Origin: Chitinophagaceae bacterium
GTDB taxonomy: Bacteria > Bacteroidota > Bacteroidia > Chitinophagales > Chitinophagaceae
Direction of reading: 5' to 3'
NCBI GenBank assembly: GCA_024643655.1
Contig: JAHEMM010000001.1
Coordinates: 1 to 64,000, forward strand
DNA: 64,000 bases
The notes beneath the pieces were generated by a model that saw nothing but the letters and a program-made list of their open reading frames with translations, ran no database searches and was not told where the DNA came from. Position numbers and translations under genes: made by a program. This document shows, in pieces, positions 1-64,000 of the stretch; position 1 is the first letter of the stretch; every line of letters begins with the position of its first letter.

Positions 1-2
1 GA

Positions 3-203
3 AGCGATGATATTGTCAAGTATATCTATGATCAATTGGGGATCAAGCCCGGAGAAACTTCGGAAGACGGAATGTTTACGTTGAAAACGGTAGAGTGCCT
101 TGGGGCTTGTGGTTATGCACCGATGATGCAGATGGGAAAAAATTACAGAGAACATCTGACAAAAGAGAAAGTGGATGCGATAATTAGTGAATGTAGGCAG
201 TAA
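3..203 (+). CDS. nuoE: NADH-quinone oxidoreductase subunit E, C-terminal part (5' end outside window)
   Basis: This is the last 66 codons of a gene that begins before the window. The reading frame entering at base 3 contains ECLGACGYAPMMQ, which holds the second Cys pair (C-x3-C) of the thioredoxin-like [2Fe-2S] cluster N1a of NuoE/24-kDa subunits. The following residues GKNYREHLTKEKVDAII also match the family C-terminus. NuoE sits in the peripheral arm of complex I and works with NuoF in NADH oxidation. nuoF follows downstream, but only after three unrelated genes. The partial length prevents judging the first Cys pair. Confidence 0.93.
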   Translation, partial: SDDIVKYIYDQLGIKPGETSEDGMFTLKTVECLGACGYAPMMQMGKNYREHLTKEKVDAIISECRQ

Positions 204-225
204 TTGTAATACAATAATTAAGGAT

Positions 226-849
226 ATGATTAATAAAATTAAATATTTTCTTACGATAGTAACAATGCTTATTGCAATAGCAGGTTGCAGGGTATCCGCT
301 ATAAACTCACAATGGCTCAATTATAATAGTATTCCGTCGGACTTTGCGCCAAAACCTATCAGTGATAAAAATTCATTTATTATTTTAAAAACTGGACAAA
401 ATATTCCTGTAAATGAAATTAAGTATTCAACGGAGCAAAAAGGCAAACGACCTTTTGTATTAACTGCAGATGGTAAGCAATATTCTACCGAAAATGTAGC
501 CTCTTTTCAAGTCGACAAGAATAATTATTTTGTTGGATTTGATAACAAGTTTTATCGAAGATTAATTGAGGGGAAAATATCTGTTTATGGATTGGATATA
601 TCAAAGACAAGTGAGGGCAGAAATGGAATTATGCAAAGTAATTGGGCAACATATTACTATTACACTAAAGTTGATAATAACCTCAAAGAATTATTCAATA
701 TAAAGGATGTGTCAAGTGTTGTTTCGGATTGCCCTTTGGCAAAATCAATGGTAGAAGGCCCTTATATGAACGTATATTCTAAACTGAAAAAAAGTAATAA
801 TCAACTTATTTATAATGCTTTTTCAATTTATAATAATGGCTGTAAATAG
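226..849 (+). CDS. Putative lipoprotein of unknown function
   Basis: The encoded protein is 207 residues from the ATG at 226. An upstream in-frame ATG at 187 overlaps nuoE, and starting there would bury the signal peptide. The N-terminus MINKIKYFLTIVTMLIAIAGC is a type II signal peptide with a lipobox Cys near residue 21. The mature part is rich in Asn, Lys and Tyr, with a KNNYFVGFDNKFYRR stretch. I recognise no family. The gene is very A+T rich compared with the nuo genes around it. It lies between nuoE and nuoF, so it probably rides on the complex I transcript. A complex I role is not supported by anything in its sequence. Confidence 0.75.
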   Translation: MINKIKYFLTIVTMLIAIAGCRVSAINSQWLNYNSIPSDFAPKPISDKNSFIILKTGQNIPVNEIKYSTEQKGKRPFVLTADGKQYSTENVASFQVDKNNYFVGFDNKFYRRLIEGKISVYGLDISKTSEGRNGIMQSNWATYYYYTKVDNNLKELFNIKDVSSVVSDCPLAKSMVEGPYMNVYSKLKKSNNQLIYNAFSIYNNGCK

Positions 850-867
850 TATAATTATTCATTAATT

Positions 868-1293
868 ATGAGGCTTATTTTTTTTATTTTTTTCGTAGGG
901 ATTATCAGCTCTGTTTTTGCACAACAATCAGAACAGCAAAAACTGACTACTACGATTAAAGAGTTTCATCAGGCATTGGTTAAGAAGAATACAGTTTCTA
1001 TTAACCAGCAAACCGATAAGGCATTGAGTTATGGACATAGTAACGGCTTGGTGGAAACTAAAAGCGAAATGATCAAAAATCTGGAGACAGGTTACATCAG
1101 TTATAAAAGTATAAAAGAAGATAGTTTGCAGATAACGATAAATGAGAATTTGGCCAATGCAAGATTTGTTGGAGATTACGAAGTTTCATTAAATGGAGGT
1201 AGCACAGTTGTCTATCATTTGAAAGTATTGGAAGTGTGGGTGAAGAAAGGGAAAAGGTGGTTGTTATTTGCGAGACAGGCTATTAGAGAATAA
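868..1293 (+). CDS. Secreted NTF2-like (DUF4440/SnoaL-type) protein
   Basis: The 141-residue protein starts with a signal peptide (MRLIFFIFFVGIISSVFAQ, cut after about residue 19). The rest is one NTF2-like fold typical of DUF4440 proteins: an N-terminal helix (LTTTIKEFHQALVKKN), then LSYGHSNGLVETKSEM and the closing strands VWVKKGKRWLLFARQ. Such domains bind small ligands or act as isomerases, and the substrate here cannot be told. It is 18 bp after the lipoprotein gene and 7 bp before the next membrane protein gene, so the three look co-transcribed within the nuo cluster. Confidence 0.8.
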   Translation: MRLIFFIFFVGIISSVFAQQSEQQKLTTTIKEFHQALVKKNTVSINQQTDKALSYGHSNGLVETKSEMIKNLETGYISYKSIKEDSLQITINENLANARFVGDYEVSLNGGSTVVYHLKVLEVWVKKGKRWLLFARQAIRE

Positions 1294-1300
1294 TATTTTT

Positions 1301-1570
1301 ATGGATGAATATAAAACCAAAAGGATTAATGAACAGTACACTGTTATGTTTTGGACTGTGCTTTGTATCTCTTTGGGATTATTAATTGCTGGCTTACTAG
1401 TTGAAGAAAAAGATACAAAGAGGTTATTAATTACACTGGGTAGTGGCTTCTTTATTGGTATAGGAATTTCAAAATTGTTTAAGAGGAATTTTGGTTATAA
1501 ACCCTCAAGAGAAGAAATAGAAGAGCAGGTGTTTGGCAATAACGAAAACGAAATAGAACATAAAAATTAA
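1301..1570 (+). CDS. Small two-helix membrane protein of unknown function
   Basis: The 89-residue product is read from the ATG at 1301 (MDEYKTKRINEQ). An in-frame ATG at 1268 overlaps the preceding gene and adds only non-conserved residues. Two predicted membrane helices (about residues 14-34 and 43-62) are separated by a short EEKDTKR loop, and a charged tail ends in NNENEIEHKN. No family recognised. It is the third of three inserted genes between nuoE and nuoF and is followed by palindromic intergenic sequence before nuoF. Confidence 0.65.
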   Translation: MDEYKTKRINEQYTVMFWTVLCISLGLLIAGLLVEEKDTKRLLITLGSGFFIGIGISKLFKRNFGYKPSREEIEEQVFGNNENEIEHKN

Positions 1571-1581
1571 TTAATCAACCA

Positions 1582-1626
1582 GAAAGTTTTTAAAACTTTC
1601 GAAATATAAAGCCCCTTTAGGGGTTT
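1582..1626. repeat. Two adjacent palindromes upstream of nuoF
   Basis: Bases 1582-1600 form a 19-base palindrome (GAAAGTTTT-T-AAAACTTTC, 9-bp arms). Bases 1608-1626 form a second hairpin, AAAGCCCC-TTTA-GGGGTTT, with one G-T or bulged position. From memory, GCCCCTTTAGGGG-like hairpins are common intergenic elements in Chitinophagaceae genomes. They lie 6-50 bases before the nuoF start and could affect mRNA stability or translation. Confidence 0.6.
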
Positions 1627-1631
1627 GGGGT

Positions 1632-2993
1632 ATGGGAAGAAAATTATTATTAGACAAAGCACATATTGAAAACATCAGACTATATGATGTTTACCGCCGT
1701 GAAGGTGGTTATCGTAGTGTGGAGAAGGCTTTAAAGACGATGACTCCTGATGCGGTAACAGAAGAAGTAAAGAAAAGCGGACTTCGAGGTCGTGGTGGTG
1801 CAGGATTTCCTACGGGAATGAAATGGAGTTTTCTGGCCAAGCCGGAAGGAGTTCCCCGTTACCTGGTAGTAAATGCAGATGAATCGGAACCTGGAACTTT
1901 TAAAGACAGGTATTTAATGGAATTCATTCCGCATCTGTTGATTGAAGGAATGATTACTTCATCTTTTGCATTGGGTGCTAGCCGCTCTTACATTTATATC
2001 CGTGGCGAATATGCATGGATCGTTGATATTTTGGAACAGGCAATACAAGAAGCAAAGAATAATGGCTTTCTTGGTAAAAATATTTTAGGCACAGGATACG
2101 ATTTGGAAATTTATGTACAACGGGGAGCCGGTGCTTATATCTGTGGTGAAGAAACAGCCTTGCTTGAGTCATTAGAAGGTAAAAGAGGTAATCCAAGAAT
2201 TAAACCTCCGTTTCCTGCGGTAAAAGGTTTGTGGGGTTGCCCAACAGTAGTAAATAATGTAGAAACAATTGCCGCCGTTGTGCCAATTATTAATGAAGGT
2301 GGTGATGAATATGCAAAGATTGGTGTTGGTAAATCAACCGGCACAAAATTAATTTCTGCCTGCGGCAATATTAAGCAGCAAGGTGTCTATGAAATTGATA
2401 TGACTATTTCAGTAGAAGAGTTTATTTACAGCGATGAATATTGTGGTGGTATCGCTAACGGTCGACAATTAAAAGCTTGTATACCTGGTGGATCATCTGT
2501 TCCAATTTTACCTGCTAATCTCTTATTGAAAACTGCGAAAGGTGAGCCGCGAATGATGAATTACGAAAGCCTGGCTGACGGAGGTTTTGCAACTGGTTCT
2601 ATGATGGGATCAGGTGGTTTTATTGTTTTGGATGATACGCAATGTGTAGTAAAGCATACGTATACATTAGCAAGATTCTATCGTCATGAAAGTTGCGGAC
2701 AATGTTCGCCTTGCAGAGAAGGAACCGGATGGATGGAAAAAATATTATTGAAGATAGATAGTGGAAAAGGCTCCATGAGTGATATTGATTTGTTGTGGGA
2801 TATTCAACGAAAGATCGAAGGGAATACGATTTGCCCGTTAGGTGATGCAGCGGCCTGGCCGGTGGCAGCAGCTATCAGGCATTTCAGAGATGAATTTGAA
2901 TGGCATATAAATAATCCGGAAGATTGTTTACGAAAGAATTATGGTTTGGCTGGTTATGCAGATGAACTTAAAATCCCGGTTTTAGATGCATGA
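1632..2993 (+). CDS. nuoF: NADH-quinone oxidoreductase subunit F
   Basis: At 453 residues this is full length for NuoF, the NADH- and FMN-binding subunit of complex I in the cytoplasmic arm. GRGGAGFP at residues 53-60 and NADESEPGTFKDR at 81-93 belong to the FMN/NADH site. GAGAYICGEETALLESLEG follows further on. The C-terminal CGQCSPCREG and TICPLGD supply the four Cys ligands of [4Fe-4S] cluster N3. The stop codon overlaps the next start in an ATGA arrangement, implying translational coupling to an outer-membrane-like protein instead of nuoG. Confidence 0.97.
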   Translation: MGRKLLLDKAHIENIRLYDVYRREGGYRSVEKALKTMTPDAVTEEVKKSGLRGRGGAGFPTGMKWSFLAKPEGVPRYLVVNADESEPGTFKDRYLMEFIPHLLIEGMITSSFALGASRSYIYIRGEYAWIVDILEQAIQEAKNNGFLGKNILGTGYDLEIYVQRGAGAYICGEETALLESLEGKRGNPRIKPPFPAVKGLWGCPTVVNNVETIAAVVPIINEGGDEYAKIGVGKSTGTKLISACGNIKQQGVYEIDMTISVEEFIYSDEYCGGIANGRQLKACIPGGSSVPILPANLLLKTAKGEPRMMNYESLADGGFATGSMMGSGGFIVLDDTQCVVKHTYTLARFYRHESCGQCSPCREGTGWMEKILLKIDSGKGSMSDIDLLWDIQRKIEGNTICPLGDAAAWPVAAAIRHFRDEFEWHINNPEDCLRKNYGLAGYADELKIPVLDA

Positions 2994-3835
2994 GTAAGCT
3001 AATTACGATATTGTTATTTTCTTTCATTGCGATTACTGGGTTTTCGCAAAATGCAGCTGTTCATTCTAATACAGACAAAGGACAGATTTATGTTTTGTGG
3101 GGTTGGAACAGAGCTGCCTATACAAAAAGTAACATAAGCTTTAAAGGCGATGACTATAATTTCCAATTGAAAAAAGTAATGGCTCATGACAGGCCAACGC
3201 CATTTAGTTATTATAATTATTTGAAAATTGACAGACTAACTATTCCACAAACTAATTTCAGATTAGGGTATTTTATAAAAAAAGATTTTGCCATTTCGTT
3301 TGGTTTTGATCATATGAAGTATGTGATGGATCAGAACCAAACAGTAAAAATGACTGGAATAGTTGACCAGAATGGACCTTTTAAGGGAAATTATAACGGA
3401 GATAAAGTATTGACTGAAGATTTTTTAACGTTTGAACATACTGATGGATTAAACTATATAAATTTTGAAGGAGAGAAGTTTTTCAATATTTATCATAGTG
3501 CTAATAATAAATTTATCGTAAACGGGTTAGCAGGAGCAGGGGCTGGAATATTGATGCCTCGGACTGATGCAAAGTTGTTAAACTATGAACGTAATGATGA
3601 ATTTCATATTGCTGGTTTTGGATTAGCTGCTAAAGCAGGGATACAAGCAACTTTTTTCAAGCACTTAATAGTAAAACTTGAAAATAAATACGGGTATATT
3701 AATATGCCTGATATTAATTTGCACAAAAAGGGTATCAATGGAAAAGCAAAACAAGCATTCTTTTTTGCTGCCATTGACGGGATGATTGGCGCAAGTTTTT
3801 CACTTAATAATAAAAAAAAGAACAAAAATAAATAG
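2990..3835 (+). CDS. Secreted outer-membrane beta-barrel-like protein inserted between nuoF and nuoG
   Basis: The 281-residue product has a signal peptide (MSKLITILLFSFIAITGFSQ, cut after about residue 20). Many short alternating hydrophobic/aromatic segments follow, for example FRLGYFIKKDFAISFGFDHM and VNGLAGAGAGILMP. The protein ends with a strand near FFFAAIDGMIGASFSL before a Lys/Asn tail. This is the look of a small beta-barrel, but I cannot name the family. The start overlaps the nuoF stop by 4 bp and nuoG begins 9 bp after its stop, so it is tightly embedded in the complex I operon. A structural role in complex I is unlikely because the protein is predicted to be exported. Confidence 0.75.
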   Translation: MSKLITILLFSFIAITGFSQNAAVHSNTDKGQIYVLWGWNRAAYTKSNISFKGDDYNFQLKKVMAHDRPTPFSYYNYLKIDRLTIPQTNFRLGYFIKKDFAISFGFDHMKYVMDQNQTVKMTGIVDQNGPFKGNYNGDKVLTEDFLTFEHTDGLNYINFEGEKFFNIYHSANNKFIVNGLAGAGAGILMPRTDAKLLNYERNDEFHIAGFGLAAKAGIQATFFKHLIVKLENKYGYINMPDINLHKKGINGKAKQAFFFAAIDGMIGASFSLNNKKKNKNK

Positions 3836-3844
3836 TAGGTAGTA

Positions 3845-4969
3845 ATGGCAGATGAGGTAAAACAAGAAGCACCCGTAAATTTTAAAGTAACGATCGATAA
3901 TATTACTATCGAAGTGGCTCCAGGGACTACTGTGTTAAATGCTGCAAGGCAAATTGGTGGTGATGTAACTCCCCCAGCTATGTGTTATTACAGCAAGTTA
4001 GAAGGAAGTGGAGGTAAATGCCGTACCTGTTTGGTAGAAATTGCTGCTGGTTCTGAAAAAGATCCAAGACCAATGCCTAAGTTAATGGCTAGTTGCCGTA
4101 CAACGGTAATGGATGGCATGGTAGTAAAAAATATAACGAGTGAAAGAGTACAGGATGCAAGAGCCGGTGTGGTTGAATTTCTTTTATTAAATCATCCGCT
4201 GGATTGCCCAATTTGCGATCAGGCAGGTGAATGCCATTTGCAAGATCTGGGTTATGATCATGGTAAAGAAGGCACCCGATATGAATTCAAAAGAAGAACA
4301 TTCGAAAAAGAAGATATCGGACCTTTTATTCAGTTACACATGACAAGGTGTATTCTTTGTTACCGTTGTACCTATGTAGCCGATCAGTTGACAGATAAAA
4401 GAGTGCATGGGATTTTAGACAGGGGCGATCATGCTGAAATATCCACTTATATTTCCAAAGCAATTGATAATGACTTCAGCGGTAACATGATTGATGTTTG
4501 TCCTGTTGGAGCATTGACGGATAAGACATTTCGTTTTAAGAACAGGGTTTGGTTTACAAAACCTGTAGATGCGCATCGTGATTGTGATAAATGTTGTGGT
4601 AAAGTAACCTTGTGGAATCGTGGCGATGAAGTATTAAGAGTTACAGCAAGAAAAGATACCTGGGGCGAAGTACAGAGTTATGATAACAAGCCAGGATGGA
4701 TTTGTAATACCTGTCGTTTTGATAAAAAGAAAACAAGTGATTGGGTTATTGAAGGTGTAACGAATATTAACCGCCATTCTGTAATTGCTCAAAACAAGTA
4801 TAATGGATTGGTTGTGCCAAAAGAAACGATTACAGATGTAATGGGAGGTAGAGATCCGAAATTACTGATGGATATACATGATGTAAGTGATGTAAACGAT
4901 CCATCTATTGACCTGAGTTTGATTGAAGGGCCGGCAACAAGTAAAACGTTTGAGAAAAAAGAAGAATAA
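3845..4969 (+). CDS. nuoG: NADH-quinone oxidoreductase subunit G, short form lacking the molybdopterin domain
   Basis: The N-terminal [2Fe-2S] ferredoxin domain carries PAMCYYSKLEGSGGKCRTC (cluster N1b). HPLDCPICDQAGEC provides the His/Cys ligands of N5, and CILCYRC with the later VCPVGALTD supplies those of N4. A third Cys group (CDKCCGKV ... ICNTC) looks like the start of the molybdopterin-oxidoreductase region. The protein then ends at 374 residues, against about 900 in Escherichia coli. The large bis-MGD-like domain is missing, which is common in Bacteroidota. The cluster chain needed for electron transfer is present. nuoH starts 8 bp downstream. Confidence 0.95.
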   Translation: MADEVKQEAPVNFKVTIDNITIEVAPGTTVLNAARQIGGDVTPPAMCYYSKLEGSGGKCRTCLVEIAAGSEKDPRPMPKLMASCRTTVMDGMVVKNITSERVQDARAGVVEFLLLNHPLDCPICDQAGECHLQDLGYDHGKEGTRYEFKRRTFEKEDIGPFIQLHMTRCILCYRCTYVADQLTDKRVHGILDRGDHAEISTYISKAIDNDFSGNMIDVCPVGALTDKTFRFKNRVWFTKPVDAHRDCDKCCGKVTLWNRGDEVLRVTARKDTWGEVQSYDNKPGWICNTCRFDKKKTSDWVIEGVTNINRHSVIAQNKYNGLVVPKETITDVMGGRDPKLLMDIHDVSDVNDPSIDLSLIEGPATSKTFEKKEE

Positions 4970-4977
4970 TATAACTG

Positions 4978-6030
4978 ATGTATTTATTGTCAATAGATTT
5001 ATGGTTTTTGCTTGAAAAAGCTTTGCTGATCGGCGGCATTATAGGCTTGTCATTCTTTATTGCTATGTATACTACATATGCAGAAAGAAAAGTAGCGGCT
5101 TGGTTACAAGATCGTCGTGGACCTAACAGAGCGGGACCCTTTGGAATTTTTCAACCACTAGCTGATGGTGGCAAGCTTTTTTTCAAAGAAGAAATTATTC
5201 CACTGGCGTCTAATAAATTTTTATTTATTCTAGGTCCGGCAATGGCAATGATAACAGCGTTGGTTGCCAGTACAGTTATTCCCTGGGCGGCACCTTTTAT
5301 TACAAAAGGAGGTAATGTAATTCCAATGCAGGTAGCAGATGTGGATATGGGAATATTATTAGTATTCGGTATTGTAAGTGTTGGCGTATATGGTATCATG
5401 ATTGGTGGGTGGGCGTCGAATAATAAATTTTCATTGATGGCTGCTATTCGTGGGGCATCTCAAATGGTATCGTATGAATTGCCAATGGGGATGGCTTTGC
5501 TGGCTGTACTGTTTATGACGGGTTCTTTAAAAATGAGTGAGATTGTATCTGTGCAGGTGCAGAATGGATGGAATGTAATTTATCAGCCACTTGGATTTAT
5601 TATATTCTTTATTTGTGCTTTGGCAGAATGTAACAGAACACCATTTGATTTACCAGAAGCAGAGAATGAATTGAATTTTGGTTATCATCAGGAATATTCA
5701 TCTATGAAGTTGGGCTTTTATTTATTTGCTGAATATATCAATATGTTTATCAGCGCAGCAATAATGGCAACAGTTTTCTTAGGAGGTTATGATATTCCAT
5801 TTGTAAATGAAGCATCCTGGGGATTGAGTTCTTTTTGGATGACTTTTATAAGTTTTAGTGTGCTGATGTCGAAAATATGTTTCTTCCTGTTTGTATTCTT
5901 ATGGATTCGTTGGACAATACCACGATTCCGTTTTGATCAATTGATGGATTTAGGATGGAAGAAGTTAATTCCATTGGCATTGATAAATATGATTATAACT
6001 GCAGCAGTAATGTTGTGGTTGAATAAATAA
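4978..6030 (+). CDS. nuoH: NADH-quinone oxidoreductase subunit H
   Basis: The 350-residue, eight-helix membrane subunit joins the peripheral arm to the membrane arm and forms much of the quinone chamber. Family signatures seen are TYAERKVAAWLQDRRGPNRAGPFGIFQPLADGGKLFFKE split across residues about 31-71, and CALAECNRTPFDLPEAENEL near residue 215. FLWIRWTIPRFRFDQLMDLGWK is near the C-terminus. Length and motifs are normal. A 125-bp gap with repeat-like sequence and a possible promoter separates it from nuoI. Confidence 0.97.
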   Translation: MYLLSIDLWFLLEKALLIGGIIGLSFFIAMYTTYAERKVAAWLQDRRGPNRAGPFGIFQPLADGGKLFFKEEIIPLASNKFLFILGPAMAMITALVASTVIPWAAPFITKGGNVIPMQVADVDMGILLVFGIVSVGVYGIMIGGWASNNKFSLMAAIRGASQMVSYELPMGMALLAVLFMTGSLKMSEIVSVQVQNGWNVIYQPLGFIIFFICALAECNRTPFDLPEAENELNFGYHQEYSSMKLGFYLFAEYINMFISAAIMATVFLGGYDIPFVNEASWGLSSFWMTFISFSVLMSKICFFLFVFLWIRWTIPRFRFDQLMDLGWKKLIPLALINMIITAAVMLWLNK

Positions 6031-6049
6031 TTTTAAGTCAAATGAACTG

Positions 6050-6125
6050 GAATTCTGAAAGTCAGAAAAGTCTGGTCGATTATAAAAAATATTCTTTCCG
6101 TTTTCCGGTCTCCGGACTTTCGGAC
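6050..6125. repeat. Imperfect inverted repeat of AGTC/GGACT-rich units between nuoH and nuoI
   Basis: The left part contains CTGAAAGTCAGAAAAGTCTGG and the right part contains CCGGTCTCCGGACTTTCGGA. These are partly complementary to one another (GAAAGTC against GACTTTC, CTGG against CCGG). Short AGTC-containing units are also repeated directly. The composition differs from the surrounding A+T-rich sequence. I read it as a small palindromic intergenic repeat. A copy-number search in the genome would confirm this. Confidence 0.45.
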
Positions 6126-6134
6126 TGATAACAA

Positions 6135-6142
6135 TATATTTG
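6135..6142 (+). promoter_or_regulatory. Possible Bacteroidota -7 box upstream of nuoI
   Basis: TATATTTG fits the TAnnTTTG consensus of the Bacteroidota housekeeping sigma factor and lies 13 bases before the nuoI ATG at 6156. No clear TTTG is present at the usual distance upstream, so the -33 element is weak. If real, nuoI-N could be transcribed separately from nuoE-H. Confidence 0.35.
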
Positions 6143-6155
6143 CGAACTTTTTGAT

Positions 6156-6713
6156 ATGGGAAAGCAATTAACAAATAGAGGAAAAGAAGTAGATCGTAGC
6201 CCGATGACTTTTCTGGAGAGTATTTACCTCTGGAATATTATAAAAGGTATGGGTATTACAATCAGCCACTTGTTTAAAAAGAAAGCGACGATTAATTATC
6301 CGGAGCAGAAAAGATCTTTCTCTAAAGTTTTTAGGGGTTTGCATGTGTTGAATCGTGATGCTGAAGGAAGAGAGAATTGTACGGCTTGCGGATTATGTGC
6401 AGTTGCTTGTCCAGCTGAAGCGATTACTATGGAAGCCGCTGAGCGTTTGCCTGGCGAAGAACATTTATACAGAGAAGAAAAATATGCAGCAAAGTATGAG
6501 ATAAATATGCTGCGTTGTATTTTTTGCGGTTTATGTGAAGAGGCTTGTCCAAAAGATGCAATTTATTTATCTGAGACATTTGCTCCGGCAAACTATAGCA
6601 GAAAAGGATTTATTTATAAGAAGGAAGATTTAGTGATTCCGCATCCGATACATGAGAAAGAGGCGTATGAAAAAGCAAGAGGCGGAAGAGTAGAAATTAA
6701 TAAGAAAGACTAA
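6156..6713 (+). CDS. nuoI: NADH-quinone oxidoreductase subunit I
   Basis: The 185-residue ferredoxin-like subunit has two complete [4Fe-4S] motifs, CTACGLCAVACP (about residues 73-84) and CIFCGLCEEACP (about 115-126). These bind clusters N6a and N6b, which pass electrons towards quinone at the NuoB/D/H junction. The N-terminal ESIYLWNIIKGMGITISHLFKK is the amphipathic membrane-associated helix typical of NuoI. The product is full length, and nuoJ starts 13 bp downstream. Confidence 0.96.
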   Translation: MGKQLTNRGKEVDRSPMTFLESIYLWNIIKGMGITISHLFKKKATINYPEQKRSFSKVFRGLHVLNRDAEGRENCTACGLCAVACPAEAITMEAAERLPGEEHLYREEKYAAKYEINMLRCIFCGLCEEACPKDAIYLSETFAPANYSRKGFIYKKEDLVIPHPIHEKEAYEKARGGRVEINKKD

Positions 6714-6726
6714 CGGCAAAAGAGAA

Positions 6727-7227
6727 ATGGGTATTACACAAATATTATTCTGGTTTCTGTCAATAGCAGCGATTTTTAGTGCTTTGATGGTAATTTCCAG
6801 CAAGAATCCGGTACACAGTGTATTGTGGTTGATAGTCACTTTCTTTTCAATTTCCGGACATTACATAGTGTTGAATGCACAGTTTCTGGCGATTGTAAAT
6901 GTTATTGTTTATGCCGGGGCTATCATGGTATTGTTTCTGTTTGTGATCATGTTGATGAATCTAAATAAGGAATCAGAGCCACAAAAACATAAATGGTTAA
7001 GAATTGCTGGAGCTGTAGCAGGGGGATGTTTATTATTAGTCTTTGTTGCTGCTTTAAAAGATACAGATATTAAACATCAACAAGCATTAGTGAATACTGG
7101 CAATATTGGGTTAATCAAGAATTTGGGAAAAGAGTTATTTACAACATACGTAGTGCCGTTTGAGATAAGCAGTATTTTGTTTTTGAGTGCAATGGTAGGT
7201 GCGGTGGTGATTGGGAAGAAAGAGTAA
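6727..7227 (+). CDS. nuoJ: NADH-quinone oxidoreductase subunit J
   Basis: The 166-residue hydrophobic protein has five predicted membrane helices. The family core IVNVIVYAGAIMVLFLFVIMLM at about residues 57-78 contains the pi-bulge helix that rearranges during complex I turnover. NPVHSVLWLIV near residue 27 also matches NuoJ. The start ATG at 6727 follows nuoI closely. The gene is followed by a long perfect inverted repeat before nuoK. Confidence 0.94.
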   Translation: MGITQILFWFLSIAAIFSALMVISSKNPVHSVLWLIVTFFSISGHYIVLNAQFLAIVNVIVYAGAIMVLFLFVIMLMNLNKESEPQKHKWLRIAGAVAGGCLLLVFVAALKDTDIKHQQALVNTGNIGLIKNLGKELFTTYVVPFEISSILFLSAMVGAVVIGKKE

Positions 7228-7234
7228 AGTTTAG

Positions 7235-7279
7235 AGTGAAGAATTAAGAGTTTAGAATTTAAACTCTTAATTCTTCACT
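7235..7279. repeat. Perfect 20-bp inverted repeat between nuoJ and nuoK
   Basis: Arms 7235-7254 and 7260-7279 are exactly complementary over 20 bases, with a 5-base loop GAATT. The arm reads AGTGAAGAATTAAGAGTTTA. It begins 7 bases after the nuoJ stop and ends 21 bases before the nuoK ATG. No run of T follows immediately, so it is not a typical intrinsic terminator. It would form a very stable mRNA hairpin inside the complex I message and may be a palindromic repeat element. Confidence 0.85.
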
Positions 7280-7300
7280 TTTAACTCATAATTAGATTTT

Positions 7301-7639
7301 ATGCCGATAAATTATTACATATTTCTGTCACTTGCTTTGTTCTGCATTGGTATTGTGGGTGTGCTTACACGTAGAAATGCGATCATCATTTTTATGTGTA
7401 TAGAGTTAATGTTGAATGCAGTGAATTTATTATTGGTAGCATTTTCAAAGATGCATCATAATGTAGCACTGTTAGCTGGAGATGCAGCTACAACAGCAGG
7501 AACAGATGGCCAATTGTTTGTGTTTTTTATAATGGTAGTAGCCGCAGCAGAAGTAAGTGTGGGTTTAGCGATTATTGTGATGATGTATAGAAATATACAT
7601 TCGGTAGATGTGAATTTTTTAAACAGGTTAAAACATTAA
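7301..7639 (+). CDS. nuoK: NADH-quinone oxidoreductase subunit K
   Basis: This 112-residue subunit has three predicted membrane helices. The conserved second helix contains the buried Glu pair region ([19 protein letters not shown], residues about 30-48), and the third carries [24 protein letters not shown]. It is slightly longer than the usual ~100 residues because of the loop between helices 2 and 3 ([21 protein letters not shown] region). It forms part of the proton path with NuoJ. nuoL starts 20 bp downstream. Confidence 0.95.
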
Positions 7640-7659
7640 TGCCCGAATAGAATTTTATT

Positions 7660-9552
7660 ATGCAGAATGCGTTACAAATAGTTTATTTAATTCCTTTACT
7701 TCCATTAATTGGTTTTTTGATTAATGGATTGGGAAGAAAGCACTTGTCTAAATCAGCCATCAGTTTGATTGGATGTGGAGTGTTAATTGCTTCTTTTGTA
7801 CTAAGTGTTTGGGTGTTTTTGCAAGTAAAAAGCGGAAACGTTTTTACAGCAAATTATTTCGATTTTATAAATGTTGGGAAACTAAAAATTCCTTTTGCAT
7901 TTAAAGTTGATCAGTTGTCGGCCTTATTTCTATTGATAATAACCGGAGTTGGTTCATTAATACATGTTTATTCTACCTCGTATATGCAGGAAGAAAAAGC
8001 TGAACACTTCGGTCGTTATTTTTCTTATCTCAACTTGTTTATTTTTTCCATGTTGTTACTTGTATTGGGTGCCAACTTTGTAATTATGTTCATTGGATGG
8101 GAAGGCGTTGGCTTGTGTTCTTATTTATTGATCGGCTATTGGTTCAAGAAGCATGAATACAATAAAGCAGCAAGCAAGGCTTTCATTATGAATCGAATCG
8201 GTGACCTTGCTTTTCTCATTGCAATTTTTTGGTTGATTGCCAAATTGGATACTGTTTCTTTCGATGAAATATTTACATCTGCAAGTCTTGCCAAGTTAAA
8301 GGCATATGATATTTCTATCATCACTTTATTACTTTTTGTTGGGGCAACTGGTAAAAGTGCTCAAATACCTTTATATACCTGGTTGCCCGATGCGATGGCT
8401 GGCCCTACTCCTGTATCTGCATTGATACACGCTGCTACCATGGTTACTGCAGGTATTTATATGATTGCTCGTAGCAATATATTGTATTCGTTGGCACCGT
8501 TTACAATGGACATAATAGCTTATGTTGGTTTAGCCACTGCTTTACTAGCGGCAACAATTGCTCTTAAACAAAATGATATTAAAAAAGTATTGGCGTACTC
8601 AACTGTTAGTCAGTTAGGATTTATGTTTCTGGCATTAGGGTGTGGTGCGTATACAGCCGCTGTGTTTCATGTTATGACACATGCATTTTTCAAAGCTTTA
8701 TTATTCCTTGGTAGCGGTAGTGTAATTCATGCTATGGGCGGTGATCAGGATATCCGGAATATGGGTGGTTTATCAAAAAAACTAAAAATTACATTTATAA
8801 CTTTTTTAATAGGTTGTATTGCTATTGCAGGTATACCTCCATTCAGTGGTTTCTTTTCTAAAGACGCCATTCTCTTAAGTGCTTTTGTAAAAAACCCTAT
8901 GTTGTATGGCATAGCATTATTTACAGCATTGCTTACAGCGTTTTATATGTTCCGTTTATTATTTATCACTTTCTCAGGAAAATTCAGGGGAACAGAAGAT
9001 CAACACCATCATTTGCATGAAAGCCCTGCCGCTATGACTATTCCTTTGATCGTCTTAGCAGTATTATCGGTTATCGGTGGTTTTGTTGGAATTCCTGAAG
9101 TGTTTATACATGGTGGTGATAAGTTAGGAGAATTTTTATCACCAGTAATTGCTATGCAAACAGAACATCATGTTTCTCATGCTACAGAATATATGTTGAT
9201 GGGTTTATCAACAGTCCTTGTAATTACTATGATAATAGTTGCATGGTACAAGTTTAGAAATTACCAACATACAGATGCGAAAGGTTTTGGAAAAGTGTTG
9301 GAGAATAAATGGTATGTGGATGAGATGTATGAGGCGGGTATTGTAAAGCCATTAAAAAAAGCAGGAACCTTCTTCAGCAATGTTTTTGATACAAAAGTGG
9401 TTGATGGGATGGTTAATGGAGTAGGTAGATTGGTTCAGTATGGCAGCCGTCAACTAAGATTATTACAAAGCGGGCAGGCTGGAAACTATATTTTATTAAT
9501 GGTGATAAGTATGGTAGTAATTTTTGCAATTCAATTTTTTTTAAGAAAATAA
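7660..9552 (+). CDS. nuoL: NADH-quinone oxidoreductase subunit L (proton-pumping antiporter-like)
   Basis: At 630 residues it is full length for NuoL, the distal antiporter-like pump of the membrane arm. Signatures include FIGWEGVGLCSYLLIGYWF (about residues 145-163), LPDAMAGPTPVSALIHAATM (about 242-261) and VFHVMTHAFFKALLFLGSG (about 335-353), which carry the charged/His residues of the proton channel. The segment after residue 500 corresponds to the lateral helix and final transmembrane anchor. It sits in the expected order, with nuoM 20 bp downstream. Confidence 0.97.
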   Translation: MQNALQIVYLIPLLPLIGFLINGLGRKHLSKSAISLIGCGVLIASFVLSVWVFLQVKSGNVFTANYFDFINVGKLKIPFAFKVDQLSALFLLIITGVGSLIHVYSTSYMQEEKAEHFGRYFSYLNLFIFSMLLLVLGANFVIMFIGWEGVGLCSYLLIGYWFKKHEYNKAASKAFIMNRIGDLAFLIAIFWLIAKLDTVSFDEIFTSASLAKLKAYDISIITLLLFVGATGKSAQIPLYTWLPDAMAGPTPVSALIHAATMVTAGIYMIARSNILYSLAPFTMDIIAYVGLATALLAATIALKQNDIKKVLAYSTVSQLGFMFLALGCGAYTAAVFHVMTHAFFKALLFLGSGSVIHAMGGDQDIRNMGGLSKKLKITFITFLIGCIAIAGIPPFSGFFSKDAILLSAFVKNPMLYGIALFTALLTAFYMFRLLFITFSGKFRGTEDQHHHLHESPAAMTIPLIVLAVLSVIGGFVGIPEVFIHGGDKLGEFLSPVIAMQTEHHVSHATEYMLMGLSTVLVITMIIVAWYKFRNYQHTDAKGFGKVLENKWYVDEMYEAGIVKPLKKAGTFFSNVFDTKVVDGMVNGVGRLVQYGSRQLRLLQSGQAGNYILLMVISMVVIFAIQFFLRK

Positions 9553-9572
9553 CTTTGTCGTAAGCGTCAACT

Positions 9573-11045
9573 ATGATTTCATTTTTACTCATATTAATTC
9601 CTTTATTAACCGGGCTGGCTACATTTTTTATAAAAAATGAAAAGCTGCTTCGTTTATGGGTTTTATTCGCATCTATAATTACATTGATTGTTTCTATACT
9701 AGGGTTGTGTTGTTTTAGCGATGAAAAATATCTGCAGTATCATGGTGAATGGCTTTCATCGCTTGGTGCCAGTTTTTCATTGAAAATGGACCCTGCTGCT
9801 CAACTGTTATGTTTGTTAAATACAATCGCTTTTCCATTAGTATTTCTCTCCACTTGGAATAATCGCTATGAAAATGCAAAAAACTTCTTTGCATTAATGC
9901 TGTTGGCACAAGCCGGTATCATGGGTGTTTTTTTAGCGACAGATGCTTTGCTGTTTTATTTTTTCTGGGAGTTGGCATTAATACCTATGTATTTTCTTTG
10001 TTCTCAATGGGGCGGTGAGAAGCGTATTGCTATTACGTTTAAGTTTTTCATTTATACTTTTATTGGTTCTTTACTAATGCTGGTAGGTATTTTGTATTTA
10101 TACGGACATACACCAGACCATTCTTTTGCTATCGAGTCTTTCTATAATATTAAGCTTACTCTAAAGCAGCAAAACCTTGTATTCTGGTTGATGTTTATAG
10201 CATTTGCTGTTAAGATGCCGATTTTTCCTTTACATACATGGCAGCCCGATACATACGAACAAGCACCCACTGCGACTACAATGATTTTAAGTGGCGTAAT
10301 GGTTAAGATGGGATTATTTGGATTAATCCGATGGCTATTCCCAATAGTTAGTTCGGTAGCGTATGCCTGGGGTGATGTAATAACTCTTACCGCAATCATA
10401 GGAATGATATATGCCTCCTTAATTGCTTTACGGCAGGATGATTTAAAACGCCTTGTTGCTTACTCTTCAATTGCACATATTGGTTTATTGTGTGTGGGTA
10501 TGTTTACACAAAATGTTAGCGGTATTCAAGGAGCAATGATTCAAATGTTCAGTCATGGTATTAATATTATCGGACTATGGATATTAGTAGAGTGGATTGA
10601 AAAAACAACCGGCACCCGTAAAATGTCTGAATTAGGAGGTCTTGCACAAAGGGCTCCGGTTATGACGATCTTTTTTGTCATTATTGCGTTGGCAAATATT
10701 GCGTTACCATTAACCAATGCTTTTGTGGGCGAGTTTTTAATATTTAATGGCTTGTTAGGTTCAGCAACTCAATATTATTTTTTATATACAATATTGGCAG
10801 GAGTCTGTATTGTTTTAGGAGCGGCTTATACTTTGCGAATGGTACGTAAAGTTGCCTATGGAGAAGTGAATAATAGAACTGAAAACGTTAGTGATATTAG
10901 TATCAATATTAAAATAGCTTTAGGCGCTATCGTTGTAATAATATTTGCGACAGGTATTTATGCCCAGCCAATTTTGGATTTTACAAGTGAACTAACAAAT
11001 GAGTTGGTTCAAAAATTTGATTTTATCCGGCAGACCCTGCAGTGA
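9573..11045 (+). CDS. nuoM: NADH-quinone oxidoreductase subunit M (proton-pumping antiporter-like)
   Basis: The 490-residue multi-helix membrane protein is of the Mrp-antiporter type. FFWELALIPMYFLCSQWGG (about residues 130-148) contains the conserved Glu of helix 5. MPIFPLHTWQPDTYEQAPT (about 215-233) and the later GAMIQMFSHGINIIGLWILV are typical NuoM segments. It is one of the three proton pumps of the membrane arm. nuoN follows after 18 bp. Confidence 0.97.
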   Translation: MISFLLILIPLLTGLATFFIKNEKLLRLWVLFASIITLIVSILGLCCFSDEKYLQYHGEWLSSLGASFSLKMDPAAQLLCLLNTIAFPLVFLSTWNNRYENAKNFFALMLLAQAGIMGVFLATDALLFYFFWELALIPMYFLCSQWGGEKRIAITFKFFIYTFIGSLLMLVGILYLYGHTPDHSFAIESFYNIKLTLKQQNLVFWLMFIAFAVKMPIFPLHTWQPDTYEQAPTATTMILSGVMVKMGLFGLIRWLFPIVSSVAYAWGDVITLTAIIGMIYASLIALRQDDLKRLVAYSSIAHIGLLCVGMFTQNVSGIQGAMIQMFSHGINIIGLWILVEWIEKTTGTRKMSELGGLAQRAPVMTIFFVIIALANIALPLTNAFVGEFLIFNGLLGSATQYYFLYTILAGVCIVLGAAYTLRMVRKVAYGEVNNRTENVSDISINIKIALGAIVVIIFATGIYAQPILDFTSELTNELVQKFDFIRQTLQ

Positions 11046-11063
11046 TTTTAAGTAGAAATAATT

Positions 11064-12440
11064 ATGAACGCTTTAATATTATCGGCAATTTTCGGAGTCA
11101 TTCTAATGTTTAGCGGTATTCTGTTAAAACAGAAAGCTGTTATCAGAAATATTGCTATTGCTGGAATCGTATTATTGCTGGCAGTAAATATTTTAGAAAT
11201 GTGTGGCACTGTCTTATTTCATGTCAATACGCATGGCATGATCGTTTTTGACAGGTTTGCACTTTTATTTAATACCATAGCTTTTGTTGCTACATTTATC
11301 TACTTGATACTTTCTGCAAGAGATATGGAAAAAGTAGGTGTGAATTATGCTGAGTATTTTGCGTTGATCTTTTTTATTCTTTGTGGAATTACACTGACTT
11401 CATCTTTTAAATCTTTATTAATTCTCTTTTTGGGCATTGAGATTATTTCTATACCTCTTTATATTTTAACAGGTAGTGATAAAAGAAATCTTAAAAGTAA
11501 TGAAGCGTCGTTAAAGTATTTTTTATTAGGCGCTTTTTCAACTGGATTAATGCTCATGGGAATTGCATTAATTTATGGCGCCAGAGGTACTTTTGATACA
11601 TTAAGTATTAATATGTTGACAGAAGGAAAGCCTTCGCTTTTGATTATTGCAGGCATGCTGCTTTTGCTTTTCTCAATGTCATTTAAAGTATCTGCTGCTC
11701 CGTTTCACTTTTGGACACCAGATGTGTATGACGGCGCTCCAACTGTTTTTACTTCATTTATGGCTACAATTGTAAAGGCAGCAGTTTTTATTGCTTTCAT
11801 ACGATTATTTGATGATGCTTTTGGAGTTTTACAATCACAGTGGCAATTATTTGTTGCGATTATTATTGTAGCCACCCTCTTTATCGGAAATATTACAGCT
11901 GTATTTCAACAAAGTGTAAAACGAATGTTGGCCTACTCAAGTATTGCACAAGCAGGGTTTATGATGATGGCAGTTTTTGCAATGAACACAGATGCTAAAG
12001 AAGGGTTATTATTATATGCTGTTGCATATTGTTTTGCGACAATTGGAATATTCGCTGTACTTATAAAAATGAAAGATTATACTTTCGATGGGTTTAATGG
12101 TTTTGCAAAACAACAACCGATTTTAGCAGCAACCACGACTATTTTCTTATTGTCATTGGCTGGAATTCCATTAACAGCCGGTTTTCTTTCAAAGTTTTAT
12201 ATGTTAAAAGCTGTAATGATAACTGGTCAAAATCTTTGGTTAGTAATCTTTGCAATATTAATGGCAGCAATCAGCGTCTATTACTATTTCAGAGTCATTC
12301 AGGCAATGTATTTTAAAACTGGAGACACTCAGGTAGTTGAAGTTTCTTCAACCTTTAAATGGATATTAGTGATATTATCAGCAGTCATAATTCTATTGGG
12401 TATTTATCCAGATATCGTTCTTAATTGGCTTTATTTTTAG
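11064..12440 (+). CDS. nuoN: NADH-quinone oxidoreductase subunit N (proton-pumping antiporter-like)
   Basis: The 458-residue membrane protein is the third antiporter-like pump of complex I. Diagnostic segments are LFLGIEIISIPLYILTGSD (about residues 117-135), FKVSAAPFHFWTPDVYDGAP (about 208-227) and VKRMLAYSSIAQAGFMMMAV (about 285-304). It is the last gene of the nuo run, and the next gene begins 67 bp later with no obvious terminator between them. Confidence 0.97.
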   Translation: MNALILSAIFGVILMFSGILLKQKAVIRNIAIAGIVLLLAVNILEMCGTVLFHVNTHGMIVFDRFALLFNTIAFVATFIYLILSARDMEKVGVNYAEYFALIFFILCGITLTSSFKSLLILFLGIEIISIPLYILTGSDKRNLKSNEASLKYFLLGAFSTGLMLMGIALIYGARGTFDTLSINMLTEGKPSLLIIAGMLLLLFSMSFKVSAAPFHFWTPDVYDGAPTVFTSFMATIVKAAVFIAFIRLFDDAFGVLQSQWQLFVAIIIVATLFIGNITAVFQQSVKRMLAYSSIAQAGFMMMAVFAMNTDAKEGLLLYAVAYCFATIGIFAVLIKMKDYTFDGFNGFAKQQPILAATTTIFLLSLAGIPLTAGFLSKFYMLKAVMITGQNLWLVIFAILMAAISVYYYFRVIQAMYFKTGDTQVVEVSSTFKWILVILSAVIILLGIYPDIVLNWLYF

Positions 12441-12507
12441 TATTTAAAACCTTCTGTAAAGTTTACCTTTCTTCTCATCACCAGTTTCATTAATTTCGGA
12501 TAACAGC

Positions 12508-13782
12508 ATGAATACCGGAGATATTTTTTCATTGGCTTTTAGAACCGTCCGAAGCAATAAACTGCGTAGCGGTCTTACTATTTCCATTATAGCATTTGGT
12601 ATCATGGCATTAGTAGGAATCATTACTGCGATCAAAGCAATGAATCAAAAATTTTCAGAAAGCTTTTCTACAATGGGAGCAAATAGTTTTACCATCCGAT
12701 ATAAAGAAAGGAATATTCGTTTTGGTGGTGGAGGCAGAGAGTCAAAACTGAAAAAAAAAGGTGCAAAGAAGGAGAAGCTCTCCAGTCTGGATAAGTCAAT
12801 CACAAAAAGAGAAGCTGAGCTTTTTATGCAACGGTTTGATTTTCCTTCCACAAAAAGTATATCAATATTTGGCAACAGAAATAATATTGCTTCACATGAA
12901 TCCAGAAAAACGACACCTAATATAACGTTGTATGGTGGCGATGAAAACTATCTGTTATTAAACGGATTTTCATTGCAGGCAGGAAGGAACTTAAACAGAA
13001 TGGATGTGCTTACAGGACGTAATGTTTGTATGCTGGGTTATGATGTGGCAAATAAGCTTTTCAAGGAGGGCATAAGTCGTGCTGTGAATGCCATCATTCG
13101 ATTAAATAATATTCCATACAGGGTATTAGGCGTATTAGAAAGCCGCGGATCTACATTTGGGTTTAGTCGGGACAACATTATTATAACTTCTTATAGTAAT
13201 GTTGATCGGAATTTTCCGTCGGGTTATTCATTTGTATTAGCCATAATGACGAACGATTTATTGAAGGTGAATACTGCAATGGGCGAAGCAGAAGGTGTTT
13301 TTAGATCTATAAGAAAATTGTCGACAACAGAGGAAAGTAATTTTGTAATCGATAGAAGTGATAGTATCGCAGAAAAAGCAATAAAGAGTCTGGGTTTTTT
13401 AACTATTTCTGCAACTGTTATTGGATTAATTACATTGATTGGAGCAGCTATCGGTTTAATGAACATTATGCTTGTTTCTGTTTCTGAAAGAACAAGGGAA
13501 GTAGGCCTTATCAAAGCAATTGGTGGAAAGAGCAAAATGGTTAGTCGTCAATTTTTATTAGAAGCAATTATTATTAGTGTCCTGGGAGCGTTGTTAGGAA
13601 TTATTTTGGGTATTATGGTTGGTAATCTTTTTTCTATTGTATTGAAAACGGGGTTTGTAATTCCCTGGGATTGGGTATTATATGGAATAATTATATGTAC
13701 AATTGTAGGACTTCTTGCTGGTTTATATCCAGCAATTAAAGCAGGAAAATTAAATCCAATAGAGGCTTTGCGTTACGAATAA
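12508..13782 (+). CDS. MacB/FtsX-family ABC transporter permease
   Basis: The 424-residue protein has the MacB-type layout. There is an N-terminal helix (about residues 20-42, GLTISIIAFGIMALVGIITA), then a large extracytoplasmic domain to about residue 285. Three helices follow in an FtsX domain, including ERTREVGLIKAIGGKS, and the end is GLYPAIKAGKLNPIEALRYE, the family's usual C-terminus. A Lys/Gly-rich insert near residues 70-95 is unusual. No ATP-binding subunit lies next to it, so the ATPase partner must be encoded elsewhere. Substrates of this family include lipoproteins, peptides and macrolides, and the one here is not predictable. Confidence 0.88.
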   Translation: MNTGDIFSLAFRTVRSNKLRSGLTISIIAFGIMALVGIITAIKAMNQKFSESFSTMGANSFTIRYKERNIRFGGGGRESKLKKKGAKKEKLSSLDKSITKREAELFMQRFDFPSTKSISIFGNRNNIASHESRKTTPNITLYGGDENYLLLNGFSLQAGRNLNRMDVLTGRNVCMLGYDVANKLFKEGISRAVNAIIRLNNIPYRVLGVLESRGSTFGFSRDNIIITSYSNVDRNFPSGYSFVLAIMTNDLLKVNTAMGEAEGVFRSIRKLSTTEESNFVIDRSDSIAEKAIKSLGFLTISATVIGLITLIGAAIGLMNIMLVSVSERTREVGLIKAIGGKSKMVSRQFLLEAIIISVLGALLGIILGIMVGNLFSIVLKTGFVIPWDWVLYGIIICTIVGLLAGLYPAIKAGKLNPIEALRYE

Positions 13783-13884
13783 ATGCTTTAAAACTCGCAA
13801 AAATTCAATTCTTTCTAAATTCTTCAAAATTCTTACTAATTTATCCTTTTCAAACTTGTTCAAGATGAAAAAATCCTTAACTTG

Positions 13885-13920
13885 ACGCTCCCTTCTAAAA
13901 AAATTTATGTAGAAGGAGAT
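13885..13920. repeat. Imperfect hairpin in the gap before exbB
   Basis: CTCCCTTCTA and TAGAAGGAG are complementary apart from one bulged base and are separated by about 12 A+T-rich bases. The hairpin lies about 90 bases before the exbB ATG. It could be a weak terminator for the permease gene or an mRNA leader element. The rest of the 224-bp gap 13783-14006 shows nothing else I can support. Confidence 0.3.
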
Positions 13921-14006
13921 ATTTTCTAAACCTTTTTTCTTAGCATTGTAGCTTCGTATGAAGGATTAGTAACTTATAATTTTAAAAAACTTAAAAACTA
14001 AAGAAC

Positions 14007-14861
14007 ATGGCAGAAACTAAACCAACTGCATCAGTTAAGGCTACTTCAGTACAACCTAAAAAGAGTAGTAATTTGATTTCCTGGGTTGCACCAATTGTTT
14101 GTATTATCGCAGGTTATGCAATCTGGCGATTTATGATGGGAGCCGCAAGCGGTTTTACACAACCAGATTCATCTGGCGGATTTTGGCCACACCACGTTGG
14201 TCCTAAAGATGCATTTCATAGAATTTATGAGGGAGGTATAATAGTTCCTTTATTGATCGGAATGTTTTTAATTGTTATTGTTTTCTCTATTGAGCGTTTT
14301 CTTACAATTCGTAAGGCTTTAGGAAATGGTTCTATTTCTGATTTTGTAAGAAAAATTCAGTACCACCTTGCCAATAAGAATGTTGACGCAGCTTTATCAG
14401 AGTGCGATAAACAAAGAGGTTCAGTAGGTAATGTTATGAAAGCAGGTCTTCGTCGTTATAAAGAAATGATTACAGAAGGTGGATTAACAACAGATCAGAA
14501 AGTTGTTTCCATTCAAAAAGAAGTAGAGGAAGCCACTGCACTTGAGTTACCAATGCTTCAAAAGAATTTGGTGTTTCTTTCTACCATTACATCCGTAGGT
14601 ACACTTGTTGCCCTATTAGGAACTGTAATGGGTATGATTAAGTCATTTGCTGCTCTTGGGGAAGATGGAGGTGCTGGCGCTGCCAACTCTCTAGCTGTAG
14701 GTATCTCTGAGGCATTGTACAATACAGCTCTTGGTATTGGTACATCTGCTTTGGCATTGATCATGTACAACGTATTTACAACTAAGATTGATTCAATTAC
14801 TTATGGAATTGATGAGTCTGGTTTCACTCTTACTCAAAGTTTTGCATCCCTGTATAAATAA
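14007..14861 (+). CDS. exbB: MotA/TolQ/ExbB proton channel family protein
   Basis: The 284-residue inner-membrane protein has helices at about residues 26-45, 78-98, 195-217 and 240-262. The last two form the ExbB/TolQ core (LVFLSTITSVGTLVALLGTV and LAVGISEALYNTALGIGTSA). With the two ExbD proteins and TonB downstream it forms the proton-driven motor that energises TonB-dependent outer-membrane import, including SusC-type transporters such as the one at 33736. The gene is first in the exbB-exbD-exbD-tonB set. The N-terminal cytoplasmic extension before the first helix is the longer form usual in Bacteroidota. Confidence 0.93.
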   Translation: MAETKPTASVKATSVQPKKSSNLISWVAPIVCIIAGYAIWRFMMGAASGFTQPDSSGGFWPHHVGPKDAFHRIYEGGIIVPLLIGMFLIVIVFSIERFLTIRKALGNGSISDFVRKIQYHLANKNVDAALSECDKQRGSVGNVMKAGLRRYKEMITEGGLTTDQKVVSIQKEVEEATALELPMLQKNLVFLSTITSVGTLVALLGTVMGMIKSFAALGEDGGAGAANSLAVGISEALYNTALGIGTSALALIMYNVFTTKIDSITYGIDESGFTLTQSFASLYK

Positions 14862-14931
14862 TTACAGGATTTGTGCACTTTAAGTATGGAAAAATGAAAC
14901 AAATTCATCTCAACTATAAATTAATGTAATC

Positions 14932-15585
14932 ATGCCGAGTATTAAAATACCAAAGAAGAGTACAGATACGGATATGACCCCTTTTGTGGACATAGCCTTT
15001 CTGATACTATCCTTCTTTATCATGGCGACAAAGTTTAAGCCACCGGAGCCGGTAGAAATTAAAACTCCTGGCTCAGTATTATCACAAAAAATGCCGGAGA
15101 GTAATGCTGTTCTGATTTCAATTGATTCATCTAATAAAGTATACTTCTCACTTTTATCTGAAAAGGAACCCGAAAGGTTTGATGCTTTAATTAAAGGAGT
15201 TAACGAAAAACAGAATTTAGGACTTACGCCAGCTCAGATTAGCAATTTCCGAAAAACATATATGGTAGGAGTTCCTTTCGCAGGTTTAAAGCAACTTCTT
15301 GATATTGATGCTACAGAGCAAGGAAAAGTTAAGCAGCCTGGAATACCTGTAATGGATTCTACTAATAATCAACTTGTATGGTGGATTCAGGAAGCTAAGA
15401 ATGCATTTGCTGGTGAAAAACTTGTCTATCTCATAAAAGGAGACGGCAGTTCAAAATACCCTGCTTTTGAAGCTGTAATTGAAGCACTTAAAAAGAATGA
15501 AGAATTCAAATATAGTCTTGTTACATCGCTAGATGATGTGCCAGAAGGTTCAGCTTTGGAATTAGAACAAAGAAGAAATAATTAA
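14932..15585 (+). CDS. exbD: ExbD/TolR family biopolymer transport protein (first copy)
   Basis: The 217-residue protein has a single N-terminal membrane helix preceded by the signature DTDMTPFVDIAFLILSFFIM (about residues 12-31), where the Asp at position 19 is the candidate proton-carrying residue. The periplasmic part is long for ExbD and contains an extra segment, AQISNFRKTYMVGVPF. It follows exbB by 70 bp and precedes a second exbD by 22 bp. Paired ExbD paralogues are usual in Bacteroidota. Confidence 0.93.
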   Translation: MPSIKIPKKSTDTDMTPFVDIAFLILSFFIMATKFKPPEPVEIKTPGSVLSQKMPESNAVLISIDSSNKVYFSLLSEKEPERFDALIKGVNEKQNLGLTPAQISNFRKTYMVGVPFAGLKQLLDIDATEQGKVKQPGIPVMDSTNNQLVWWIQEAKNAFAGEKLVYLIKGDGSSKYPAFEAVIEALKKNEEFKYSLVTSLDDVPEGSALELEQRRNN

Positions 15586-15607
15586 TTAATTAAAAACCAG
15601 TTTTAAT

Positions 15608-16243
15608 ATGGCAAGTATTGAAGGAGGTGGCGATAGTGGCCACAAAAAAGGACCAGGTGTAAAGAAAGCCAAAAAACTTTCTACCCGTGTAGACATGACC
15701 CCGATGGTGGATCTTGGATTTCTGTTAATTACTTTTTTCATTTTTACAGCGACCATGTCAACACCGACTACACTGGATCTTAATATGCCTAAAGACGTAG
15801 ATGATGATGCAAAGAAAACGGAGGTTAAACAATCTGGTGTTCTTTCTATAATGTTGGGAAAGGGTAATCAAATTTACTATTATGAAGGTCAGCTGGAAGT
15901 TTCAGAAGAAAAAAATAATTTTCTGCAAACTACTTTTAAAGGCATCCGTGACGTCATTATTAAAAAGAAGGCTGATGTAATCGCAAATCATGTTCATAAA
16001 GATGAAATATGTAATCCCGAAAGAGAAACAGCTAAAAAGAAAAATGATCCTAATTGGCAAGATGCCTGTAAGGACGTTGATTTTGTAGTCATTATTAAAC
16101 CTGATGAAGAGGCTACTTATAAAAATACTGTAGATATCTTAGATGAAATGACTATCAACCGTGTAAAAAGGTATGCAATGGTAAAAGTATTAGATATTGA
16201 AAAAGAGTTGATTAAAAAGACCGAAGAGAGCGATCAAAAATAA
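15608..16243 (+). CDS. exbD: ExbD/TolR family biopolymer transport protein (second copy)
   Basis: The 211-residue ExbD paralogue starts with a basic cytoplasmic leader, GHKKGPGVKKAKKLSTR. The helix signature DMTPMVDLGFLLITFFIFTA follows at about residues 29-48, with the channel Asp in MVDLG. The periplasmic region ends with VVIIKPDEEATYKNTVDILDEM, the family's substrate/TonB-interacting fold. It differs enough from the first copy (charged Cys-containing insert near residues 125-155) to suggest separate roles in one motor complex. Confidence 0.93.
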   Translation: MASIEGGGDSGHKKGPGVKKAKKLSTRVDMTPMVDLGFLLITFFIFTATMSTPTTLDLNMPKDVDDDAKKTEVKQSGVLSIMLGKGNQIYYYEGQLEVSEEKNNFLQTTFKGIRDVIIKKKADVIANHVHKDEICNPERETAKKKNDPNWQDACKDVDFVVIIKPDEEATYKNTVDILDEMTINRVKRYAMVKVLDIEKELIKKTEESDQK

Positions 16244-16297
16244 TCAGTTTGCATTTGTGAAATTCCTTCATAAATGCATCTTATAAAAAATTGAATT

Positions 16298-17134
16298 ATG
16301 GAAGCAAACAAAATTTTATCAGCCGATGTTCTTGATATCCTTTTTGAGGATAGGAATAAAGACTACGGAGCATATGAGTTAAGAAAAACATATAATCGCC
16401 GTATTACAAAAGCTCTTATCATTACTGCTTCAGTTGCATTACTTGCATTATTGTTATCGTTTCTGGCAAGTGCAATGAAGGATAATAAGGATAAGAAGAT
16501 CAAGACAAATGAGATGACCATTCAGGATATTAAACAAGAGGATAAACCACCACCACCACCACCACCACCGCCACCACCACCACCACCAAAGGCTGATCCG
16601 CCTAAAGTGGAAATGAAGCAGTTTACTCCTCCAATAATTAAGAAGGATGAAGAAGTGGAAAAACCACCTCCCGTTCAAGAAGAGCTTAAAGAGGTGAAAA
16701 TTGCAGAGATTAATCAGGAAGGTATTAAGGATATTGGTATAGTGGCTCCGGTAAAAATTGATGAGGGAAAACAAATTATCGAAGTAAAGAAAGTTGAAGA
16801 TGAGAACAAAATCTTTGATAAAGTTGAAATAGAGGCACAATTTCCAGGTGGACCTTCTAAATGGGTTCGTTATTTGGAGAGCAATTGTGACGGACAAGTA
16901 GCAACTGATAATGGTGCACCAGAAGGAACGTATACAACTATTGTTCAGTTTGTAGTTGATAAAGAAGGTAATATCAGTGATGTTAAGCCTTTAACTAATC
17001 ATGGATATGGAATGGAACAAGAGGCTATGAGAGTAATTAAAAAAGGACCAAAATGGACACCTGCTGTTCAGAATGGAAATAAAGTAAAAGCTTATCGTAA
17101 GCAGCCCATTACTTTCCAGGTTATTAGTGAGTAA
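16298..17134 (+). CDS. tonB: Energy transducer TonB
   Basis: The 278-residue TonB has the Bacteroidota N-terminus LFEDRNKDYGAYELRKTYNR (about residues 16-35) and then one membrane helix (about 42-65). A periplasmic Pro-rich spacer follows with 14 consecutive Pro codons (about residues 84-97) and then KVEMKQFTPPII. The C-terminal TonB domain includes GTYTTIVQFVVDKEGNISDV and VKAYRKQPITFQVISE. It carries the energy of the ExbBD motor to outer-membrane receptors. The gene ends 25 bp before a clear intrinsic terminator that closes the operon. Confidence 0.94.
   Translation: MEANKILSADVLDILFEDRNKDYGAYELRKTYNRRITKALIITASVALLALLLSFLASAMKDNKDKKIKTNEMTIQDIKQEDKPPPPPPPPPPPPPPKADPPKVEMKQFTPPIIKKDEEVEKPPPVQEELKEVKIAEINQEGIKDIGIVAPVKIDEGKQIIEVKKVEDENKIFDKVEIEAQFPGGPSKWVRYLESNCDGQVATDNGAPEGTYTTIVQFVVDKEGNISDVKPLTNHGYGMEQEAMRVIKKGPKWTPAVQNGNKVKAYRKQPITFQVISE
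16547..16588 (+). repeat. CCA trinucleotide run encoding 14 prolines in tonB
   Basis: Fourteen consecutive CCA codons are interrupted once by CCG. The run lies in the periplasmic spacer, so adding or losing units keeps the frame and only changes linker length. Confidence 0.9.
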
Positions 17135-17159
17135 TAAGCGAATTCAGAATTAATAAATA

Positions 17160-17190
17160 AATCCTTCCCAATAATCGGGAAGGATTTTTT
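17160..17190 (+). terminator. Intrinsic terminator after tonB
   Basis: AATCCTTCCC and GGGAAGGATT form a 10-bp stem with a 7-base loop, followed by a run of T. The hairpin starts 25 bp after the tonB stop and separates the tonB set from mnmE. Confidence 0.9.
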
Positions 17191-17228
17191 GTTAGTTGAA
17201 TTTGAATGTAGATAATCATCAATTAGTT

Positions 17229-17236
17229 TATTTTTG
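17229..17236 (+). promoter_or_regulatory. Probable Bacteroidota -7 box for mnmE
   Basis: TATTTTTG matches TAnnTTTG and lies 8 bases before the mnmE ATG, directly after the tonB terminator where a promoter is required. A TTTG occurs at 17201-17204, about 24 bases upstream, which is a little far for a -33 element. The transcript would have a very short leader. Confidence 0.45.
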
Positions 17237-17244
17237 AAAGAATC

Positions 17245-18624
17245 ATGAATAAATTATCAGGTTGGGATGATACAGTTGTTGCATTGGCAACTGCACAAGG
17301 TGTTGGGGCTATCGGAGTCATTCGGTTAAGCGGTGACAAATCATTTCAGATAGTCAATAAATTATTTCTTGCAAAAGATCTGTTACAACAAGCTACTCAT
17401 ACATTACATGTTGGGTTCTTAAAAGATGGTGAGCAGCTTTTAGATGAAGTGGTGGTTTCTCTATTCAAAGGTCCAAAGTCATATACCGGTGAAGATGTTA
17501 TTGAAATAAGTTGTCACGGATCTCCGTATGTACAACAGCAGATCATTGATGCATGTATAAAGCATGGTGCAAGGCTGGCAAAAGCAGGAGAGTTCACACA
17601 ACGGGCATTTCTAAATGGTAAATTAGACCTTACACAGGCTGAAGCAGTCGCAGATCTCATTGCTTCTAATACGGCAGCTTCTCAGAAAGCAGCATTACAT
17701 ACAATGAGGGGTGGCTTTTCTGAAAACTTAAAATTATTAAGGGATAGACTAATTACATTTTCAGCCTTAATAGAACTAGAATTAGACTTCAGCCAGGAGG
17801 ATGTAGAATTTGCAGATCGGAAACAATTTTATAATCTAATGGATGAGCTAACAAATTCTACGAATAAACTGATAGCATCTTTTTCTCTTGGTAATGTTAT
17901 TAAGAATGGTGTAAGTGTGGCTCTCGTTGGCAAACCAAATGCAGGCAAATCCACATTATTGAATAGTCTATTGAATGAAAACAGAGCAATTGTAAGCGAA
18001 ATTCCCGGTACTACACGAGATACGATAGAAGAAATGATTAACATAGATGGAATAATTTTTCGATTAATTGATACGGCTGGTATTCGCCAACATACTGCTG
18101 ATTTAGTTGAAAGTGAAGGAGTAGAACGTAGCCTGGAGAAAATTAAACAAGCTGATCTGGTTCTTTATTTATTTGATGCAAAAGATGAACTGGAAGAAGT
18201 TTCGACGAAGAGTTCTGAATTTCAACAACAGGGCATTAAATTTTTACTTGTAGCCAATAAAATAGATCAACTTAAAGAAACTGAAATCCGCAATAAATTT
18301 TCTGAGTTTAATGCAATGACTTTTATATCGGCGAAACATCATTTGCATACAGAAATATTAAAGCAAAAAATGGTTGATAATGTTTTGCAAGGATCCTTAC
18401 AAACGGAAAATACCATCATTACGAATGCAAGACATTATCATTCACTCATAGAAGTGGCTAAATCATTAAAAGAAGTGGTGTCAGGGTTAGATAATAAACT
18501 TTCAGGGGATTTATTATCGCTTGATATACGAAGGTGCTTGCATTACCTGGGTGAGATAACAGGCGAGATTACGCATGAAGATCAATTAGATTATATTTTT
18601 TCTAAATTCTGTATCGGAAAGTAA
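17245..18624 (+). CDS. mnmE: tRNA uridine-5-carboxymethylaminomethyl modification GTPase MnmE
   Basis: The 459-residue GTPase works with MnmG to modify U34 of certain tRNAs. An N-terminal folate-binding domain (VALATAQGVGAIGVIRLSG) precedes a helical domain. The inserted G domain carries GKPNAGKST (G1), GTTRDTIEE (G2), DTAGIR (G3) and NKID (G4). The last residues CIGK are the diagnostic catalytic C-I/L-G-K motif. Length is normal. Its operon context is single-gene. Confidence 0.97.
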   Translation: MNKLSGWDDTVVALATAQGVGAIGVIRLSGDKSFQIVNKLFLAKDLLQQATHTLHVGFLKDGEQLLDEVVVSLFKGPKSYTGEDVIEISCHGSPYVQQQIIDACIKHGARLAKAGEFTQRAFLNGKLDLTQAEAVADLIASNTAASQKAALHTMRGGFSENLKLLRDRLITFSALIELELDFSQEDVEFADRKQFYNLMDELTNSTNKLIASFSLGNVIKNGVSVALVGKPNAGKSTLLNSLLNENRAIVSEIPGTTRDTIEEMINIDGIIFRLIDTAGIRQHTADLVESEGVERSLEKIKQADLVLYLFDAKDELEEVSTKSSEFQQQGIKFLLVANKIDQLKETEIRNKFSEFNAMTFISAKHHLHTEILKQKMVDNVLQGSLQTENTIITNARHYHSLIEVAKSLKEVVSGLDNKLSGDLLSLDIRRCLHYLGEITGEITHEDQLDYIFSKFCIGK

Positions 18625-18633
18625 CATTTATAA

Positions 18634-18840
18634 ATACACTCTCAACTTTTCAGGTTCTTCAATTTTTTTGGAAAGTTTTCAAAGAGCAAAATAAGGCTAT
18701 TGCTTTTTTTATCAGAAGAAGATATGAAAGGTTTGTTCAATGGTAAAATGACTTTGCTGGAACTGGCCGATTTTTCAGATAAGGAAAAAGCATTAAATGA
18801 AGGGCTGGAACGGATAAAAAATAATACAAAAATTGATTAA
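18634..18840 (+). pseudogene. Decayed coding remnant between mnmE and the sulfatase gene
   Basis: The frame is open from 18634 to the stop at 18838-18840 but has no ATG until 18724. Read through, it gives a protein-like end with KSKIRLLLFLSEEDMKG followed by MTLLELADFSDKEKALNEGL and a Lys/Asn tail. The composition looks like a real C-terminus that has lost its front. I do not recognise the parent family. It overlaps the extended start region of the sulfatase gene by a few bases. Confidence 0.35.
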
Positions 18841-18874
18841 AAGAAACTATATTTTAAAAATAAAGACAACACGA

Positions 18875-20407
18875 ATGCAGAAAATAAATTTCATTTACAA
18901 AATAGCTTTCCTTGTTTTAATTAGCATTTGTTTTTTTAGCTGTGTTACATCAGACCAAAATAAAAGCAAAACAAATAAGCAATTGCCTAATATCATTTAC
19001 ATCTATGCAGATGATATGGGTTATGGCGAACTAGGTTGTTACGGACAACAAAAAATTAAAACTCCTAATCTTGATAAAATGGCTGCAGAAGGAATGAAGT
19101 TTACGCAGCATTATACCAGCACTCCCGTATGTGCGCCGGCAAGATGTATGCTTATGACAGGCAAGCATGGCGGACATTCGTATATAAGAGGCAACTTTGA
19201 ACTTGGTGGTTTTCCAGATAGTGCTGAAAGAGGACAGCTTGCATTATCTGCTAATGAAATAACAGTAGCTGAACTATTAAAGCAAAAAGGCTATGCTACC
19301 GCACTAACAGGTAAATGGGGTTTGGGTATGAATAATACTGAAGGTTCACCAAACAAGCAGGGCTTTGATTATTATTATGGCTACCTCGACCAAAAACAGG
19401 CTCATAATTATTACCCTACACATTTATGGGAGAACGATAAATGGGATTCTTTACATCAGCCTTTTATCAATGTTCATAAAAAGCTCGACTCAACAAACGC
19501 AACAGATTCAGATTTTGAATATTTTAAAGGGAAAACCTATGCTCCCGACAAGTTAACAGAGAAAGGGTTGGCTTTTATAAATAAAAATAAGGATAAGCCA
19601 TTTTTTTTATACATGCCATATACTATTCCGCATGTATCGTTACAAGCACCAGATGAATATGTAAAAAAATACATTGGACTATTTGATGAAAGACCTTATT
19701 ACGGTCAGCAGGGTTACGCCTCTTCAAAATATCCGTTCTCAACTTATGCAGCTATGATAACTTATTTGGATGATCAGGTTGGTATTATTATCAGTAAAAT
19801 AAAAGAACTAGGATTAGATGGCAATACGATAATTATGTTTAGCAGCGATAACGGCACTACATTTAATGGAGGAGTGGTAGCAAGTTATTTTAATAGTGTT
19901 GCCGGTTTACACGGCTTAAAAATGGATGTATATGAAGGTGGCATAAAAGAACCATTTATTGCAAGATGGCCCGGTAAGATAAAAGCAGGCACTACCAGCG
20001 ATTTAATTTCTGTTCAATACGACCTGATGGCAACATTAGCGGAACTTACTGGCCTGCCTGTACCAGAAGGCACCGATGGCATTTCATATTTGCCAACATT
20101 ACTAGGCAAACCTAAAAAGCAACAGAAAAGGGAATATATCTATTTCGAGTACCCTGAAAAAGGCGGCCAGCTTGCTATACGTATGGGTGATTGGAAAGCT
20201 GTAAAAGTAAACTTGAAAAAAAATCCATCTGCACCCTGGCAGCTATTCAATTTAATAACAGATGTAAATGAAACAAGAGATGTAGGCTCTCAACATCCTG
20301 ATTTATTAACAAAGTTTGATGCTATTGTAAAAAAAGAACACCGGGAGCCTGTAAAAGATGTATGGAAGTTTGCAGCTGAAGTAATAAAAGCCACCGATAG
20401 AAAATAA
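18875..20407 (+). CDS. Sulfatase lipoprotein with formylglycine-type active site
   Basis: The 510-residue protein is read from the ATG at 18875. A start at 18833 would put 14 extra residues before the signal peptide. The leader ends in a lipobox (CFFSC, Cys about 23). ADDMGYGELG at about residues 45-54 supplies calcium-binding Asp residues. CAPAR at 86-90 is the C-x-P-x-R motif whose Cys is converted to formylglycine, and SSDNGT occurs near residue 330. It resembles arylsulfatase-A-type S1 enzymes that remove sulfate esters from glycans. It is probably surface- or periplasm-anchored. It stands next to an alginate-type locus although alginate is not sulfated. The maturase gene is not in this window. 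Confidence 0.9.
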   Translation: MQKINFIYKIAFLVLISICFFSCVTSDQNKSKTNKQLPNIIYIYADDMGYGELGCYGQQKIKTPNLDKMAAEGMKFTQHYTSTPVCAPARCMLMTGKHGGHSYIRGNFELGGFPDSAERGQLALSANEITVAELLKQKGYATALTGKWGLGMNNTEGSPNKQGFDYYYGYLDQKQAHNYYPTHLWENDKWDSLHQPFINVHKKLDSTNATDSDFEYFKGKTYAPDKLTEKGLAFINKNKDKPFFLYMPYTIPHVSLQAPDEYVKKYIGLFDERPYYGQQGYASSKYPFSTYAAMITYLDDQVGIIISKIKELGLDGNTIIMFSSDNGTTFNGGVVASYFNSVAGLHGLKMDVYEGGIKEPFIARWPGKIKAGTTSDLISVQYDLMATLAELTGLPVPEGTDGISYLPTLLGKPKKQQKREYIYFEYPEKGGQLAIRMGDWKAVKVNLKKNPSAPWQLFNLITDVNETRDVGSQHPDLLTKFDAIVKKEHREPVKDVWKFAAEVIKATDRK

Positions 20408-20482
20408 TGAAGTACATCGCTTTATATTATTATTTGCTATAAATGCAACCGTTATGATTGCAGACTATTTACAATAAAATAG

Positions 20483-20653
20483 TATTGGTATTATTTTGTT
20501 TCGCCTATCAAGTCTTCAGGTGGAGGGTCTGAAATATATAGCAGAGAAAATCGTCAATATCAGGTATTTTCATTTGTTAATAATTCCCATACTATTGATG
20601 TTGTACTGACACCCGGTCTGGCATTAGTGGCGGTGAAGACGCTTCTTCAATAA
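20483..20653 (+). pseudogene. Possible remnant of a small secreted protein gene
   Basis: The frame 20483-20653 is open without an ATG and reads SSGGGSEIYSRENRQYQVFS and then a tail with VVLTPGLALVAVKTLLQ. In the neighbouring frame just upstream, from about 20474, there is a hydrophobic leader-like NKIVLVLFCFA. Joining the two would need one frameshift. This suggests a broken gene for a secreted protein, but the family is not recognised and chance remains possible. Confidence 0.25.
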
Positions 20654-20690
20654 AAGAAAAGCCGGAATTGAAATAATTCTAATTAACTTT

Positions 20691-22955
20691 TTATTTTACA
20701 ACATTATCCTTGCTTTCTACAAATTCATTCAATTCACTCTTCCCTGAATTTGTAAACAGGTTGTTTTTCAAAAGGTGCGCAGCCCTTACAATATCTTCAA
20801 AAAGTATCAATGTTTTGCCTGTATTACAATTAGTAAAATTATTATTTGCAATTGCTGATACCTGCGTGCCATACAGATGAATCAATGGAGCATCGCTTTT
20901 ACAATCTGTGAGTTTGTTACTCGTAAAGTTAAGATTTGGCCCCATTGTGCTTTCATCATTACCTGTACGTTGCATGGCTAGTATTTGTCCTTTATGTGTT
21001 GTTATCATATTATTGGCAATAACAAGCTTCTCCACATTATAATATCCCTTTTTGTCTAACTCATTAGAAAAGTTAAAGAGCAAACCTTTGTTATCGGTAA
21101 AAGTATTGTTAGTAATAATGATGCTATCCAGTACTGTAGTTTTTGCTGCAGTAAAGAATTGCATCTTGCCTCTTTTAAAATAACAATCAGTAATACTAAG
21201 ATTACTATGGTTACTACTACCTGAGGTGTCAGATGAAATGAAAGATTTTGATTCCACATCATCCATATCAATACGGAGTTTTTTCAACGTAATATTGTTG
21301 CCAGCTGTTATGTAGAATAAGAAATCATCAAAAGCGGCATTAAATTTAATTGTTCTTCTGCTTCTGGCTGATATGGTAACATTGGTATTCAATATTAATG
21401 GTGTCGGAAACTGATACTTTTTTCTAGTCAGAATAATTTCAAGGCTGCTGGATGTATTTTCCTGTAATGCTTTGTATACATCGTCGGAGGTTTTGCAGGT
21501 AACTCTTATTCTTGTCTGCTCTTCTGTAATAAATGAATTGCCAAACCATGAAGCACCACATTTTGTTTCAGCATTTGCAATTACCTGATTAAACTTTGCT
21601 AAATCTGTTACGCCGGGTGTTGCTGAAAGTTTACCGGCAAGTCTTGAATAACCAATAGCTTTCAAGGAATCGCTTATTCCAATTCCAATAGTAGTGCTTA
21701 CAGGAATCATAGCAGCGCCATTTTTTTGAATGTTGATAGTAGATTTATTAAAACCATCCGGCATTGTTTGTGGCATCGCATCATTGATAATATTTCCGGC
21801 AAATCGTATCCGGCTTATATCATCATGCTTTATATAAGCAATATTATCTGTGTTGTTGAAATATATATTATTGATAAATGCAACATTGGATGGGGTAACA
21901 GATCTTTCTTTATCACTTCCATCACAAAAACTTAGTGGGGTGCAATTATAAAAACTGTTGTTGGCGATTACGGCATCAGTAACCTCTACATATCTGTTGG
22001 CTGGTGAATTTGGAACACCATTCATGATGGCAATAGGGGAACGAAAATCTCTTCCACGGCACTCATAAAATAGATTATTGACAACCCATTGTCCTTTGTT
22101 GATAATGCGTACGCCACCAGTGCCAGGTTTATTATTGCCAAGGAAAACATTTCCTTCAACAGTATTATTATCTCCATGGCGAAGTACAACTGCACCTGAG
22201 CATTCTTTGAATAAATTGTTTCTGATGACATTACTACCTGATTTTAACGAAATGATCTCTGTTTCGCCATCACAATGTTCAAAAAAATTATCTGTAATTT
22301 GTGTGTTTGAATTGAATTCGCAATGTTGCGAAACGCCAACCCTTAATGTTTCTCCGGTATTGGATGCAAGCGGTGTTCTAAATCCGAAATAGTTATTATT
22401 AATGGAATGAAAATTCTCCCGGCTTCTTTCATCGTCAAGGATTACTGCCATCATCACACCCATATTTTTTTTATTTTGAAAACTACAATGATCAATCTGG
22501 TTATGTTTGCCATATAATGCTACCCAATAATTTTCATCTAATCTTTTGGGATTGTTAAAATCGTTGATAACGGTGTTTGTTACACGGCAGTAATTAGCAA
22601 GTTCTTTATCATTTACTCTAAATTTTATAATGGCATCATCACCAGCATACCCTTTTGTAAAATAAAGGCCATCGACAATAATGTAATTACCACCAATCAA
22701 TAGTTTAGAATTTCCGGTGATAATTACCTGGCCAGGAGTTTGTGCTTTAAAAGTTATTGGTAATTCTTTTGTACCATTACAATTTAATTTAATCGTAATA
22801 TTATTCCACGTTCCATTTTGTAAAATGATCTGATCGCCTGGTTTTGCTGCTGCATTTGCTTTCTTAAGTTCTTCGGCATTTTTTACAATAATTGTACTTG
22901 CATGGCAAAGTATAGAAAATAAAATAGAAACTTGTAGTAGAAAGATTTTACGCAT
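20691..22955 (-). CDS. Polysaccharide lyase family 6 (alginate lyase / chondroitinase-B type)
   Basis: The 754-residue secreted protein (signal peptide to about residue 19) folds as a right-handed beta-helix. The PL6 catalytic arrangement is complete: N199 in SNTGETLR, E231 and E233 binding calcium, K238 as base in ETEIISLKSG, and R259 in VVLRHGD. The spacings match those I recall for chondroitinase B (E243, E245, K250, R271). A second beta-helix region fills residues about 480-740, as in two-domain alginate lyases such as AlyGC. It cleaves uronate polymers by beta-elimination. Alginate is favoured by the neighbours. It lies 15 bp after the lacI stop, so both share a transcript. Confidence 0.9.
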   Translation of the reverse strand: MRKIFLLQVSILFSILCHASTIIVKNAEELKKANAAAKPGDQIILQNGTWNNITIKLNCNGTKELPITFKAQTPGQVIITGNSKLLIGGNYIIVDGLYFTKGYAGDDAIIKFRVNDKELANYCRVTNTVINDFNNPKRLDENYWVALYGKHNQIDHCSFQNKKNMGVMMAVILDDERSRENFHSINNNYFGFRTPLASNTGETLRVGVSQHCEFNSNTQITDNFFEHCDGETEIISLKSGSNVIRNNLFKECSGAVVLRHGDNNTVEGNVFLGNNKPGTGGVRIINKGQWVVNNLFYECRGRDFRSPIAIMNGVPNSPANRYVEVTDAVIANNSFYNCTPLSFCDGSDKERSVTPSNVAFINNIYFNNTDNIAYIKHDDISRIRFAGNIINDAMPQTMPDGFNKSTINIQKNGAAMIPVSTTIGIGISDSLKAIGYSRLAGKLSATPGVTDLAKFNQVIANAETKCGASWFGNSFITEEQTRIRVTCKTSDDVYKALQENTSSSLEIILTRKKYQFPTPLILNTNVTISARSRRTIKFNAAFDDFLFYITAGNNITLKKLRIDMDDVESKSFISSDTSGSSNHSNLSITDCYFKRGKMQFFTAAKTTVLDSIIITNNTFTDNKGLLFNFSNELDKKGYYNVEKLVIANNMITTHKGQILAMQRTGNDESTMGPNLNFTSNKLTDCKSDAPLIHLYGTQVSAIANNNFTNCNTGKTLILFEDIVRAAHLLKNNLFTNSGKSELNEFVESKDNVVK

Positions 22956-22970
22956 ATAAATTATTTGGTG

Positions 22971-23996
22971 TTATTTGTTTGGTGTAATTCTTTGAGAAGA
23001 TTCACGGATAAACAGTTTGGGTTTTAATATGATGTCTGTTTCCGACATATCTTCTGGATGATGCATCGTTTCTATAAAAAGTTTGGCAGCAGCTTTTCCC
23101 ATTTCAAAGGATTGTATTTCAACACTGGATATGCCTGGCGTTACTAAACTTACCATCGGTTCATTGTTAAAACTTACCAATGCAATATCATTTGGCATGG
23201 AAAGACCTTTTTTCTTTATAGCAAGCATTGCACCGATGGCCATTCTGTCACTAATAGTAAAGATTGCATCTGGTCTTTTTTTCATGGCTAATAATTCCTC
23301 TGTAGCAAAAAATGCATAGTCCTGATTAAAATCACAATGAATAATAAGAGATGGGTCTGGTTTAATTTTGTATTTTTTTAATGCATTTAAATACCCTTCC
23401 ATTCGGCTGTTGCTTATGCCTAAATTTTTCGGACCAGCAAGAATGGCAATTCTTTTAAAACCCTGTTCCAGTAAATGTTCGGTTGCAATAAACCCGCCTT
23501 CTTCATTATCAAGATGAACAGTTGGGGCTTTCAGATGTGGAGTTACTCTGTCAAAAACAATCATTGGGATATCCCTTTCCTGAATTTTTTTAAAATGCTC
23601 AAAAGATTTTGTTTCGCTGGAAACGGATATAATAAAGCCATCCACTAAACTTTCTAATAATCGTCTTGTATTAACAATCTCTCTTCCAAATGATTCATTA
23701 CTTTGGCAAACCATCACTGTATATCCTGCTTCCAAAGCAACTTCATCTATACCACGTACCATCATGGATAAAACATAATCAAGATTGGGAACTATTACCC
23801 CAATAGTATGTGTTTGTTTTTGCCGGAGACTTAAAGCAAGTCTGTTGGGTTGATAATTTAATTGTTCAGCTAATGCCATCACAGCATTTTTAGTATCACT
23901 ATTCACATCAGGGGCATTCCGCATAGCCCTGGAAACAGTTGAAACTGAAATATTCAATTGCTTGGCGATATCTTTTATCGTAGCTGGTTTATTCAT
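22971..23996 (-). CDS. LacI-family transcriptional regulator of the uronate locus
   Basis: The 341-residue regulator has the N-terminal helix-turn-helix TIKDIAKQLNISVSTVSRAM (about residues 5-24) and a hinge with YQPNRLALSLRQ. A periplasmic-binding-protein-like effector domain follows, from HTIGVIVPNLDYVLSMMV to the C-terminus. It is the only regulator in the locus and is divergent from the 13-gene run. CG-centred palindromes of LacI type lie in front of both promoters, which fits autoregulation and control of the catabolic genes. The effector is probably a sugar acid intermediate (inference). Confidence 0.93.
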   Translation of the reverse strand: MNKPATIKDIAKQLNISVSTVSRAMRNAPDVNSDTKNAVMALAEQLNYQPNRLALSLRQKQTHTIGVIVPNLDYVLSMMVRGIDEVALEAGYTVMVCQSNESFGREIVNTRRLLESLVDGFIISVSSETKSFEHFKKIQERDIPMIVFDRVTPHLKAPTVHLDNEEGGFIATEHLLEQGFKRIAILAGPKNLGISNSRMEGYLNALKKYKIKPDPSLIIHCDFNQDYAFFATEELLAMKKRPDAIFTISDRMAIGAMLAIKKKGLSMPNDIALVSFNNEPMVSLVTPGISSVEIQSFEMGKAAAKLFIETMHHPEDMSETDIILKPKLFIRESSQRITPNK

Positions 23997-24048
23997 TTAT
24001 GGCAAAATCAGTGTTTGGTAAAGCTAGTGGATAAAGAAATACGAGAAT

Positions 24049-24078
24049 GCCGGTAGCGTTGCCGGTAACGTTTTCGGC
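24049..24078. promoter_or_regulatory. LacI-type operator cluster proximal to lacI
   Basis: A 12-base tandem direct repeat (GCCGGTAGCGTT then GCCGGTAACGTT, one mismatch) runs into the palindrome GCCGGTAACGTTTTCGGC (24061-24078). That palindrome is symmetric at 14 of 18 positions about a central CG. Central AACGTT symmetry is typical of LacI/GalR operators. It lies 53-82 bases before the lacI start codon. Confidence 0.65.
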
Positions 24079-24279
24079 ACTTAATATTTAGAGAAATACT
24101 AATATTCTATTACTTATTTAGTTAAATACTAAAAATCAACAAAAATGTTAGATAAAATATTTTGATTATGAAATTGCTGATCTTTCTTTTACCACTAATA
24201 TTACTTTGAAGAAGTAAAAGTTTAAAGGATACTCATTCAATTAAATTAATATTTCTTCAAATCCCGCCCCCTAGAAAAC

Positions 24280-24293
24280 AGTTAACGTTTACT
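24280..24293. promoter_or_regulatory. LacI-type operator in front of the SDR gene
   Basis: AGTTAACGTTTACT is a 14-base palindrome about CG with only one mismatched pair. It ends 17 bases before the SDR ATG, so binding would block transcription or initiation of the catabolic run. It shares the AACGTT core with the cluster at 24049-24078. Confidence 0.65.
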
Positions 24294-24310
24294 AATTAAC
24301 TACGATAATC

Positions 24311-25057
24311 ATGAAAGGAAAAATTGCTATAGTTACAGGTGGTGCAAGAGATATAGGTCGTCAGGTTTCTTTAAAATTGGCAGCGGCTGGTGCAAAAGTT
24401 TGTATCAATTACTTTCAAAATAAAGAGCAGGCAAACGAAACACTTCAACTTATTACCGATGCAGGTGGCGAAGCAATTATTGCTTATGGTGATATGACTA
24501 AAGCAGCAGACGTGAAAGAAGTTGTTGATACTTGTACAAAAGCTTTTGGAAATGTAGTACATGTTTTGGTAAACGTTGCCGGAGGTTTAATGGGAAGAAA
24601 AACAATTACAGAAATTGACGAAGATTTCTGGGATGCTGTAATGAATGTTAATCTTAAATCTGTTTACCTCGTTACAAAAGCTGTAGTTCCATATATTACT
24701 GAAGGCGGTGCTATTGTAAATTTTGCATCACAAGCGGCAAGAGATGGTGGAGGGCCCGGTGCCATTGCTTATTCTACAGCAAAAGGTGGTGTATTAACGA
24801 TGACCAGAGGATTGGCAAAAGAGCTGGGGCCAAAAGGAATAAGAGTGAACTGTGTTTCGCCTGGAATGATCAATACTACATTTCATGATACGTTTACAAA
24901 AGCTGAGGTAAGAACAAATGTTGCTGCAGGAACGCCATTAAGAAGAGAGGGTAAAGCAGAAGAAGTGGGTGATCTGGTACTCTATCTGGCGGGAGAAAGT
25001 TCTTCATTTATAAATGGAGCCAGTATTGAAATTAACGGCGGAACTTATTTTGTATAA
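24311..25057 (+). CDS. SDR oxidoreductase, probable DEH reductase
   Basis: The 248-residue classical short-chain dehydrogenase has a nucleotide-binding TGGARDIG (residues 9-16), NVAGG at 88-92 in place of the usual NNAG, and catalytic Ser140, Tyr154 and Lys158 (YSTAK). Its place as first gene of the alginate-type run, next to PL17 and kdgF, suggests it reduces 4-deoxy-L-erythro-5-hexoseulose uronate (DEH) to 2-keto-3-deoxygluconate with NAD(P)H, as DehR/A1-R enzymes do. The sequence alone fits many SDR substrates, including 3-oxoacyl-ACP, so the substrate is inferred from context. Confidence 0.85.
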   Translation: MKGKIAIVTGGARDIGRQVSLKLAAAGAKVCINYFQNKEQANETLQLITDAGGEAIIAYGDMTKAADVKEVVDTCTKAFGNVVHVLVNVAGGLMGRKTITEIDEDFWDAVMNVNLKSVYLVTKAVVPYITEGGAIVNFASQAARDGGGPGAIAYSTAKGGVLTMTRGLAKELGPKGIRVNCVSPGMINTTFHDTFTKAEVRTNVAAGTPLRREGKAEEVGDLVLYLAGESSSFINGASIEINGGTYFV

Positions 25058-25067
25058 TTAGATATAC

Positions 25068-25098
25068 GCTGAAAGTATTTTACGATTATACTTTCAGC
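25068..25098 (+). repeat. Hairpin between SDR and PL17 genes
   Basis: Arms GCTGAAAGTAT (25068-25078) and ATACTTTCAGC (25088-25098) are perfectly complementary over 11 bp with a 9-base loop. It begins 11 bp after the SDR stop and ends 14-26 bp before the PL17 start. Only two T residues follow, so it is more likely an attenuator or mRNA-stabilising element than a full terminator. Confidence 0.6.
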
Positions 25099-25123
25099 TT
25101 GAATTACTTGAATGAATTGCCAT

Positions 25124-27304
25124 ATGTTGAAATTGATTAAAACGATTTGTTTGCTCATCCTGCCTGTGATGTTGTTTGCTCAGCATCCGCAAACTTTTTT
25201 TACAAAGAAAGAAGCAGCATCGGTAAAGGCTTGTCTTACTAAATATCCACTCCTGACAAAATCTTACAGTGATTTAAAGAATGATGTAGATGTTTGGATT
25301 GGTAAAGATGTAGATGTACCATTCCCTAAAGATCCTGCCGGGGGTTATACGCATGATAAGCATAAAGCAAATTATACATTGATGTTTAACAGTGGTGTAT
25401 TATACAATCTTACAGGAGATGCGAAATATGCAAAGCTTGTAAAAGAGATGATGTTAAAATATGCTGCATTAAATCCAACCTTAAAAAATCATCCAGAAGC
25501 AACTAGTAGTTCTCCGGGCAGAATATTCTGGCAGGCTTTGAATGATGCGAATTGGATGGTCTATGCAGGAATGGCTTATGATCTTGTGTATAATTATTTA
25601 TCAGCAGCAGAAAGGAAAATAATTGAAGATGGTGCGTTTAAACCTGAAGTCGATTTCTTTACAAACGATTTAAAGGATTGGTTTAACCTGATACATAATC
25701 ATGCTGTTTGGGCCACCGCCGGTGTAGGAATGATTGGTATTGCTACGGACAATAAAGATTATATCGATAAGGCATTATATGGAACAGAAAAAGATGGTAA
25801 AAAAGGGTTCATCGCTTTGATGAATAACCTTTTTTCACCAGATGGATATTATACTGAAGGCCCTTATTATACCCGATATGCTATTTTACCATATGCTGTA
25901 TTTGCTAATGCATTAAATAACTGGGAGCCTAAGTTGAAAATTTTTGAACATCGTAATAAAATATTGCAAAAAGCATTACTTACCTGTTTGCAGCAAACAA
26001 ATATTGACGGAGCATTTTTTCCATTCAATGATGCATTGAAAGAGAAAGATTTTACTTCAAATGAATTGGTTACAACAATTAATATATTCTGGACTGCATA
26101 TGGTGCTGATAAAAATTTGTTGACTGTTGCTAAAAAACAAAACCGAGTATTCTTAAATAGTGGAGGTGTTGCAATAGCTGCTGAATTGGCGTCAAATAAA
26201 AATATTTCCGCATATTACCCCTATAAAACATTCGAAAGTACAGATGGCGTAAAAGGAGATGAAGGTGGAATTTCTGTTTTTAGAATTGGTGAAGGCGCCA
26301 ACTTAACAAGTTTGCTTTATAAATATACTGCTCATGGTCTTTCTCATGGCCATTTCGATAAGTTAGGTATCATGTTATATGATAAAGGAAATGAAATACT
26401 GACGAATTATGGCTCTGTTCGTTTTATAGGCGTAGAACAAAAGTATGGCGGACGATATTTGCCAGAAAATAAAACATACGCCGGACAAACCATTGCACAT
26501 AATACAATTGTAATGGATGAAACAAGTCATTTTAATGGTAAAGAAAGTATCGCTGAGAATTTTCATTCTGATAAACTATTCAGTGATTTTAAAAATCCAG
26601 CTGTACAAGTAGTGGCTGCTAAAGAAAATAACGCATATAAGAATACGCATCTGCAGCGTACTTTATATATGTTGCAATTGCCTGGTAATAAACGAATGGT
26701 TGTTGATCTTTTTAATGTTCAGTCTGATAAAGAACATCAGTATGATTTGCCGTTTCAATACAATGGGCATCTTATCAACACAACAGTTAAATACAAAGCA
26801 AATTCAGCAAAACTTGAGACTTTAGGTAAGAAAAATGGGTATCAGTTCTTATGGAAAGAGGCTAGTGGTTTAGCAATTGATACAATTGTTCAACTAACAT
26901 TCCTTAATAAAAATACCTACTACACTATTTCTTCTCTTGTTCAGGATTCGGCACAGTTGTTTTTTACAAGATCTGGGGCTAATGATCCTGATTTTAATTT
27001 AAGGCATGAACCAGCTTTCATTATTCGTAAGAATGGCCAGAACCAGTCCTATATAAATGCAATAGAGATTCATGGAAAGTTTGATCCTGTATACGAATTT
27101 TCTTCAAATGCTTATCCTTCTGTTAAACAAATTAAATCGTTGTGGCAGGATGTAAATTACTCTGTAGCGGAATTTCTTATTGGGGACAAAAAATTGATAG
27201 TAGCACAATCTAATAATAAGTTTGAAAAAGAGCAGAAACATTCTATACTAAACTTTAATTGGACAGGACCCTATATGGTTCTGTATGATGGAAAAAAATT
27301 GTAA
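25124..27304 (+). CDS. Polysaccharide lyase family 17 (oligoalginate lyase, heparinase II/III fold)
   Basis: The protein is about 726 residues from the ATG at 25124 (an ATG at 25112 adds four residues before the signal peptide). An N-terminal alpha/alpha domain (residues about 20-370) contains IHNHAVWATAGVGM with the Asn-His pair (196-197 in the longer numbering). TEGPYYTRYAILPY follows, its Tyr 252/253 56 residues on, matching the Asn201/His202/Tyr258 layout of Alg17c. The C-terminal heparinase II/III beta-sheet domain starts near GLSHGHFDKLG. PL17 enzymes are usually exolytic and release unsaturated monouronates, which feed KdgF encoded directly downstream. Confidence 0.9.
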   Translation: MLKLIKTICLLILPVMLFAQHPQTFFTKKEAASVKACLTKYPLLTKSYSDLKNDVDVWIGKDVDVPFPKDPAGGYTHDKHKANYTLMFNSGVLYNLTGDAKYAKLVKEMMLKYAALNPTLKNHPEATSSSPGRIFWQALNDANWMVYAGMAYDLVYNYLSAAERKIIEDGAFKPEVDFFTNDLKDWFNLIHNHAVWATAGVGMIGIATDNKDYIDKALYGTEKDGKKGFIALMNNLFSPDGYYTEGPYYTRYAILPYAVFANALNNWEPKLKIFEHRNKILQKALLTCLQQTNIDGAFFPFNDALKEKDFTSNELVTTINIFWTAYGADKNLLTVAKKQNRVFLNSGGVAIAAELASNKNISAYYPYKTFESTDGVKGDEGGISVFRIGEGANLTSLLYKYTAHGLSHGHFDKLGIMLYDKGNEILTNYGSVRFIGVEQKYGGRYLPENKTYAGQTIAHNTIVMDETSHFNGKESIAENFHSDKLFSDFKNPAVQVVAAKENNAYKNTHLQRTLYMLQLPGNKRMVVDLFNVQSDKEHQYDLPFQYNGHLINTTVKYKANSAKLETLGKKNGYQFLWKEASGLAIDTIVQLTFLNKNTYYTISSLVQDSAQLFFTRSGANDPDFNLRHEPAFIIRKNGQNQSYINAIEIHGKFDPVYEFSSNAYPSVKQIKSLWQDVNYSVAEFLIGDKKLIVAQSNNKFEKEQKHSILNFNWTGPYMVLYDGKKL

Positions 27305-27322
27305 ACGGAAAAATTTAAAACA

Positions 27323-27676
27323 ATGTCAACAACCGAATCAACAAAAGTATTTATTGAGAATCAAGAAATTTCTTGGGACGATATGGGTAATGGGGTAAGA
27401 AGGAAAATCATGTCTTACGATGATCGTTTAATGTTGGTAAAAGTGGAATTTGAAAAAGGTGGAGTAGGGGCACTTCATAAGCATCATCATACGCAAATTA
27501 CTCATATTGAAAGCGGAGTATTTGAAGTAGAGGTGGCAGGAGAAAAGAAAGTACTTTCTGCAGGTGATGGATTTTATATTCCACCAAATGTAATGCACGG
27601 CGCAGTCTGTCTTGAAGCAGGGGTTTTGATTGATGTATTCAGCCCTATGAGAGAAGATTTTGTTAGCAATAAATAA
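27323..27676 (+). CDS. kdgF: Cupin protein KdgF, unsaturated uronate ring-opening
   Basis: The 117-residue single-cupin protein has a metal site in HKHHHTQ (His52, His54 and Gln58 are candidate ligands) and PPNVMHGAV (His92), followed by the second cupin motif. KdgF proteins convert 4,5-unsaturated monouronates, the products of exolytic lyases, to linear ketouronates (DEH/DKI). The gene lies 18 bp after the PL17 gene and 29 bp before the uronate transporter, consistent with acting on PL17 products. Small cupins can be mis-assigned, but this context is specific. Confidence 0.87.
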   Translation: MSTTESTKVFIENQEISWDDMGNGVRRKIMSYDDRLMLVKVEFEKGGVGALHKHHHTQITHIESGVFEVEVAGEKKVLSAGDGFYIPPNVMHGAVCLEAGVLIDVFSPMREDFVSNK

Positions 27677-27705
27677 ACGGCACTCGATTTTTTTAAAACG
27701 AAAGC

Positions 27706-28998
27706 ATGAAAGTAAAAGGACTAAGGTGGTGGATAATTGGTTTGATTTGTCTGGCGACGATCATCAATTATATTGATCGTACTGCTATCAATATACTTTG
27801 GCCTTACATACATAAGGATTTTGGAATAAGTGAAGCTGATAGTAAAGACGCATTGAAAATCATTACTATCTTTTTTATGATTGCTTATGCTATTGGACAA
27901 ACTGTGATGGGAAAATTGATGGATGCTATCGGCACCCGTTTAGGTTTTGTTGTGTCTATTGTGGGATGGAGTATTTCAATAGCTTTACATGCTGTAGCCA
28001 GAACTATGGCGTCATTCAGTATTTTTCGCTTTTTCCTTGGCGTTAGTGAAGCAGGTAACTGGCCTGGTGCAGCTAAAAGTAATGCAGAGTGGTTTCCGGC
28101 GAAAGAAAGAGCTATTGCACAGGGTATTTTTGGCGCAGGCGCATCTCTTGGTTCAGTAGTGGCTGCACCTTTTATTGCTTATGTATATATTGCTTTTGGC
28201 TGGCAATGGACGTTTGTTGGTATTGGTATGCTTGGTTTACTCTGGATCATCCCTTGGATGTTCATTAATAAAAATACCCCTGATAAACATCCCTGGATAA
28301 CAAAAGAAGAGCAGGATTATATTGCAAGTTCAGCTACCAATAAAGCAACAGCTCCAGTAGCAACAACTGTTTATACCTGGAAGGAGTTATTAAAGTTTAA
28401 AAATACCTGGGGAATTATTTCATCCAGATTTTTCATTGACCCTGTGTGGTGGATGTTTGTAACCTGGCTTCCCTTTTTCTTAAAAGAAAATTTTGGATTT
28501 GATATTAAGCAGGTAGGTGCATTCGCCTGGGTTCCATTTTTATTTGCAGCACTAGGCGGATTATCTGGTGGATTCTTTTCATCATGGCAAATAAAAAAAG
28601 GAAAATCAGCTACTAAAGCTAGAAAAAATGCCATTACAATTGGTAGCATTATTATGTTAATCTCTTTAGTAGTTATTGCTGTTTACTTAAATCAGTTAAA
28701 AGATCAGCCGGGTGTTACAATTGCATTGATTAGTGCAACACTATTTGGGTTTCAATTTCTGATCAACAATCTGCAAACATTACCATCCGATTATTTCCAT
28801 GGAAAGAATGTAGGTGTTGTGGCCGGTATGAGTGGTACATCTGCTGTATTAGGAACTTTAATTGTTACCTGGTTAGTACCAATCTTGACAAAAACAAGTT
28901 ATACTTCATTTTTTATAATGGCTGCACTGGTTGTACCCATTGCATGGATATGTGTAATGTTTATCGTTTCAAAAAATAAAAACAATTCAACTATTTAA
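27706..28998 (+). CDS. MFS transporter, hexuronate (ExuT-like) type
   Basis: The 430-residue carrier has twelve predicted membrane helices. The first helix ends in IINYIDRTAINILWPYI, the signature region of the anion:cation symporter/ExuT group. FFLGVSEAGNWPGAAKSNAEWFP, spanning helices 4-5, is typical of hexuronate and glucarate carriers. It probably brings unsaturated monouronates or DEH across the inner membrane. It sits between kdgF and the T9SS adhesin gene in the same transcription unit. Confidence 0.9.
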   Translation: MKVKGLRWWIIGLICLATIINYIDRTAINILWPYIHKDFGISEADSKDALKIITIFFMIAYAIGQTVMGKLMDAIGTRLGFVVSIVGWSISIALHAVARTMASFSIFRFFLGVSEAGNWPGAAKSNAEWFPAKERAIAQGIFGAGASLGSVVAAPFIAYVYIAFGWQWTFVGIGMLGLLWIIPWMFINKNTPDKHPWITKEEQDYIASSATNKATAPVATTVYTWKELLKFKNTWGIISSRFFIDPVWWMFVTWLPFFLKENFGFDIKQVGAFAWVPFLFAALGGLSGGFFSSWQIKKGKSATKARKNAITIGSIIMLISLVVIAVYLNQLKDQPGVTIALISATLFGFQFLINNLQTLPSDYFHGKNVGVVAGMSGTSAVLGTLIVTWLVPILTKTSYTSFFIMAALVVPIAWICVMFIVSKNKNNSTI

Positions 28999-29030
28999 TC
29001 GATTTTAATAATTACTGTAAAAACTGTTTT

Positions 29031-32000
29031 ATGAAAAAATTTCTATTAACAATGTTGCTGATGATGACGATAGGTTTTATCTATGGTCAGGATACTTATT
29101 ATTGGGTGGGCGGAATTGTTGCCACACCTGGATCTAGTACAGGAAGACTTAATGATGTTAATAACTGGAATAGGACTCGAGGTGGTGCGATTGGGGCAGA
29201 CCCCAGAACTTCAAATACCGCTGCAGATATACTTGTATTTGATGGTGTAGATCTGGGTGGTGCAGCAACTGGCGTCGCACAAACCTATTGTTCTTCAAGT
29301 TTTGCATTTGCGCAAATGAAATTTGTCAACGGAGCAGATATTTCTATGTATCGTGACAATGGAGGTGGAGGCACATCTACTTTAACTGTTAGTGGAAGTT
29401 CCGGAGAAGATATTGTAATAGAAGCAGGATGTGCTTTGAGAATTATTGCTCCTACCGGAAATTCTGGAAGTATGCGTTTTCAACTGAATACAACAGTTGA
29501 TGCTTGTAGAGTTAGTGGAACATTGTCAATGATTACCAATCAACAGATGAGTTTTCGTAATGGAACTTCAGGAGCTACCGGTATGTTTCGTTTTAAAAGT
29601 GGGTCAAATTGTATTACAAATATTCTGGCAAGTAGCAGTTCATATGGTTTTGGAAGTTCTTCTCAATCATCAAATGGCTGGGTTGTTTTCGAATCCGGAT
29701 CTAACTTAACTTATCAGGGTGGTGATAGCCCTGAGGGCAGTGGAACTGATTTTTCTGCAATTGTAATGGAGCCAGGAAGTATTTGGCATCATCGGGCTAA
29801 TAATAGTACGGAAAGAGGCAACTTCTTTAATAGCCAAAGTTATGGCGATATTATTGTTGAAAATAATGCAACACTTACTGCCAACGGACCCATATATAGA
29901 ATTGTAAATTTAACAGTGAATACGGGATGTACTTTTACAACCCATACTTCAGGTCAAACCGCAGTAGTAGGAAATTTAACGGTAAATGGTACGATGAATG
30001 CAGATGTCGCAAGTACAAATGAAGTTGTTTTAGGTGGAAATGGAGCGCAGTCAATTTCAGGATCTGGTTCTATTAATATTCCGGGACTAATTGTTGGCAA
30101 TTATTCAACTACCACACTTAATAAAAATATTACAGTATTTGGAGGAACCACAGTTTTTGGAAAATTAAATTTTATTACGAATCAACTACTTGGGGCTGTT
30201 GATTTTGATGCAAAAGGTATTACTGTACCTGCAGCAGGAACAGGAAATACAACAAACGGTTCTAATGTTATTACTGTACTTACAGGAATAGCAACAAGTG
30301 CAAAAGGACAAATAATTACTGGCCCCGGTATTCCTGCTAATACAACTGTTGTGGGGGTATCTATTGCAGATGACAGGTTAATCATTTCTAACCCAGCTAC
30401 TGCTTCTGCTACAGGTGTAGCAGTATCAATTTCATCTACAGGAGCAACTTTAGAGTCAGCAAATTCAAATGGATATAACCCTGCTAACGGTTCAATCGTT
30501 GCTTCAGGTAATATGACTTTTCAAAATGATATTAATTATATAATAAATGGTGCAACTACATGGCCATTTGGCGTTACAACAGGGTCAACAGGTAACATGA
30601 TTTTTACAGGAAGTGTTGATGTGAACGCAAATATTACGGTTAATAAAGGTGTTTCAATTAAGAATAATTTATTGATTAATGGAAAAATGACCTTGCGCCC
30701 TGCAGATACCTTACACATATTAACAGGGGCTGGTATAACAGGAACTTTCGGCGCTACTAAATATATAGCAACAGATTATGTAACCGCTTCTGGTTTACAA
30801 AGTATAGTACGGTATGATGGAATTTCCACAATGAAAACGATTCCTATCGGCACAGTGAATTTTTATTTGCCCATTGTTATTACTCCAACATCAACTTCAA
30901 ACTTTGCTGTAGCAACTTTTCAAGGTATAACAACGAATGGTTTGTTAAACGGTACACCTTTTACTGCTACACAAAGGTTAAGAGTAGTAAATGCAGTATG
31001 GAATGTTAATCGTTTATCAGGTTCAGGTAATGCTGATTTGCAATTATCCTGGGATCAATCGTTAGAAGGAACAACATTTACTACTCTGCCTAGTTCTGAT
31101 ATTGGACTAATTCGTAATATTGGAAGCGGACCTACAGGTTGGGCGCCTCCGGTAGGATCAGGTAACAATACAACGAATATTGTAATGGGTACAGCTTCTG
31201 CATTTGGCTCTTTCGGTGCCGGTGCAATTCCACAAGTAAATGCATTTATTTTTAATGCATTACCAATAAAAACTTATGGCAATCCTGACTTTAATGGTGG
31301 TGCAACGAGTTTAAATACAACCAATCCGATTGTTTATTCAAGTAGTGATCCTACAATAGCTTCTATTATTGGTAGTAATATTCATATTGTAAAAGCTGGT
31401 ACCGTTAACATTACGGCCTCTCAACTGGGGGATGGTGTATTCCCTGATACCATGGCAACAAAACAATTAATTATTAATAAAGCGGCATTAACGATTACAG
31501 CAGACAATAAAACTAAATTTGAACAAACGGCCAATCCTGTATTAACGATAACATACACAGGTTTTGTATTAAGTGAAACAGCTTCGGTATTAAGTGCCCA
31601 GCCAACAATAACTACTACAGCTGTCTTTGGTTCTGCACCTGGAATGTATCCGATAACCGTTAGTGGCGCAACTGCTGCCAACTATTCAATTACACATGTA
31701 AATGGTACTATGACAGTAGTTCCAAAAACAAATCAAACCATAACGTTTAATCAGCCTGCAACAAAAACATATGGTAATGCACCATTTGCAACAGGAGCAA
31801 CCAGCACTAACAACACAATTCCAATTACATATACTTCCAGTAACCCTGGTGTAGCAACTGTAACGGGTAATACCATTACAATTACTGGTGCAGGTACAAC
31901 TACGATTACAGCGATGCAAGCTGGAAGTGATGGATTTTTCCCTGCACCAAACGTAGCCAGAACATTAACAGTAAATAAAGCCAACCTTGCTATTAAAGCA

Positions 32001-32489
32001 GTTGATGCTACAAAAACTACCGGACAAGTTAATCCAACTTTCAGTGTAACATATACCGGTTTTGTATTAGGAGAAACGGCGGCTAATTTAACTACGCAAC
32101 CTGTAGTTAATACAACTGCGACAACAAATTCTTCGCCTGGTTACTATGATTTAGTTCCAGCAGGAGCAGTTACTTCGAATTATAATGTTACATATACAAA
32201 AGGCAGACTGACAATTTTACCACTTACTGGAACCACAGAGCAATATTTATTAGCCTATAGAAATAGTAATGGTAATATAGCTGTGAGGATTTACTCTCCT
32301 GAACCTTACTTAGCGGATGTATTAGTTTATAGTATGAATGGAACCTTTATCGCCAGAAAAAACATTCTGATTAATAACGGATTTGCATATACTGAAATTC
32401 AGGCACAAAATCTTGCTTCAGGTATGTATGTTATTACTGTAAAGGGCAATGGTGTTAATTTGAAAAAAACAATTGCCTTTATAAAATAA
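29031..32489 (+). CDS. Large secreted T9SS cargo with MBG-like repeats in the uronate locus
   Basis: The 1152-residue protein has a signal peptide (to about residue 20) and a long Gly/Ser/Thr/Asn-rich N-terminal region. That region starts YYWVGGIVATPGSS and is probably a beta-helix or beta-sandwich (residues about 20-720). Two tandem ~175-residue MBG-type units follow, sharing KTYGN, YTGFVLxET and NYxxTxxxGxxT motifs (about 740-905 and 905-1080). The last ~75 residues, with SMNGTFIARKNILINN and ASGMYVITVKGNGVNLKKTI, form a T9SS type A sorting domain. It should be exported and anchored at the surface. No catalytic motif is seen. A polysaccharide-binding or adhesin role is inference from location. 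Confidence 0.8.
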   Translation: MKKFLLTMLLMMTIGFIYGQDTYYWVGGIVATPGSSTGRLNDVNNWNRTRGGAIGADPRTSNTAADILVFDGVDLGGAATGVAQTYCSSSFAFAQMKFVNGADISMYRDNGGGGTSTLTVSGSSGEDIVIEAGCALRIIAPTGNSGSMRFQLNTTVDACRVSGTLSMITNQQMSFRNGTSGATGMFRFKSGSNCITNILASSSSYGFGSSSQSSNGWVVFESGSNLTYQGGDSPEGSGTDFSAIVMEPGSIWHHRANNSTERGNFFNSQSYGDIIVENNATLTANGPIYRIVNLTVNTGCTFTTHTSGQTAVVGNLTVNGTMNADVASTNEVVLGGNGAQSISGSGSINIPGLIVGNYSTTTLNKNITVFGGTTVFGKLNFITNQLLGAVDFDAKGITVPAAGTGNTTNGSNVITVLTGIATSAKGQIITGPGIPANTTVVGVSIADDRLIISNPATASATGVAVSISSTGATLESANSNGYNPANGSIVASGNMTFQNDINYIINGATTWPFGVTTGSTGNMIFTGSVDVNANITVNKGVSIKNNLLINGKMTLRPADTLHILTGAGITGTFGATKYIATDYVTASGLQSIVRYDGISTMKTIPIGTVNFYLPIVITPTSTSNFAVATFQGITTNGLLNGTPFTATQRLRVVNAVWNVNRLSGSGNADLQLSWDQSLEGTTFTTLPSSDIGLIRNIGSGPTGWAPPVGSGNNTTNIVMGTASAFGSFGAGAIPQVNAFIFNALPIKTYGNPDFNGGATSLNTTNPIVYSSSDPTIASIIGSNIHIVKAGTVNITASQLGDGVFPDTMATKQLIINKAALTITADNKTKFEQTANPVLTITYTGFVLSETASVLSAQPTITTTAVFGSAPGMYPITVSGATAANYSITHVNGTMTVVPKTNQTITFNQPATKTYGNAPFATGATSTNNTIPITYTSSNPGVATVTGNTITITGAGTTTITAMQAGSDGFFPAPNVARTLTVNKANLAIKAVDATKTTGQVNPTFSVTYTGFVLGETAANLTTQPVVNTTATTNSSPGYYDLVPAGAVTSNYNVTYTKGRLTILPLTGTTEQYLLAYRNSNGNIAVRIYSPEPYLADVLVYSMNGTFIARKNILINNGFAYTEIQAQNLASGMYVITVKGNGVNLKKTIAFIK

Positions 32490-32501
32490 TGAAATAATAA
32501 A

Positions 32502-33707
32502 ATGAAAAAAAGAGTAATAATATTTCTTTCCATTGGTCTAATCTGTGTTAATGCCCCTGAGGTATTAGCACAGAAAAAGCCGGATGTTATTGCCATAAGT
32601 GCAACAGCGCTGGATAGAAATAAAACCCGAATTAATAATAAGGATCCAGAGGTGATGAATGCTTACAAGCAATTAATAAAGGATGCAGATAAAAAAGCAT
32701 TGCCGTTCGGTCCTGTCAGTGTAATGGAGAAAACTGGTTTGCCTCCAAGTGGCGACAAACATGATTATATGAGCCTTGCACCTTATCACTGGCCCGATCC
32801 TTCAAAACCTGATGGACTTCCATACATTAGAAAAGACGGACAAACTAACCCAGAAGTAAAGGAATATCCTGATAAGGATAATATGCCTAAACTATGTGAA
32901 TATGTTTACATGCTAGGCTTGGCATATTATTTTTCAGAAGAGAATCAATATGCAGAACATGCAGCAAAATTGGTAAGGGTTTGGTTTTTGGATACGGCTA
33001 CCCGCATGAATCCAAATCTGAATTTTGGTCAGGCAATTAAAGGTATAAATGAAGGCAGAGGTGCAGGATTAATCGACACCCGCCATTGGGTTAAACTAAT
33101 TGACGGCATATCACTTATTAAAGATTCAAAATACTGGAAGAAAGAAGATCAGAAAGGAATAAAAAAATGGTTTGCTGATTTTCTTCATTGGATGCAGACC
33201 AGTAAAATTGGAACAGATGAGTTGAAGGCAAAAAATAACCATGGAGCCTGGTATGATGCACAGCGTTTATCAATTGCGTTGTTTATCGATAGCACTGATC
33301 TGGCGAAAAAAATTGTACTGAATGCCGCAAACAGACTTGACTACCAGGTAGATGAAAAAGGATTTTTTCCGGCAGAAATGGAAAGAACCATCTCTTTACA
33401 TTATACCTGTTTTGTTATGGATGCATTTTTTTTAATAAGTAATATGGCTGAAAAAGTAAAGGTTGATTTTTGGAACATGACAACTCCATCTGGGAAGTCT
33501 TTGAAAAAATGTTTTGAAGTATTAAAACCATATTTAATAAAAGAAAAGGAATGGAAAGGAGAGCAAATAAAAGAATTTGATTTTGAAGAAGGCTATGATA
33601 TTTTAATGAATGCGGCCAATCAATTGAAATGTAACAATTGTATACAGGCAGTAAAAAATCTGGCTGATGAAAAAGCACCAAGATTAAGAGTAAATCTATT
33701 ATATTAA
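32502..33707 (+). CDS. Alginate lyase family protein, PL38-like
   Basis: The 401-residue secreted protein (signal peptide ending near VLAQ, residue 24) has the alpha-helical toroid of the alginate_lyase Pfam family. YMSLAPYHWPDPSKPDG (residues 89-105) and the substrate-site NNHGAWYDAQ (245-254) are seen, followed by ERTISLHYTCF with His300 and Tyr301 as likely catalytic Tyr region. This pattern matches PL38, whose members act on alginate or glucuronan. It follows the adhesin gene by 12 bp and precedes susC, giving the locus a third lyase fold. The exact polymer cannot be told from sequence. Confidence 0.85.
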   Translation: MKKRVIIFLSIGLICVNAPEVLAQKKPDVIAISATALDRNKTRINNKDPEVMNAYKQLIKDADKKALPFGPVSVMEKTGLPPSGDKHDYMSLAPYHWPDPSKPDGLPYIRKDGQTNPEVKEYPDKDNMPKLCEYVYMLGLAYYFSEENQYAEHAAKLVRVWFLDTATRMNPNLNFGQAIKGINEGRGAGLIDTRHWVKLIDGISLIKDSKYWKKEDQKGIKKWFADFLHWMQTSKIGTDELKAKNNHGAWYDAQRLSIALFIDSTDLAKKIVLNAANRLDYQVDEKGFFPAEMERTISLHYTCFVMDAFFLISNMAEKVKVDFWNMTTPSGKSLKKCFEVLKPYLIKEKEWKGEQIKEFDFEEGYDILMNAANQLKCNNCIQAVKNLADEKAPRLRVNLLY

Positions 33708-33735
33708 AATTTTAATAAAAAATAAAACTGCGATT

Positions 33736-36700
33736 ATGAAAAAACTTCAATGCTTGCTAATGTTACTGCTACTGGCAGGTAGTGCTGTATTGGCACAAAA
33801 GAAAACGATTACCGGTAAGGTAACTAGTGAAAACGGGAATAGTCCGCTTTTAGGAGTTAATATCCTTGCTGAAAATCAAAAAGGTGGAGTATCAACTAAA
33901 CAGGATGGAACTTATTCCATAACAGTTGATAGTAAAACTACAACCTTGATCTTTTCTTATGTTGGTTTTGCCCCTCAAACTGTACTAATAGGTGATAAAA
34001 CAATTATTGACGTTGTATTAGCACCCGCAACTACTACAGAAGCAGAAGTGGTAGTTATTGGATATGGTACACAAAAAAAATCAAGTGTAACCGGAGCAGT
34101 CGCTAAATACACTAATGATAGATTGGAGGAAACGCCGAATTCGAGACTAGATCAGGCCTTGCAAGGTAAAATAGCAGGTGTTCAAGTGCAAAATATTTCT
34201 TCTGAAGCTGGCGCTGATCCTAAAGTACAGGTAAGGGGAATATCCTCTGTATCTGCCGGTGCTCAACCACTAGTTGTTGTGGATGGCCATCCTTTATATG
34301 AAGGACTATCATTTGTAAATATGGCCGATGTACAATCGGTTGAAGTATTAAAAGATGCTGCTTCTGCAGCTATTTATGGATCAAGAGGTGCTAATGGTGT
34401 AATAATTGTTACCACAAAAAGTGGTAAAGCCAATAAAACGAAATATGGTGTCAAGTTTTCAACTGGTTTTAAAGAAGCGTATGAATTATATCCGATAATG
34501 ACAACAACAGAATACACTAATTTGCTTTTTTATGAAGCAAGTTTACGATTAAAGGATCCTAGTATAACAACACAGCCAGCTATACTTAATACGAATGAAC
34601 GGGCGGCATATGTTTTTGAGCAAGATTACAGAGGTGGGCAAGGAACTAATTGGCAGAGAGAAGCCATCAGAAATGCCAATGTAAAGAACCTCCAAATGAA
34701 TGTATCGGGTGGTAACAGCGGTGTAAAATATTACATTTCCGGGGGATATCAGAACGATCAGGGCATGATGTATCATAGTGAATACGAACGATTCACTATT
34801 AAAGCAAAAGTAGATGCGCAATTAAGTAAGAAAGTAAAGCTTTCTTTCAACTTTAACCCTTCATATATTAAGAGAGAAAGACCATCTACCAGTTATACTG
34901 ACTTTTTCAGATTGCAATCTACATATCCGGTATATGTTGATGCGTCACTTATTGATTTTGTTAGGCAAAACTCAAATTTTGCAAATGTTCAGGTGGGAGA
35001 TTTCTTTCAGGCAGCAATGTTTAATGGAAGGGTATATTCTGGTCTGATGCCAGATGGTAGTCTATGGACAACTACGTCATCAAGTAACCCTTTTGCAACT
35101 TCTAATCAGTCGCCAAAATCCGTATTGGATACCAGAAAAATAACAACAAATGATTATAGGGCTTTAACTTCAGGTGACTTATCAGTGAATATTCTTCCAG
35201 GCCTTGACTTTAAAACAATGGGAAGTGCTTTTGTACGCTATTCATCGGGGCTAGATTTTGCAAAATCAAATTCGAACAGAGCTGGGGATGTTAGTCAAGG
35301 TGTTTACACAAGCACTTTGTTTGTTGACTTATTGTCTGAGAACACTTTATCATATAATAAAAGAATAAAAGATCATTCAATTGATTTCTTGGCTGGTTTT
35401 ACTGTTCAAAAAACAAGGATTAAAAATGAGCAAACTACAGGTACAAATTTTGCCAGTGATAATGTAACTACTTTGAATACTGGAACAGTAGTTTTAGATC
35501 CACTTCAAACATTCAACAATACATTAAGTAGGGGGTTGCTTTCTGGTTTGGGTCGAGTTTTGTATAGTTATAAAGACAAATACCTGTTAAATGCAACATT
35601 CAGGGCAGATGGTAGTTCTTATTTTGGCCCCGAAAAAAAATGGGGATATTTTCCTTCTGTTTCTTTAGGCTGGGTAGCTAGCAAAGAAAAATTTATGGAT
35701 AATGTGAGTTGGGTAAGCAATTTAAAATTAAGAGGTAGTTATGGTGCCACAGGTAATAATAATATTCAAGATTATTTATTTGTAGATTTATTATATGCTT
35801 CAAATTATCCTTTTGGTGGATCTGTTTCAAACGGGCAAGCGATTTCAAGGAGTATATTATCCAATCCAGATATAACGTGGGAATTAACTAATCAGTTTAA
35901 TGGTGGTATTGATGTTGCATTATTTAAAAACGCAGTTTCATTATCATTAGATGTTTACAGTTCAAAAACTGATAAATTATTACTACAACAAGCTACACTT
36001 GGATTTACAGGAGTACCAAGCTTTATTAATAATATCGGAAAAGTTCAAAATAAAGGAATAGAGTTTGAGATAACATCTAATAATATTAGAAGAAAGGATT
36101 TCAGATGGTCAACCACAGCGAATATTTCACGAACAAGAAATGAAATATTACAACTTGGGGATGAGGCCTTTTTACAAAACCTTGGTGAGAGAAATGAAGT
36201 TTATCAAAATAAAGTTGGGGCCCCATTAATTCAGTTTTTTGGATATAAAACAGATGGTGTATGGGTTTCGCAGGATCAGATCACAGCTTCTGGTCTTACA
36301 TCGAGCATTGCAAATATATTAGTGCCAGGCGGATTGAAAATTGTAGATATAGATGGCAACAATCGAATAGATGCAAATGACCGTACGGTTATTGGTAATC
36401 CATATCCGGATTTTATCTGGGGAATCACCAATAATTTCACCTATAAAGATTTTGATTTTAGTTTCTTTTTTCAAGGTGTACAAGGTGGCAGTGTAATTGG
36501 TGGGGATGCAAATTATAATGAAACAAAACGTTACAATAAAAATTACAATTCAAACAGATGGGTGAGTCCGGCATTTCCTGGTGATGGAAAAACGCCATAT
36601 TCTACTTTAGGATTAAACTGGATGCTGACAGACTATGTGGTTGAAGATGCATCATTTTATGCCTTAAGAGAAGTTTTAGTTGGATATACTCTTCCGGAAA

Positions 36701-36909
36701 AATTTGTGAGAAAAGCGAAGATTAATTCTTTGAGAGTTTATATTTCTGCACAAAACCTTTTTTATCATAAAGCTGCAAGTTTCAGAGGATTAAATCCAGA
36801 AGCAAGAAATACATCAAGTCAATATTCAACACCTTTAGTTGATGGCTATCAGAGAGGAGCTTTCCCTGTACAAAAAACATTTGTATTCGGTGTTGACTTT
36901 AATTTTTAA
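33736..36909 (+). CDS. SusC/RagA-family TonB-linked outer-membrane transporter
   Basis: The 1057-residue outer-membrane protein has a signal peptide ending near AVLAQ (residue 21) and a carboxypeptidase-regulatory-like domain (about 24-98). The SusC signature AEVVVIGYGTQKKSSVTGAV (about 104-123) follows, then a plug domain with VDGHPLYEG and DAASAAIYGSRGANGVIIVTT (about 180-235), and then a 22-strand barrel ending in FVFGVDFNF. It imports oligosaccharides using the ExbBD-TonB motor. The susD partner starts 19 bp downstream. The cargo is most likely alginate or glucuronan oligomers released by the flanking lyases. Confidence 0.96.
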   Translation: MKKLQCLLMLLLLAGSAVLAQKKTITGKVTSENGNSPLLGVNILAENQKGGVSTKQDGTYSITVDSKTTTLIFSYVGFAPQTVLIGDKTIIDVVLAPATTTEAEVVVIGYGTQKKSSVTGAVAKYTNDRLEETPNSRLDQALQGKIAGVQVQNISSEAGADPKVQVRGISSVSAGAQPLVVVDGHPLYEGLSFVNMADVQSVEVLKDAASAAIYGSRGANGVIIVTTKSGKANKTKYGVKFSTGFKEAYELYPIMTTTEYTNLLFYEASLRLKDPSITTQPAILNTNERAAYVFEQDYRGGQGTNWQREAIRNANVKNLQMNVSGGNSGVKYYISGGYQNDQGMMYHSEYERFTIKAKVDAQLSKKVKLSFNFNPSYIKRERPSTSYTDFFRLQSTYPVYVDASLIDFVRQNSNFANVQVGDFFQAAMFNGRVYSGLMPDGSLWTTTSSSNPFATSNQSPKSVLDTRKITTNDYRALTSGDLSVNILPGLDFKTMGSAFVRYSSGLDFAKSNSNRAGDVSQGVYTSTLFVDLLSENTLSYNKRIKDHSIDFLAGFTVQKTRIKNEQTTGTNFASDNVTTLNTGTVVLDPLQTFNNTLSRGLLSGLGRVLYSYKDKYLLNATFRADGSSYFGPEKKWGYFPSVSLGWVASKEKFMDNVSWVSNLKLRGSYGATGNNNIQDYLFVDLLYASNYPFGGSVSNGQAISRSILSNPDITWELTNQFNGGIDVALFKNAVSLSLDVYSSKTDKLLLQQATLGFTGVPSFINNIGKVQNKGIEFEITSNNIRRKDFRWSTTANISRTRNEILQLGDEAFLQNLGERNEVYQNKVGAPLIQFFGYKTDGVWVSQDQITASGLTSSIANILVPGGLKIVDIDGNNRIDANDRTVIGNPYPDFIWGITNNFTYKDFDFSFFFQGVQGGSVIGGDANYNETKRYNKNYNSNRWVSPAFPGDGKTPYSTLGLNWMLTDYVVEDASFYALREVLVGYTLPEKFVRKAKINSLRVYISAQNLFYHKAASFRGLNPEARNTSSQYSTPLVDGYQRGAFPVQKTFVFGVDFNF

Positions 36910-36928
36910 TTGTTTAAAAAGACTTAAA

Positions 36929-38479
36929 ATGAAAAAAATACAATTTATAATACTCTTTTTTTACATAGCCTTAAGCTCATGTAAAAAAACAATTGACCTT
37001 TATCCGGAATCAAACTTGAATACGGGTACTTTTTATAGTAATAATGACGAAGTGAAAGCTGGTCTTACAGCATGTTACAATGGAATGCAGCGACCGATAT
37101 TTCGGGAATGGCAATTCACTGAATTACGTTCAGATAATTCTTTTATGGGAAACCCGGGTAGTACGAATTCTTTCAATAGGGATTTAAGTGATCTGGATGA
37201 ATTTATTCCGGCTACTACGCAAGATGCTATTTATCAGTATTGGCTTGATACATATTATAATATACGTAGTTGTAATATTTTGTTGCAAAAATTGGGAGTT
37301 AGTTATGACCCTAATGCTGGTGCTATAAATCTGGCAAGTGTTAATATTCCTATCAGTGATGCAAGCAGAAAGCAATATGCTGGTGAAGCACTTTTCATCA
37401 GAGCTTATCATTATTTTAATTTGGTACGTTTATATGGTGGTGTTTTTTTAGTACATACACCTATATCTCCATTAGAGTCTAAAACAATGAACCGTGCTAC
37501 TGTTGCAGATATCTATAAATTGATTGTTGCTGATTTAACGGCTGCATCAACTTATATGAATAATTTGAAGTTTAGCCAAATTCCAACTGCAGATAAAGGA
37601 AGAACAACATCATGGGCAGCCAAGGCATTATTGGGTAAAGTATACCTTACTCAAAATAAAAAAGCTGAAGCTATTACCGTTTTAGATGATGTCCGTTTGA
37701 ATAGCGGATATGGATTGCAATCATCGTATGCAAATGTTTTTTCTATTACAAATGAACTCAATTCAGAAATCCTTTTTACAATTAGCCATAAAGCTGGTGG
37801 ATTTGGATTAGGTTCTAGTTTTGGAAACGATTTTGGGCCATTAGGAAGTATTGGAGTAATAAATGGTTCACCCAGAGGTTGGAATACACCATCAAGTAGT
37901 ATTGATTCTTTTTATATGACTGGCGATGCAAGAAAAGCTGTAAATATTGGAAGGTATAAGCCAAATCCGGCTTTGCCAGATGAAATTCTTTATGTAAAAA
38001 AATATTTGAATCCTGTTGTCATTACTGATGATGGAGAAGCTGACTGGCCTATTATTCGTTATGCAGATGTTTTATTAATGTTGGCGGAAGCTCAGGGAAA
38101 TACAGGAGCAAGTGTTGGATATATCAGTCAAATTAGAGTAAGGGCTGGGTTGTCTTCGATTACGGGTGCATTTGCTACGACTGCTGCATTTGAAAAAGAA
38201 TTGACTGAACAGAGAAGAGCTGAATTTGCTTTTGAAAATCATCGTTGGTTTGATATGGTAAGATATGGAACGACCCTGGCTAACTTTAATACTTTACAAG
38301 TATTAAAAGATCACTTCGCATATGAATATTTAGCACATTACAGTCAATATACTGCTCCTGTTCCTACTTTATTACAGTTACAGTCAAATGTAATTGCGAA
38401 TAGATTATTATTGCCAATTCCTCAACGTGAAATTGATACCAATACACAATTAGTTATCACTCAAAACCCAGGGTATTAA
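36929..38479 (+). CDS. SusD/RagB-family nutrient-binding lipoprotein
   Basis: The 516-residue lipoprotein is read from the ATG at 36929. An in-frame ATG at 36839 lies inside susC and gives no signal peptide. The lipobox is IALSSC with Cys18. SusD hallmarks are LNTGTFYSNNDEVKAGLTAC near the N-terminus, the helical EALFIRAYHYFNLVRLYGG region (about 155-173), WPIIRYADVLLMLAEA, and ELTEQRRAEFAFENHRWFDM near the C-terminus. It forms the lid over the SusC barrel and binds the glycan at the cell surface. Confidence 0.95.
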   Translation: MKKIQFIILFFYIALSSCKKTIDLYPESNLNTGTFYSNNDEVKAGLTACYNGMQRPIFREWQFTELRSDNSFMGNPGSTNSFNRDLSDLDEFIPATTQDAIYQYWLDTYYNIRSCNILLQKLGVSYDPNAGAINLASVNIPISDASRKQYAGEALFIRAYHYFNLVRLYGGVFLVHTPISPLESKTMNRATVADIYKLIVADLTAASTYMNNLKFSQIPTADKGRTTSWAAKALLGKVYLTQNKKAEAITVLDDVRLNSGYGLQSSYANVFSITNELNSEILFTISHKAGGFGLGSSFGNDFGPLGSIGVINGSPRGWNTPSSSIDSFYMTGDARKAVNIGRYKPNPALPDEILYVKKYLNPVVITDDGEADWPIIRYADVLLMLAEAQGNTGASVGYISQIRVRAGLSSITGAFATTAAFEKELTEQRRAEFAFENHRWFDMVRYGTTLANFNTLQVLKDHFAYEYLAHYSQYTAPVPTLLQLQSNVIANRLLLPIPQREIDTNTQLVITQNPGY

Positions 38480-38512
38480 TTTTAATTGGCGATACACTAA
38501 AAATATCGGGTA

Positions 38513-39406
38513 ATGAAAAAATTGAAATTATATATACTCCTCCTATTTACAGGAGGAGTATGTTTTTCTCAAGAGACAGATACAGTTTATAAGCCGGTTG
38601 AATATCCATCCGGGTTTACTGCAAAAATTGATGTGGTATATACTCAGGTAGATGGCTGGGATGGCCGTATGGATATTTATATGCCCCCAAAAGAAAAAGG
38701 CCCTTCTCCGATAGTCATTAATATTCATGGTGGTGGCTGGAACAAAGGTGTAAAAGAGTCACAAACAGGATATAGTACTTTTTTTAAAAAAGGGTTTGCT
38801 GTAGCAAATATTGAATACCGGCTTACAGGACAAGCAACTGCTCCTGCAGCAATAGAGGACACCAGATGCGCACTGATTTACTTGATAAAAAATGCAAATG
38901 CATTAAACATTGATGTAAATAAAATCGTAATCATGGGCGGTAGTGCTGGTGGTCATTTGGCATTAATGGGTGGATTACTTGGCAATGATCATCGGTTCGA
39001 CGGTAATTGTCCTGGTGTAGAAAATATTAAAGTAGCAGCAATTATTGATAAGTATGGTATTACCGATGTTTGGGATTGGGGATATGGAAAAAATATTACC
39101 AGTAAATCCGCTACAAGATGGTTAGGCGATAAAGCAAAAGATAAAAATTTTGCTGCATCCGTTTCGCCAATTACTTATATCGATAAAAACAGCCCGCCAA
39201 TTTTTATTGTGCATGGCGATGCAGATCCAACAGTTCCTTATCAGCAGTCAGTTGATTTACATAAAAAGCTACTTGATGTTGGCGTGAAGACAGCATTTAT
39301 TACCGTTGAAGGTGGTTTGCATGGTAAGTTTGAAAAAGATAAGAATAGTGAATTGAATAAAGCCATGATTGAATTTATCATGTCGCTACCAGCATTTAAA
39401 AAATAA
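38513..39406 (+). CDS. Secreted alpha/beta-hydrolase, acetylesterase-like
   Basis: The 297-residue protein (signal peptide to about residue 20) is a BD-FAE/esterase-lipase-type hydrolase. The oxyanion-hole motif HGGGW is at residues 72-76, the nucleophile Ser144 is in GGSAGG, the acid is probably Asp236 or Asp238 in VHGDADPTVPY, and the base is His270 in GGLHGKF. In a uronate locus, an esterase of this kind could remove acetyl groups from bacterial alginate or acetylated glucuronan so that the lyases can act. That substrate is inference. It follows susD by 33 bp. Confidence 0.87.
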   Translation: MKKLKLYILLLFTGGVCFSQETDTVYKPVEYPSGFTAKIDVVYTQVDGWDGRMDIYMPPKEKGPSPIVINIHGGGWNKGVKESQTGYSTFFKKGFAVANIEYRLTGQATAPAAIEDTRCALIYLIKNANALNIDVNKIVIMGGSAGGHLALMGGLLGNDHRFDGNCPGVENIKVAAIIDKYGITDVWDWGYGKNITSKSATRWLGDKAKDKNFAASVSPITYIDKNSPPIFIVHGDADPTVPYQQSVDLHKKLLDVGVKTAFITVEGGLHGKFEKDKNSELNKAMIEFIMSLPAFKK

Positions 39407-39411
39407 AAAAA

Positions 39412-40242
39412 TTGTTTCTTCTGAGAGTTTTTATACTTTTTTTATTGTTATCACTTAATGTAGATTGTAATAAATCCACTACTACAAGTGTTATAGTACC
39501 GCCAGCTTCCAAAGCTGTTATTCTAAACGCAGATGGGCCTGGTAATACATATGAATTAATTAATAGTAAACTGGCCCCCGGATTTGACGTAGTGGAAAAT
39601 CCGGAATGTGTACATCCTTCTTTTGGTAGGCATATTACAGAAGTTTTCGATGCTGATTTAAATAGTAATGTTTTCGAATTTTTTAGTCATGTTAATGAAG
39701 ACAATGACCGGTGTATTAATTTTGACCGGCAACGAATAGAGATAAAAACATATGACCAATCACCAGACAGTTTGAAAGGAACGTTGGGTGAAACAATAAC
39801 TTATAAGTGGAAGTTTAAAATGCCGGTTGGGTTTAAACCATCTACAAGTTTTACGCATATTCATCAAATAAAACCAGTGAATGGAGATGATGGTAACCCA
39901 TTATTTACATTAACAGTAAGAAAGGCAACTCCAAATAAAATGGAACTAATACACGATAACACAACCAAAGTTGCAATTGTTGATTTATCGTTATTCAGTG
40001 GGGTATGGGTAGAAGCAACTGAAATCATTAAAGTGGGCGCAAATGGAACGTATGCTATGCTGATAAAAAAAGTAAATGATGGAACAACTATTCTAAGTTA
40101 TAGCAATAATAATTTAATGACCATTAGACCAAGTAATGACTTTATAAGACCAAAATGGGGGATTTATAGGAGTTTGAATAGTCCGGGAGATCTAAGGGAT
40201 GAATCCATTCGTTTCAATGCTTTTAGTATTGAAGAGCAGTAA
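39412..40242 (+). CDS. Lipoprotein with jelly-roll polysaccharide-lyase-like motifs
   Basis: The protein is about 276 residues from a TTG at 39412. An ATA at 39403 would instead give the archetypal signal start I-K-K-L-F-L-L, and no ATG exists in this frame near the start. The leader ends in a lipobox at LNVDC (Cys19). The mature part contains RQRIEIKTY (107-115), HIHQIKP (149-155) and RPKWGIYRS (247-255). These echo the R-x-E, QIH and KxGxY active-site triad of jelly-roll lyases such as PL7, PL13 and PL20. I cannot place it in a numbered family. It may be a surface lyase or binding protein of the same locus. Confidence 0.65.
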   Translation: MFLLRVFILFLLLSLNVDCNKSTTTSVIVPPASKAVILNADGPGNTYELINSKLAPGFDVVENPECVHPSFGRHITEVFDADLNSNVFEFFSHVNEDNDRCINFDRQRIEIKTYDQSPDSLKGTLGETITYKWKFKMPVGFKPSTSFTHIHQIKPVNGDDGNPLFTLTVRKATPNKMELIHDNTTKVAIVDLSLFSGVWVEATEIIKVGANGTYAMLIKKVNDGTTILSYSNNNLMTIRPSNDFIRPKWGIYRSLNSPGDLRDESIRFNAFSIEEQ

Positions 40243-40319
40243 TCAATTTTTGATTATTACTATGCATATATAGTATACTTTTTAATTCACTGTTTTTTTT
40301 AAATAAATTTAGAAAAGAA

Positions 40320-41081
40320 ATGATCAGTTTTAAATTAGACAATAAGCTTGCATTAGTTACAGGTTGTAGCAGAGGTATTGGGATGGCCATTGCAATAGAA
40401 ATGGCTGAAGCAGGAGCTGATATTATTGGTGTAAGTAATAGCATGCCAGCAGCAGGAAGCAATGTTGCAAAAGCAGTAGAAGCCACTGGAAGAAAATTCT
40501 ATCCTTACGCTGCAGATTTTTCTAAAAGAGAATCACTATACGCTTTTATTAATCAGGTAAAAGCAGATCATCCTACAATTGATATACTAATTAATAATGC
40601 AGGTCATATTATGCGAAAGCCAGCTGCAGAACATCCTGATGAATACTGGGATGCAATCATTGATATTAATTTGAATGCTCAGTTTATTTTAACCCGTGAG
40701 ATTGGAAAACGCATGATTGAGCAAAAAAGTGGAAAAATAGTTTTCACTTGTTCATTGTTAAGTTTTCAGGGAGGAATAAATGTTCCGGGTTATGCTGCAA
40801 GTAAAGGAGCAATTGCTTCCGTTTTAAAATCTTTTGCTAATGAGTGGGCGTCATATGGAGTTACAGTAAATGGTATTGCACCAGGATATATCGCAACAGA
40901 TAATACGCAACAGTTAAGAGATGATCCGGAAAGAAGTGCAGCCATTTTATCCAGGATTCCTGCCAATAGATGGGGGAAGCCAGAAGATTTAACAGGTGCT
41001 TATGTTTTCTTATCTTCATCAGCCTCTGACTATATCAATGGAACAATTCTAACTGTTGATGGAGGTTGGATGGGAAGATAA
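40320..41081 (+). CDS. kduD: 2-dehydro-3-deoxy-D-gluconate 5-dehydrogenase
   Basis: The 253-residue SDR has VTGCSRGIGMA for nucleotide binding (about residues 14-24), NNAG near 90, and catalytic Ser with YAASK (about 158-162). Its C-terminus is PANRWGKPEDLTGAYVFLSS and TVDGGWMGR, characteristic of KduD. The enzyme reduces 2,5-diketo-3-deoxygluconate to 2-keto-3-deoxygluconate. kduI follows 50 bp downstream, supporting the assignment. It is a different SDR from the one at 24311. Confidence 0.92.
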   Translation: MISFKLDNKLALVTGCSRGIGMAIAIEMAEAGADIIGVSNSMPAAGSNVAKAVEATGRKFYPYAADFSKRESLYAFINQVKADHPTIDILINNAGHIMRKPAAEHPDEYWDAIIDINLNAQFILTREIGKRMIEQKSGKIVFTCSLLSFQGGINVPGYAASKGAIASVLKSFANEWASYGVTVNGIAPGYIATDNTQQLRDDPERSAAILSRIPANRWGKPEDLTGAYVFLSSSASDYINGTILTVDGGWMGR

Positions 41082-41131
41082 AAAGCAGAGCTTTTAAATA
41101 CTTTTATTCTTAAAATTAAAATACTAAAAAA

Positions 41132-41962
41132 ATGCAAGTAAGATTTCAAAATAGCCCAAAGGAAACAAGTCAAATGACAACACAACAACTTAGAGAAAAT
41201 TTTTTAATTGAAGGGCTAATGCAACCAGGTACGATTCAGTTAACCTATTCACATTATGACAGAATGATTGTTGGCGGAGTAGTGCCAACTTCTTCAGCAA
41301 TCGTATTGCCAAAAGAAGAAGAATTAAAAGCAAATTTCTTTTTGGAAAGAAGAGAAATGGGTATAATAAACGTTGGTGGAAAAGGAACAGTTACTGCCGA
41401 TGGAGTAGCCTATGAAATAGAAAAGTTAGAGTGTGTTTATCTTGGAAGAGGCACAAAAGAAGTTAGCTTTAGCAGTAGTTCGGAGAAAGAACCAGCTCAT
41501 TTTTATTTATTATCTGTTCCGGCGCATCAAACTTATCCAAACAAAAAAATGACAAAGGAAGAAGCAGCGCCGGTTAATATGGGCGATATTTCAACTTCAA
41601 ACAAAAGAACGATTTATAAGTATATTCATAATGATGGTATTCAAAGTTGCCAGTTGGTAATGGGGTTAACTACATTGGATACGGGTAGTGTATGGAATTC
41701 TGTTCCTCCACATACGCATACCAGAAGAATGGAAGCATATTTTTATTTTGATCTGGATGCTGCTCAAAGAGTAATGCATTTTATGGGAGAACCACAAGAA
41801 ACAAGACATCTTGTTATGGCAAATAACGAAGCAGTTCTTTCAGCGCCATGGAGTATGCATTTTGGTGTAGGAACAGCAAACTATGGTTTTATATGGGGCA
41901 TGGCTGGTGAGAATAAAGAATTTACAGATATGGATCCTGTTCCAGTTGCAACAATTAAATAA
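41132..41962 (+). CDS. kduI: 5-dehydro-4-deoxy-D-glucuronate isomerase
   Basis: The 276-residue bicupin isomerase has zinc ligands in PPHTHTRRMEAYFYF (His194, His196, Glu201) and His243 in SAPWSMHFGVG. These sit two positions before the published E. coli KduI set His196/His198/Glu203/His245. It interconverts DKI (5-keto-4-deoxyuronate) and DKII, the step between KdgF and KduD. Full length. It lies between kduD and kdgK. Confidence 0.95.
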   Translation: MQVRFQNSPKETSQMTTQQLRENFLIEGLMQPGTIQLTYSHYDRMIVGGVVPTSSAIVLPKEEELKANFFLERREMGIINVGGKGTVTADGVAYEIEKLECVYLGRGTKEVSFSSSSEKEPAHFYLLSVPAHQTYPNKKMTKEEAAPVNMGDISTSNKRTIYKYIHNDGIQSCQLVMGLTTLDTGSVWNSVPPHTHTRRMEAYFYFDLDAAQRVMHFMGEPQETRHLVMANNEAVLSAPWSMHFGVGTANYGFIWGMAGENKEFTDMDPVPVATIK

Positions 41963-41994
41963 TTGATTCATTTGCCCAAGAAAGTTGAGCAAAC

Positions 41995-43014
41995 ATGAAA
42001 AAAATTTTATGTTTTGGTGAATTACTTTTAAGGCTTCCACCAGCCAATGGAGGTGATTGGTTACGCACCAATCAAATGCCTGTTTTTATTGGTGGTGCAG
42101 AATTGAATGTAGCTACTGCTCTTGCATTATGGAAAATGCCAGTAAAATATTTTACAGCATTACCTGATAATGTTATCGCAAGAGATATTAAAGATTATCT
42201 GGAGCAGAAGAATATTGACACTTCTTCAGTTATATACAGTGGTGAACGGGTCGGACTTTATTATTTGCAGAAAGGAGCAGATATGAAAAGTGCCGGTTCT
42301 GTTTTCGATAGAAAAAACTCTTCGTTCGCTACATTAGGAACAGGGAATGTTAACTGGGATGAAGTTTTAGAAGATGTATCCTGGTTGCACTTCAGTGCTA
42401 TTGCACCAGCTGTTAGCGAAACTGCTGCTGCGCTTTGTAAAGAAGCTTTGGAAGCTGCGAGTAAAAAAAATATTACTATCTCAGTTGACTTGAATCACCG
42501 AAAACTATTATGGCAATATGGTAAGCCGGCAGCTGAAATAATGACGGATCTTGCGAAATATTGTACTGTAATTATGGGCAATGTTTGGTCAGCTAATTCT
42601 CTGTTAGGGATCCCGGTTGATGAAAGAATGCATGATAATCCTTTAAAAGAAAATTATTTGATGAATGCTACGAAAACTGCAAATGATATTTTTCAGAAAT
42701 TCCCTAGATGCAAATGGGTAGCCAATACTTTTCGATTTGATGCTACCGACAATAAGATTGAATACTACGCAGCATTAAATACAATTGGCTTGCAAAAAGT
42801 GTCGCCTCTTTTTAAAACAGCATCAGTTGTAGAACGAGTTGGTAGCGGTGATTGTTTTATGGCCGGGTTAATATATGGCATTGCTAATGATGCTGACCCC
42901 CAAACAATTATAAGTACAGCAGCTGCAGCAGCATTTGGTAAGTTGCAGGAAATTGGAGATGCAACCAATAATTCAATGGCAGATATTAATTTGATTTTGA
43001 ATAAGTACATGTAA
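41995..43014 (+). CDS. kdgK: 2-keto-3-deoxygluconate kinase (PfkB family)
   Basis: The 339-residue ribokinase-fold protein has an N-terminal substrate-binding GGAELNVATALALW (about residues 33-46) and the catalytic anion-hole motif RVGSGDCFMAGL with Asp286. Placed after kduI, it is best read as KdgK, making 2-keto-3-deoxy-6-phosphogluconate. The aldolase (Eda) that would finish the pathway is not in the window. Its stop codon lies inside a strong hairpin. Confidence 0.9.
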   Translation: MKKILCFGELLLRLPPANGGDWLRTNQMPVFIGGAELNVATALALWKMPVKYFTALPDNVIARDIKDYLEQKNIDTSSVIYSGERVGLYYLQKGADMKSAGSVFDRKNSSFATLGTGNVNWDEVLEDVSWLHFSAIAPAVSETAAALCKEALEAASKKNITISVDLNHRKLLWQYGKPAAEIMTDLAKYCTVIMGNVWSANSLLGIPVDERMHDNPLKENYLMNATKTANDIFQKFPRCKWVANTFRFDATDNKIEYYAALNTIGLQKVSPLFKTASVVERVGSGDCFMAGLIYGIANDADPQTIISTAAAAAFGKLQEIGDATNNSMADINLILNKYM

Positions 43015-43035
43015 TTCAAATTACACGTACTTATT
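43000..43035 (+). terminator. Hairpin over the kdgK stop codon, probable end of the uronate operon
   Basis: Arms 43000-43015 and 43020-43035 are complementary at 15 of 16 positions with a 4-base loop TCAA. The kdgK TAA (43012-43014) lies inside the left arm. A T-rich stretch follows from about 43047. The geometry fits an intrinsic terminator whose stem begins in the coding sequence. Confidence 0.6.
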
Positions 43036-43207
43036 CAACAAGTTGCAATTTTATTTTCAATTCTTTGAATTATTCTTTCAGTTTATTATACGTAAATAGT
43101 TTTTTATTTTTTACTATCTTTAAGTAAATAGATTTCCATAACTACAGGAACTATTTTGGGGTACACAGTCACTTTTACAGTGTGTTTATAATTCAAAAAA
43201 TAATTCA

Positions 43208-44572
43208 ATGATTGTAGCCTCTACTGATAAGAAGCATGTCTATAAATCATTTGCCTTGCACAATTTTAGGCAAATACCACAAATATCTCGTCTTTCAGAC
43301 GAACAGATAAAGGATATTGATGTGGTAGGCCATGTGTTGCCTTTTAAATCCAATAATTATGTTATAGATGAATTGATTAATTGGGATAATGTACCCGATG
43401 ATCCAATTTTTACGTTGACATTTCCCAGAAAAGAAATGCTTACAGACGATCATTATAAAAAAATGGAAGCAGCACTTGATAGCGGTGCTTCAAAAAGTGA
43501 AATAAAAAAAGTTGCAAATGAAATCAGGATGGCTCTCAATCCACATCCTGCAGGTCAGTTAGAGCACAATGTGCCAATGATTGAAGGTCATAAGTTGACA
43601 GGAATGCAACATAAATACAGAGAAACAGTTTTGTTTTTTCCTAGTCAAGGACAAACCTGTCATGCTTATTGTAGTTTTTGTTTTCGGTGGCCACAGTTTG
43701 TTGGAATGGATGAATGGAAGTTTGCAATGAAAGAAACGGAATTACTTATCAAGTATCTTCAGCAACATACAGAAGTAACAGATCTGCTATTTACCGGAGG
43801 TGATCCAATGATTATGAAAAATAAAATATTTGCTTCTTATATTGATGCTATTCTTGATGCAGATATTCCTAATCTTCAAACTATAAGAATTGGGACTAAG
43901 TCATTAGGTTATTGGCCGTATAAATTTATTACAGATGATGATGCTGATGAAACTTTACAAACTTTTGAGAGAATAGTAAATAGCGGAAAAAATCTAGCTA
44001 TAATGGCACACTTTAATCATCCGGCCGAATTATCTACAGCTGCAGTGAAAGAAGCAATTAAAAGAGTAAGAGCAACAGGTGCACAAATAAGAACACAATC
44101 ACCAATAATGAGGAATATTAATGACGATCCTGATGTATGGTCTACGATGTGGCGGCAACAGGTAAATCTCAATTGTATCCCTTATTATATGTTCGTAGCA
44201 AGAGATACTGGGGCGCAACATTATTTTAAATTGTCGTTGGTAGAAGCCTGGAATATTTTTCAAAAGGCGTATCAAAATGTCAGTGGCGTTTGTCGTACTG
44301 TTCGAGGACCAAGTATGAGTGCAACGCCGGGTAAAATTCAAATGCTGGGGGTAAGTGAAGTAAATGGTAAAAAGATTATGGCATTTCGTTTTTTACAGGC
44401 AAGAAATCCAGACTGGGTAGCAAAACCTTTTTTTGCTGAATATAATGAAGATGCTATTTGGTTAGATGAATTAATGCCAGCTTTTGGAGAGGAAAAGTTT
44501 TTTTTCGAAAATGAATTAAACGAAATATTTAATGAGCATATCAACAAATCAGAAATTAGCAACTTCGAATGA
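43208..44572 (+). CDS. Lysine-2,3-aminomutase-like radical SAM protein
   Basis: The 454-residue protein carries a KamA-like cluster motif, CHAYCSFCFRWPQF, with Cys151, Cys155 and Cys158 binding the [4Fe-4S]-SAM cluster. TGGDPM at 196-201 is the GGE-type SAM motif. SMSATPGKIQML near 370-380 keeps a GKI like the PLP-Lys region (GGGGK) of lysine 2,3-aminomutase but lacks the Gly run. It is longer than true KamA (about 415 residues) and has a different sequence after the Cys motif. Substrate unknown. The next gene, a PLP aminotransferase, starts 41 bp before its stop, so the two are translationally coupled. Confidence 0.85.
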   Translation: MIVASTDKKHVYKSFALHNFRQIPQISRLSDEQIKDIDVVGHVLPFKSNNYVIDELINWDNVPDDPIFTLTFPRKEMLTDDHYKKMEAALDSGASKSEIKKVANEIRMALNPHPAGQLEHNVPMIEGHKLTGMQHKYRETVLFFPSQGQTCHAYCSFCFRWPQFVGMDEWKFAMKETELLIKYLQQHTEVTDLLFTGGDPMIMKNKIFASYIDAILDADIPNLQTIRIGTKSLGYWPYKFITDDDADETLQTFERIVNSGKNLAIMAHFNHPAELSTAAVKEAIKRVRATGAQIRTQSPIMRNINDDPDVWSTMWRQQVNLNCIPYYMFVARDTGAQHYFKLSLVEAWNIFQKAYQNVSGVCRTVRGPSMSATPGKIQMLGVSEVNGKKIMAFRFLQARNPDWVAKPFFAEYNEDAIWLDELMPAFGEEKFFFENELNEIFNEHINKSEISNFE

Positions 44573-45881
44573 AGTAATCGAAAATAGGAGTACAACCAAA
44601 AATCTTTTTTTGAATCCCAATGTAATAGGATTAAAAGAATCTCCTACGTTACGAATTAATCAGCATTGCAAAGAATTAGCTGAGAAAGGGAAACATATTT
44701 ATAAACTTGGTTTGGGCCAATCTCCTTTTCCGGTTCCAGAACCTGTTGTAAATGCTTTACGATTATATGCGCCTCAAAAAGATTATTTGCATGTTCAAGG
44801 TTTGCCGGAACTACGTGAAGCGGTAGCAAAATTTCATCAAAAAAAAGATGGAGTCGATATTTTGTCACAAAATGTCATCATTGGTCCTGGCTCTAAAGAA
44901 TTATTGTTTTTACTACAAATGGTTTTTGATGGTGAAGTGATTATACCAAGTCCAAGTTGGGTTTCTTATTTACCACAGGCGAAAATTATAGGTAATACAA
45001 TTCATGTAATTCAAACGCAAGCAAAAGATAAATGGCGATTATTACCTGATCAGTTGGAAGATTTCTGTAAGAAAAATAATAAGTCAAACAATAACCCCTA
45101 TTTACTTATTCTCAATTATCCTGGCAACCCAGATGGTATTACTTATGGGGATGAAAGTGTGAAACAGCTAGCTGCAACTTGCAGAAAAAATAATATTTAT
45201 ATTTTATCTGATGAAATCTACGGACAACTACATCATGAAGGGAAACATGTTTCAATTGCAAAATATTACCCTGAAGGAACAATTATTAGTTCAGGTTTGT
45301 CGAAATGGTGTGGGGCTGGTGGTTGGAGGTTAGGAACTTTTTCATTTCCTCCCAATCTACATTGGTTAATGGACGCAATGGCGGCTGTTGCCAGTGAAAC
45401 ATATACGTCTGTTAGTGCACCTATACAATATGCAGCAATACAAGCTTTTTTATGTGGTGCAGAAATAGAAAATTATTTATGGCATGTAAGAAAAATTCTT
45501 TCACTACTTGGAAATCAAACAGCTTCAATACTTAAAAAGGGAAATATTAGCGTTAACGACCCAACAGGAGGCTTCTATCTTTTTTTAGACTTTTCAACGC
45601 TACAAGAAAAATTGCATAAAAGAGGAATAGTAAATGGAAGTATTTTATGTGACCGGTTACTGGAAGATTGTGGCGTGGCCATTCTTCCAGGAGTTGATTT
45701 TAACAGGCCGGAAAATGAGTTGTCTGCCCGTTTATCTTATGTTGATTTTGATGGTGCAAAAGCATTAACTGCAAGCTATACAATTCCATTGCATGAAAAA
45801 TTACCTAACGATTTTCTACATCAATATTGCAATAATGTAATTGAAGCAGCAGAAAAAATAGCAGCATGGTCAAATGAATAA
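44532..45881 (+). CDS. Class I/II PLP-dependent aminotransferase paired with the radical SAM protein
   Basis: The 449-residue fold-type I aminotransferase has NYPGNP with the cofactor Asn region (195-200), Asp227 and Tyr230 in SDEIYGQ, Lys258 in SGLSKWCGAGGWRLG as the PLP Schiff-base Lys, and the carboxylate-binding Arg266. An extra ~25-residue N-terminal tail precedes the normal start of the fold; its codons overlap the 3' end of the previous gene. It probably transaminates a substrate or product of the aminomutase-like partner. Its own specificity cannot be assigned. Confidence 0.87.
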   Translation: MSISTNQKLATSNEVIENRSTTKNLFLNPNVIGLKESPTLRINQHCKELAEKGKHIYKLGLGQSPFPVPEPVVNALRLYAPQKDYLHVQGLPELREAVAKFHQKKDGVDILSQNVIIGPGSKELLFLLQMVFDGEVIIPSPSWVSYLPQAKIIGNTIHVIQTQAKDKWRLLPDQLEDFCKKNNKSNNNPYLLILNYPGNPDGITYGDESVKQLAATCRKNNIYILSDEIYGQLHHEGKHVSIAKYYPEGTIISSGLSKWCGAGGWRLGTFSFPPNLHWLMDAMAAVASETYTSVSAPIQYAAIQAFLCGAEIENYLWHVRKILSLLGNQTASILKKGNISVNDPTGGFYLFLDFSTLQEKLHKRGIVNGSILCDRLLEDCGVAILPGVDFNRPENELSARLSYVDFDGAKALTASYTIPLHEKLPNDFLHQYCNNVIEAAEKIAAWSNE

Positions 45882-45896
45882 CTTCCAATTGAACAC

Positions 45897-47006
45897 TTAA
45901 GCTGTTGATTTTTTTGTAATCTTTATTTTAAAAAAGTACCTGGCGTTTTTTAAAAACACTGTAAGCAAAAGCATTAGAGCAGTTAAAATAAATAATCCTA
46001 TTTCTGGCTTAAAATTTATTGACCAATAAGCTTCCATTAAAATAAATGCATGCAGAAAGCATATAACTTTAGCTGTAAATGCATGACTAAATCCCTGATT
46101 GGTAAGCAAGTGGTGAATATGCGTTTTGTCTGGCGAAAATGGGGATTTCCCATTCCATATTCTCATTGTAAACACTCGAATCGTATCAAACACAGGAATA
46201 AATACAATTCCTAGAACAAATACCGGGGCATGTGGTAAAACCGGATTTGCCGAAGTTATATTTACCTCCATAAGTCGTATGCATAATACAGCAATTACAA
46301 AACCAAGTACTAGTGAACCGGTATCACCCATAAAAATTCTTGCAGGGTTTAAATTAAAATACATAAATGCAAGAATACCTCCTGCCAGAGCGAAAGCTAT
46401 AAGTGCAGTATTTACATCACCAGACATACTTAAAAAAAATCCAAGTGTAACAAGACTCATAAATCCAATTCCACCTGCAAGCCCATCAATTCCATCAATT
46501 AAATTAAAAGCATTAGTAATACCTACAACGGCTAATATTGTAATAGTATATTGCGCCATCACAGGCAATTCATCGATACCAAATAGACCATCAAAGGAGG
46601 AAATTCTTATTCCTGATAATGCAATAATTGTTGCAAGAGCAAATTGAATAACGAACTTATATTTTGCTGAAAGATCTTTCAGGTCATCCATCATCCCTAA
46701 TCCAAATAGTACAGCAATTGAAAAGAAAAAACTGACTTGCTCTATACTGTTACTAAATGGGAACCATAAAATAAGTGACAGTAGCATTCCTGCAACAATT
46801 GCAATTCCTCCCATCGTTGGGATTGGCGAGCTATGTTCTTTCCTTGCATCAGGCACATCATACAAACTATATTTTCTTATGAGTGTAATAATTGGTGGAA
46901 TCGTAATTAGCGTAACAACAAATGCTGTAAAAAAACAAAGTAAAGCAAACTTATACTCACGAAATAGCAAATCAAATTGCAATAATTGCAGTAGGTGGTT
47001 TTTCAT
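45897..47006 (-). CDS. MraY/WecA-family undecaprenyl-phosphate glycosyl-1-phosphate transferase
   Basis: The 369-residue membrane protein has about ten or eleven helices. Motifs are DDLKDLSAKYKF (about 107-118), NAFNLIDGIDGLAGGIGF (about 164-181), FMGDTGSLVLGF (about 224-235) and the DKTHIHHLL loop near residue 290. This pattern is WecA/TagO-like, transferring a sugar-1-phosphate (often GlcNAc-1-P) to undecaprenyl phosphate to start a surface glycan. No other glycan-assembly genes are adjacent. It converges with the aminotransferase gene across 15 bp. Confidence 0.92.
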   Translation of the reverse strand: MKNHLLQLLQFDLLFREYKFALLCFFTAFVVTLITIPPIITLIRKYSLYDVPDARKEHSSPIPTMGGIAIVAGMLLSLILWFPFSNSIEQVSFFFSIAVLFGLGMMDDLKDLSAKYKFVIQFALATIIALSGIRISSFDGLFGIDELPVMAQYTITILAVVGITNAFNLIDGIDGLAGGIGFMSLVTLGFFLSMSGDVNTALIAFALAGGILAFMYFNLNPARIFMGDTGSLVLGFVIAVLCIRLMEVNITSANPVLPHAPVFVLGIVFIPVFDTIRVFTMRIWNGKSPFSPDKTHIHHLLTNQGFSHAFTAKVICFLHAFILMEAYWSINFKPEIGLFILTALMLLLTVFLKNARYFFKIKITKKSTA

Positions 47007-47296
47007 TTTTCCTGATTTTATTAAACAGGGCTTGGATTTCTAAATACAATATAGAAGACTATTTAGGAAACGACAATAGCCGGTTTAAATTTTTTACATT
47101 ATCAAGCTTTTCCCCTTTAAGGTTTGCAGGAATTCGGTAATAACTTAGGATATTTGCTAAAGCATAACCGTAATTTTCACATGTGTAAATTTATTCCAAA
47201 CTAGTACTTATCTCATCCTATTCACACATACTATCCAGTCCAATCGAATACCTGAAAGGTGTTGGGCCGCAAAAAGCAGATCTTTTCAAAAAAGAA

Positions 47297-49321
47297 TTGA
47301 AGATTTTTACATTTGGCGATTTATTAGAACATTTTCCATTTCGCCATATCGATCGAACGCAAATTAATTTTATTAATGAGATAACACCTCAAATGGATTT
47401 TGTGCAGGTGGCTGTTCTGTTAGTTAGTCTTGAGGTTGTTGGCCAACGTCAGAGTAAAAGAATTGTAGCGGAAGTAAAAGATAAAACCGGAACCATGGAG
47501 CTTACCTGGTTTCAGAGTCTGAGCTGGGTACAAAAATCATTAGAGGTTGGTCAATCTTATCTGGTGTATGGCAGAATAAGTTTTTATAATGGGCAGCCGC
47601 AAATAGTTCATCCAGAAACAGAATTGTTGGCCAGAGATCAACAAACGGGTAAAAATTATCTGGAACCTGTTTATTCTACTACTGAGAAATTGAAGGCAAG
47701 AGGATTAAGTGGAAGACAAATTGGAAAACTTACTCAGCTATTGATGGGGATGGTTCATGAAAGAGATATACCGGAAATTCTTCCATCAACTATTCTTCTT
47801 CAATTAAATCTGATCAGTCGTTTTAATGCTTATCGGCAAATACATTTTCCGCAAGACAGCAATGAATTTAACGCTGCTGTCAAGCGATTAAAATTCGAAG
47901 AATTATTTCTTGCACAATTAAGAATGAACATGTTGCGGAGCCAGCGACATCGATTTTCAAAAGGAGTAATTTTTGAAAAAGTAGGAGAGCTGTTTAATAC
48001 TTTTTATAATCAACATCTTCCTTTTCAATTAACGGGTGCACAGAAAAGAGTAATAAAAGAAATAAGAAATGATACAGCAACTGGAAAACAAATGAACAGG
48101 CTCTTACAAGGTGATGTTGGCAGTGGAAAAACAATTGTGGCTATTCTATGTATGTTATTAGCCGCAGATAATGGTTTTCAGTCGTGCCTGATGGCGCCTA
48201 CAGAAATTCTGGCGCAACAACATTTTCATACTATTTCAGGGTTATTGGAAAACATGGATATGCCGGTATCAATATTAACCGGTTCAACAAAAGTAGCAGC
48301 CCGTAGGAAAATATTAAAAGAACTGAAAGAAGGTACATTGAAAATTTTAATTGGTACACATGCCGTAATTGAAGAAGTGGTTCAGTTTGACAAACTTGGT
48401 ATCGTTATAATTGATGAGCAACATCGATTTGGAGTAGCACAAAGGGCTAAGCTTTGGCAAAAAGCTGTTGTTCCCCCACATATTCTGGTTATGACAGCAA
48501 CACCAATTCCAAGAACCTTGGCTATGACCGCATATGGCGATTTGGATTATAGTGTAATTGATGAATTGCCGCCTGGCCGGCAACCAGTAACTACAGTTCA
48601 TCGTTATGAATCACAGCGAAGTAAGGTAATGACTTTTATAAAATCAGAGATTGAAAAAGGAAGGCAGATATATATCATCTTCCCACTTATTGAAGAAAGT
48701 GCAAAGCTTGATTATGAGAATCTGATGCAAGGCTATGAGAATGTTAAAGCTTATTTTCCTGAGCCAAAATACTGGATAAGTATGGTTCATGGTAAGCAGC
48801 CGGCAGCACAGAAGGAACTAAATATGAAAAGATTTATTGATAAAGAAACGCAAATTATGGTGTCAACAACTGTTATTGAGGTTGGTGTAAATGTGCCAAA
48901 TGCTACTGTAATGGTAATTGAGAGTACTGAGAAGTTTGGCTTATCCCAGTTACACCAGTTAAGAGGCAGAGTAGGCCGGGGAGCGGATAAAAGTTATTGT
49001 ATCCTTTTATCAGGATCTAAATTAGGGAATGATGCCCGAGAACGGATTGGTATTATGACTTCTACATCTAATGGCTTTGAAATTGCTGAAAAGGATCTTG
49101 AATTAAGGGGACCGGGTGATATAGATGGTACAAAACAAAGTGGTGTGTTAAACTTTAAGTTGGCTAGTTTAGTCCAAGATCGGCAAATGCTGGAAGTTGC
49201 AAGAAATATTGCTGAAAGTTTACTAGAAAAAGATCCAGAACTGCTTTCGGCAGAAAATTTGCTGTTAAACAAGTTCCTTAAAAAGAAGAAAGATGGAGTA
49301 TTGTGGAGTAAAATCTCATAA
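47297..49321 (+). CDS. recG: ATP-dependent DNA helicase RecG (coding very likely extends upstream of this TTG)
   Basis: From the TTG at 47297 the protein has 674 residues with an OB wedge domain, Walker A GDVGSGKT, IIDEQHRFG (DEQH box), TATPIPRT, and the helicase C-terminal motifs QLRGRVGRG. RecG remodels stalled forks and Holliday junctions. In the same frame upstream, 47231-47296 encodes LSSPIEYLKGVGPQKADLFK, the conserved RecG N-terminus, and the frame is open back to 47189. No ATG, GTG or TTG occurs there; only ATT 47189, ATC 47210 and ATA 47228 could start it. So the true start is either a rare codon or was lost. Confidence 0.9.
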   Translation: MKIFTFGDLLEHFPFRHIDRTQINFINEITPQMDFVQVAVLLVSLEVVGQRQSKRIVAEVKDKTGTMELTWFQSLSWVQKSLEVGQSYLVYGRISFYNGQPQIVHPETELLARDQQTGKNYLEPVYSTTEKLKARGLSGRQIGKLTQLLMGMVHERDIPEILPSTILLQLNLISRFNAYRQIHFPQDSNEFNAAVKRLKFEELFLAQLRMNMLRSQRHRFSKGVIFEKVGELFNTFYNQHLPFQLTGAQKRVIKEIRNDTATGKQMNRLLQGDVGSGKTIVAILCMLLAADNGFQSCLMAPTEILAQQHFHTISGLLENMDMPVSILTGSTKVAARRKILKELKEGTLKILIGTHAVIEEVVQFDKLGIVIIDEQHRFGVAQRAKLWQKAVVPPHILVMTATPIPRTLAMTAYGDLDYSVIDELPPGRQPVTTVHRYESQRSKVMTFIKSEIEKGRQIYIIFPLIEESAKLDYENLMQGYENVKAYFPEPKYWISMVHGKQPAAQKELNMKRFIDKETQIMVSTTVIEVGVNVPNATVMVIESTEKFGLSQLHQLRGRVGRGADKSYCILLSGSKLGNDARERIGIMTSTSNGFEIAEKDLELRGPGDIDGTKQSGVLNFKLASLVQDRQMLEVARNIAESLLEKDPELLSAENLLLNKFLKKKKDGVLWSKIS

Positions 49322-49425
49322 TCTGAAGGATTTAATTGAACAGGATAGAAATTATTACAATGCTTAGACATTTCTTAACACAAGTTTTCGATCCTTTTCT
49401 CAATATTTATTGTTAATTTAAGAAC

Positions 49426-52400
49426 ATGTTTCCTCCCATGAAAATATTAATTGTCTTTTTTGCAACCCTTATTATTTCTGCTGAATTGATTGCTCAGGGC
49501 AATATTGAATTCATAGAAAATAAAGGTCAATGGGATAGCCGTGTTCAGTATATGGGAAAAGTCAGTAACGGTGCTTTTTTCCTCCGAAATGATGGTGGGT
49601 TTTCAGTGTTGCAGTATAATCCTGAAGATTATGCTAATCTAGCCCGATTTAGACACGGTCTTAATCCGGATGGATCACCTGTAAAAGCTAATGATAAACT
49701 TACGGTTAGGTCACACAGCTGGGATGTAAATTTTGTTGGGGCTTCTCAGAACATGAAAACAATTGGTCAAAAAGCAATAACAACTTACAATAACTATTTT
49801 ACTGGTAGTGATCCAACAAAATGGGCGACTGAATGTAAAATATTTCAAGCGGTTACTTTGGAAAATGTATATCCAAATGTGGATGTTCGTTATTATACCA
49901 GTAATGGTTACTTGAAATATGATATCGTTGTGAAACCAGGCGCAGATATATCGAAAATCGCTTTGCGATATGATGGTGTTGAAAAATTACAAATAAAGAA
50001 TAAAGAGCTATTGGTTCGTACTTCTATTGGAGATATGAAAGAGTCTTCACCATACACTTATCAAACAGATGTACAAGGTAAAAAAGAAGTACAGTGTAAA
50101 TATGTCGTAAAAGATAATGTAATCCGATTTGATGTCAAAGAGTATGATCCAACCAAGACGTTAATCATTGATCCGGTCATTGTCTTTTGTTCGTTTTCAG
50201 GTAGTCTTTCCGATAACTGGGGGTACACAGCAACTTACGGACCTGATGGAAGTATGTATGCAGGTGGTATCGTTTTTGGAGAAGGGTTTCTTGTGTCACC
50301 CGGAGCTTATCAAACTACTTTTCAAGGAGCAGGGCAGCCATTAGGTGTAGATATTGGTATTATCAAACTTTCTCCTGATGGATCGAATCGTATTTATGCC
50401 ACTTATATTGGTGGTAATGGTGATGAACAACCACATAGCTTAATAGTCGATCCGCAAGGTAATTTGATTTTAGCAGGAAGAACAAACTCTCCAAGTTTAG
50501 GTAATAATGCATATCCATTAAAAAATCCAATAACTGATACTATTGGGCCAAGAGGCGGCTACGATATTGTAGTTACGAAGCTTAATGCAACAGGTACTAA
50601 TATTATTGGTTCAGTACGAATTGGTGGTAGAGGAAATGATGGTTTAAATATTGCTGATACCAGAAGTGGTATAAATTCATTGGTTAGAAACTATGGTGAT
50701 GATGGCAGAAGTGAAGTGATATTAGATGCAGCTGGAAATATTTATGTAGCTTCTTGTACACAGTCTTCCGATTTCCCAACATCAACTACTGCATTTCAGC
50801 GCAACACAGGTGGGCAACAGGATGGAGTAGTATTAAAGCTTAACTCCAATTTAAGTGCATTATTGTTTTCAAGTTATTTGGGTGGTGAAGCTAATGATGC
50901 TGCATATGTACTTTCTATTGGGCCTGGTGGTGATATTTATATAGCAGGAGGAACTCACAGTAAAAATTTTATTGGAGATCATTCTGGTACAATTGGACCA
51001 GCTAATATCCCGAATGCAGCAGGCGACTCGACTATAGATGGATTTGTAGCAAGAATTAATAATAGTGGTACGTCCATTATTAAATCAACCTATATCGGAA
51101 CTAATGGAGTAGATCAGATATATGGATTAAAATTCGACAGATTAGGTTTTCCATATATAACTGGACAAACAACTGGTGCCTGGCCGATTACTCCAGCCGG
51201 TATTCAAACCTTTGGTAGCTCCTCTGGAAAGCAATTTATTGCAAAACTACGACCTGATTTATCGGCCTATATTTATTCTACAGTCTTTGGTACTGCTTCA
51301 GCAACACCTAATATTTCGCCAACTGCATTTTTGGTTGATAGATGTGAAAATGTTTATGTTTCGGGATGGGGTGGTTTTTTGGGTAGTGCTAATGTATTTA
51401 ATAGTGCGGGTACTGTAGGACTTCCTGTAACCCCGGATGCATTTAAAGGCCCTGCTACAGACGGGAAAGATTTTTATTTTATTGTAATAAGAAAAGATGC
51501 TACATCGCAACTATTTGGCAGTTTCTTTGGAGAAAATAATTCAGCTGCACAAATGGGATTTGATCATGTGGATGGAGGTACTAGCAGGTTTGATGAAAAT
51601 GGAGTCATCTATCAGGCTATCTGTGGCAATTGCAAATTAGGTTCGGGCTCAGCTCCTTTATATCCTACTACACCTGGTGCATGGTCAACAACCAATAACT
51701 CGAATAACTGTAATCTTACCATGTTGAAAATTGCTATGAACCTTGCAGGTGTTTCTGCTAATGTACAATCTTCTATAAATGGTGTGCCAAAAGATACTGC
51801 AGGTTGTGTGCCACTTACTGTTGATTTTATTGATACAGTAGGCACAGCACAGAGTTATGAATGGGATTTTGGAGACGGTACTGGTACAGTAACGACGCCT
51901 ACTCCAAATGTTTCACATACATTTACTGCTATTGGTAATTTTATTGTACGTCTCATTGCAATTGATCCTAATACATGTAATATACGGGACACTTCATTTA
52001 TTACTATTAGGGTTGGAGACCTGGAAGTTATACCAGATTTTAATCCCGTAAAGCTTAATCCATGCGATTCATTCAAATATCGGTTTGATAATCTTTCTAT
52101 TGAACCACCTTCTAAGCCTTTTGGTCCGCAATCATTCATTTGGGATTTTGGTGATGGAACACCAAGAATTCAAACAGGGGGAGGTCCGGTAATTCATAAT
52201 TATGCTGGTCCGGGAACGTATAATGTAAAATTGATTTTGCCAGATACCAGTTATTGTAATGCGCCCGATTCGGTAGTTAAGCCATTAAGTGTTGCCAGCA
52301 ATGTAAAGGCCAGTTTTACTACGCCTTCAACAGGTTGTTTACAATACAATGCGGTATTTAAAAATACATCACTGGCGGGCCAAACCTGGCTATGGGATTT

Positions 52401-53073
52401 TGGAGATGGCACAACTTCTACAGCCTTTGAACCAGTGCATCTGTATACTTTAGCCGGTACATATAATATTGTATTGATTGCTAACAATCCTAACACTTGT
52501 AATTTATCAGATACGTCTGCTGCATTTACAATCAATGTATTTGATTCGCCTACACCTGATTTCATTTTTGCTCCAAGTCCTCCTTTAGAAAATACACCTA
52601 CTACATTTACAAATACTTCTTCACCGGATGCAGTTCGTTTTAAATGGGTGTTTGGTGATGGTGATTCATTACTGACTGTATCAAGGGCTCCAGTACTACA
52701 TCAATACAATGCTACCGGAACCTTCACAGCATGTTTAACCGCCTACAATGCAATTGGATGCGATAGTACCATTTGTAAACCAGTTTCTGTGCTAATAGTT
52801 CCGCTTGTAGATGTACCAAATGCGTTTACTCCGCAAAGTGGAGATGGGAACAGCAAAATTTTTGTAAGAGGCTTTGGTATAGCCAAAATGCAATTCATAA
52901 TTTGGAATCGTTGGGGACAAAAAGTTTTTGAAACAAATAGTCCTTCACAAGGATGGGATGGAAAAGTTAAAGGAGTAGTGCAACCAATGGATGTTTATGC
53001 TTACACTTTAAGTATCGAATTTTTTGACGGAGCAAAGACAACTAAAAAGGGTGATATTACGTTAATTAGATAG
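49426..53073 (+). CDS. T9SS type B cargo with SBBP-like propeller and PKD repeats
   Basis: The 1215-residue surface protein has a signal peptide ending near IAQG (an ATG at 49438 is an alternative start). The N-terminal domain begins IEFIENKGQWDSRVQYMGKV, typical of Bacteroidota adhesins (DUF7948-like). A propeller region of SBBP-type repeats follows (about 250-640, IYATYIGGNGDEQPHSLIVD style). Next come at least three PKD domains with WDFGDGT motifs (about 800-1120), and the C-terminal NAFTPQSGDGNSKIFVRGF and IIWNRWGQKVFETN of the gliding-motility/CHU_C type B sorting domain. It is probably secreted by T9SS and anchored at the surface with the help of the PorP/SprF-like protein encoded 19 bp downstream. 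Confidence 0.88.
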   Translation: MFPPMKILIVFFATLIISAELIAQGNIEFIENKGQWDSRVQYMGKVSNGAFFLRNDGGFSVLQYNPEDYANLARFRHGLNPDGSPVKANDKLTVRSHSWDVNFVGASQNMKTIGQKAITTYNNYFTGSDPTKWATECKIFQAVTLENVYPNVDVRYYTSNGYLKYDIVVKPGADISKIALRYDGVEKLQIKNKELLVRTSIGDMKESSPYTYQTDVQGKKEVQCKYVVKDNVIRFDVKEYDPTKTLIIDPVIVFCSFSGSLSDNWGYTATYGPDGSMYAGGIVFGEGFLVSPGAYQTTFQGAGQPLGVDIGIIKLSPDGSNRIYATYIGGNGDEQPHSLIVDPQGNLILAGRTNSPSLGNNAYPLKNPITDTIGPRGGYDIVVTKLNATGTNIIGSVRIGGRGNDGLNIADTRSGINSLVRNYGDDGRSEVILDAAGNIYVASCTQSSDFPTSTTAFQRNTGGQQDGVVLKLNSNLSALLFSSYLGGEANDAAYVLSIGPGGDIYIAGGTHSKNFIGDHSGTIGPANIPNAAGDSTIDGFVARINNSGTSIIKSTYIGTNGVDQIYGLKFDRLGFPYITGQTTGAWPITPAGIQTFGSSSGKQFIAKLRPDLSAYIYSTVFGTASATPNISPTAFLVDRCENVYVSGWGGFLGSANVFNSAGTVGLPVTPDAFKGPATDGKDFYFIVIRKDATSQLFGSFFGENNSAAQMGFDHVDGGTSRFDENGVIYQAICGNCKLGSGSAPLYPTTPGAWSTTNNSNNCNLTMLKIAMNLAGVSANVQSSINGVPKDTAGCVPLTVDFIDTVGTAQSYEWDFGDGTGTVTTPTPNVSHTFTAIGNFIVRLIAIDPNTCNIRDTSFITIRVGDLEVIPDFNPVKLNPCDSFKYRFDNLSIEPPSKPFGPQSFIWDFGDGTPRIQTGGGPVIHNYAGPGTYNVKLILPDTSYCNAPDSVVKPLSVASNVKASFTTPSTGCLQYNAVFKNTSLAGQTWLWDFGDGTTSTAFEPVHLYTLAGTYNIVLIANNPNTCNLSDTSAAFTINVFDSPTPDFIFAPSPPLENTPTTFTNTSSPDAVRFKWVFGDGDSLLTVSRAPVLHQYNATGTFTACLTAYNAIGCDSTICKPVSVLIVPLVDVPNAFTPQSGDGNSKIFVRGFGIAKMQFIIWNRWGQKVFETNSPSQGWDGKVKGVVQPMDVYAYTLSIEFFDGAKTTKKGDITLIR

Positions 53074-53092
53074 AAGGTTTCAAATTTTGAAC

Positions 53093-54142
53093 ATGGATAG
53101 AATGAGAATAATAAAGTTTTTTTTGGTATTGCTAATAGCTAGTTGCTTATGGCAAAATTCTTATTCTCAAGATCTTCATTTTTCTCAATTTTTAAACTCT
53201 CCTTTACTTACAAATCCTGCTAATACTGGGTTTATACCAGATGGCGATTATCGTCTTGGTGCCAACTATCGAAATCAGTGGGCATCTGTTACCGCATTTC
53301 CATATAAAACAATGAGTGTATTTGGCGATGTGCAAACAATGCAAAACAGTGACAATACAGGTTGGCTTGGTTTAGGTGGGGTTATATTAAGAGATGTAGC
53401 TGGAACAGGTGCATTAACATCAACTAAAGTTTATGGTTCTGCGGCATATCATCAAATGGTAAATGCCGGAAGTTTGGTTAGTCTTGGATTTAATGTAGGG
53501 TGGGCCAATAAAAATATCAATACTGCAAATCTTACCTTTCCAGATCAATGGAACGGAAGATTTTTTGATATTCATCAGACAGCTGCTGCTCCAAAATTTG
53601 ATGTAAACAATATCAACTACATAGATATGCAGGTAGGAATGAATTATGCTTATTTCCCGGATAACAAAACCTACGTTAATGCAGGTTTTTCTGCAATGCA
53701 TATCAACAGGCCAAGAGAATCTTTTTTCAATGAAGCTGATGGAATAGACAACAGGGTGCCGGTTCGATATACAGGATTCCTGAATGGAAGTTTTATGTTG
53801 AATGACCGTGTAATTGTCAATCCAAACATATATGCTTCATTGCAGGCAAATTCTTATGAAATAGTTGGAGGCCTTAATGCGCATTATAATTTATCCGGAG
53901 ATGGGGAAAAAATATTAATAGCTGGCGCATATTACCGATATAAAGATGCAATCATACCTATGGTAGGGATTGGATTAAAGGATATCACTTTTACATTCAC
54001 ATACGACGCAACTACCTCTTCATTGAAAAACTTTAATAATACCCGCGGTGCGTTTGAGTTTTCACTAATTAAACAGGGAGTTGTAGACCGTTACAGAGGC
54101 AATCGCCGGGAATCAATGTGTCCATCTTTTAAGAACTATTGA
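53093..54142 (+). CDS. PorP/SprF family type IX secretion membrane protein
   Basis: The 349-residue protein is read from the ATG at 53093; a TTG at 53087 is a less likely start. After a signal peptide (cut near SYSQ), the mature start DLHFSQFLNSPLLTNPANTG is the signature of PorP/SprF proteins. A 14-strand-like barrel runs to the end, including LGANYRNQWASVTAFPYKT and LIAGAYYRYKDAIIPMVGIG. These proteins hold or export T9SS type B cargos. The adjacent upstream gene is such a cargo, so the two form a cargo/anchor pair. Confidence 0.92.
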   Translation: MDRMRIIKFFLVLLIASCLWQNSYSQDLHFSQFLNSPLLTNPANTGFIPDGDYRLGANYRNQWASVTAFPYKTMSVFGDVQTMQNSDNTGWLGLGGVILRDVAGTGALTSTKVYGSAAYHQMVNAGSLVSLGFNVGWANKNINTANLTFPDQWNGRFFDIHQTAAAPKFDVNNINYIDMQVGMNYAYFPDNKTYVNAGFSAMHINRPRESFFNEADGIDNRVPVRYTGFLNGSFMLNDRVIVNPNIYASLQANSYEIVGGLNAHYNLSGDGEKILIAGAYYRYKDAIIPMVGIGLKDITFTFTYDATTSSLKNFNNTRGAFEFSLIKQGVVDRYRGNRRESMCPSFKNY

Positions 54143-54208
54143 TAGTCACTCATTATCTTTCCTAATTTATTCCGATTTTTACAATCTAATTGATGTAAAT
54201 AATTAAGA

Positions 54209-55624
54209 ATGGAAATCATTACCAAATCTGGTATCAACGCTAATCATATAAATGTGTTTAAAACAATTGTTGGTGAAAACAATGTTTTAGCAGATTTAGA
54301 AACTTTGAATAATTATGCTCATGATGAAACCGAAAATCTTCATTATCTGCCTGAGATAGTTATAAAACCAAGAACTGCAGAAGAGATAAGTGCGATAATG
54401 AAGATTTGTAATAAAGATAGAATACCTGTTACTCCCAGAGGTGCTGGTACTGGATTAAGTGGCGGAGCATTACCACATTTAGGTGGTGTATTATTATCTA
54501 CTGAGCGAATGAATACCATTTTAGAAATTGATGAAAGGAACTTGCAGGTAACCACAGAACCGGGGGTAATAACTGAAGTGTTGCAGGATGCAGTAAAAGA
54601 AAAAAAATTATTTTACCCTCCTGATCCGAGTAGCAGGGGTTCTTGTTTTATTGGCGGAAATATTGCAGAAAATAGCGGCGGCCCAAAGGCAGTAAAATAT
54701 GGTGTAGTAAAAGATTATGTTATTAATCTAGAAGTAGTGTTGCCGAGCGGTGAAATAATCTGGACAGGCTCCAATGTATTAAAGAATTCTACTGGTTATA
54801 ATCTTACGCAACTGATTGTAGGAAGTGAAGGTACTTTAGGAATTGTTACTAAAATAGTTTTAAAGTTAATTCCACTTCCTCAATATGATCTTTTAATGCT
54901 GGTGCCATTTAAAAACCTGGAGCAGGCTGGAGAAGCAGTGAGTACCATATTCAGAGCAGGCTTTGTTCCAAGTGCAATGGAATTGATGGAAATTGAATCG
55001 CTTAAAATTGTAAGCAAGTTTGTAGATAGTGTTGCTATACCTATTACTGATGATACTGCTGCACACTTAATCATCGAAGTAGATGGAAACAATATGGATG
55101 TATTGATGGGAGAGATGGAAGCAATTGGGAATTTGTTAACGCAATATAATATTGGAGATGTTTATTTTGCCGATGATGCACAGCAAAAAGCGGAACTATG
55201 GAAATTGCGAAGAAGGGTAGCAGAAGCAGTAAAATTGATTGGCTATACAATAGAAGAGGACACGGTAGTGCCAAGAGCAGAATTACCAGCATTAATTAAA
55301 GGTGTAAAAGATTTAGGTATAAAGTTTGACTTTGAAGTGGTTTGTTATGGTCATGCCGGAGATGGGAATTTGCATATTAGAATACGAAAAGAAGGTATTC
55401 AAAACAGTCATGGCAATAAAGAAATGACAGTGGCTTTACGGGAATTATTTGTACTGGTAAAAAATCTGGGAGGAACAATAAGTGGAGAACATGGAATCGG
55501 GTTGATCCAAAAGCCATACATGGATATCATTTTTCAGGAAGCTAATTTCAGATTAATGCGGGAAATTAAAAAAGCATTTGACCCGAATAATATTTTGAAT
55601 GCAGGGAAAATATTTGATCTGTAA
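54209..55624 (+). CDS. FAD-linked oxidase, glycolate/D-lactate dehydrogenase GlcD-like
   Basis: The 471-residue flavoprotein has a PCMH FAD-binding domain with PRGAGTGLSGGALPHLGGVL (about 76-95) and PDPSSRGSCFIGGNIAENSGG (about 137-157). The C-terminal FAD-oxidase domain has CYGHAGDGNLHIRI (about 388-401) and SGEHGIG (about 433-439). It is similar to GlcD and D-2-hydroxyacid dehydrogenases that oxidise glycolate or D-lactate. No GlcE/GlcF partners are adjacent, so it may act alone. Confidence 0.92.
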   Translation: MEIITKSGINANHINVFKTIVGENNVLADLETLNNYAHDETENLHYLPEIVIKPRTAEEISAIMKICNKDRIPVTPRGAGTGLSGGALPHLGGVLLSTERMNTILEIDERNLQVTTEPGVITEVLQDAVKEKKLFYPPDPSSRGSCFIGGNIAENSGGPKAVKYGVVKDYVINLEVVLPSGEIIWTGSNVLKNSTGYNLTQLIVGSEGTLGIVTKIVLKLIPLPQYDLLMLVPFKNLEQAGEAVSTIFRAGFVPSAMELMEIESLKIVSKFVDSVAIPITDDTAAHLIIEVDGNNMDVLMGEMEAIGNLLTQYNIGDVYFADDAQQKAELWKLRRRVAEAVKLIGYTIEEDTVVPRAELPALIKGVKDLGIKFDFEVVCYGHAGDGNLHIRIRKEGIQNSHGNKEMTVALRELFVLVKNLGGTISGEHGIGLIQKPYMDIIFQEANFRLMREIKKAFDPNNILNAGKIFDL

Positions 55625-55651
55625 CGGTAATCTTAAAAGTAAATCTAACAT

Positions 55652-56287
55652 ATGAAAAAAATAGTATTTCTATTGGCATTTGTAATTACCAGTAATTTAC
55701 TCTTCGCTCAAAAAGATGATGAAGCAGAAAAGGGATTTAAAAAGGAAAACCTGTTTACAGGAGGAAGTATTACATTGTCTTTTTTCAATGGTGGAACGAT
55801 TATCGGTGCTAACCCCATTTTTGGGTACAAAATAGCGAATTGGTTAGATGCAGGAGTGGCTGTAAACTTTGTATCTAGTACCCAAAGAGATTATCTTCAA
55901 TTTGATGACAAAGTAAAGCAAACCGTATACGGCGGTGGTATATTTACCAGAGTATATCCGGTTAATTTTTTATTTCTTCAAGGTCAATTAGAACATAATT
56001 TTATTAAGTTGAGGTACATTCCTGCAACTTCCTCTTATTTGCCTTATTCGGAGACAGTAGATGCAAATTCATTATTGGTAGGCGGAGGTTATTGCCAGGG
56101 CAGACAACCTGGGTCTAATACATTTTATTATGTAGCTATACTATTTGATGTGCTTAAAAATGAAAATTCTCCTTATGTAAATCTTGCTGTAGATCCTTCT
56201 TCTGGTCGAACAAGTGTTAGAGCAACTCCATTGATAAGAGCTGGAATAAATATTGGATTGTTTGAAGGCAGAAACAGGGGAAGATAG
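55652..56287 (+). CDS. Small outer-membrane beta-barrel-like protein
   Basis: The 211-residue protein has a signal peptide (cut near LLFAQ, residue 20). Alternating strands such as FTGGSITLSFFNGGTIIGAN, WLDAGVAVNFVSST and FLQGQLEHNFIKL follow, and the end is PLIRAGINIGLFEGRNRGR. I cannot assign it beyond a porin-like or OmpW-like fold. Its stop codon directly abuts the end of the convergent LOG-family gene with no intergenic base. Confidence 0.8.
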   Translation: MKKIVFLLAFVITSNLLFAQKDDEAEKGFKKENLFTGGSITLSFFNGGTIIGANPIFGYKIANWLDAGVAVNFVSSTQRDYLQFDDKVKQTVYGGGIFTRVYPVNFLFLQGQLEHNFIKLRYIPATSSYLPYSETVDANSLLVGGGYCQGRQPGSNTFYYVAILFDVLKNENSPYVNLAVDPSSGRTSVRATPLIRAGINIGLFEGRNRGR

Positions 56288-56827
56288 TTATTTAATATAT
56301 TGAATAAATTCAGAAGGATTATCAAGAATGGTAATCCTTTTTACTGCTTCGTCATAAAGAAAGCCTTCTTTTTTCATCAACGACATATGTTGAATTAAGT
56401 GATTGTAGAATCCACCGGAATTTAGAATATATATTTCTTTGTCATGAATTGTTAATTGGTTCCAGGTTATTATTTCAAATAATTCATCCAAAGTGCCAAA
56501 ACCGCCAGGTAGAATCAAAGCTGCATCACAAAGACTATAAATGATTCTTTTTCTTTCATGCATATCATCACTTATAATAAGCTCAGTTATATTTCTGTGT
56601 TGTACTTCCCATTCTAACAGAATTTTTGGAATAACGCCTTTTACTTTGCCACCATTTTCCATCACACCATCTGCAATTGATCCCATCAGCCCGGCACTGC
56701 CACCTCCATAAACAAGTTGAATATTATTTTTTGCAAGCAACATTCCAAGTTCTGTGGCATGTTGAGTAAACATTGGATTATTTCCATGTTTTGAACCACA
56801 AAAAACTGCAAGTGATTGTATTGACAT
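56288..56827 (-). CDS. LOG-family / TIGR00730 Rossmann-fold protein (probable cytokinin-type nucleotide 5'-monophosphate phosphoribohydrolase)
   Basis: The 179-residue protein begins MSIQSLAVFCGS, the family's first strand. VYGGGSAGLMGSIADGVMENGG (about 39-60) and the catalytic PGGFGTLDELFEIITWNQL (about 109-127) show the LOG motif PGGxGTxxE. Such enzymes release ribose 5-phosphate from nucleotide monophosphates. The physiological role in bacteria is often unclear. It converges with the upstream gene and stands alone on this strand. Confidence 0.92.
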   Translation of the reverse strand: MSIQSLAVFCGSKHGNNPMFTQHATELGMLLAKNNIQLVYGGGSAGLMGSIADGVMENGGKVKGVIPKILLEWEVQHRNITELIISDDMHERKRIIYSLCDAALILPGGFGTLDELFEIITWNQLTIHDKEIYILNSGGFYNHLIQHMSLMKKEGFLYDEAVKRITILDNPSEFIQYIK

Positions 56828-56876
56828 AGTTTATATAAATTAGCTGTAAAGGGATTATAAAATTCTTTATCTTCAA

Positions 56877-56893
56877 AATTCTTAAGAAGAATT
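56877..56893. repeat. Short palindrome in the gap before the symporter gene
   Basis: AATTCTT-AAG-AAGAATT has 7-bp arms and a 3-base centre. It lies about 50 bases before each of the divergent starts of the LOG-family and symporter genes. It could be an operator, but a palindrome this short and A+T-rich can also arise by chance. Confidence 0.25.
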
Positions 56894-56943
56894 AATCCTA
56901 CAATAATAGTATGATTAAAATTTAAAATTAGAAAAAATAAACT

Positions 56944-58473
56944 ATGTCTGCACAGCTCCTGTTAATGTTTGTACTTGGTTATTTTGCAATATTATTGATT
57001 GTAGCCTGGTACACTTCCAGGAACTCAAATAATGATTCTTTTTTTATTGGGAATCGCAATAGTAATTGGATGTTGGTTGCTTTTGGTATGATTGGTACTT
57101 CATTGTCAGGAGTAACTTTTGTAAGTGTACCAGGTACGCCAGGAGATTTTACTGGCGATGTATTTAAAGGGTTTGGATATTTTCAGGTTGTTATTGGTTA
57201 TTTTCTGGGTTATTTTGTTATTGCTTTTGTTTTACTCCCTTTGTATTATCGACTAAATCTTACTTCTATTTATGATTATCTAAAACAACGTTTTGGTTTT
57301 TTCTCTTATAAAACAGGATCACTTTTCTTTATTCTATCAAGGACAATTGGTGCTACTGCCCGTTTATATTTAGTTATAAATGTGTTACAGATTTTTATTC
57401 TTGACAGAATGGGTGTTTCCTTTACTCTTACTACTTGTATTATTTTGGTAATGGTATTATTATATACGTTTGAAGGAGGCGTGAAAACTATTGTTTATAC
57501 TGACACTTTGCAAACCTCTTTCATGCTTATTGGATTGATAGTTTGTGTATTCTATATTCTTTCTAACTTAAATCTTAATATCGGCTCGGCATTGGAAACG
57601 CTTAGCTTAAAAGGTTATACCAATGTTTTCAATATGGATCCCGGGAGTAAAGGATTTTTTATCAAACAAATAATTGGTGGCGCTTTTATTGCCATTGCAA
57701 TGACCGGACTTGATCAGGAAATGATGCAGAAAAACATCAGTGTGAAAAATTTGAAAGACTCTCAAAAGAATATGATGACATTTAGCAGTGTAATAGTTGT
57801 GGTTAATTTCTTATTTCTTTTATTAGGTGGTTTATTGTATCTGTATATTTTACAGAATGGTGGAGTTTATGATGGAAAACAATTGCTGTTAAATGGAGCG
57901 AATGTAATTGGAGATGATCTTTTCCCAACTGTAGCATTGCAGTTTTTACCACAAGCTGTAAGTATCATTTTTATTATTGGATTGATTTCAGCACTTTTTC
58001 CTAGTGCTGATGGAGCACTTACTGCCCTTACCTCTTCATTTTGTATTGATATGCTTGGTTTAAAACGAAGAAGCGATTGGAGTGAAAAGAAACAAAAAAC
58101 AGTGAGATTAATAGTACACTTTAGTTTTACAATTATTTTCTTTATTTGTATAGTAATATTTAAAGCCATAAATAATAAGTCAATCATCTATGTAATTCTC
58201 GATCTGGCAGGTTATACGTATGGCCCTCTACTTGGTTTGTTTGCATTCGGGATTCTCACTAAGCGAAAAGTAAGGGATGGCTTTAATGTTACCATTATTT
58301 GTTTATTGGCTCCAATACTTACTTATTTACTCAGTAAAAATTCAGCTGCTATACTTGGAGGATATCAGGTTGGAATTGAATTATTAATAATAAATGGGCT
58401 ACTAACCTTTTTTGGACTTTGGCTTATATCTAAAAAGGGCTTACCAGCAAATACTGCTTTGCGGGCTGTGTAA
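56944..58473 (+). CDS. Sodium:solute symporter (SSS family)
   Basis: The 509-residue membrane protein has about 13 predicted helices of the SSS/LeuT fold. NRNSNWMLVAFGMIGTSLSG (about 37-56) and TVFEGGVKTIVYTDTLQTSF-like residues near 180 match the conserved helix 1 and the sodium-site region (GGVKTIVYTDTLQ). GLISALFPSADGALTALTSSF is near residue 348. The substrate (sugar, acid or amino acid) cannot be determined from sequence. It is a separate unit from the neighbouring methyltransferase gene, which has its own promoter. Confidence 0.9.
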   Translation: MSAQLLLMFVLGYFAILLIVAWYTSRNSNNDSFFIGNRNSNWMLVAFGMIGTSLSGVTFVSVPGTPGDFTGDVFKGFGYFQVVIGYFLGYFVIAFVLLPLYYRLNLTSIYDYLKQRFGFFSYKTGSLFFILSRTIGATARLYLVINVLQIFILDRMGVSFTLTTCIILVMVLLYTFEGGVKTIVYTDTLQTSFMLIGLIVCVFYILSNLNLNIGSALETLSLKGYTNVFNMDPGSKGFFIKQIIGGAFIAIAMTGLDQEMMQKNISVKNLKDSQKNMMTFSSVIVVVNFLFLLLGGLLYLYILQNGGVYDGKQLLLNGANVIGDDLFPTVALQFLPQAVSIIFIIGLISALFPSADGALTALTSSFCIDMLGLKRRSDWSEKKQKTVRLIVHFSFTIIFFICIVIFKAINNKSIIYVILDLAGYTYGPLLGLFAFGILTKRKVRDGFNVTIICLLAPILTYLLSKNSAAILGGYQVGIELLIINGLLTFFGLWLISKKGLPANTALRAV

Positions 58474-58487
58474 GAAGTTTACCTTTG
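58458..58487 (+). promoter_or_regulatory. Bacteroidota-type promoter for the O-methyltransferase gene
   Basis: TTTG at 58458-58461, an 18-base spacer, and TACCTTTG at 58480-58487 match the -33 TTTG / -7 TAnnTTTG consensus. The -33 element lies in the last codons of the symporter gene. The predicted start of transcription is 10-12 bases before the TTG start at 58504, and this supports that start. Confidence 0.55.
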
Positions 58488-58503
58488 TTATAAATTATTT
58501 TAT

Positions 58504-59145
58504 TTGGACTTAATTCATCCATTGATACAGCAGTTTGCTGAACAATTTACTTCCGCAGAAGATTCTTTGTTGAAGGAGCTGAATGATTTTACAATGCAAA
58601 ATCATTCAGAATCTATTATGCTTAGCGGCCAATTACAAGGAAAAGTATTGGAAATGATCAGTTATATGATCAGCCCCGAAAGGGTATTAGAGATCGGTAC
58701 ATTTACTGGTTACAGTGCTCTTTGTCTGGCAAAAGGTCTTACATCAACCGGTAAATTGCACACCATAGATATTAGGGAGAAAGATGTAGCCTTGGCAAGA
58801 TCTTTTTTTAATCGCTCTGACTATGCAAAGCAAATAATTTCTCATACTGGTAACGCTATAGAAATTATCCCTCAAATACAGGAAATATGGGATTTGGTAT
58901 TTATTGATGCCGATAAACCTGCTTATATTGAATATTTTAACCTTGTTTTGCCAAGGTTGCGGAAAAACGGTTTTATTTTAGCGGATAATATTTTTTTTCA
59001 TGGACAGGTATTGGAAGAAAAAATAAAAGGTAAAAGTGCTGTTGGAATAAAAGCATTTAATGATTTTATTAAAGAAAGGCAGGATATTGAAAAAGTAGTC
59101 CTGACTGTCCGGGACGGTTTATACCTGATACGAAAAATGAATTGA
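58504..59145 (+). CDS. Class I SAM-dependent O-methyltransferase
   Basis: The 213-residue protein starts at a TTG (58504). Only non-start codons lie between it and the symporter stop in this frame, and the resulting MDLIHPLIQQFAEQFTS matches the family's usual beginning. The SAM site VLEIGTFTGYSALCLAKGL (about 61-79), DLVFIDADKPAYIEYF (about 131-146) and LADNIFFHG identify a catechol/caffeoyl-CoA-type O-methyltransferase with a metal site. The substrate is unknown. Confidence 0.92.
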   Translation: MDLIHPLIQQFAEQFTSAEDSLLKELNDFTMQNHSESIMLSGQLQGKVLEMISYMISPERVLEIGTFTGYSALCLAKGLTSTGKLHTIDIREKDVALARSFFNRSDYAKQIISHTGNAIEIIPQIQEIWDLVFIDADKPAYIEYFNLVLPRLRKNGFILADNIFFHGQVLEEKIKGKSAVGIKAFNDFIKERQDIEKVVLTVRDGLYLIRKMN

Positions 59146-59153
59146 TTAATACA

Positions 59154-60191
59154 ATGGATAAATTGAAAATTATAGTTGTAAGCTTGTTTGTTTTTTATGC
59201 ATCACTTCTACAGGCGCAAAAAAATGAAAAAGTAGTGGCGTATATAAATCAATATAAGGATTTGGCTATTGCTGAAATGGAAAGAACCGGAGTGCCTGCA
59301 GCTATTACTTTGGCGCAAGGTATTCATGAATCGGGAGCTGGCAGCAGCAAACTGGCCTTGGCATCTAATAATCATTTTGGAATCAAATGCAAATCCAATT
59401 GGACAGGAGAGTCAGTAAAACATGACGATGATGCAAAAGGAGAATGCTTTCGTAAATATCCATCTTCAGCAGATTCATATAAAGATCATTCTGATTTTTT
59501 AAAAAATGGACAGCGGTATGCATTCTTATTCTCACTCGAACCTACAGATTATAAGGGCTGGGCCAATGGATTAAAAAATGCAGGCTATGCAACCAATCCA
59601 AAATATCCACAAGTGCTGATAAAATTGGTAGAGGAATATCAATTACAAGATTATTCATTACTTGCTTTAAACAAAAATCTTCAACAAGAAAATAAGGAAA
59701 AAACTTATGTGAAAAAAGTCAGCGAAGAAGATAAAAAGAAAGTAGAAGAAGCTGTTACTATAAATGATGATGTTGCTATTGATTATCCAGTTGGGGAATT
59801 TAAAATTAACGAAACGAAAGTAATTTATGTAGAAAAGGGGACTTCTTTTTTATCAATTGCAAAGCAATATGATATACCCTTGGCCAGAATTTTTGAGTTC
59901 AATGATATGCGTCCTTTAATTGAGCTTGAAAAAGATCAATTGATTTATTTGCAAAGGAAAAGAAAAACTGGGAATAGAGATTTTCATTTAGTAATGATCG
60001 GAGAATCATTACACGATATTGCACAACTGCAAGCAATACGGTTAGAAAGCTTACAAGAATTAAATTGGTTAAAGAAAAATGATATGCCAGCTGTAGGTGA
60101 AAAATTAAGTTTGAAAGCAAAATCTTCGACTATACCAAAGCTGGCATTAAAAGAAAATTACACAATAAATTCTGGCGTTCCTATTAAATAA
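59154..60191 (+). CDS. Secreted glucosaminidase with LysM repeats (FlgJ-like)
   Basis: The 345-residue protein is read from the ATG at 59154. A TTG at 59142 overlaps the methyltransferase stop and adds residues before the signal peptide (MDKLKIIVVSLFVFYASLLQ). The glucosaminidase domain contains AAITLAQGIHESGAGSSKLA, with the catalytic Glu in HESG, and then NNHFGIKC and YPSSADSYKDHSDFL. Two C-terminal LysM-type modules (about 212-256 and 268-312) bind peptidoglycan. It probably remodels the cell wall by cutting the glycan chain. Confidence 0.9.
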   Translation: MDKLKIIVVSLFVFYASLLQAQKNEKVVAYINQYKDLAIAEMERTGVPAAITLAQGIHESGAGSSKLALASNNHFGIKCKSNWTGESVKHDDDAKGECFRKYPSSADSYKDHSDFLKNGQRYAFLFSLEPTDYKGWANGLKNAGYATNPKYPQVLIKLVEEYQLQDYSLLALNKNLQQENKEKTYVKKVSEEDKKKVEEAVTINDDVAIDYPVGEFKINETKVIYVEKGTSFLSIAKQYDIPLARIFEFNDMRPLIELEKDQLIYLQRKRKTGNRDFHLVMIGESLHDIAQLQAIRLESLQELNWLKKNDMPAVGEKLSLKAKSSTIPKLALKENYTINSGVPIK

Positions 60192-60209
60192 CGAATAATC
60201 TGACTCAGC

Positions 60210-60743
60210 ATGCCTTTGATTAATGTACATGATAAATCATTTGACATCTATATTTCCGAAGAGATACTTCAGCAAAGAATTAAGGAGTTGGCAGCAGAAA
60301 TAAATAAAGATTATAGTGGTAAACGACCTTTGTTTATTGCAATATTAAATGGGTCATTCATGTTTGCATCGGATTTGTTTAAAAACTTATCAATCGAAGC
60401 TGAATTATGTTTTATCAAATTGGCTTCTTACAAAGGGATGAAGTCCTCAGGAAATGTTGTTACTTCTATTGGTTTAGAAGATGATTTATTTGGAAAAGAA
60501 GTAATAATTGTTGAAGATATTGTTGATACCGGAAAAACACTTCATAACTTTTTACCAAAACTTATCCATCAACAACCAAAATCTATGAAGATTGCCACTT
60601 TGCTGCATAAGTCTGAAGCTACTGAATTCTCACTAAAGCTTGATTATGTAGGCTTTGATATTCCTAATAAATTTGTGGTTGGTTATGGCCTTGATTATGA
60701 CGGTTTAGGCAGGAATTTGAAGGAAATCTATCAGGTAGTTTAA
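60210..60743 (+). CDS. hpt: Hypoxanthine phosphoribosyltransferase
   Basis: The 177-residue type I phosphoribosyltransferase carries the PRPP loop VEDIVDTGKTLHNFLP (about 107-122), the upstream LKNGS-like ILNGSFMFASDLF (about 48-60) and SYKGMKSSG. VVGYGLDYDGLGRNLKEIYQ is at the C-terminus, where the family's purine-binding residues lie. It salvages hypoxanthine (and guanine) to IMP/GMP. The length is standard and the gene follows the glucosaminidase by 18 bp. Confidence 0.95.
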   Translation: MPLINVHDKSFDIYISEEILQQRIKELAAEINKDYSGKRPLFIAILNGSFMFASDLFKNLSIEAELCFIKLASYKGMKSSGNVVTSIGLEDDLFGKEVIIVEDIVDTGKTLHNFLPKLIHQQPKSMKIATLLHKSEATEFSLKLDYVGFDIPNKFVVGYGLDYDGLGRNLKEIYQVV

Positions 60744-60796
60744 ATAAATAGCAACTCTGCTCCTTTTTTTGTAATTTATCGAACTAAAATCAATAT

Positions 60797-62560
60797 TTGA
60801 AAGCTGCTTGTCATACGGCACTTTTTATTTTCCTCAATTTATCTTTATGCGCCCAGCAGTATTATTTTAGGGGTGAAGTAAAGGATGAAGCTGGTAATGT
60901 ATTGCAAAATGTTACAATCCTTCAAAATAAAACAGGATATGTTTTTCGAACCGGTTCTTCCGGAACATATGGTATTGTGTCTCACAGTAAAATTGATACA
61001 TTTAGTTTTTCCATGGAAGGATTTATCAATGAAAAAGCTGTTATAGATGCTGATAATTACTTTCGACTTAAAATGAAACTGCTCCCTGCATCGGCTGCAA
61101 ATTCGAGAAGGGATAAACTTTCATCGCTCACAATAAACCTTGAGAAGGAGGAATTAAGATCTTGGTATAATGGAGATGAGACCTATGCTAGTTTGCTTGA
61201 GAATCATTTTATAGAAACCAAAAGGTTTTCAAATACAGGTATGTCGCTGAATATCGACCGGGCATCCTATAGCAATATCAGAAGATTTATAACGTTGAAT
61301 TCTGTTGTGCCACCTGATGCTGTTCGTATTGAAGAAATGCTGAATTACTTCAATCTGAATTATACCCCTCCAAATGATAATGGATTATTTAAACTAAAGA
61401 CTTCTCTTAGTTCTTGCCCCTGGAATATAGATAATCAATTATTTTATATTAATTTCTCTTCGAAGAAACTTGATCTGGATTCATTGCCACCAAGTAATCT
61501 TGTTTTTTTAATTGATGTTTCAGGCTCGATGGATATGCCCAACCGTTTGCCATTATTAAAATCTGCTTTCAGGTTATTAATAAATAATTTACGAGATAAG
61601 GATTCGGTGGCAATAGTTGTATATGGTGGTGTAACTGGAGTAATGTTAAATACAATCAGTGGCGGCGAAAAAGAAAAAATCATAACGGTTATCGATGAGT
61701 TGGAACCCGGTGGAAATACGCCTGGCGAATCGGGTATAAAGCTGGCCTATAGCGTTGCTAAAAATCATTTTATTGATGGTGGAAATAACAGAGTTATTCT
61801 AGCAACAGATGGCGATTTTAATGTGGGAATGCGAACAGAAGAGGAACTGGATGATTTAATATCTAAACATCGGGAATCTGGCATTTATCTTACTTGCCTT
61901 GGTGTAGGTATGGGTAATTATAAAGACTCAAAAATTCAAACATTAGCCAAAAAGGGAAATGGAAATTTTGCTTATCTCGATAACTTTAAAGAAGCAGAAA
62001 AAGTATTGTTGAAAGAATTTACAAAAACATTGTATGCTGTAGCTGATGATGTTTATATGAATGTGGATTTTAATCCGGAGTATGTAAAAGAGTATAGATT
62101 AATAGGGTTTGATAATAAAGTTGGGGCATTGAGAGATTCATTGTCCATTATTGAAGGTGGTGAAATAGGGTCAGGACATTCTATGCTTGCTTTATTTGAA
62201 ATAGTGCCAACTGAAATTAATAAAGGTGCAATTAAAGATGAATTTGTCGGAGGGGAACTGGGAAAAATAAATATTGAATATCATTTGCCGGGCAAGTCAG
62301 ATAAGTTACACACTAAATATAATTGCAAATTTGAATACTTGCCATTTGAAAAAATGGAAAGTTCATGTCGTTTTTCTGCAGCAGTTGCTTTATTTGGTTC
62401 CCTATTACGCAATTCACCGTTTATTAAAGAATCTAGTTGGAATGAATTATTAGCTATGGCAGAAAACTCAAGCGGTACTAATGATCTATTGCAAAAAGAA
62501 TTTGTTCAATTAGTACAACATGCAAAAAATCTGTATTCTAAAGTAAAAAAGAAAAAATGA
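60797..62560 (+). CDS. YfbK-like von Willebrand factor A protein with N-terminal carboxypeptidase-regulatory-like domain
   Basis: The 587-residue protein starts at a TTG (60797), the only usable start after an in-frame stop at 60785, and gives a signal peptide ending near SLCAQ. A CarboxypepD_reg-like domain (about 22-95) is followed by the VWF_A N-terminal region (FIETKRFSNTGMSLNIDRAS). The VWA domain has the MIDAS motif DVSGSMD (about 241-247) and DGDFNVGM. A DUF3520-type C-terminal part contains a Cys-rich segment, SSCRFSAAVALFG. It is probably periplasmic or surface-exposed. Its function is unknown. Confidence 0.88.
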   Translation: MKAACHTALFIFLNLSLCAQQYYFRGEVKDEAGNVLQNVTILQNKTGYVFRTGSSGTYGIVSHSKIDTFSFSMEGFINEKAVIDADNYFRLKMKLLPASAANSRRDKLSSLTINLEKEELRSWYNGDETYASLLENHFIETKRFSNTGMSLNIDRASYSNIRRFITLNSVVPPDAVRIEEMLNYFNLNYTPPNDNGLFKLKTSLSSCPWNIDNQLFYINFSSKKLDLDSLPPSNLVFLIDVSGSMDMPNRLPLLKSAFRLLINNLRDKDSVAIVVYGGVTGVMLNTISGGEKEKIITVIDELEPGGNTPGESGIKLAYSVAKNHFIDGGNNRVILATDGDFNVGMRTEEELDDLISKHRESGIYLTCLGVGMGNYKDSKIQTLAKKGNGNFAYLDNFKEAEKVLLKEFTKTLYAVADDVYMNVDFNPEYVKEYRLIGFDNKVGALRDSLSIIEGGEIGSGHSMLALFEIVPTEINKGAIKDEFVGGELGKINIEYHLPGKSDKLHTKYNCKFEYLPFEKMESSCRFSAAVALFGSLLRNSPFIKESSWNELLAMAENSSGTNDLLQKEFVQLVQHAKNLYSKVKKKK

Positions 62561-62576
62561 GATGGGTTATCAATAA

Positions 62577-63743
62577 TTAAGAAAACATCTCCTTTATCTT
62601 GTCAAAGAAATTTTTATCAGTTTTATCAGGATGTGGTTTAAAATTAGTTGAATCCTTTAGCTTTTCTAATGCGGCCTTTTCTTCGCTGCTAAGATTTTGT
62701 GGTGTCCAGATACTTACTTGAATTAATTGGTCACCTTTATTGTAAGCATTTACAGCTGGAAAGCCTTTACCTTTTAATCTGAATATTTTGCCACCCTGTG
62801 TGCCTGCAGGTATTTTAATTTTTGCTCTTCCATCAATTGTTGGTACTTCAATTTGTGTTCCAAAAACTGCATCGGTAAAAGAAAGATGTAATTCATAAGC
62901 AACATTTAATCCTTCTCTGTGTAATTCTTTATGTGGTTCTTCTTCTATAAGAATGATTAAATCACCGGCATTCCCACCTCTTTCTCCGGCATTCCCTTTC
63001 CCACTTACATTCATTTGCATACCTTCTTGTACGCCAGCCGGAATGTCTATACTCACCGTTTCTTCTCCATAAACTCTTCCTTCGCCTTTACAACTTGTAC
63101 ATTTTGCAGTTACAGTTGTTCCTTCACCATTACAGGTAGGACATGTTGTAACAGTTTGCATTTGTCCAAGAAAAGTATTTTGCACTCTTCTTACTTGTCC
63201 GCTTCCATTACAAGTACCACATGTTTGCACACTTCCTTTATCTTTTGCACCACTACCACTACAGGTAGAACAGCCGACATGTTTTTTTACTTTAATATTT
63301 TTAGTTACACCCTTTGCAATTTCTTCATACGTCAATTTTAATTTGACTCTTAAATTGCTACCTCTTACACCCCTGCTACGTTGCTGCGATCTTCCACGGC
63401 TTTGTCCGCCGCCAAAAAAACTTCCAAATAAATCATCTCCAAAAACATCTCCAAACTGGCTGAAAATATCATCCATATTCATTCCGCCACCACCGCCAAA
63501 TCCACCTCGGCCATTGCCACTTACGCCTGCATGTCCATACCGGTCGTATTGTGCTTTTTTATCAGCATCGCTAAGTATCTCATAGGCTTCTGCAGCTTCT
63601 TTAAATTTTTCTTCTGCCGCTTTATCGCCAGGATTTCTATCTGGATGATGTTGCATCGCCACTTTGCGATATGCTTTTTTTATTTCATCTGTTGATGATG
63701 ATTTGCCAACGCCTAAAACTTCGTAATAATCTCTTTTTGCCAT
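62577..63743 (-). CDS. dnaJ: Chaperone protein DnaJ
   Basis: The 388-residue co-chaperone has a J domain with the HPD motif in QHHPDRNPG (about 31-39), then a Gly/Phe-rich linker ([15 protein letters not shown]). Four zinc-binding CxxCxGxG repeats follow ([24 protein letters not shown] and CTSCKGEG, about residues 157-222). The C-terminal substrate-binding domain ends near KIKEMFS. It stimulates DnaK ATPase activity. It lies 9 bp after grpE on the same strand, so the two form a heat-shock operon. Confidence 0.97.
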
Positions 63744-63752
63744 GTTTTAATA

Positions 63753-64000
63753 TTATTTCCCGACTACAACTTTTGCATGACGGATTATTTTGTCATTCAG
63801 ATAGTACCCTTTTAGAATTTCATCTACAACTTTTCCTTTTAAATCCTCAGTTGGTGCCTGGATCTCTGTTACCGCTTCATGCAAATCAGCATTGAACTCT
63901 TCGCCAATGGTTGACATTACTTTTAATCCCCTGGCTTGCATGGTATTTCGAAGCTTATTAAAAACAAGCAAAACGCCTTCTTTTATAGATGCCGCATCTT
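63753..64000 (-). CDS. grpE: Nucleotide exchange factor GrpE, C-terminal part (5' end outside window)
   Basis: The last 82 codons of a gene that starts beyond the right edge. The frame reads from the edge through DAASIKEGVLLVFNKLRNTM, then MSTIGEEFNADLHEAVTEI, and ends KGYYLNDKIIRHAKVVVGK. The NADLHEAV motif and the GYYLNDKIIRHAKVVV end are the GrpE beta-domain signature that contacts the DnaK nucleotide-binding domain. The N-terminal coiled coil is outside the window. Confidence 0.95.
   Translation of the reverse strand, partial: DAASIKEGVLLVFNKLRNTMQARGLKVMSTIGEEFNADLHEAVTEIQAPTEDLKGKVVDEILKGYYLNDKIIRHAKVVVGK

What the first reader, a model, noticed from the sequence alone, without database searches (positions are those of the whole stretch)
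43208..45881. Overlapping radical SAM aminomutase-like protein and PLP aminotransferase: candidate undescribed pathway
The radical SAM protein looks like KamA around its CHAYCSFC cluster and GGDP motif, but is longer, changes the residues after the cluster and replaces the GGGGK PLP segment with ATPGK. The aminotransferase gene overlaps its end by 41 bp and adds a unique N-terminal tail. A two-gene unit joining 1,2-amino migration with transamination could make or break down a beta-amino acid or related compatible solute. Neither substrate is known.
Basis: partly seen in the sequence, partly recalled or inferred. Interest (0 to 1): 0.65.

Follow-up and report, generated by a model that had tools for sequence, protein, structure and literature searches.

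The report
Glutamate aminomutase paired with PLP enzyme
Two overlapping bacterial genes probably move the amino group of glutamate to the next carbon and then take it off, which would be an unrecognised way of turning glutamate into acetoacetate; the first enzyme belongs to a widespread family, also found in ammonia-oxidising archaea, that databases label as a lysine enzyme.

Summary
In detail: a 454-aa KamA-like radical SAM ORF (43208-44572) overlaps a 449-aa class I aminotransferase ORF (44532-45881) by 41 bp. The radical SAM protein is not a lysine 2,3-aminomutase: it keeps the cluster cysteines, one carboxylate-binding Arg and the PLP lysine, but both lysine-binding aspartates are gone, one replaced by an Arg invariant in 78 of 78 sequences. 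It belongs to a separate clade found in Bacteroidota, Nitrosopumilus-type archaea and other phyla. Four contexts point to glutamate -> beta-glutamate: a second, divergent glutamine synthetase beside the gene in archaea; a macrolactam-type cluster with a clade member and a related PLP gene; the aminotransferase occurring almost only with the mutase (10 of 11 genomes); and acetoacetyl-CoA synthetase beside that aminotransferase in three genomes. Best reading: glutamate -> beta-glutamate -> 3-oxoglutarate/acetoacetate -> acetoacetyl-CoA. Shown: gene anatomy, clade, residues, co-occurrence. Inferred: substrate, product, direction.

The parts
43208..44572 (+). CDS of KamA-like radical SAM, PLP-dependent aminomutase (454 aa); proposed glutamate 2,3-aminomutase
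   Evidence: ORF; TIGR00238 120.7 bits, below cut-off; AF2 model pLDDT 87.3, best fold 2a5h Z 29.6, rmsd 4.0, 334 residues
43658..43681 (+). CxxxCxxC [4Fe-4S]/SAM motif, CHAYCSFC (C151, C155, C158)
   Evidence: three Cys invariant in 78 of 78 clade sequences
43685..43687 (+). R160, aligns with Arg134 of lysine 2,3-aminomutase (alpha-carboxylate binding; role recalled)
   Evidence: alignment to 2a5h; R in 78 of 78 and in 5 of 5 KamA-type proteins
44201..44203 (+). R332, in place of Asp293 of lysine 2,3-aminomutase (lysine binding; role recalled)
   Evidence: alignment to 2a5h; R in 78 of 78 clade sequences, D in 5 of 5 KamA-type proteins
44294..44314 (+). R363, R366 and S369; S369 stands where KamA-type proteins have the second lysine-binding Asp (Asp330; recalled)
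   Evidence: R363 77, R366 74, S369 73 of 78; KamA-type proteins read I/V, F and D there
44321..44335 (+). ATPGK with PLP lysine K376 (44333-44335)
   Evidence: K376 in 78 of 78; aligns with the lysine of GGGGK in 5 KamA-type proteins
44532..44572 (+). 41-bp overlap of the two CDS
   Evidence: also 41 bp in G032
44532..45881 (+). CDS of class I PLP enzyme (449 aa); proposed beta-glutamate aminotransferase (or decarboxylating relative of IdnL3/PlmJ)
   Evidence: PF00155 155 bits; best solved relatives are T. thermophilus aspartate aminotransferase chains; 178 bits to the PLP gene of a macrolactam-type cluster
44646..44648 (+). T39; with K122 (44895-44897) aligns with T16 and K101 of T. thermophilus AspAT (acidic side-chain recognition, recalled)
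   Evidence: alignment; T39 in 17 of 18, K122 in 18 of 18 sequences
45303..45305 (+). K258, PLP lysine of the aminotransferase
   Evidence: alignment; invariant in 18 of 18 sequences

Best explanation
The first gene encodes a radical SAM/PLP glutamate 2,3-aminomutase of a clade distinct from KamA and from the Clostridium-type model TIGR04368. It binds glutamate to PLP on K376, makes a 5'-deoxyadenosyl radical at the [4Fe-4S] cluster, and shifts the amino group from C2 to C3, giving beta-glutamate (3-aminopentanedioate). R160 holds the alpha-carboxylate; R332 (perhaps with R363/R366) holds the side-chain carboxylate in place of the two lysine-binding aspartates. The second gene encodes a class I PLP enzyme that takes the amino group off beta-glutamate. 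The product, 3-oxoglutarate, loses CO2 easily to give acetoacetate; or the enzyme itself releases the carboxylate, as IdnL3 does. Acetoacetate is then activated by acetoacetyl-CoA synthetase, or in this genome by a 3-oxoacid CoA-transferase, and cleaved to acetyl-CoA: a short glutamate-to-acetyl-CoA route. Shown: anatomy, clade, residues, co-occurrences. Inferred: substrate, product, direction, every reaction.
For: (a) Pocket: R332, K376 and R160 each in 78 of 78, S369 in 73 of 78, against D and D at the 332 and 369 columns in 5 of 5 KamA-type proteins. (b) Archaea: a glutamine synthetase lies near the mutase on the same strand in 13 of 27 archaeal loci, and one more locus has it split into two ORFs (L127); the 7 tested genomes with this arrangement each have two GlnA over cut-off, the 2 tested without it have one. 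The two GS types are 44% identical on average. (c) In Streptomyces NZ_CP108009.1 a 47%-identical mutase and a PLP gene of the same subfamily lie among type I PKS genes with an adenylation enzyme closest to 5jjq and a peptidase closest to 3wmr. The published incednine route is glutamate -> beta-glutamate -> 3-aminobutyrate (PMC11284099, PMC9230918, passages); the pretilactam table lists a 419-aa PLP aminotransferase gene next to a 450-aa aminomutase gene (PMC6631532, passages). (d) The aminotransferase is in 11 of 296 genomes of the phylum, 10 of them with the mutase (p 5e-10); acetoacetyl-CoA synthetase is in 9 of the 11 against 25 of the other 285 (p 6e-8), and is the neighbouring gene in G118, G279 and G226. 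(e) T39 and K122 are kept in the aminotransferase.
Against: I saw no assay of any clade member; [quoted passage not shown] The protein scores far below TIGR04368 (95.7 against 650 bits). The window's own genome has no acetoacetyl-CoA synthetase; its CoA-transferase is a class-wide gene (65 of 67 carriers are in its class), so that half is weak. 22 of 32 mutase genomes lack the aminotransferase, so the product must have other fates. The Fisher values ignore shared ancestry. Residues of the C. difficile enzyme are recalled, not tested. Completeness of the archaeal genomes was not told, and the two with a single GS are the smallest. Early NMR evidence argued against a glutamate aminomutase in methanogens (PMC1224877), which are other organisms.
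Confidence: 0.55

Rival explanations
1. The mutase is a glutamate 2,3-aminomutase, but here beta-glutamate (or 3-aminobutyrate) is an end product: an osmolyte, or a building block of a secondary metabolite. The class I enzyme is a beta-glutamate beta-decarboxylase like IdnL3.
For: The class I enzyme scores higher with the macrolactam-cluster PLP gene (177.6 bits) than with the best solved class I enzyme (140 bits). Clade members lie beside NRPS-like genes (by eye in L043 and L073; annotated in Streptomyces NBC_01431), in a PKS cluster and beside AMP-binding and carrier-protein genes in Rhodococcus. beta-Glutamate is a known solute (PMC1224877).
Against: The window's pair has a PfkB-type kinase gene upstream and a convergent gene downstream; no PKS or NRPS gene was seen by eye in the ORFs of 34000-54000. 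The aminotransferase-acetoacetyl-CoA synthetase link points to breakdown.
Confidence: 0.25
2. The mutase acts on another acidic amino acid (2-aminoadipate, cysteate, phosphoserine or similar) and the aminotransferase on its beta-isomer.
For: R332 only suggests an acidic group. In L074 a 32%-identical relative with the same arginines is followed by 3-oxoacid CoA-transferase A and B, a class III aminotransferase and a 3-oxoadipyl-CoA thiolase, which would suit 2-aminoadipate.
Against: The glutamine synthetase link and the macrolactam route both suggest glutamate; acetoacetate follows from beta-glutamate, not from beta-aminoadipate.
Confidence: 0.12
3. An ordinary lysine 2,3-aminomutase (KamA/AblA) or EpmB with an unrelated aminotransferase next to it by chance.
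For: Plasmid records call clade members 'lysine 2,3-aminomutase'; overall fold like 2a5h.
Against: Neither lysine-binding Asp is present; scores are below the KamA, AblA and EpmB cut-offs; separate from KamA-type proteins in the tree; the aminotransferase occurs with the mutase in 10 of 11 genomes.
Confidence: 0.03

Closest known systems
Incednine IdnL4/IdnL3 and pretilactam PlmK/PlmJ (macrolactam 3-aminobutyrate starter pathway)
   Same: Mutase (PlmK 450 aa) plus PLP enzyme; a macrolactam-type cluster (NZ_CP108009.1) carries a 47%-identical mutase and a class I enzyme of the same subfamily.
   Different: There the pair serves a polyketide cluster; here no such cluster is seen around the pair, and orthologues of the class I enzyme sit beside acetoacetyl-CoA synthetase. 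IdnL4, IdnL3, PlmK and PlmJ sequences themselves were not available to compare.
Lysine 2,3-aminomutase KamA/AblA (2a5h)
   Same: Fold (Z 29.6), CxxxCxxC, R160/Arg134, PLP lysine.
   Different: The two lysine-binding Asp read Arg and Ser; below the family cut-offs; 454 against 416 residues.
Clostridium-type glutamate 2,3-aminomutase (Eam, TIGR04368)
   Same: Proposed reaction; recalled replacement of the same two Asp by Lys and Asn.
   Different: 95.7 bits against a cut-off of 650.
beta-Glutamine synthesis by glutamine synthetase in Methanohalophilus portucalensis
   Same: A GS acting on beta-glutamate (PMC1224877, passages), as proposed for the archaeal mutase-GS unit.
   Different: For methanogens that review reports NMR evidence against an aminomutase as source of beta-glutamate.
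Thermus thermophilus aspartate aminotransferase (1bjw)
   Same: Class I enzyme; PLP lysine and T16/K101 equivalents kept.
   Different: Own subfamily that goes with the mutase; substrate proposed to be a beta-amino diacid.

Membership tests
Lysine 2,3-aminomutase (KamA/AblA) | [4Fe-4S] CxxxCxxC and PLP lysine | tested here: met
   78 of 78 each
Lysine 2,3-aminomutase (KamA/AblA) | two Asp binding the lysine side chain (Asp293, Asp330; roles recalled) | tested here: not met
   R332 and S369; D and D in 5 of 5 KamA-type proteins
Lysine 2,3-aminomutase (KamA/AblA) | curated family cut-off | tested here: not met
   TIGR03820 106.1 of 525.4; TIGR00238 120.7 of 199.2
EpmB (EF-P beta-lysylation) | curated family cut-off | tested here: not met
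   TIGR03821 97.1 of 369.3
Glutamate 2,3-aminomutase, Clostridium type (TIGR04368) | curated family cut-off | tested here: not met
   95.7 of 650 bits
Glutamate 2,3-aminomutase, Clostridium type (TIGR04368) | basic/polar residues at the two Asp sites (Lys, Asn; recalled) | tested here: inconclusive
   R and S here; no Clostridium sequence was compared
Glutamate 2,3-aminomutase, any clade | converts L-glutamate to beta-glutamate | not testable with these tools
   needs an assay
Macrolactam-type mutase (IdnL4/PlmK) | similarity to a mutase from a PKS cluster with beta-amino acid adenylation enzyme and VinJ-type peptidase | tested here: met
   47% over 411 residues, listed residues shared except S369 (V there); that 5jjq is IdnL1 and 3wmr is VinJ is recalled
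Macrolactam-type mutase (IdnL4/PlmK) | sequence similarity to IdnL4 or PlmK itself | not tested
   I had no access to these sequences
Class I aminotransferase | PF00155 domain, PLP lysine, substrate Arg | tested here: met
   155.3 bits, cut-off 19.7; K258 and R400 in 18 of 18
beta-Glutamate beta-decarboxylase (IdnL3) | same subfamily as the PLP gene of a macrolactam cluster | tested here: inconclusive
   31% identity, 177.6 bits, above the best solved class I enzyme; IdnL3 itself not compared

The most novel reading that the evidence does not exclude
A large clade of radical SAM glutamate 2,3-aminomutases, spread over bacteria and ammonia-oxidising archaea and often annotated as lysine 2,3-aminomutase, makes beta-glutamate a common metabolic branch point: archaea amidate it to beta-glutamine with a dedicated second glutamine synthetase; actinomycetes turn it into 3-aminobutyrate for macrolactams; and Bacteroidota such as this one break it down through 3-oxoglutarate and acetoacetate to acetyl-CoA, a glutamate catabolic pathway that I found in no paper listing.
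Probability: 0.4. Interest if true: 0.82.

Novelty: new variant of a known kind. Interest (0 to 1): 0.62.

Why it matters
If true, a gene family that records label 'lysine 2,3-aminomutase' would be re-assigned to glutamate, ammonia-oxidising archaea would gain a testable beta-glutamine pathway and a role for their second glutamine synthetase, and a short glutamate-to-acetoacetate route would be added to metabolism. The listings of my literature searches showed no paper on such a route or on the archaeal mutase-GS unit; only listings and some passages were seen, and the library is open-access only.

Tried and rejected
Rejected: a conserved two-gene operon as the rule (adjacent in 7 of 38 mutase genomes; near in 3 of 80 named loci, one of them on opposite strands); the N-terminal tail of the aminotransferase as a feature; loss of the PLP site. 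SCOT in place of acetoacetyl-CoA synthetase looked perfect in the 15 aminotransferase genomes (6 with SCOT over cut-off and no synthetase, 9 without SCOT over cut-off), but SCOT is a class-wide gene (65 of 67 carriers in the window's class), so I give it little weight. A Bacteroidota promoter pattern was at chance (4 found, 4.5 expected, none upstream of the pair), and sigma-70 and terminator scans were at chance. The AF2 model of the aminotransferase was poor (pLDDT 61.6, four sequences) and was not used. The tree is a quick one, rooted at the midpoint, with a long-branch warning that covers L074, A1r5 and L009. Conserved neighbours of the mutase, mainly in one Bacteroidota family (a YbaK-like 155-aa protein, a NifU-like protein, prolyl-tRNA synthetase; names by eye), look like housekeeping synteny.

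Rows dropped before counts: G077 (broken), G162 (partial), G108 and G119 (fragments) are not among the 32 mutase genomes, which include the window's own; three loci with an in-frame stop (L096, L100, L104) were left out; the truncated aminotransferase of G005 was left out. The aminotransferase cut-offs differ: E 1e-60, 1e-100.
Full report
WHAT IS THERE. Two ORFs on the + strand, 43208-44572 (454 aa) and 44532-45881 (449 aa), overlap by 41 bp. Upstream, 193 bp away, ends a row of sugar-use-like genes (SDR, KduI/IolB-type protein, PfkB kinase); downstream a convergent gene ends 15 bp away.

THE MUTASE IS A CLADE OF ITS OWN. Scores fall below every KamA-type cut-off shown: TIGR00238 120.7/199.2, AblA 106/525, EpmB 97/369, Clostridium-type glutamate 2,3-aminomutase 96/650. 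The one solved sequence relative is lysine 2,3-aminomutase 2a5h. A good AlphaFold model (pLDDT 87.3) has 2a5h as best fold, Z 29.6, rmsd 4.0, 334 residues, against 11.5 for the next entry. Relatives over nearly the full length occur in 32 of 296 sampled genomes of the phylum, the window's own included (49-72% identity in the others), and up to 83% within the genus. In a quick tree of 114 rows the five KamA-type proteins stand apart on a branch with full SH-aLRT support (midpoint root, long-branch warning).

THE POCKET. In 78 clade sequences (77 of the 80 loci plus the window; three with an in-frame stop left out) the three cluster cysteines, R160, R332 and K376 are invariant; R363 is found in 77, R366 in 74, S369 in 73. 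R160 and R332 align with Arg134 and Asp293 of 2a5h. That alignment ends before Asp330; S369 is in the column where five of five KamA-type proteins have their second Asp, and R332 is where they have the first. The roles of these residues in lysine 2,3-aminomutase are recalled. From memory, C. difficile glutamate 2,3-aminomutase has Lys and Asn at the two sites; its paper (PMC1945111) is not held and a search for a passage found none. A side chain with a carboxylate is the natural reading. The 'ATPGK' segment keeps the PLP lysine in register.

CONTEXTS THAT SUGGEST GLUTAMATE. (1) Archaea: in 13 of 27 archaeal loci a type I glutamine synthetase lies within four genes of the mutase on the same strand, in 10 of them as the next ORF; one more (L127) shows it split into two ORFs; one locus without it (L110) ends at the mutase. 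One was scanned: TIGR00653 508 bits against 429. The seven tested genomes with this arrangement each hold two glutamine synthetases over cut-off; the two tested without it hold one (completeness not told). The two types are 44% identical on average (79% and 69% within types), with two fixed Gly-to-Ala changes in the GSG loop. Glutamine synthetase makes beta-glutamine from beta-glutamate in Methanohalophilus portucalensis (PMC1224877, passages). (2) Macrolactams: in Streptomyces sp. NBC_00334 a 47%-identical mutase and a class I PLP gene lie among type I PKS genes, beside an adenylation enzyme whose best solved relative is 5jjq (619 bits) and a peptidase whose best is 3wmr (481 bits) (that these are IdnL1 and VinJ is recalled, so the macrolactam label is an inference). 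[quoted passage not shown] The pretilactam paper speaks of seven genes for 3-aminobutyrate, and its table lists a 419-aa PLP aminotransferase gene beside a 450-aa aminomutase gene (PMC6631532, passages). (3) The window's aminotransferase (E at most 1e-100) is in 11 of 296 genomes, 10 of which carry the mutase (one-sided Fisher 5e-10). (4) Where it lies apart from the mutase, its neighbour is an acetoacetate-CoA ligase in 3 of 7 genomes: G279 and G118 (34 and 22 bp downstream, same strand) and G226 (divergent). That ligase is over cut-off in 34 of 296 genomes, 9 of 11 with the aminotransferase and 25 of 285 without (6e-8). Among the 15 genomes of family f35 named, the two aminotransferase carriers are the only ligase carriers. 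These tests do not correct for shared ancestry, and (3) and (4) share one gene.

THE PARTNER. The class I enzyme resembles aspartate aminotransferases, keeps the PLP lysine and R400, and keeps T39 and K122, aligned with residues that recognise the acidic side chain in the Thermus enzyme (roles recalled). It scores 178 and 163 bits with the PLP genes next to the mutase in the Streptomyces PKS cluster and in Amycolatopsis, more than with the best solved enzyme (140); the Streptomyces one scores 161-212 with full-length window-type enzymes and at most 117 with solved ones. One PLP subfamily thus goes with the mutase in Bacteroidota, in a record titled Zoogloeaceae (L151) and in actinomycetes, but not always: 2 of the 8 plasmid regions opened have it (the region carries no annotation).

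PATHWAY. beta-Glutamate deaminated at C3 gives 3-oxoglutarate, which loses CO2 readily to acetoacetate (general chemistry). Acetoacetate-CoA ligase then fits as the next step. The window's genome lacks that ligase but has a 3-oxoacid CoA-transferase A subunit over cut-off, which is a class-wide gene (65 of 67 carriers). Only gene content, residues and co-occurrence are shown; every reaction is inferred.

AGAINST. I saw no enzymatic proof for any member; 22 of 32 mutase genomes lack the aminotransferase; the pair is adjacent in 7 of 38 mutase genomes; the mutase also sits beside NRPS genes (L043 and L073, by eye, with a CmlA-type hydroxylase in L073; Streptomyces NBC_01431 as annotated), so the fate of its product varies. 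A relative at 32% in L074 is followed by CoA-transferase subunits, a class III aminotransferase and a 3-oxoadipyl-CoA thiolase, which would suit 2-aminoadipate, so other acidic substrates are possible in the wider group.

VERDICT. The finding is real and part of something larger than a stray pair: a glutamate 2,3-aminomutase-like family with several likely fates. The chemistry is of a known kind and a comparable pair exists in antibiotic clusters; the catabolic use proposed here and the archaeal glutamine synthetase link appear new as far as the searched listings go.

Noticed in passing
L119, L113, L117, L136, L132, L109, L155 and other archaeal loci: A second, divergent glutamine synthetase lies near the mutase in Nitrosopumilus-type archaea; the two tested genomes without this arrangement have a single one. 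Candidate beta-glutamine synthetase.
   Followed up: partly
L074:7758-13341: Five-gene run: distant mutase (531 aa, 32%), 3-oxoacid CoA-transferase A and B, HemL-like class III aminotransferase, 3-oxoadipyl-CoA thiolase; could be a 2-aminoadipate to 3-oxoadipate route. In 296 sampled genomes only its own carries this mutase type; the other matches are the window's clade at 34-38%.
   Followed up: partly
L043:1-9293 and L073:3-9115: Mutase clade members downstream of NRPS-like genes (by eye) and a protein that in L073 matches the CmlA-type diiron hydroxylase, with a TauD-type oxygenase in L073; a beta-amino acid building block is possible.
   Followed up: partly
L233:7047-22015 (Rhodococcus sp. 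DK180 plasmid): Mutase clade member in an unfamiliar cluster with ATP-grasp, AMP-binding, carrier protein, SidA-type monooxygenase, cupin and class I tRNA-ligase-like genes.
   Followed up: no
window 36839-43014: Row of genes upstream of the pair: SusD protein, BD-FAE esterase, a 276-aa protein without Pfam match at E 1e-5 (39412-40242), SDR, KduI/IolB-type protein and PfkB kinase.
   Followed up: partly
window genome G000: Only a weak match to type I glutamine synthetase (41.7 bits), so the organism presumably uses another glutamine synthetase type.
   Followed up: no
L230:7975-20179 (Amycolatopsis sp. AA4 plasmid): Mutase and class I PLP gene sit tail to tail amid CoA ester lyases, MaoC dehydratases, a CoA transferase and an amino acid dehydrogenase: possibly a catabolic or precursor-supply island.
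   Followed up: no
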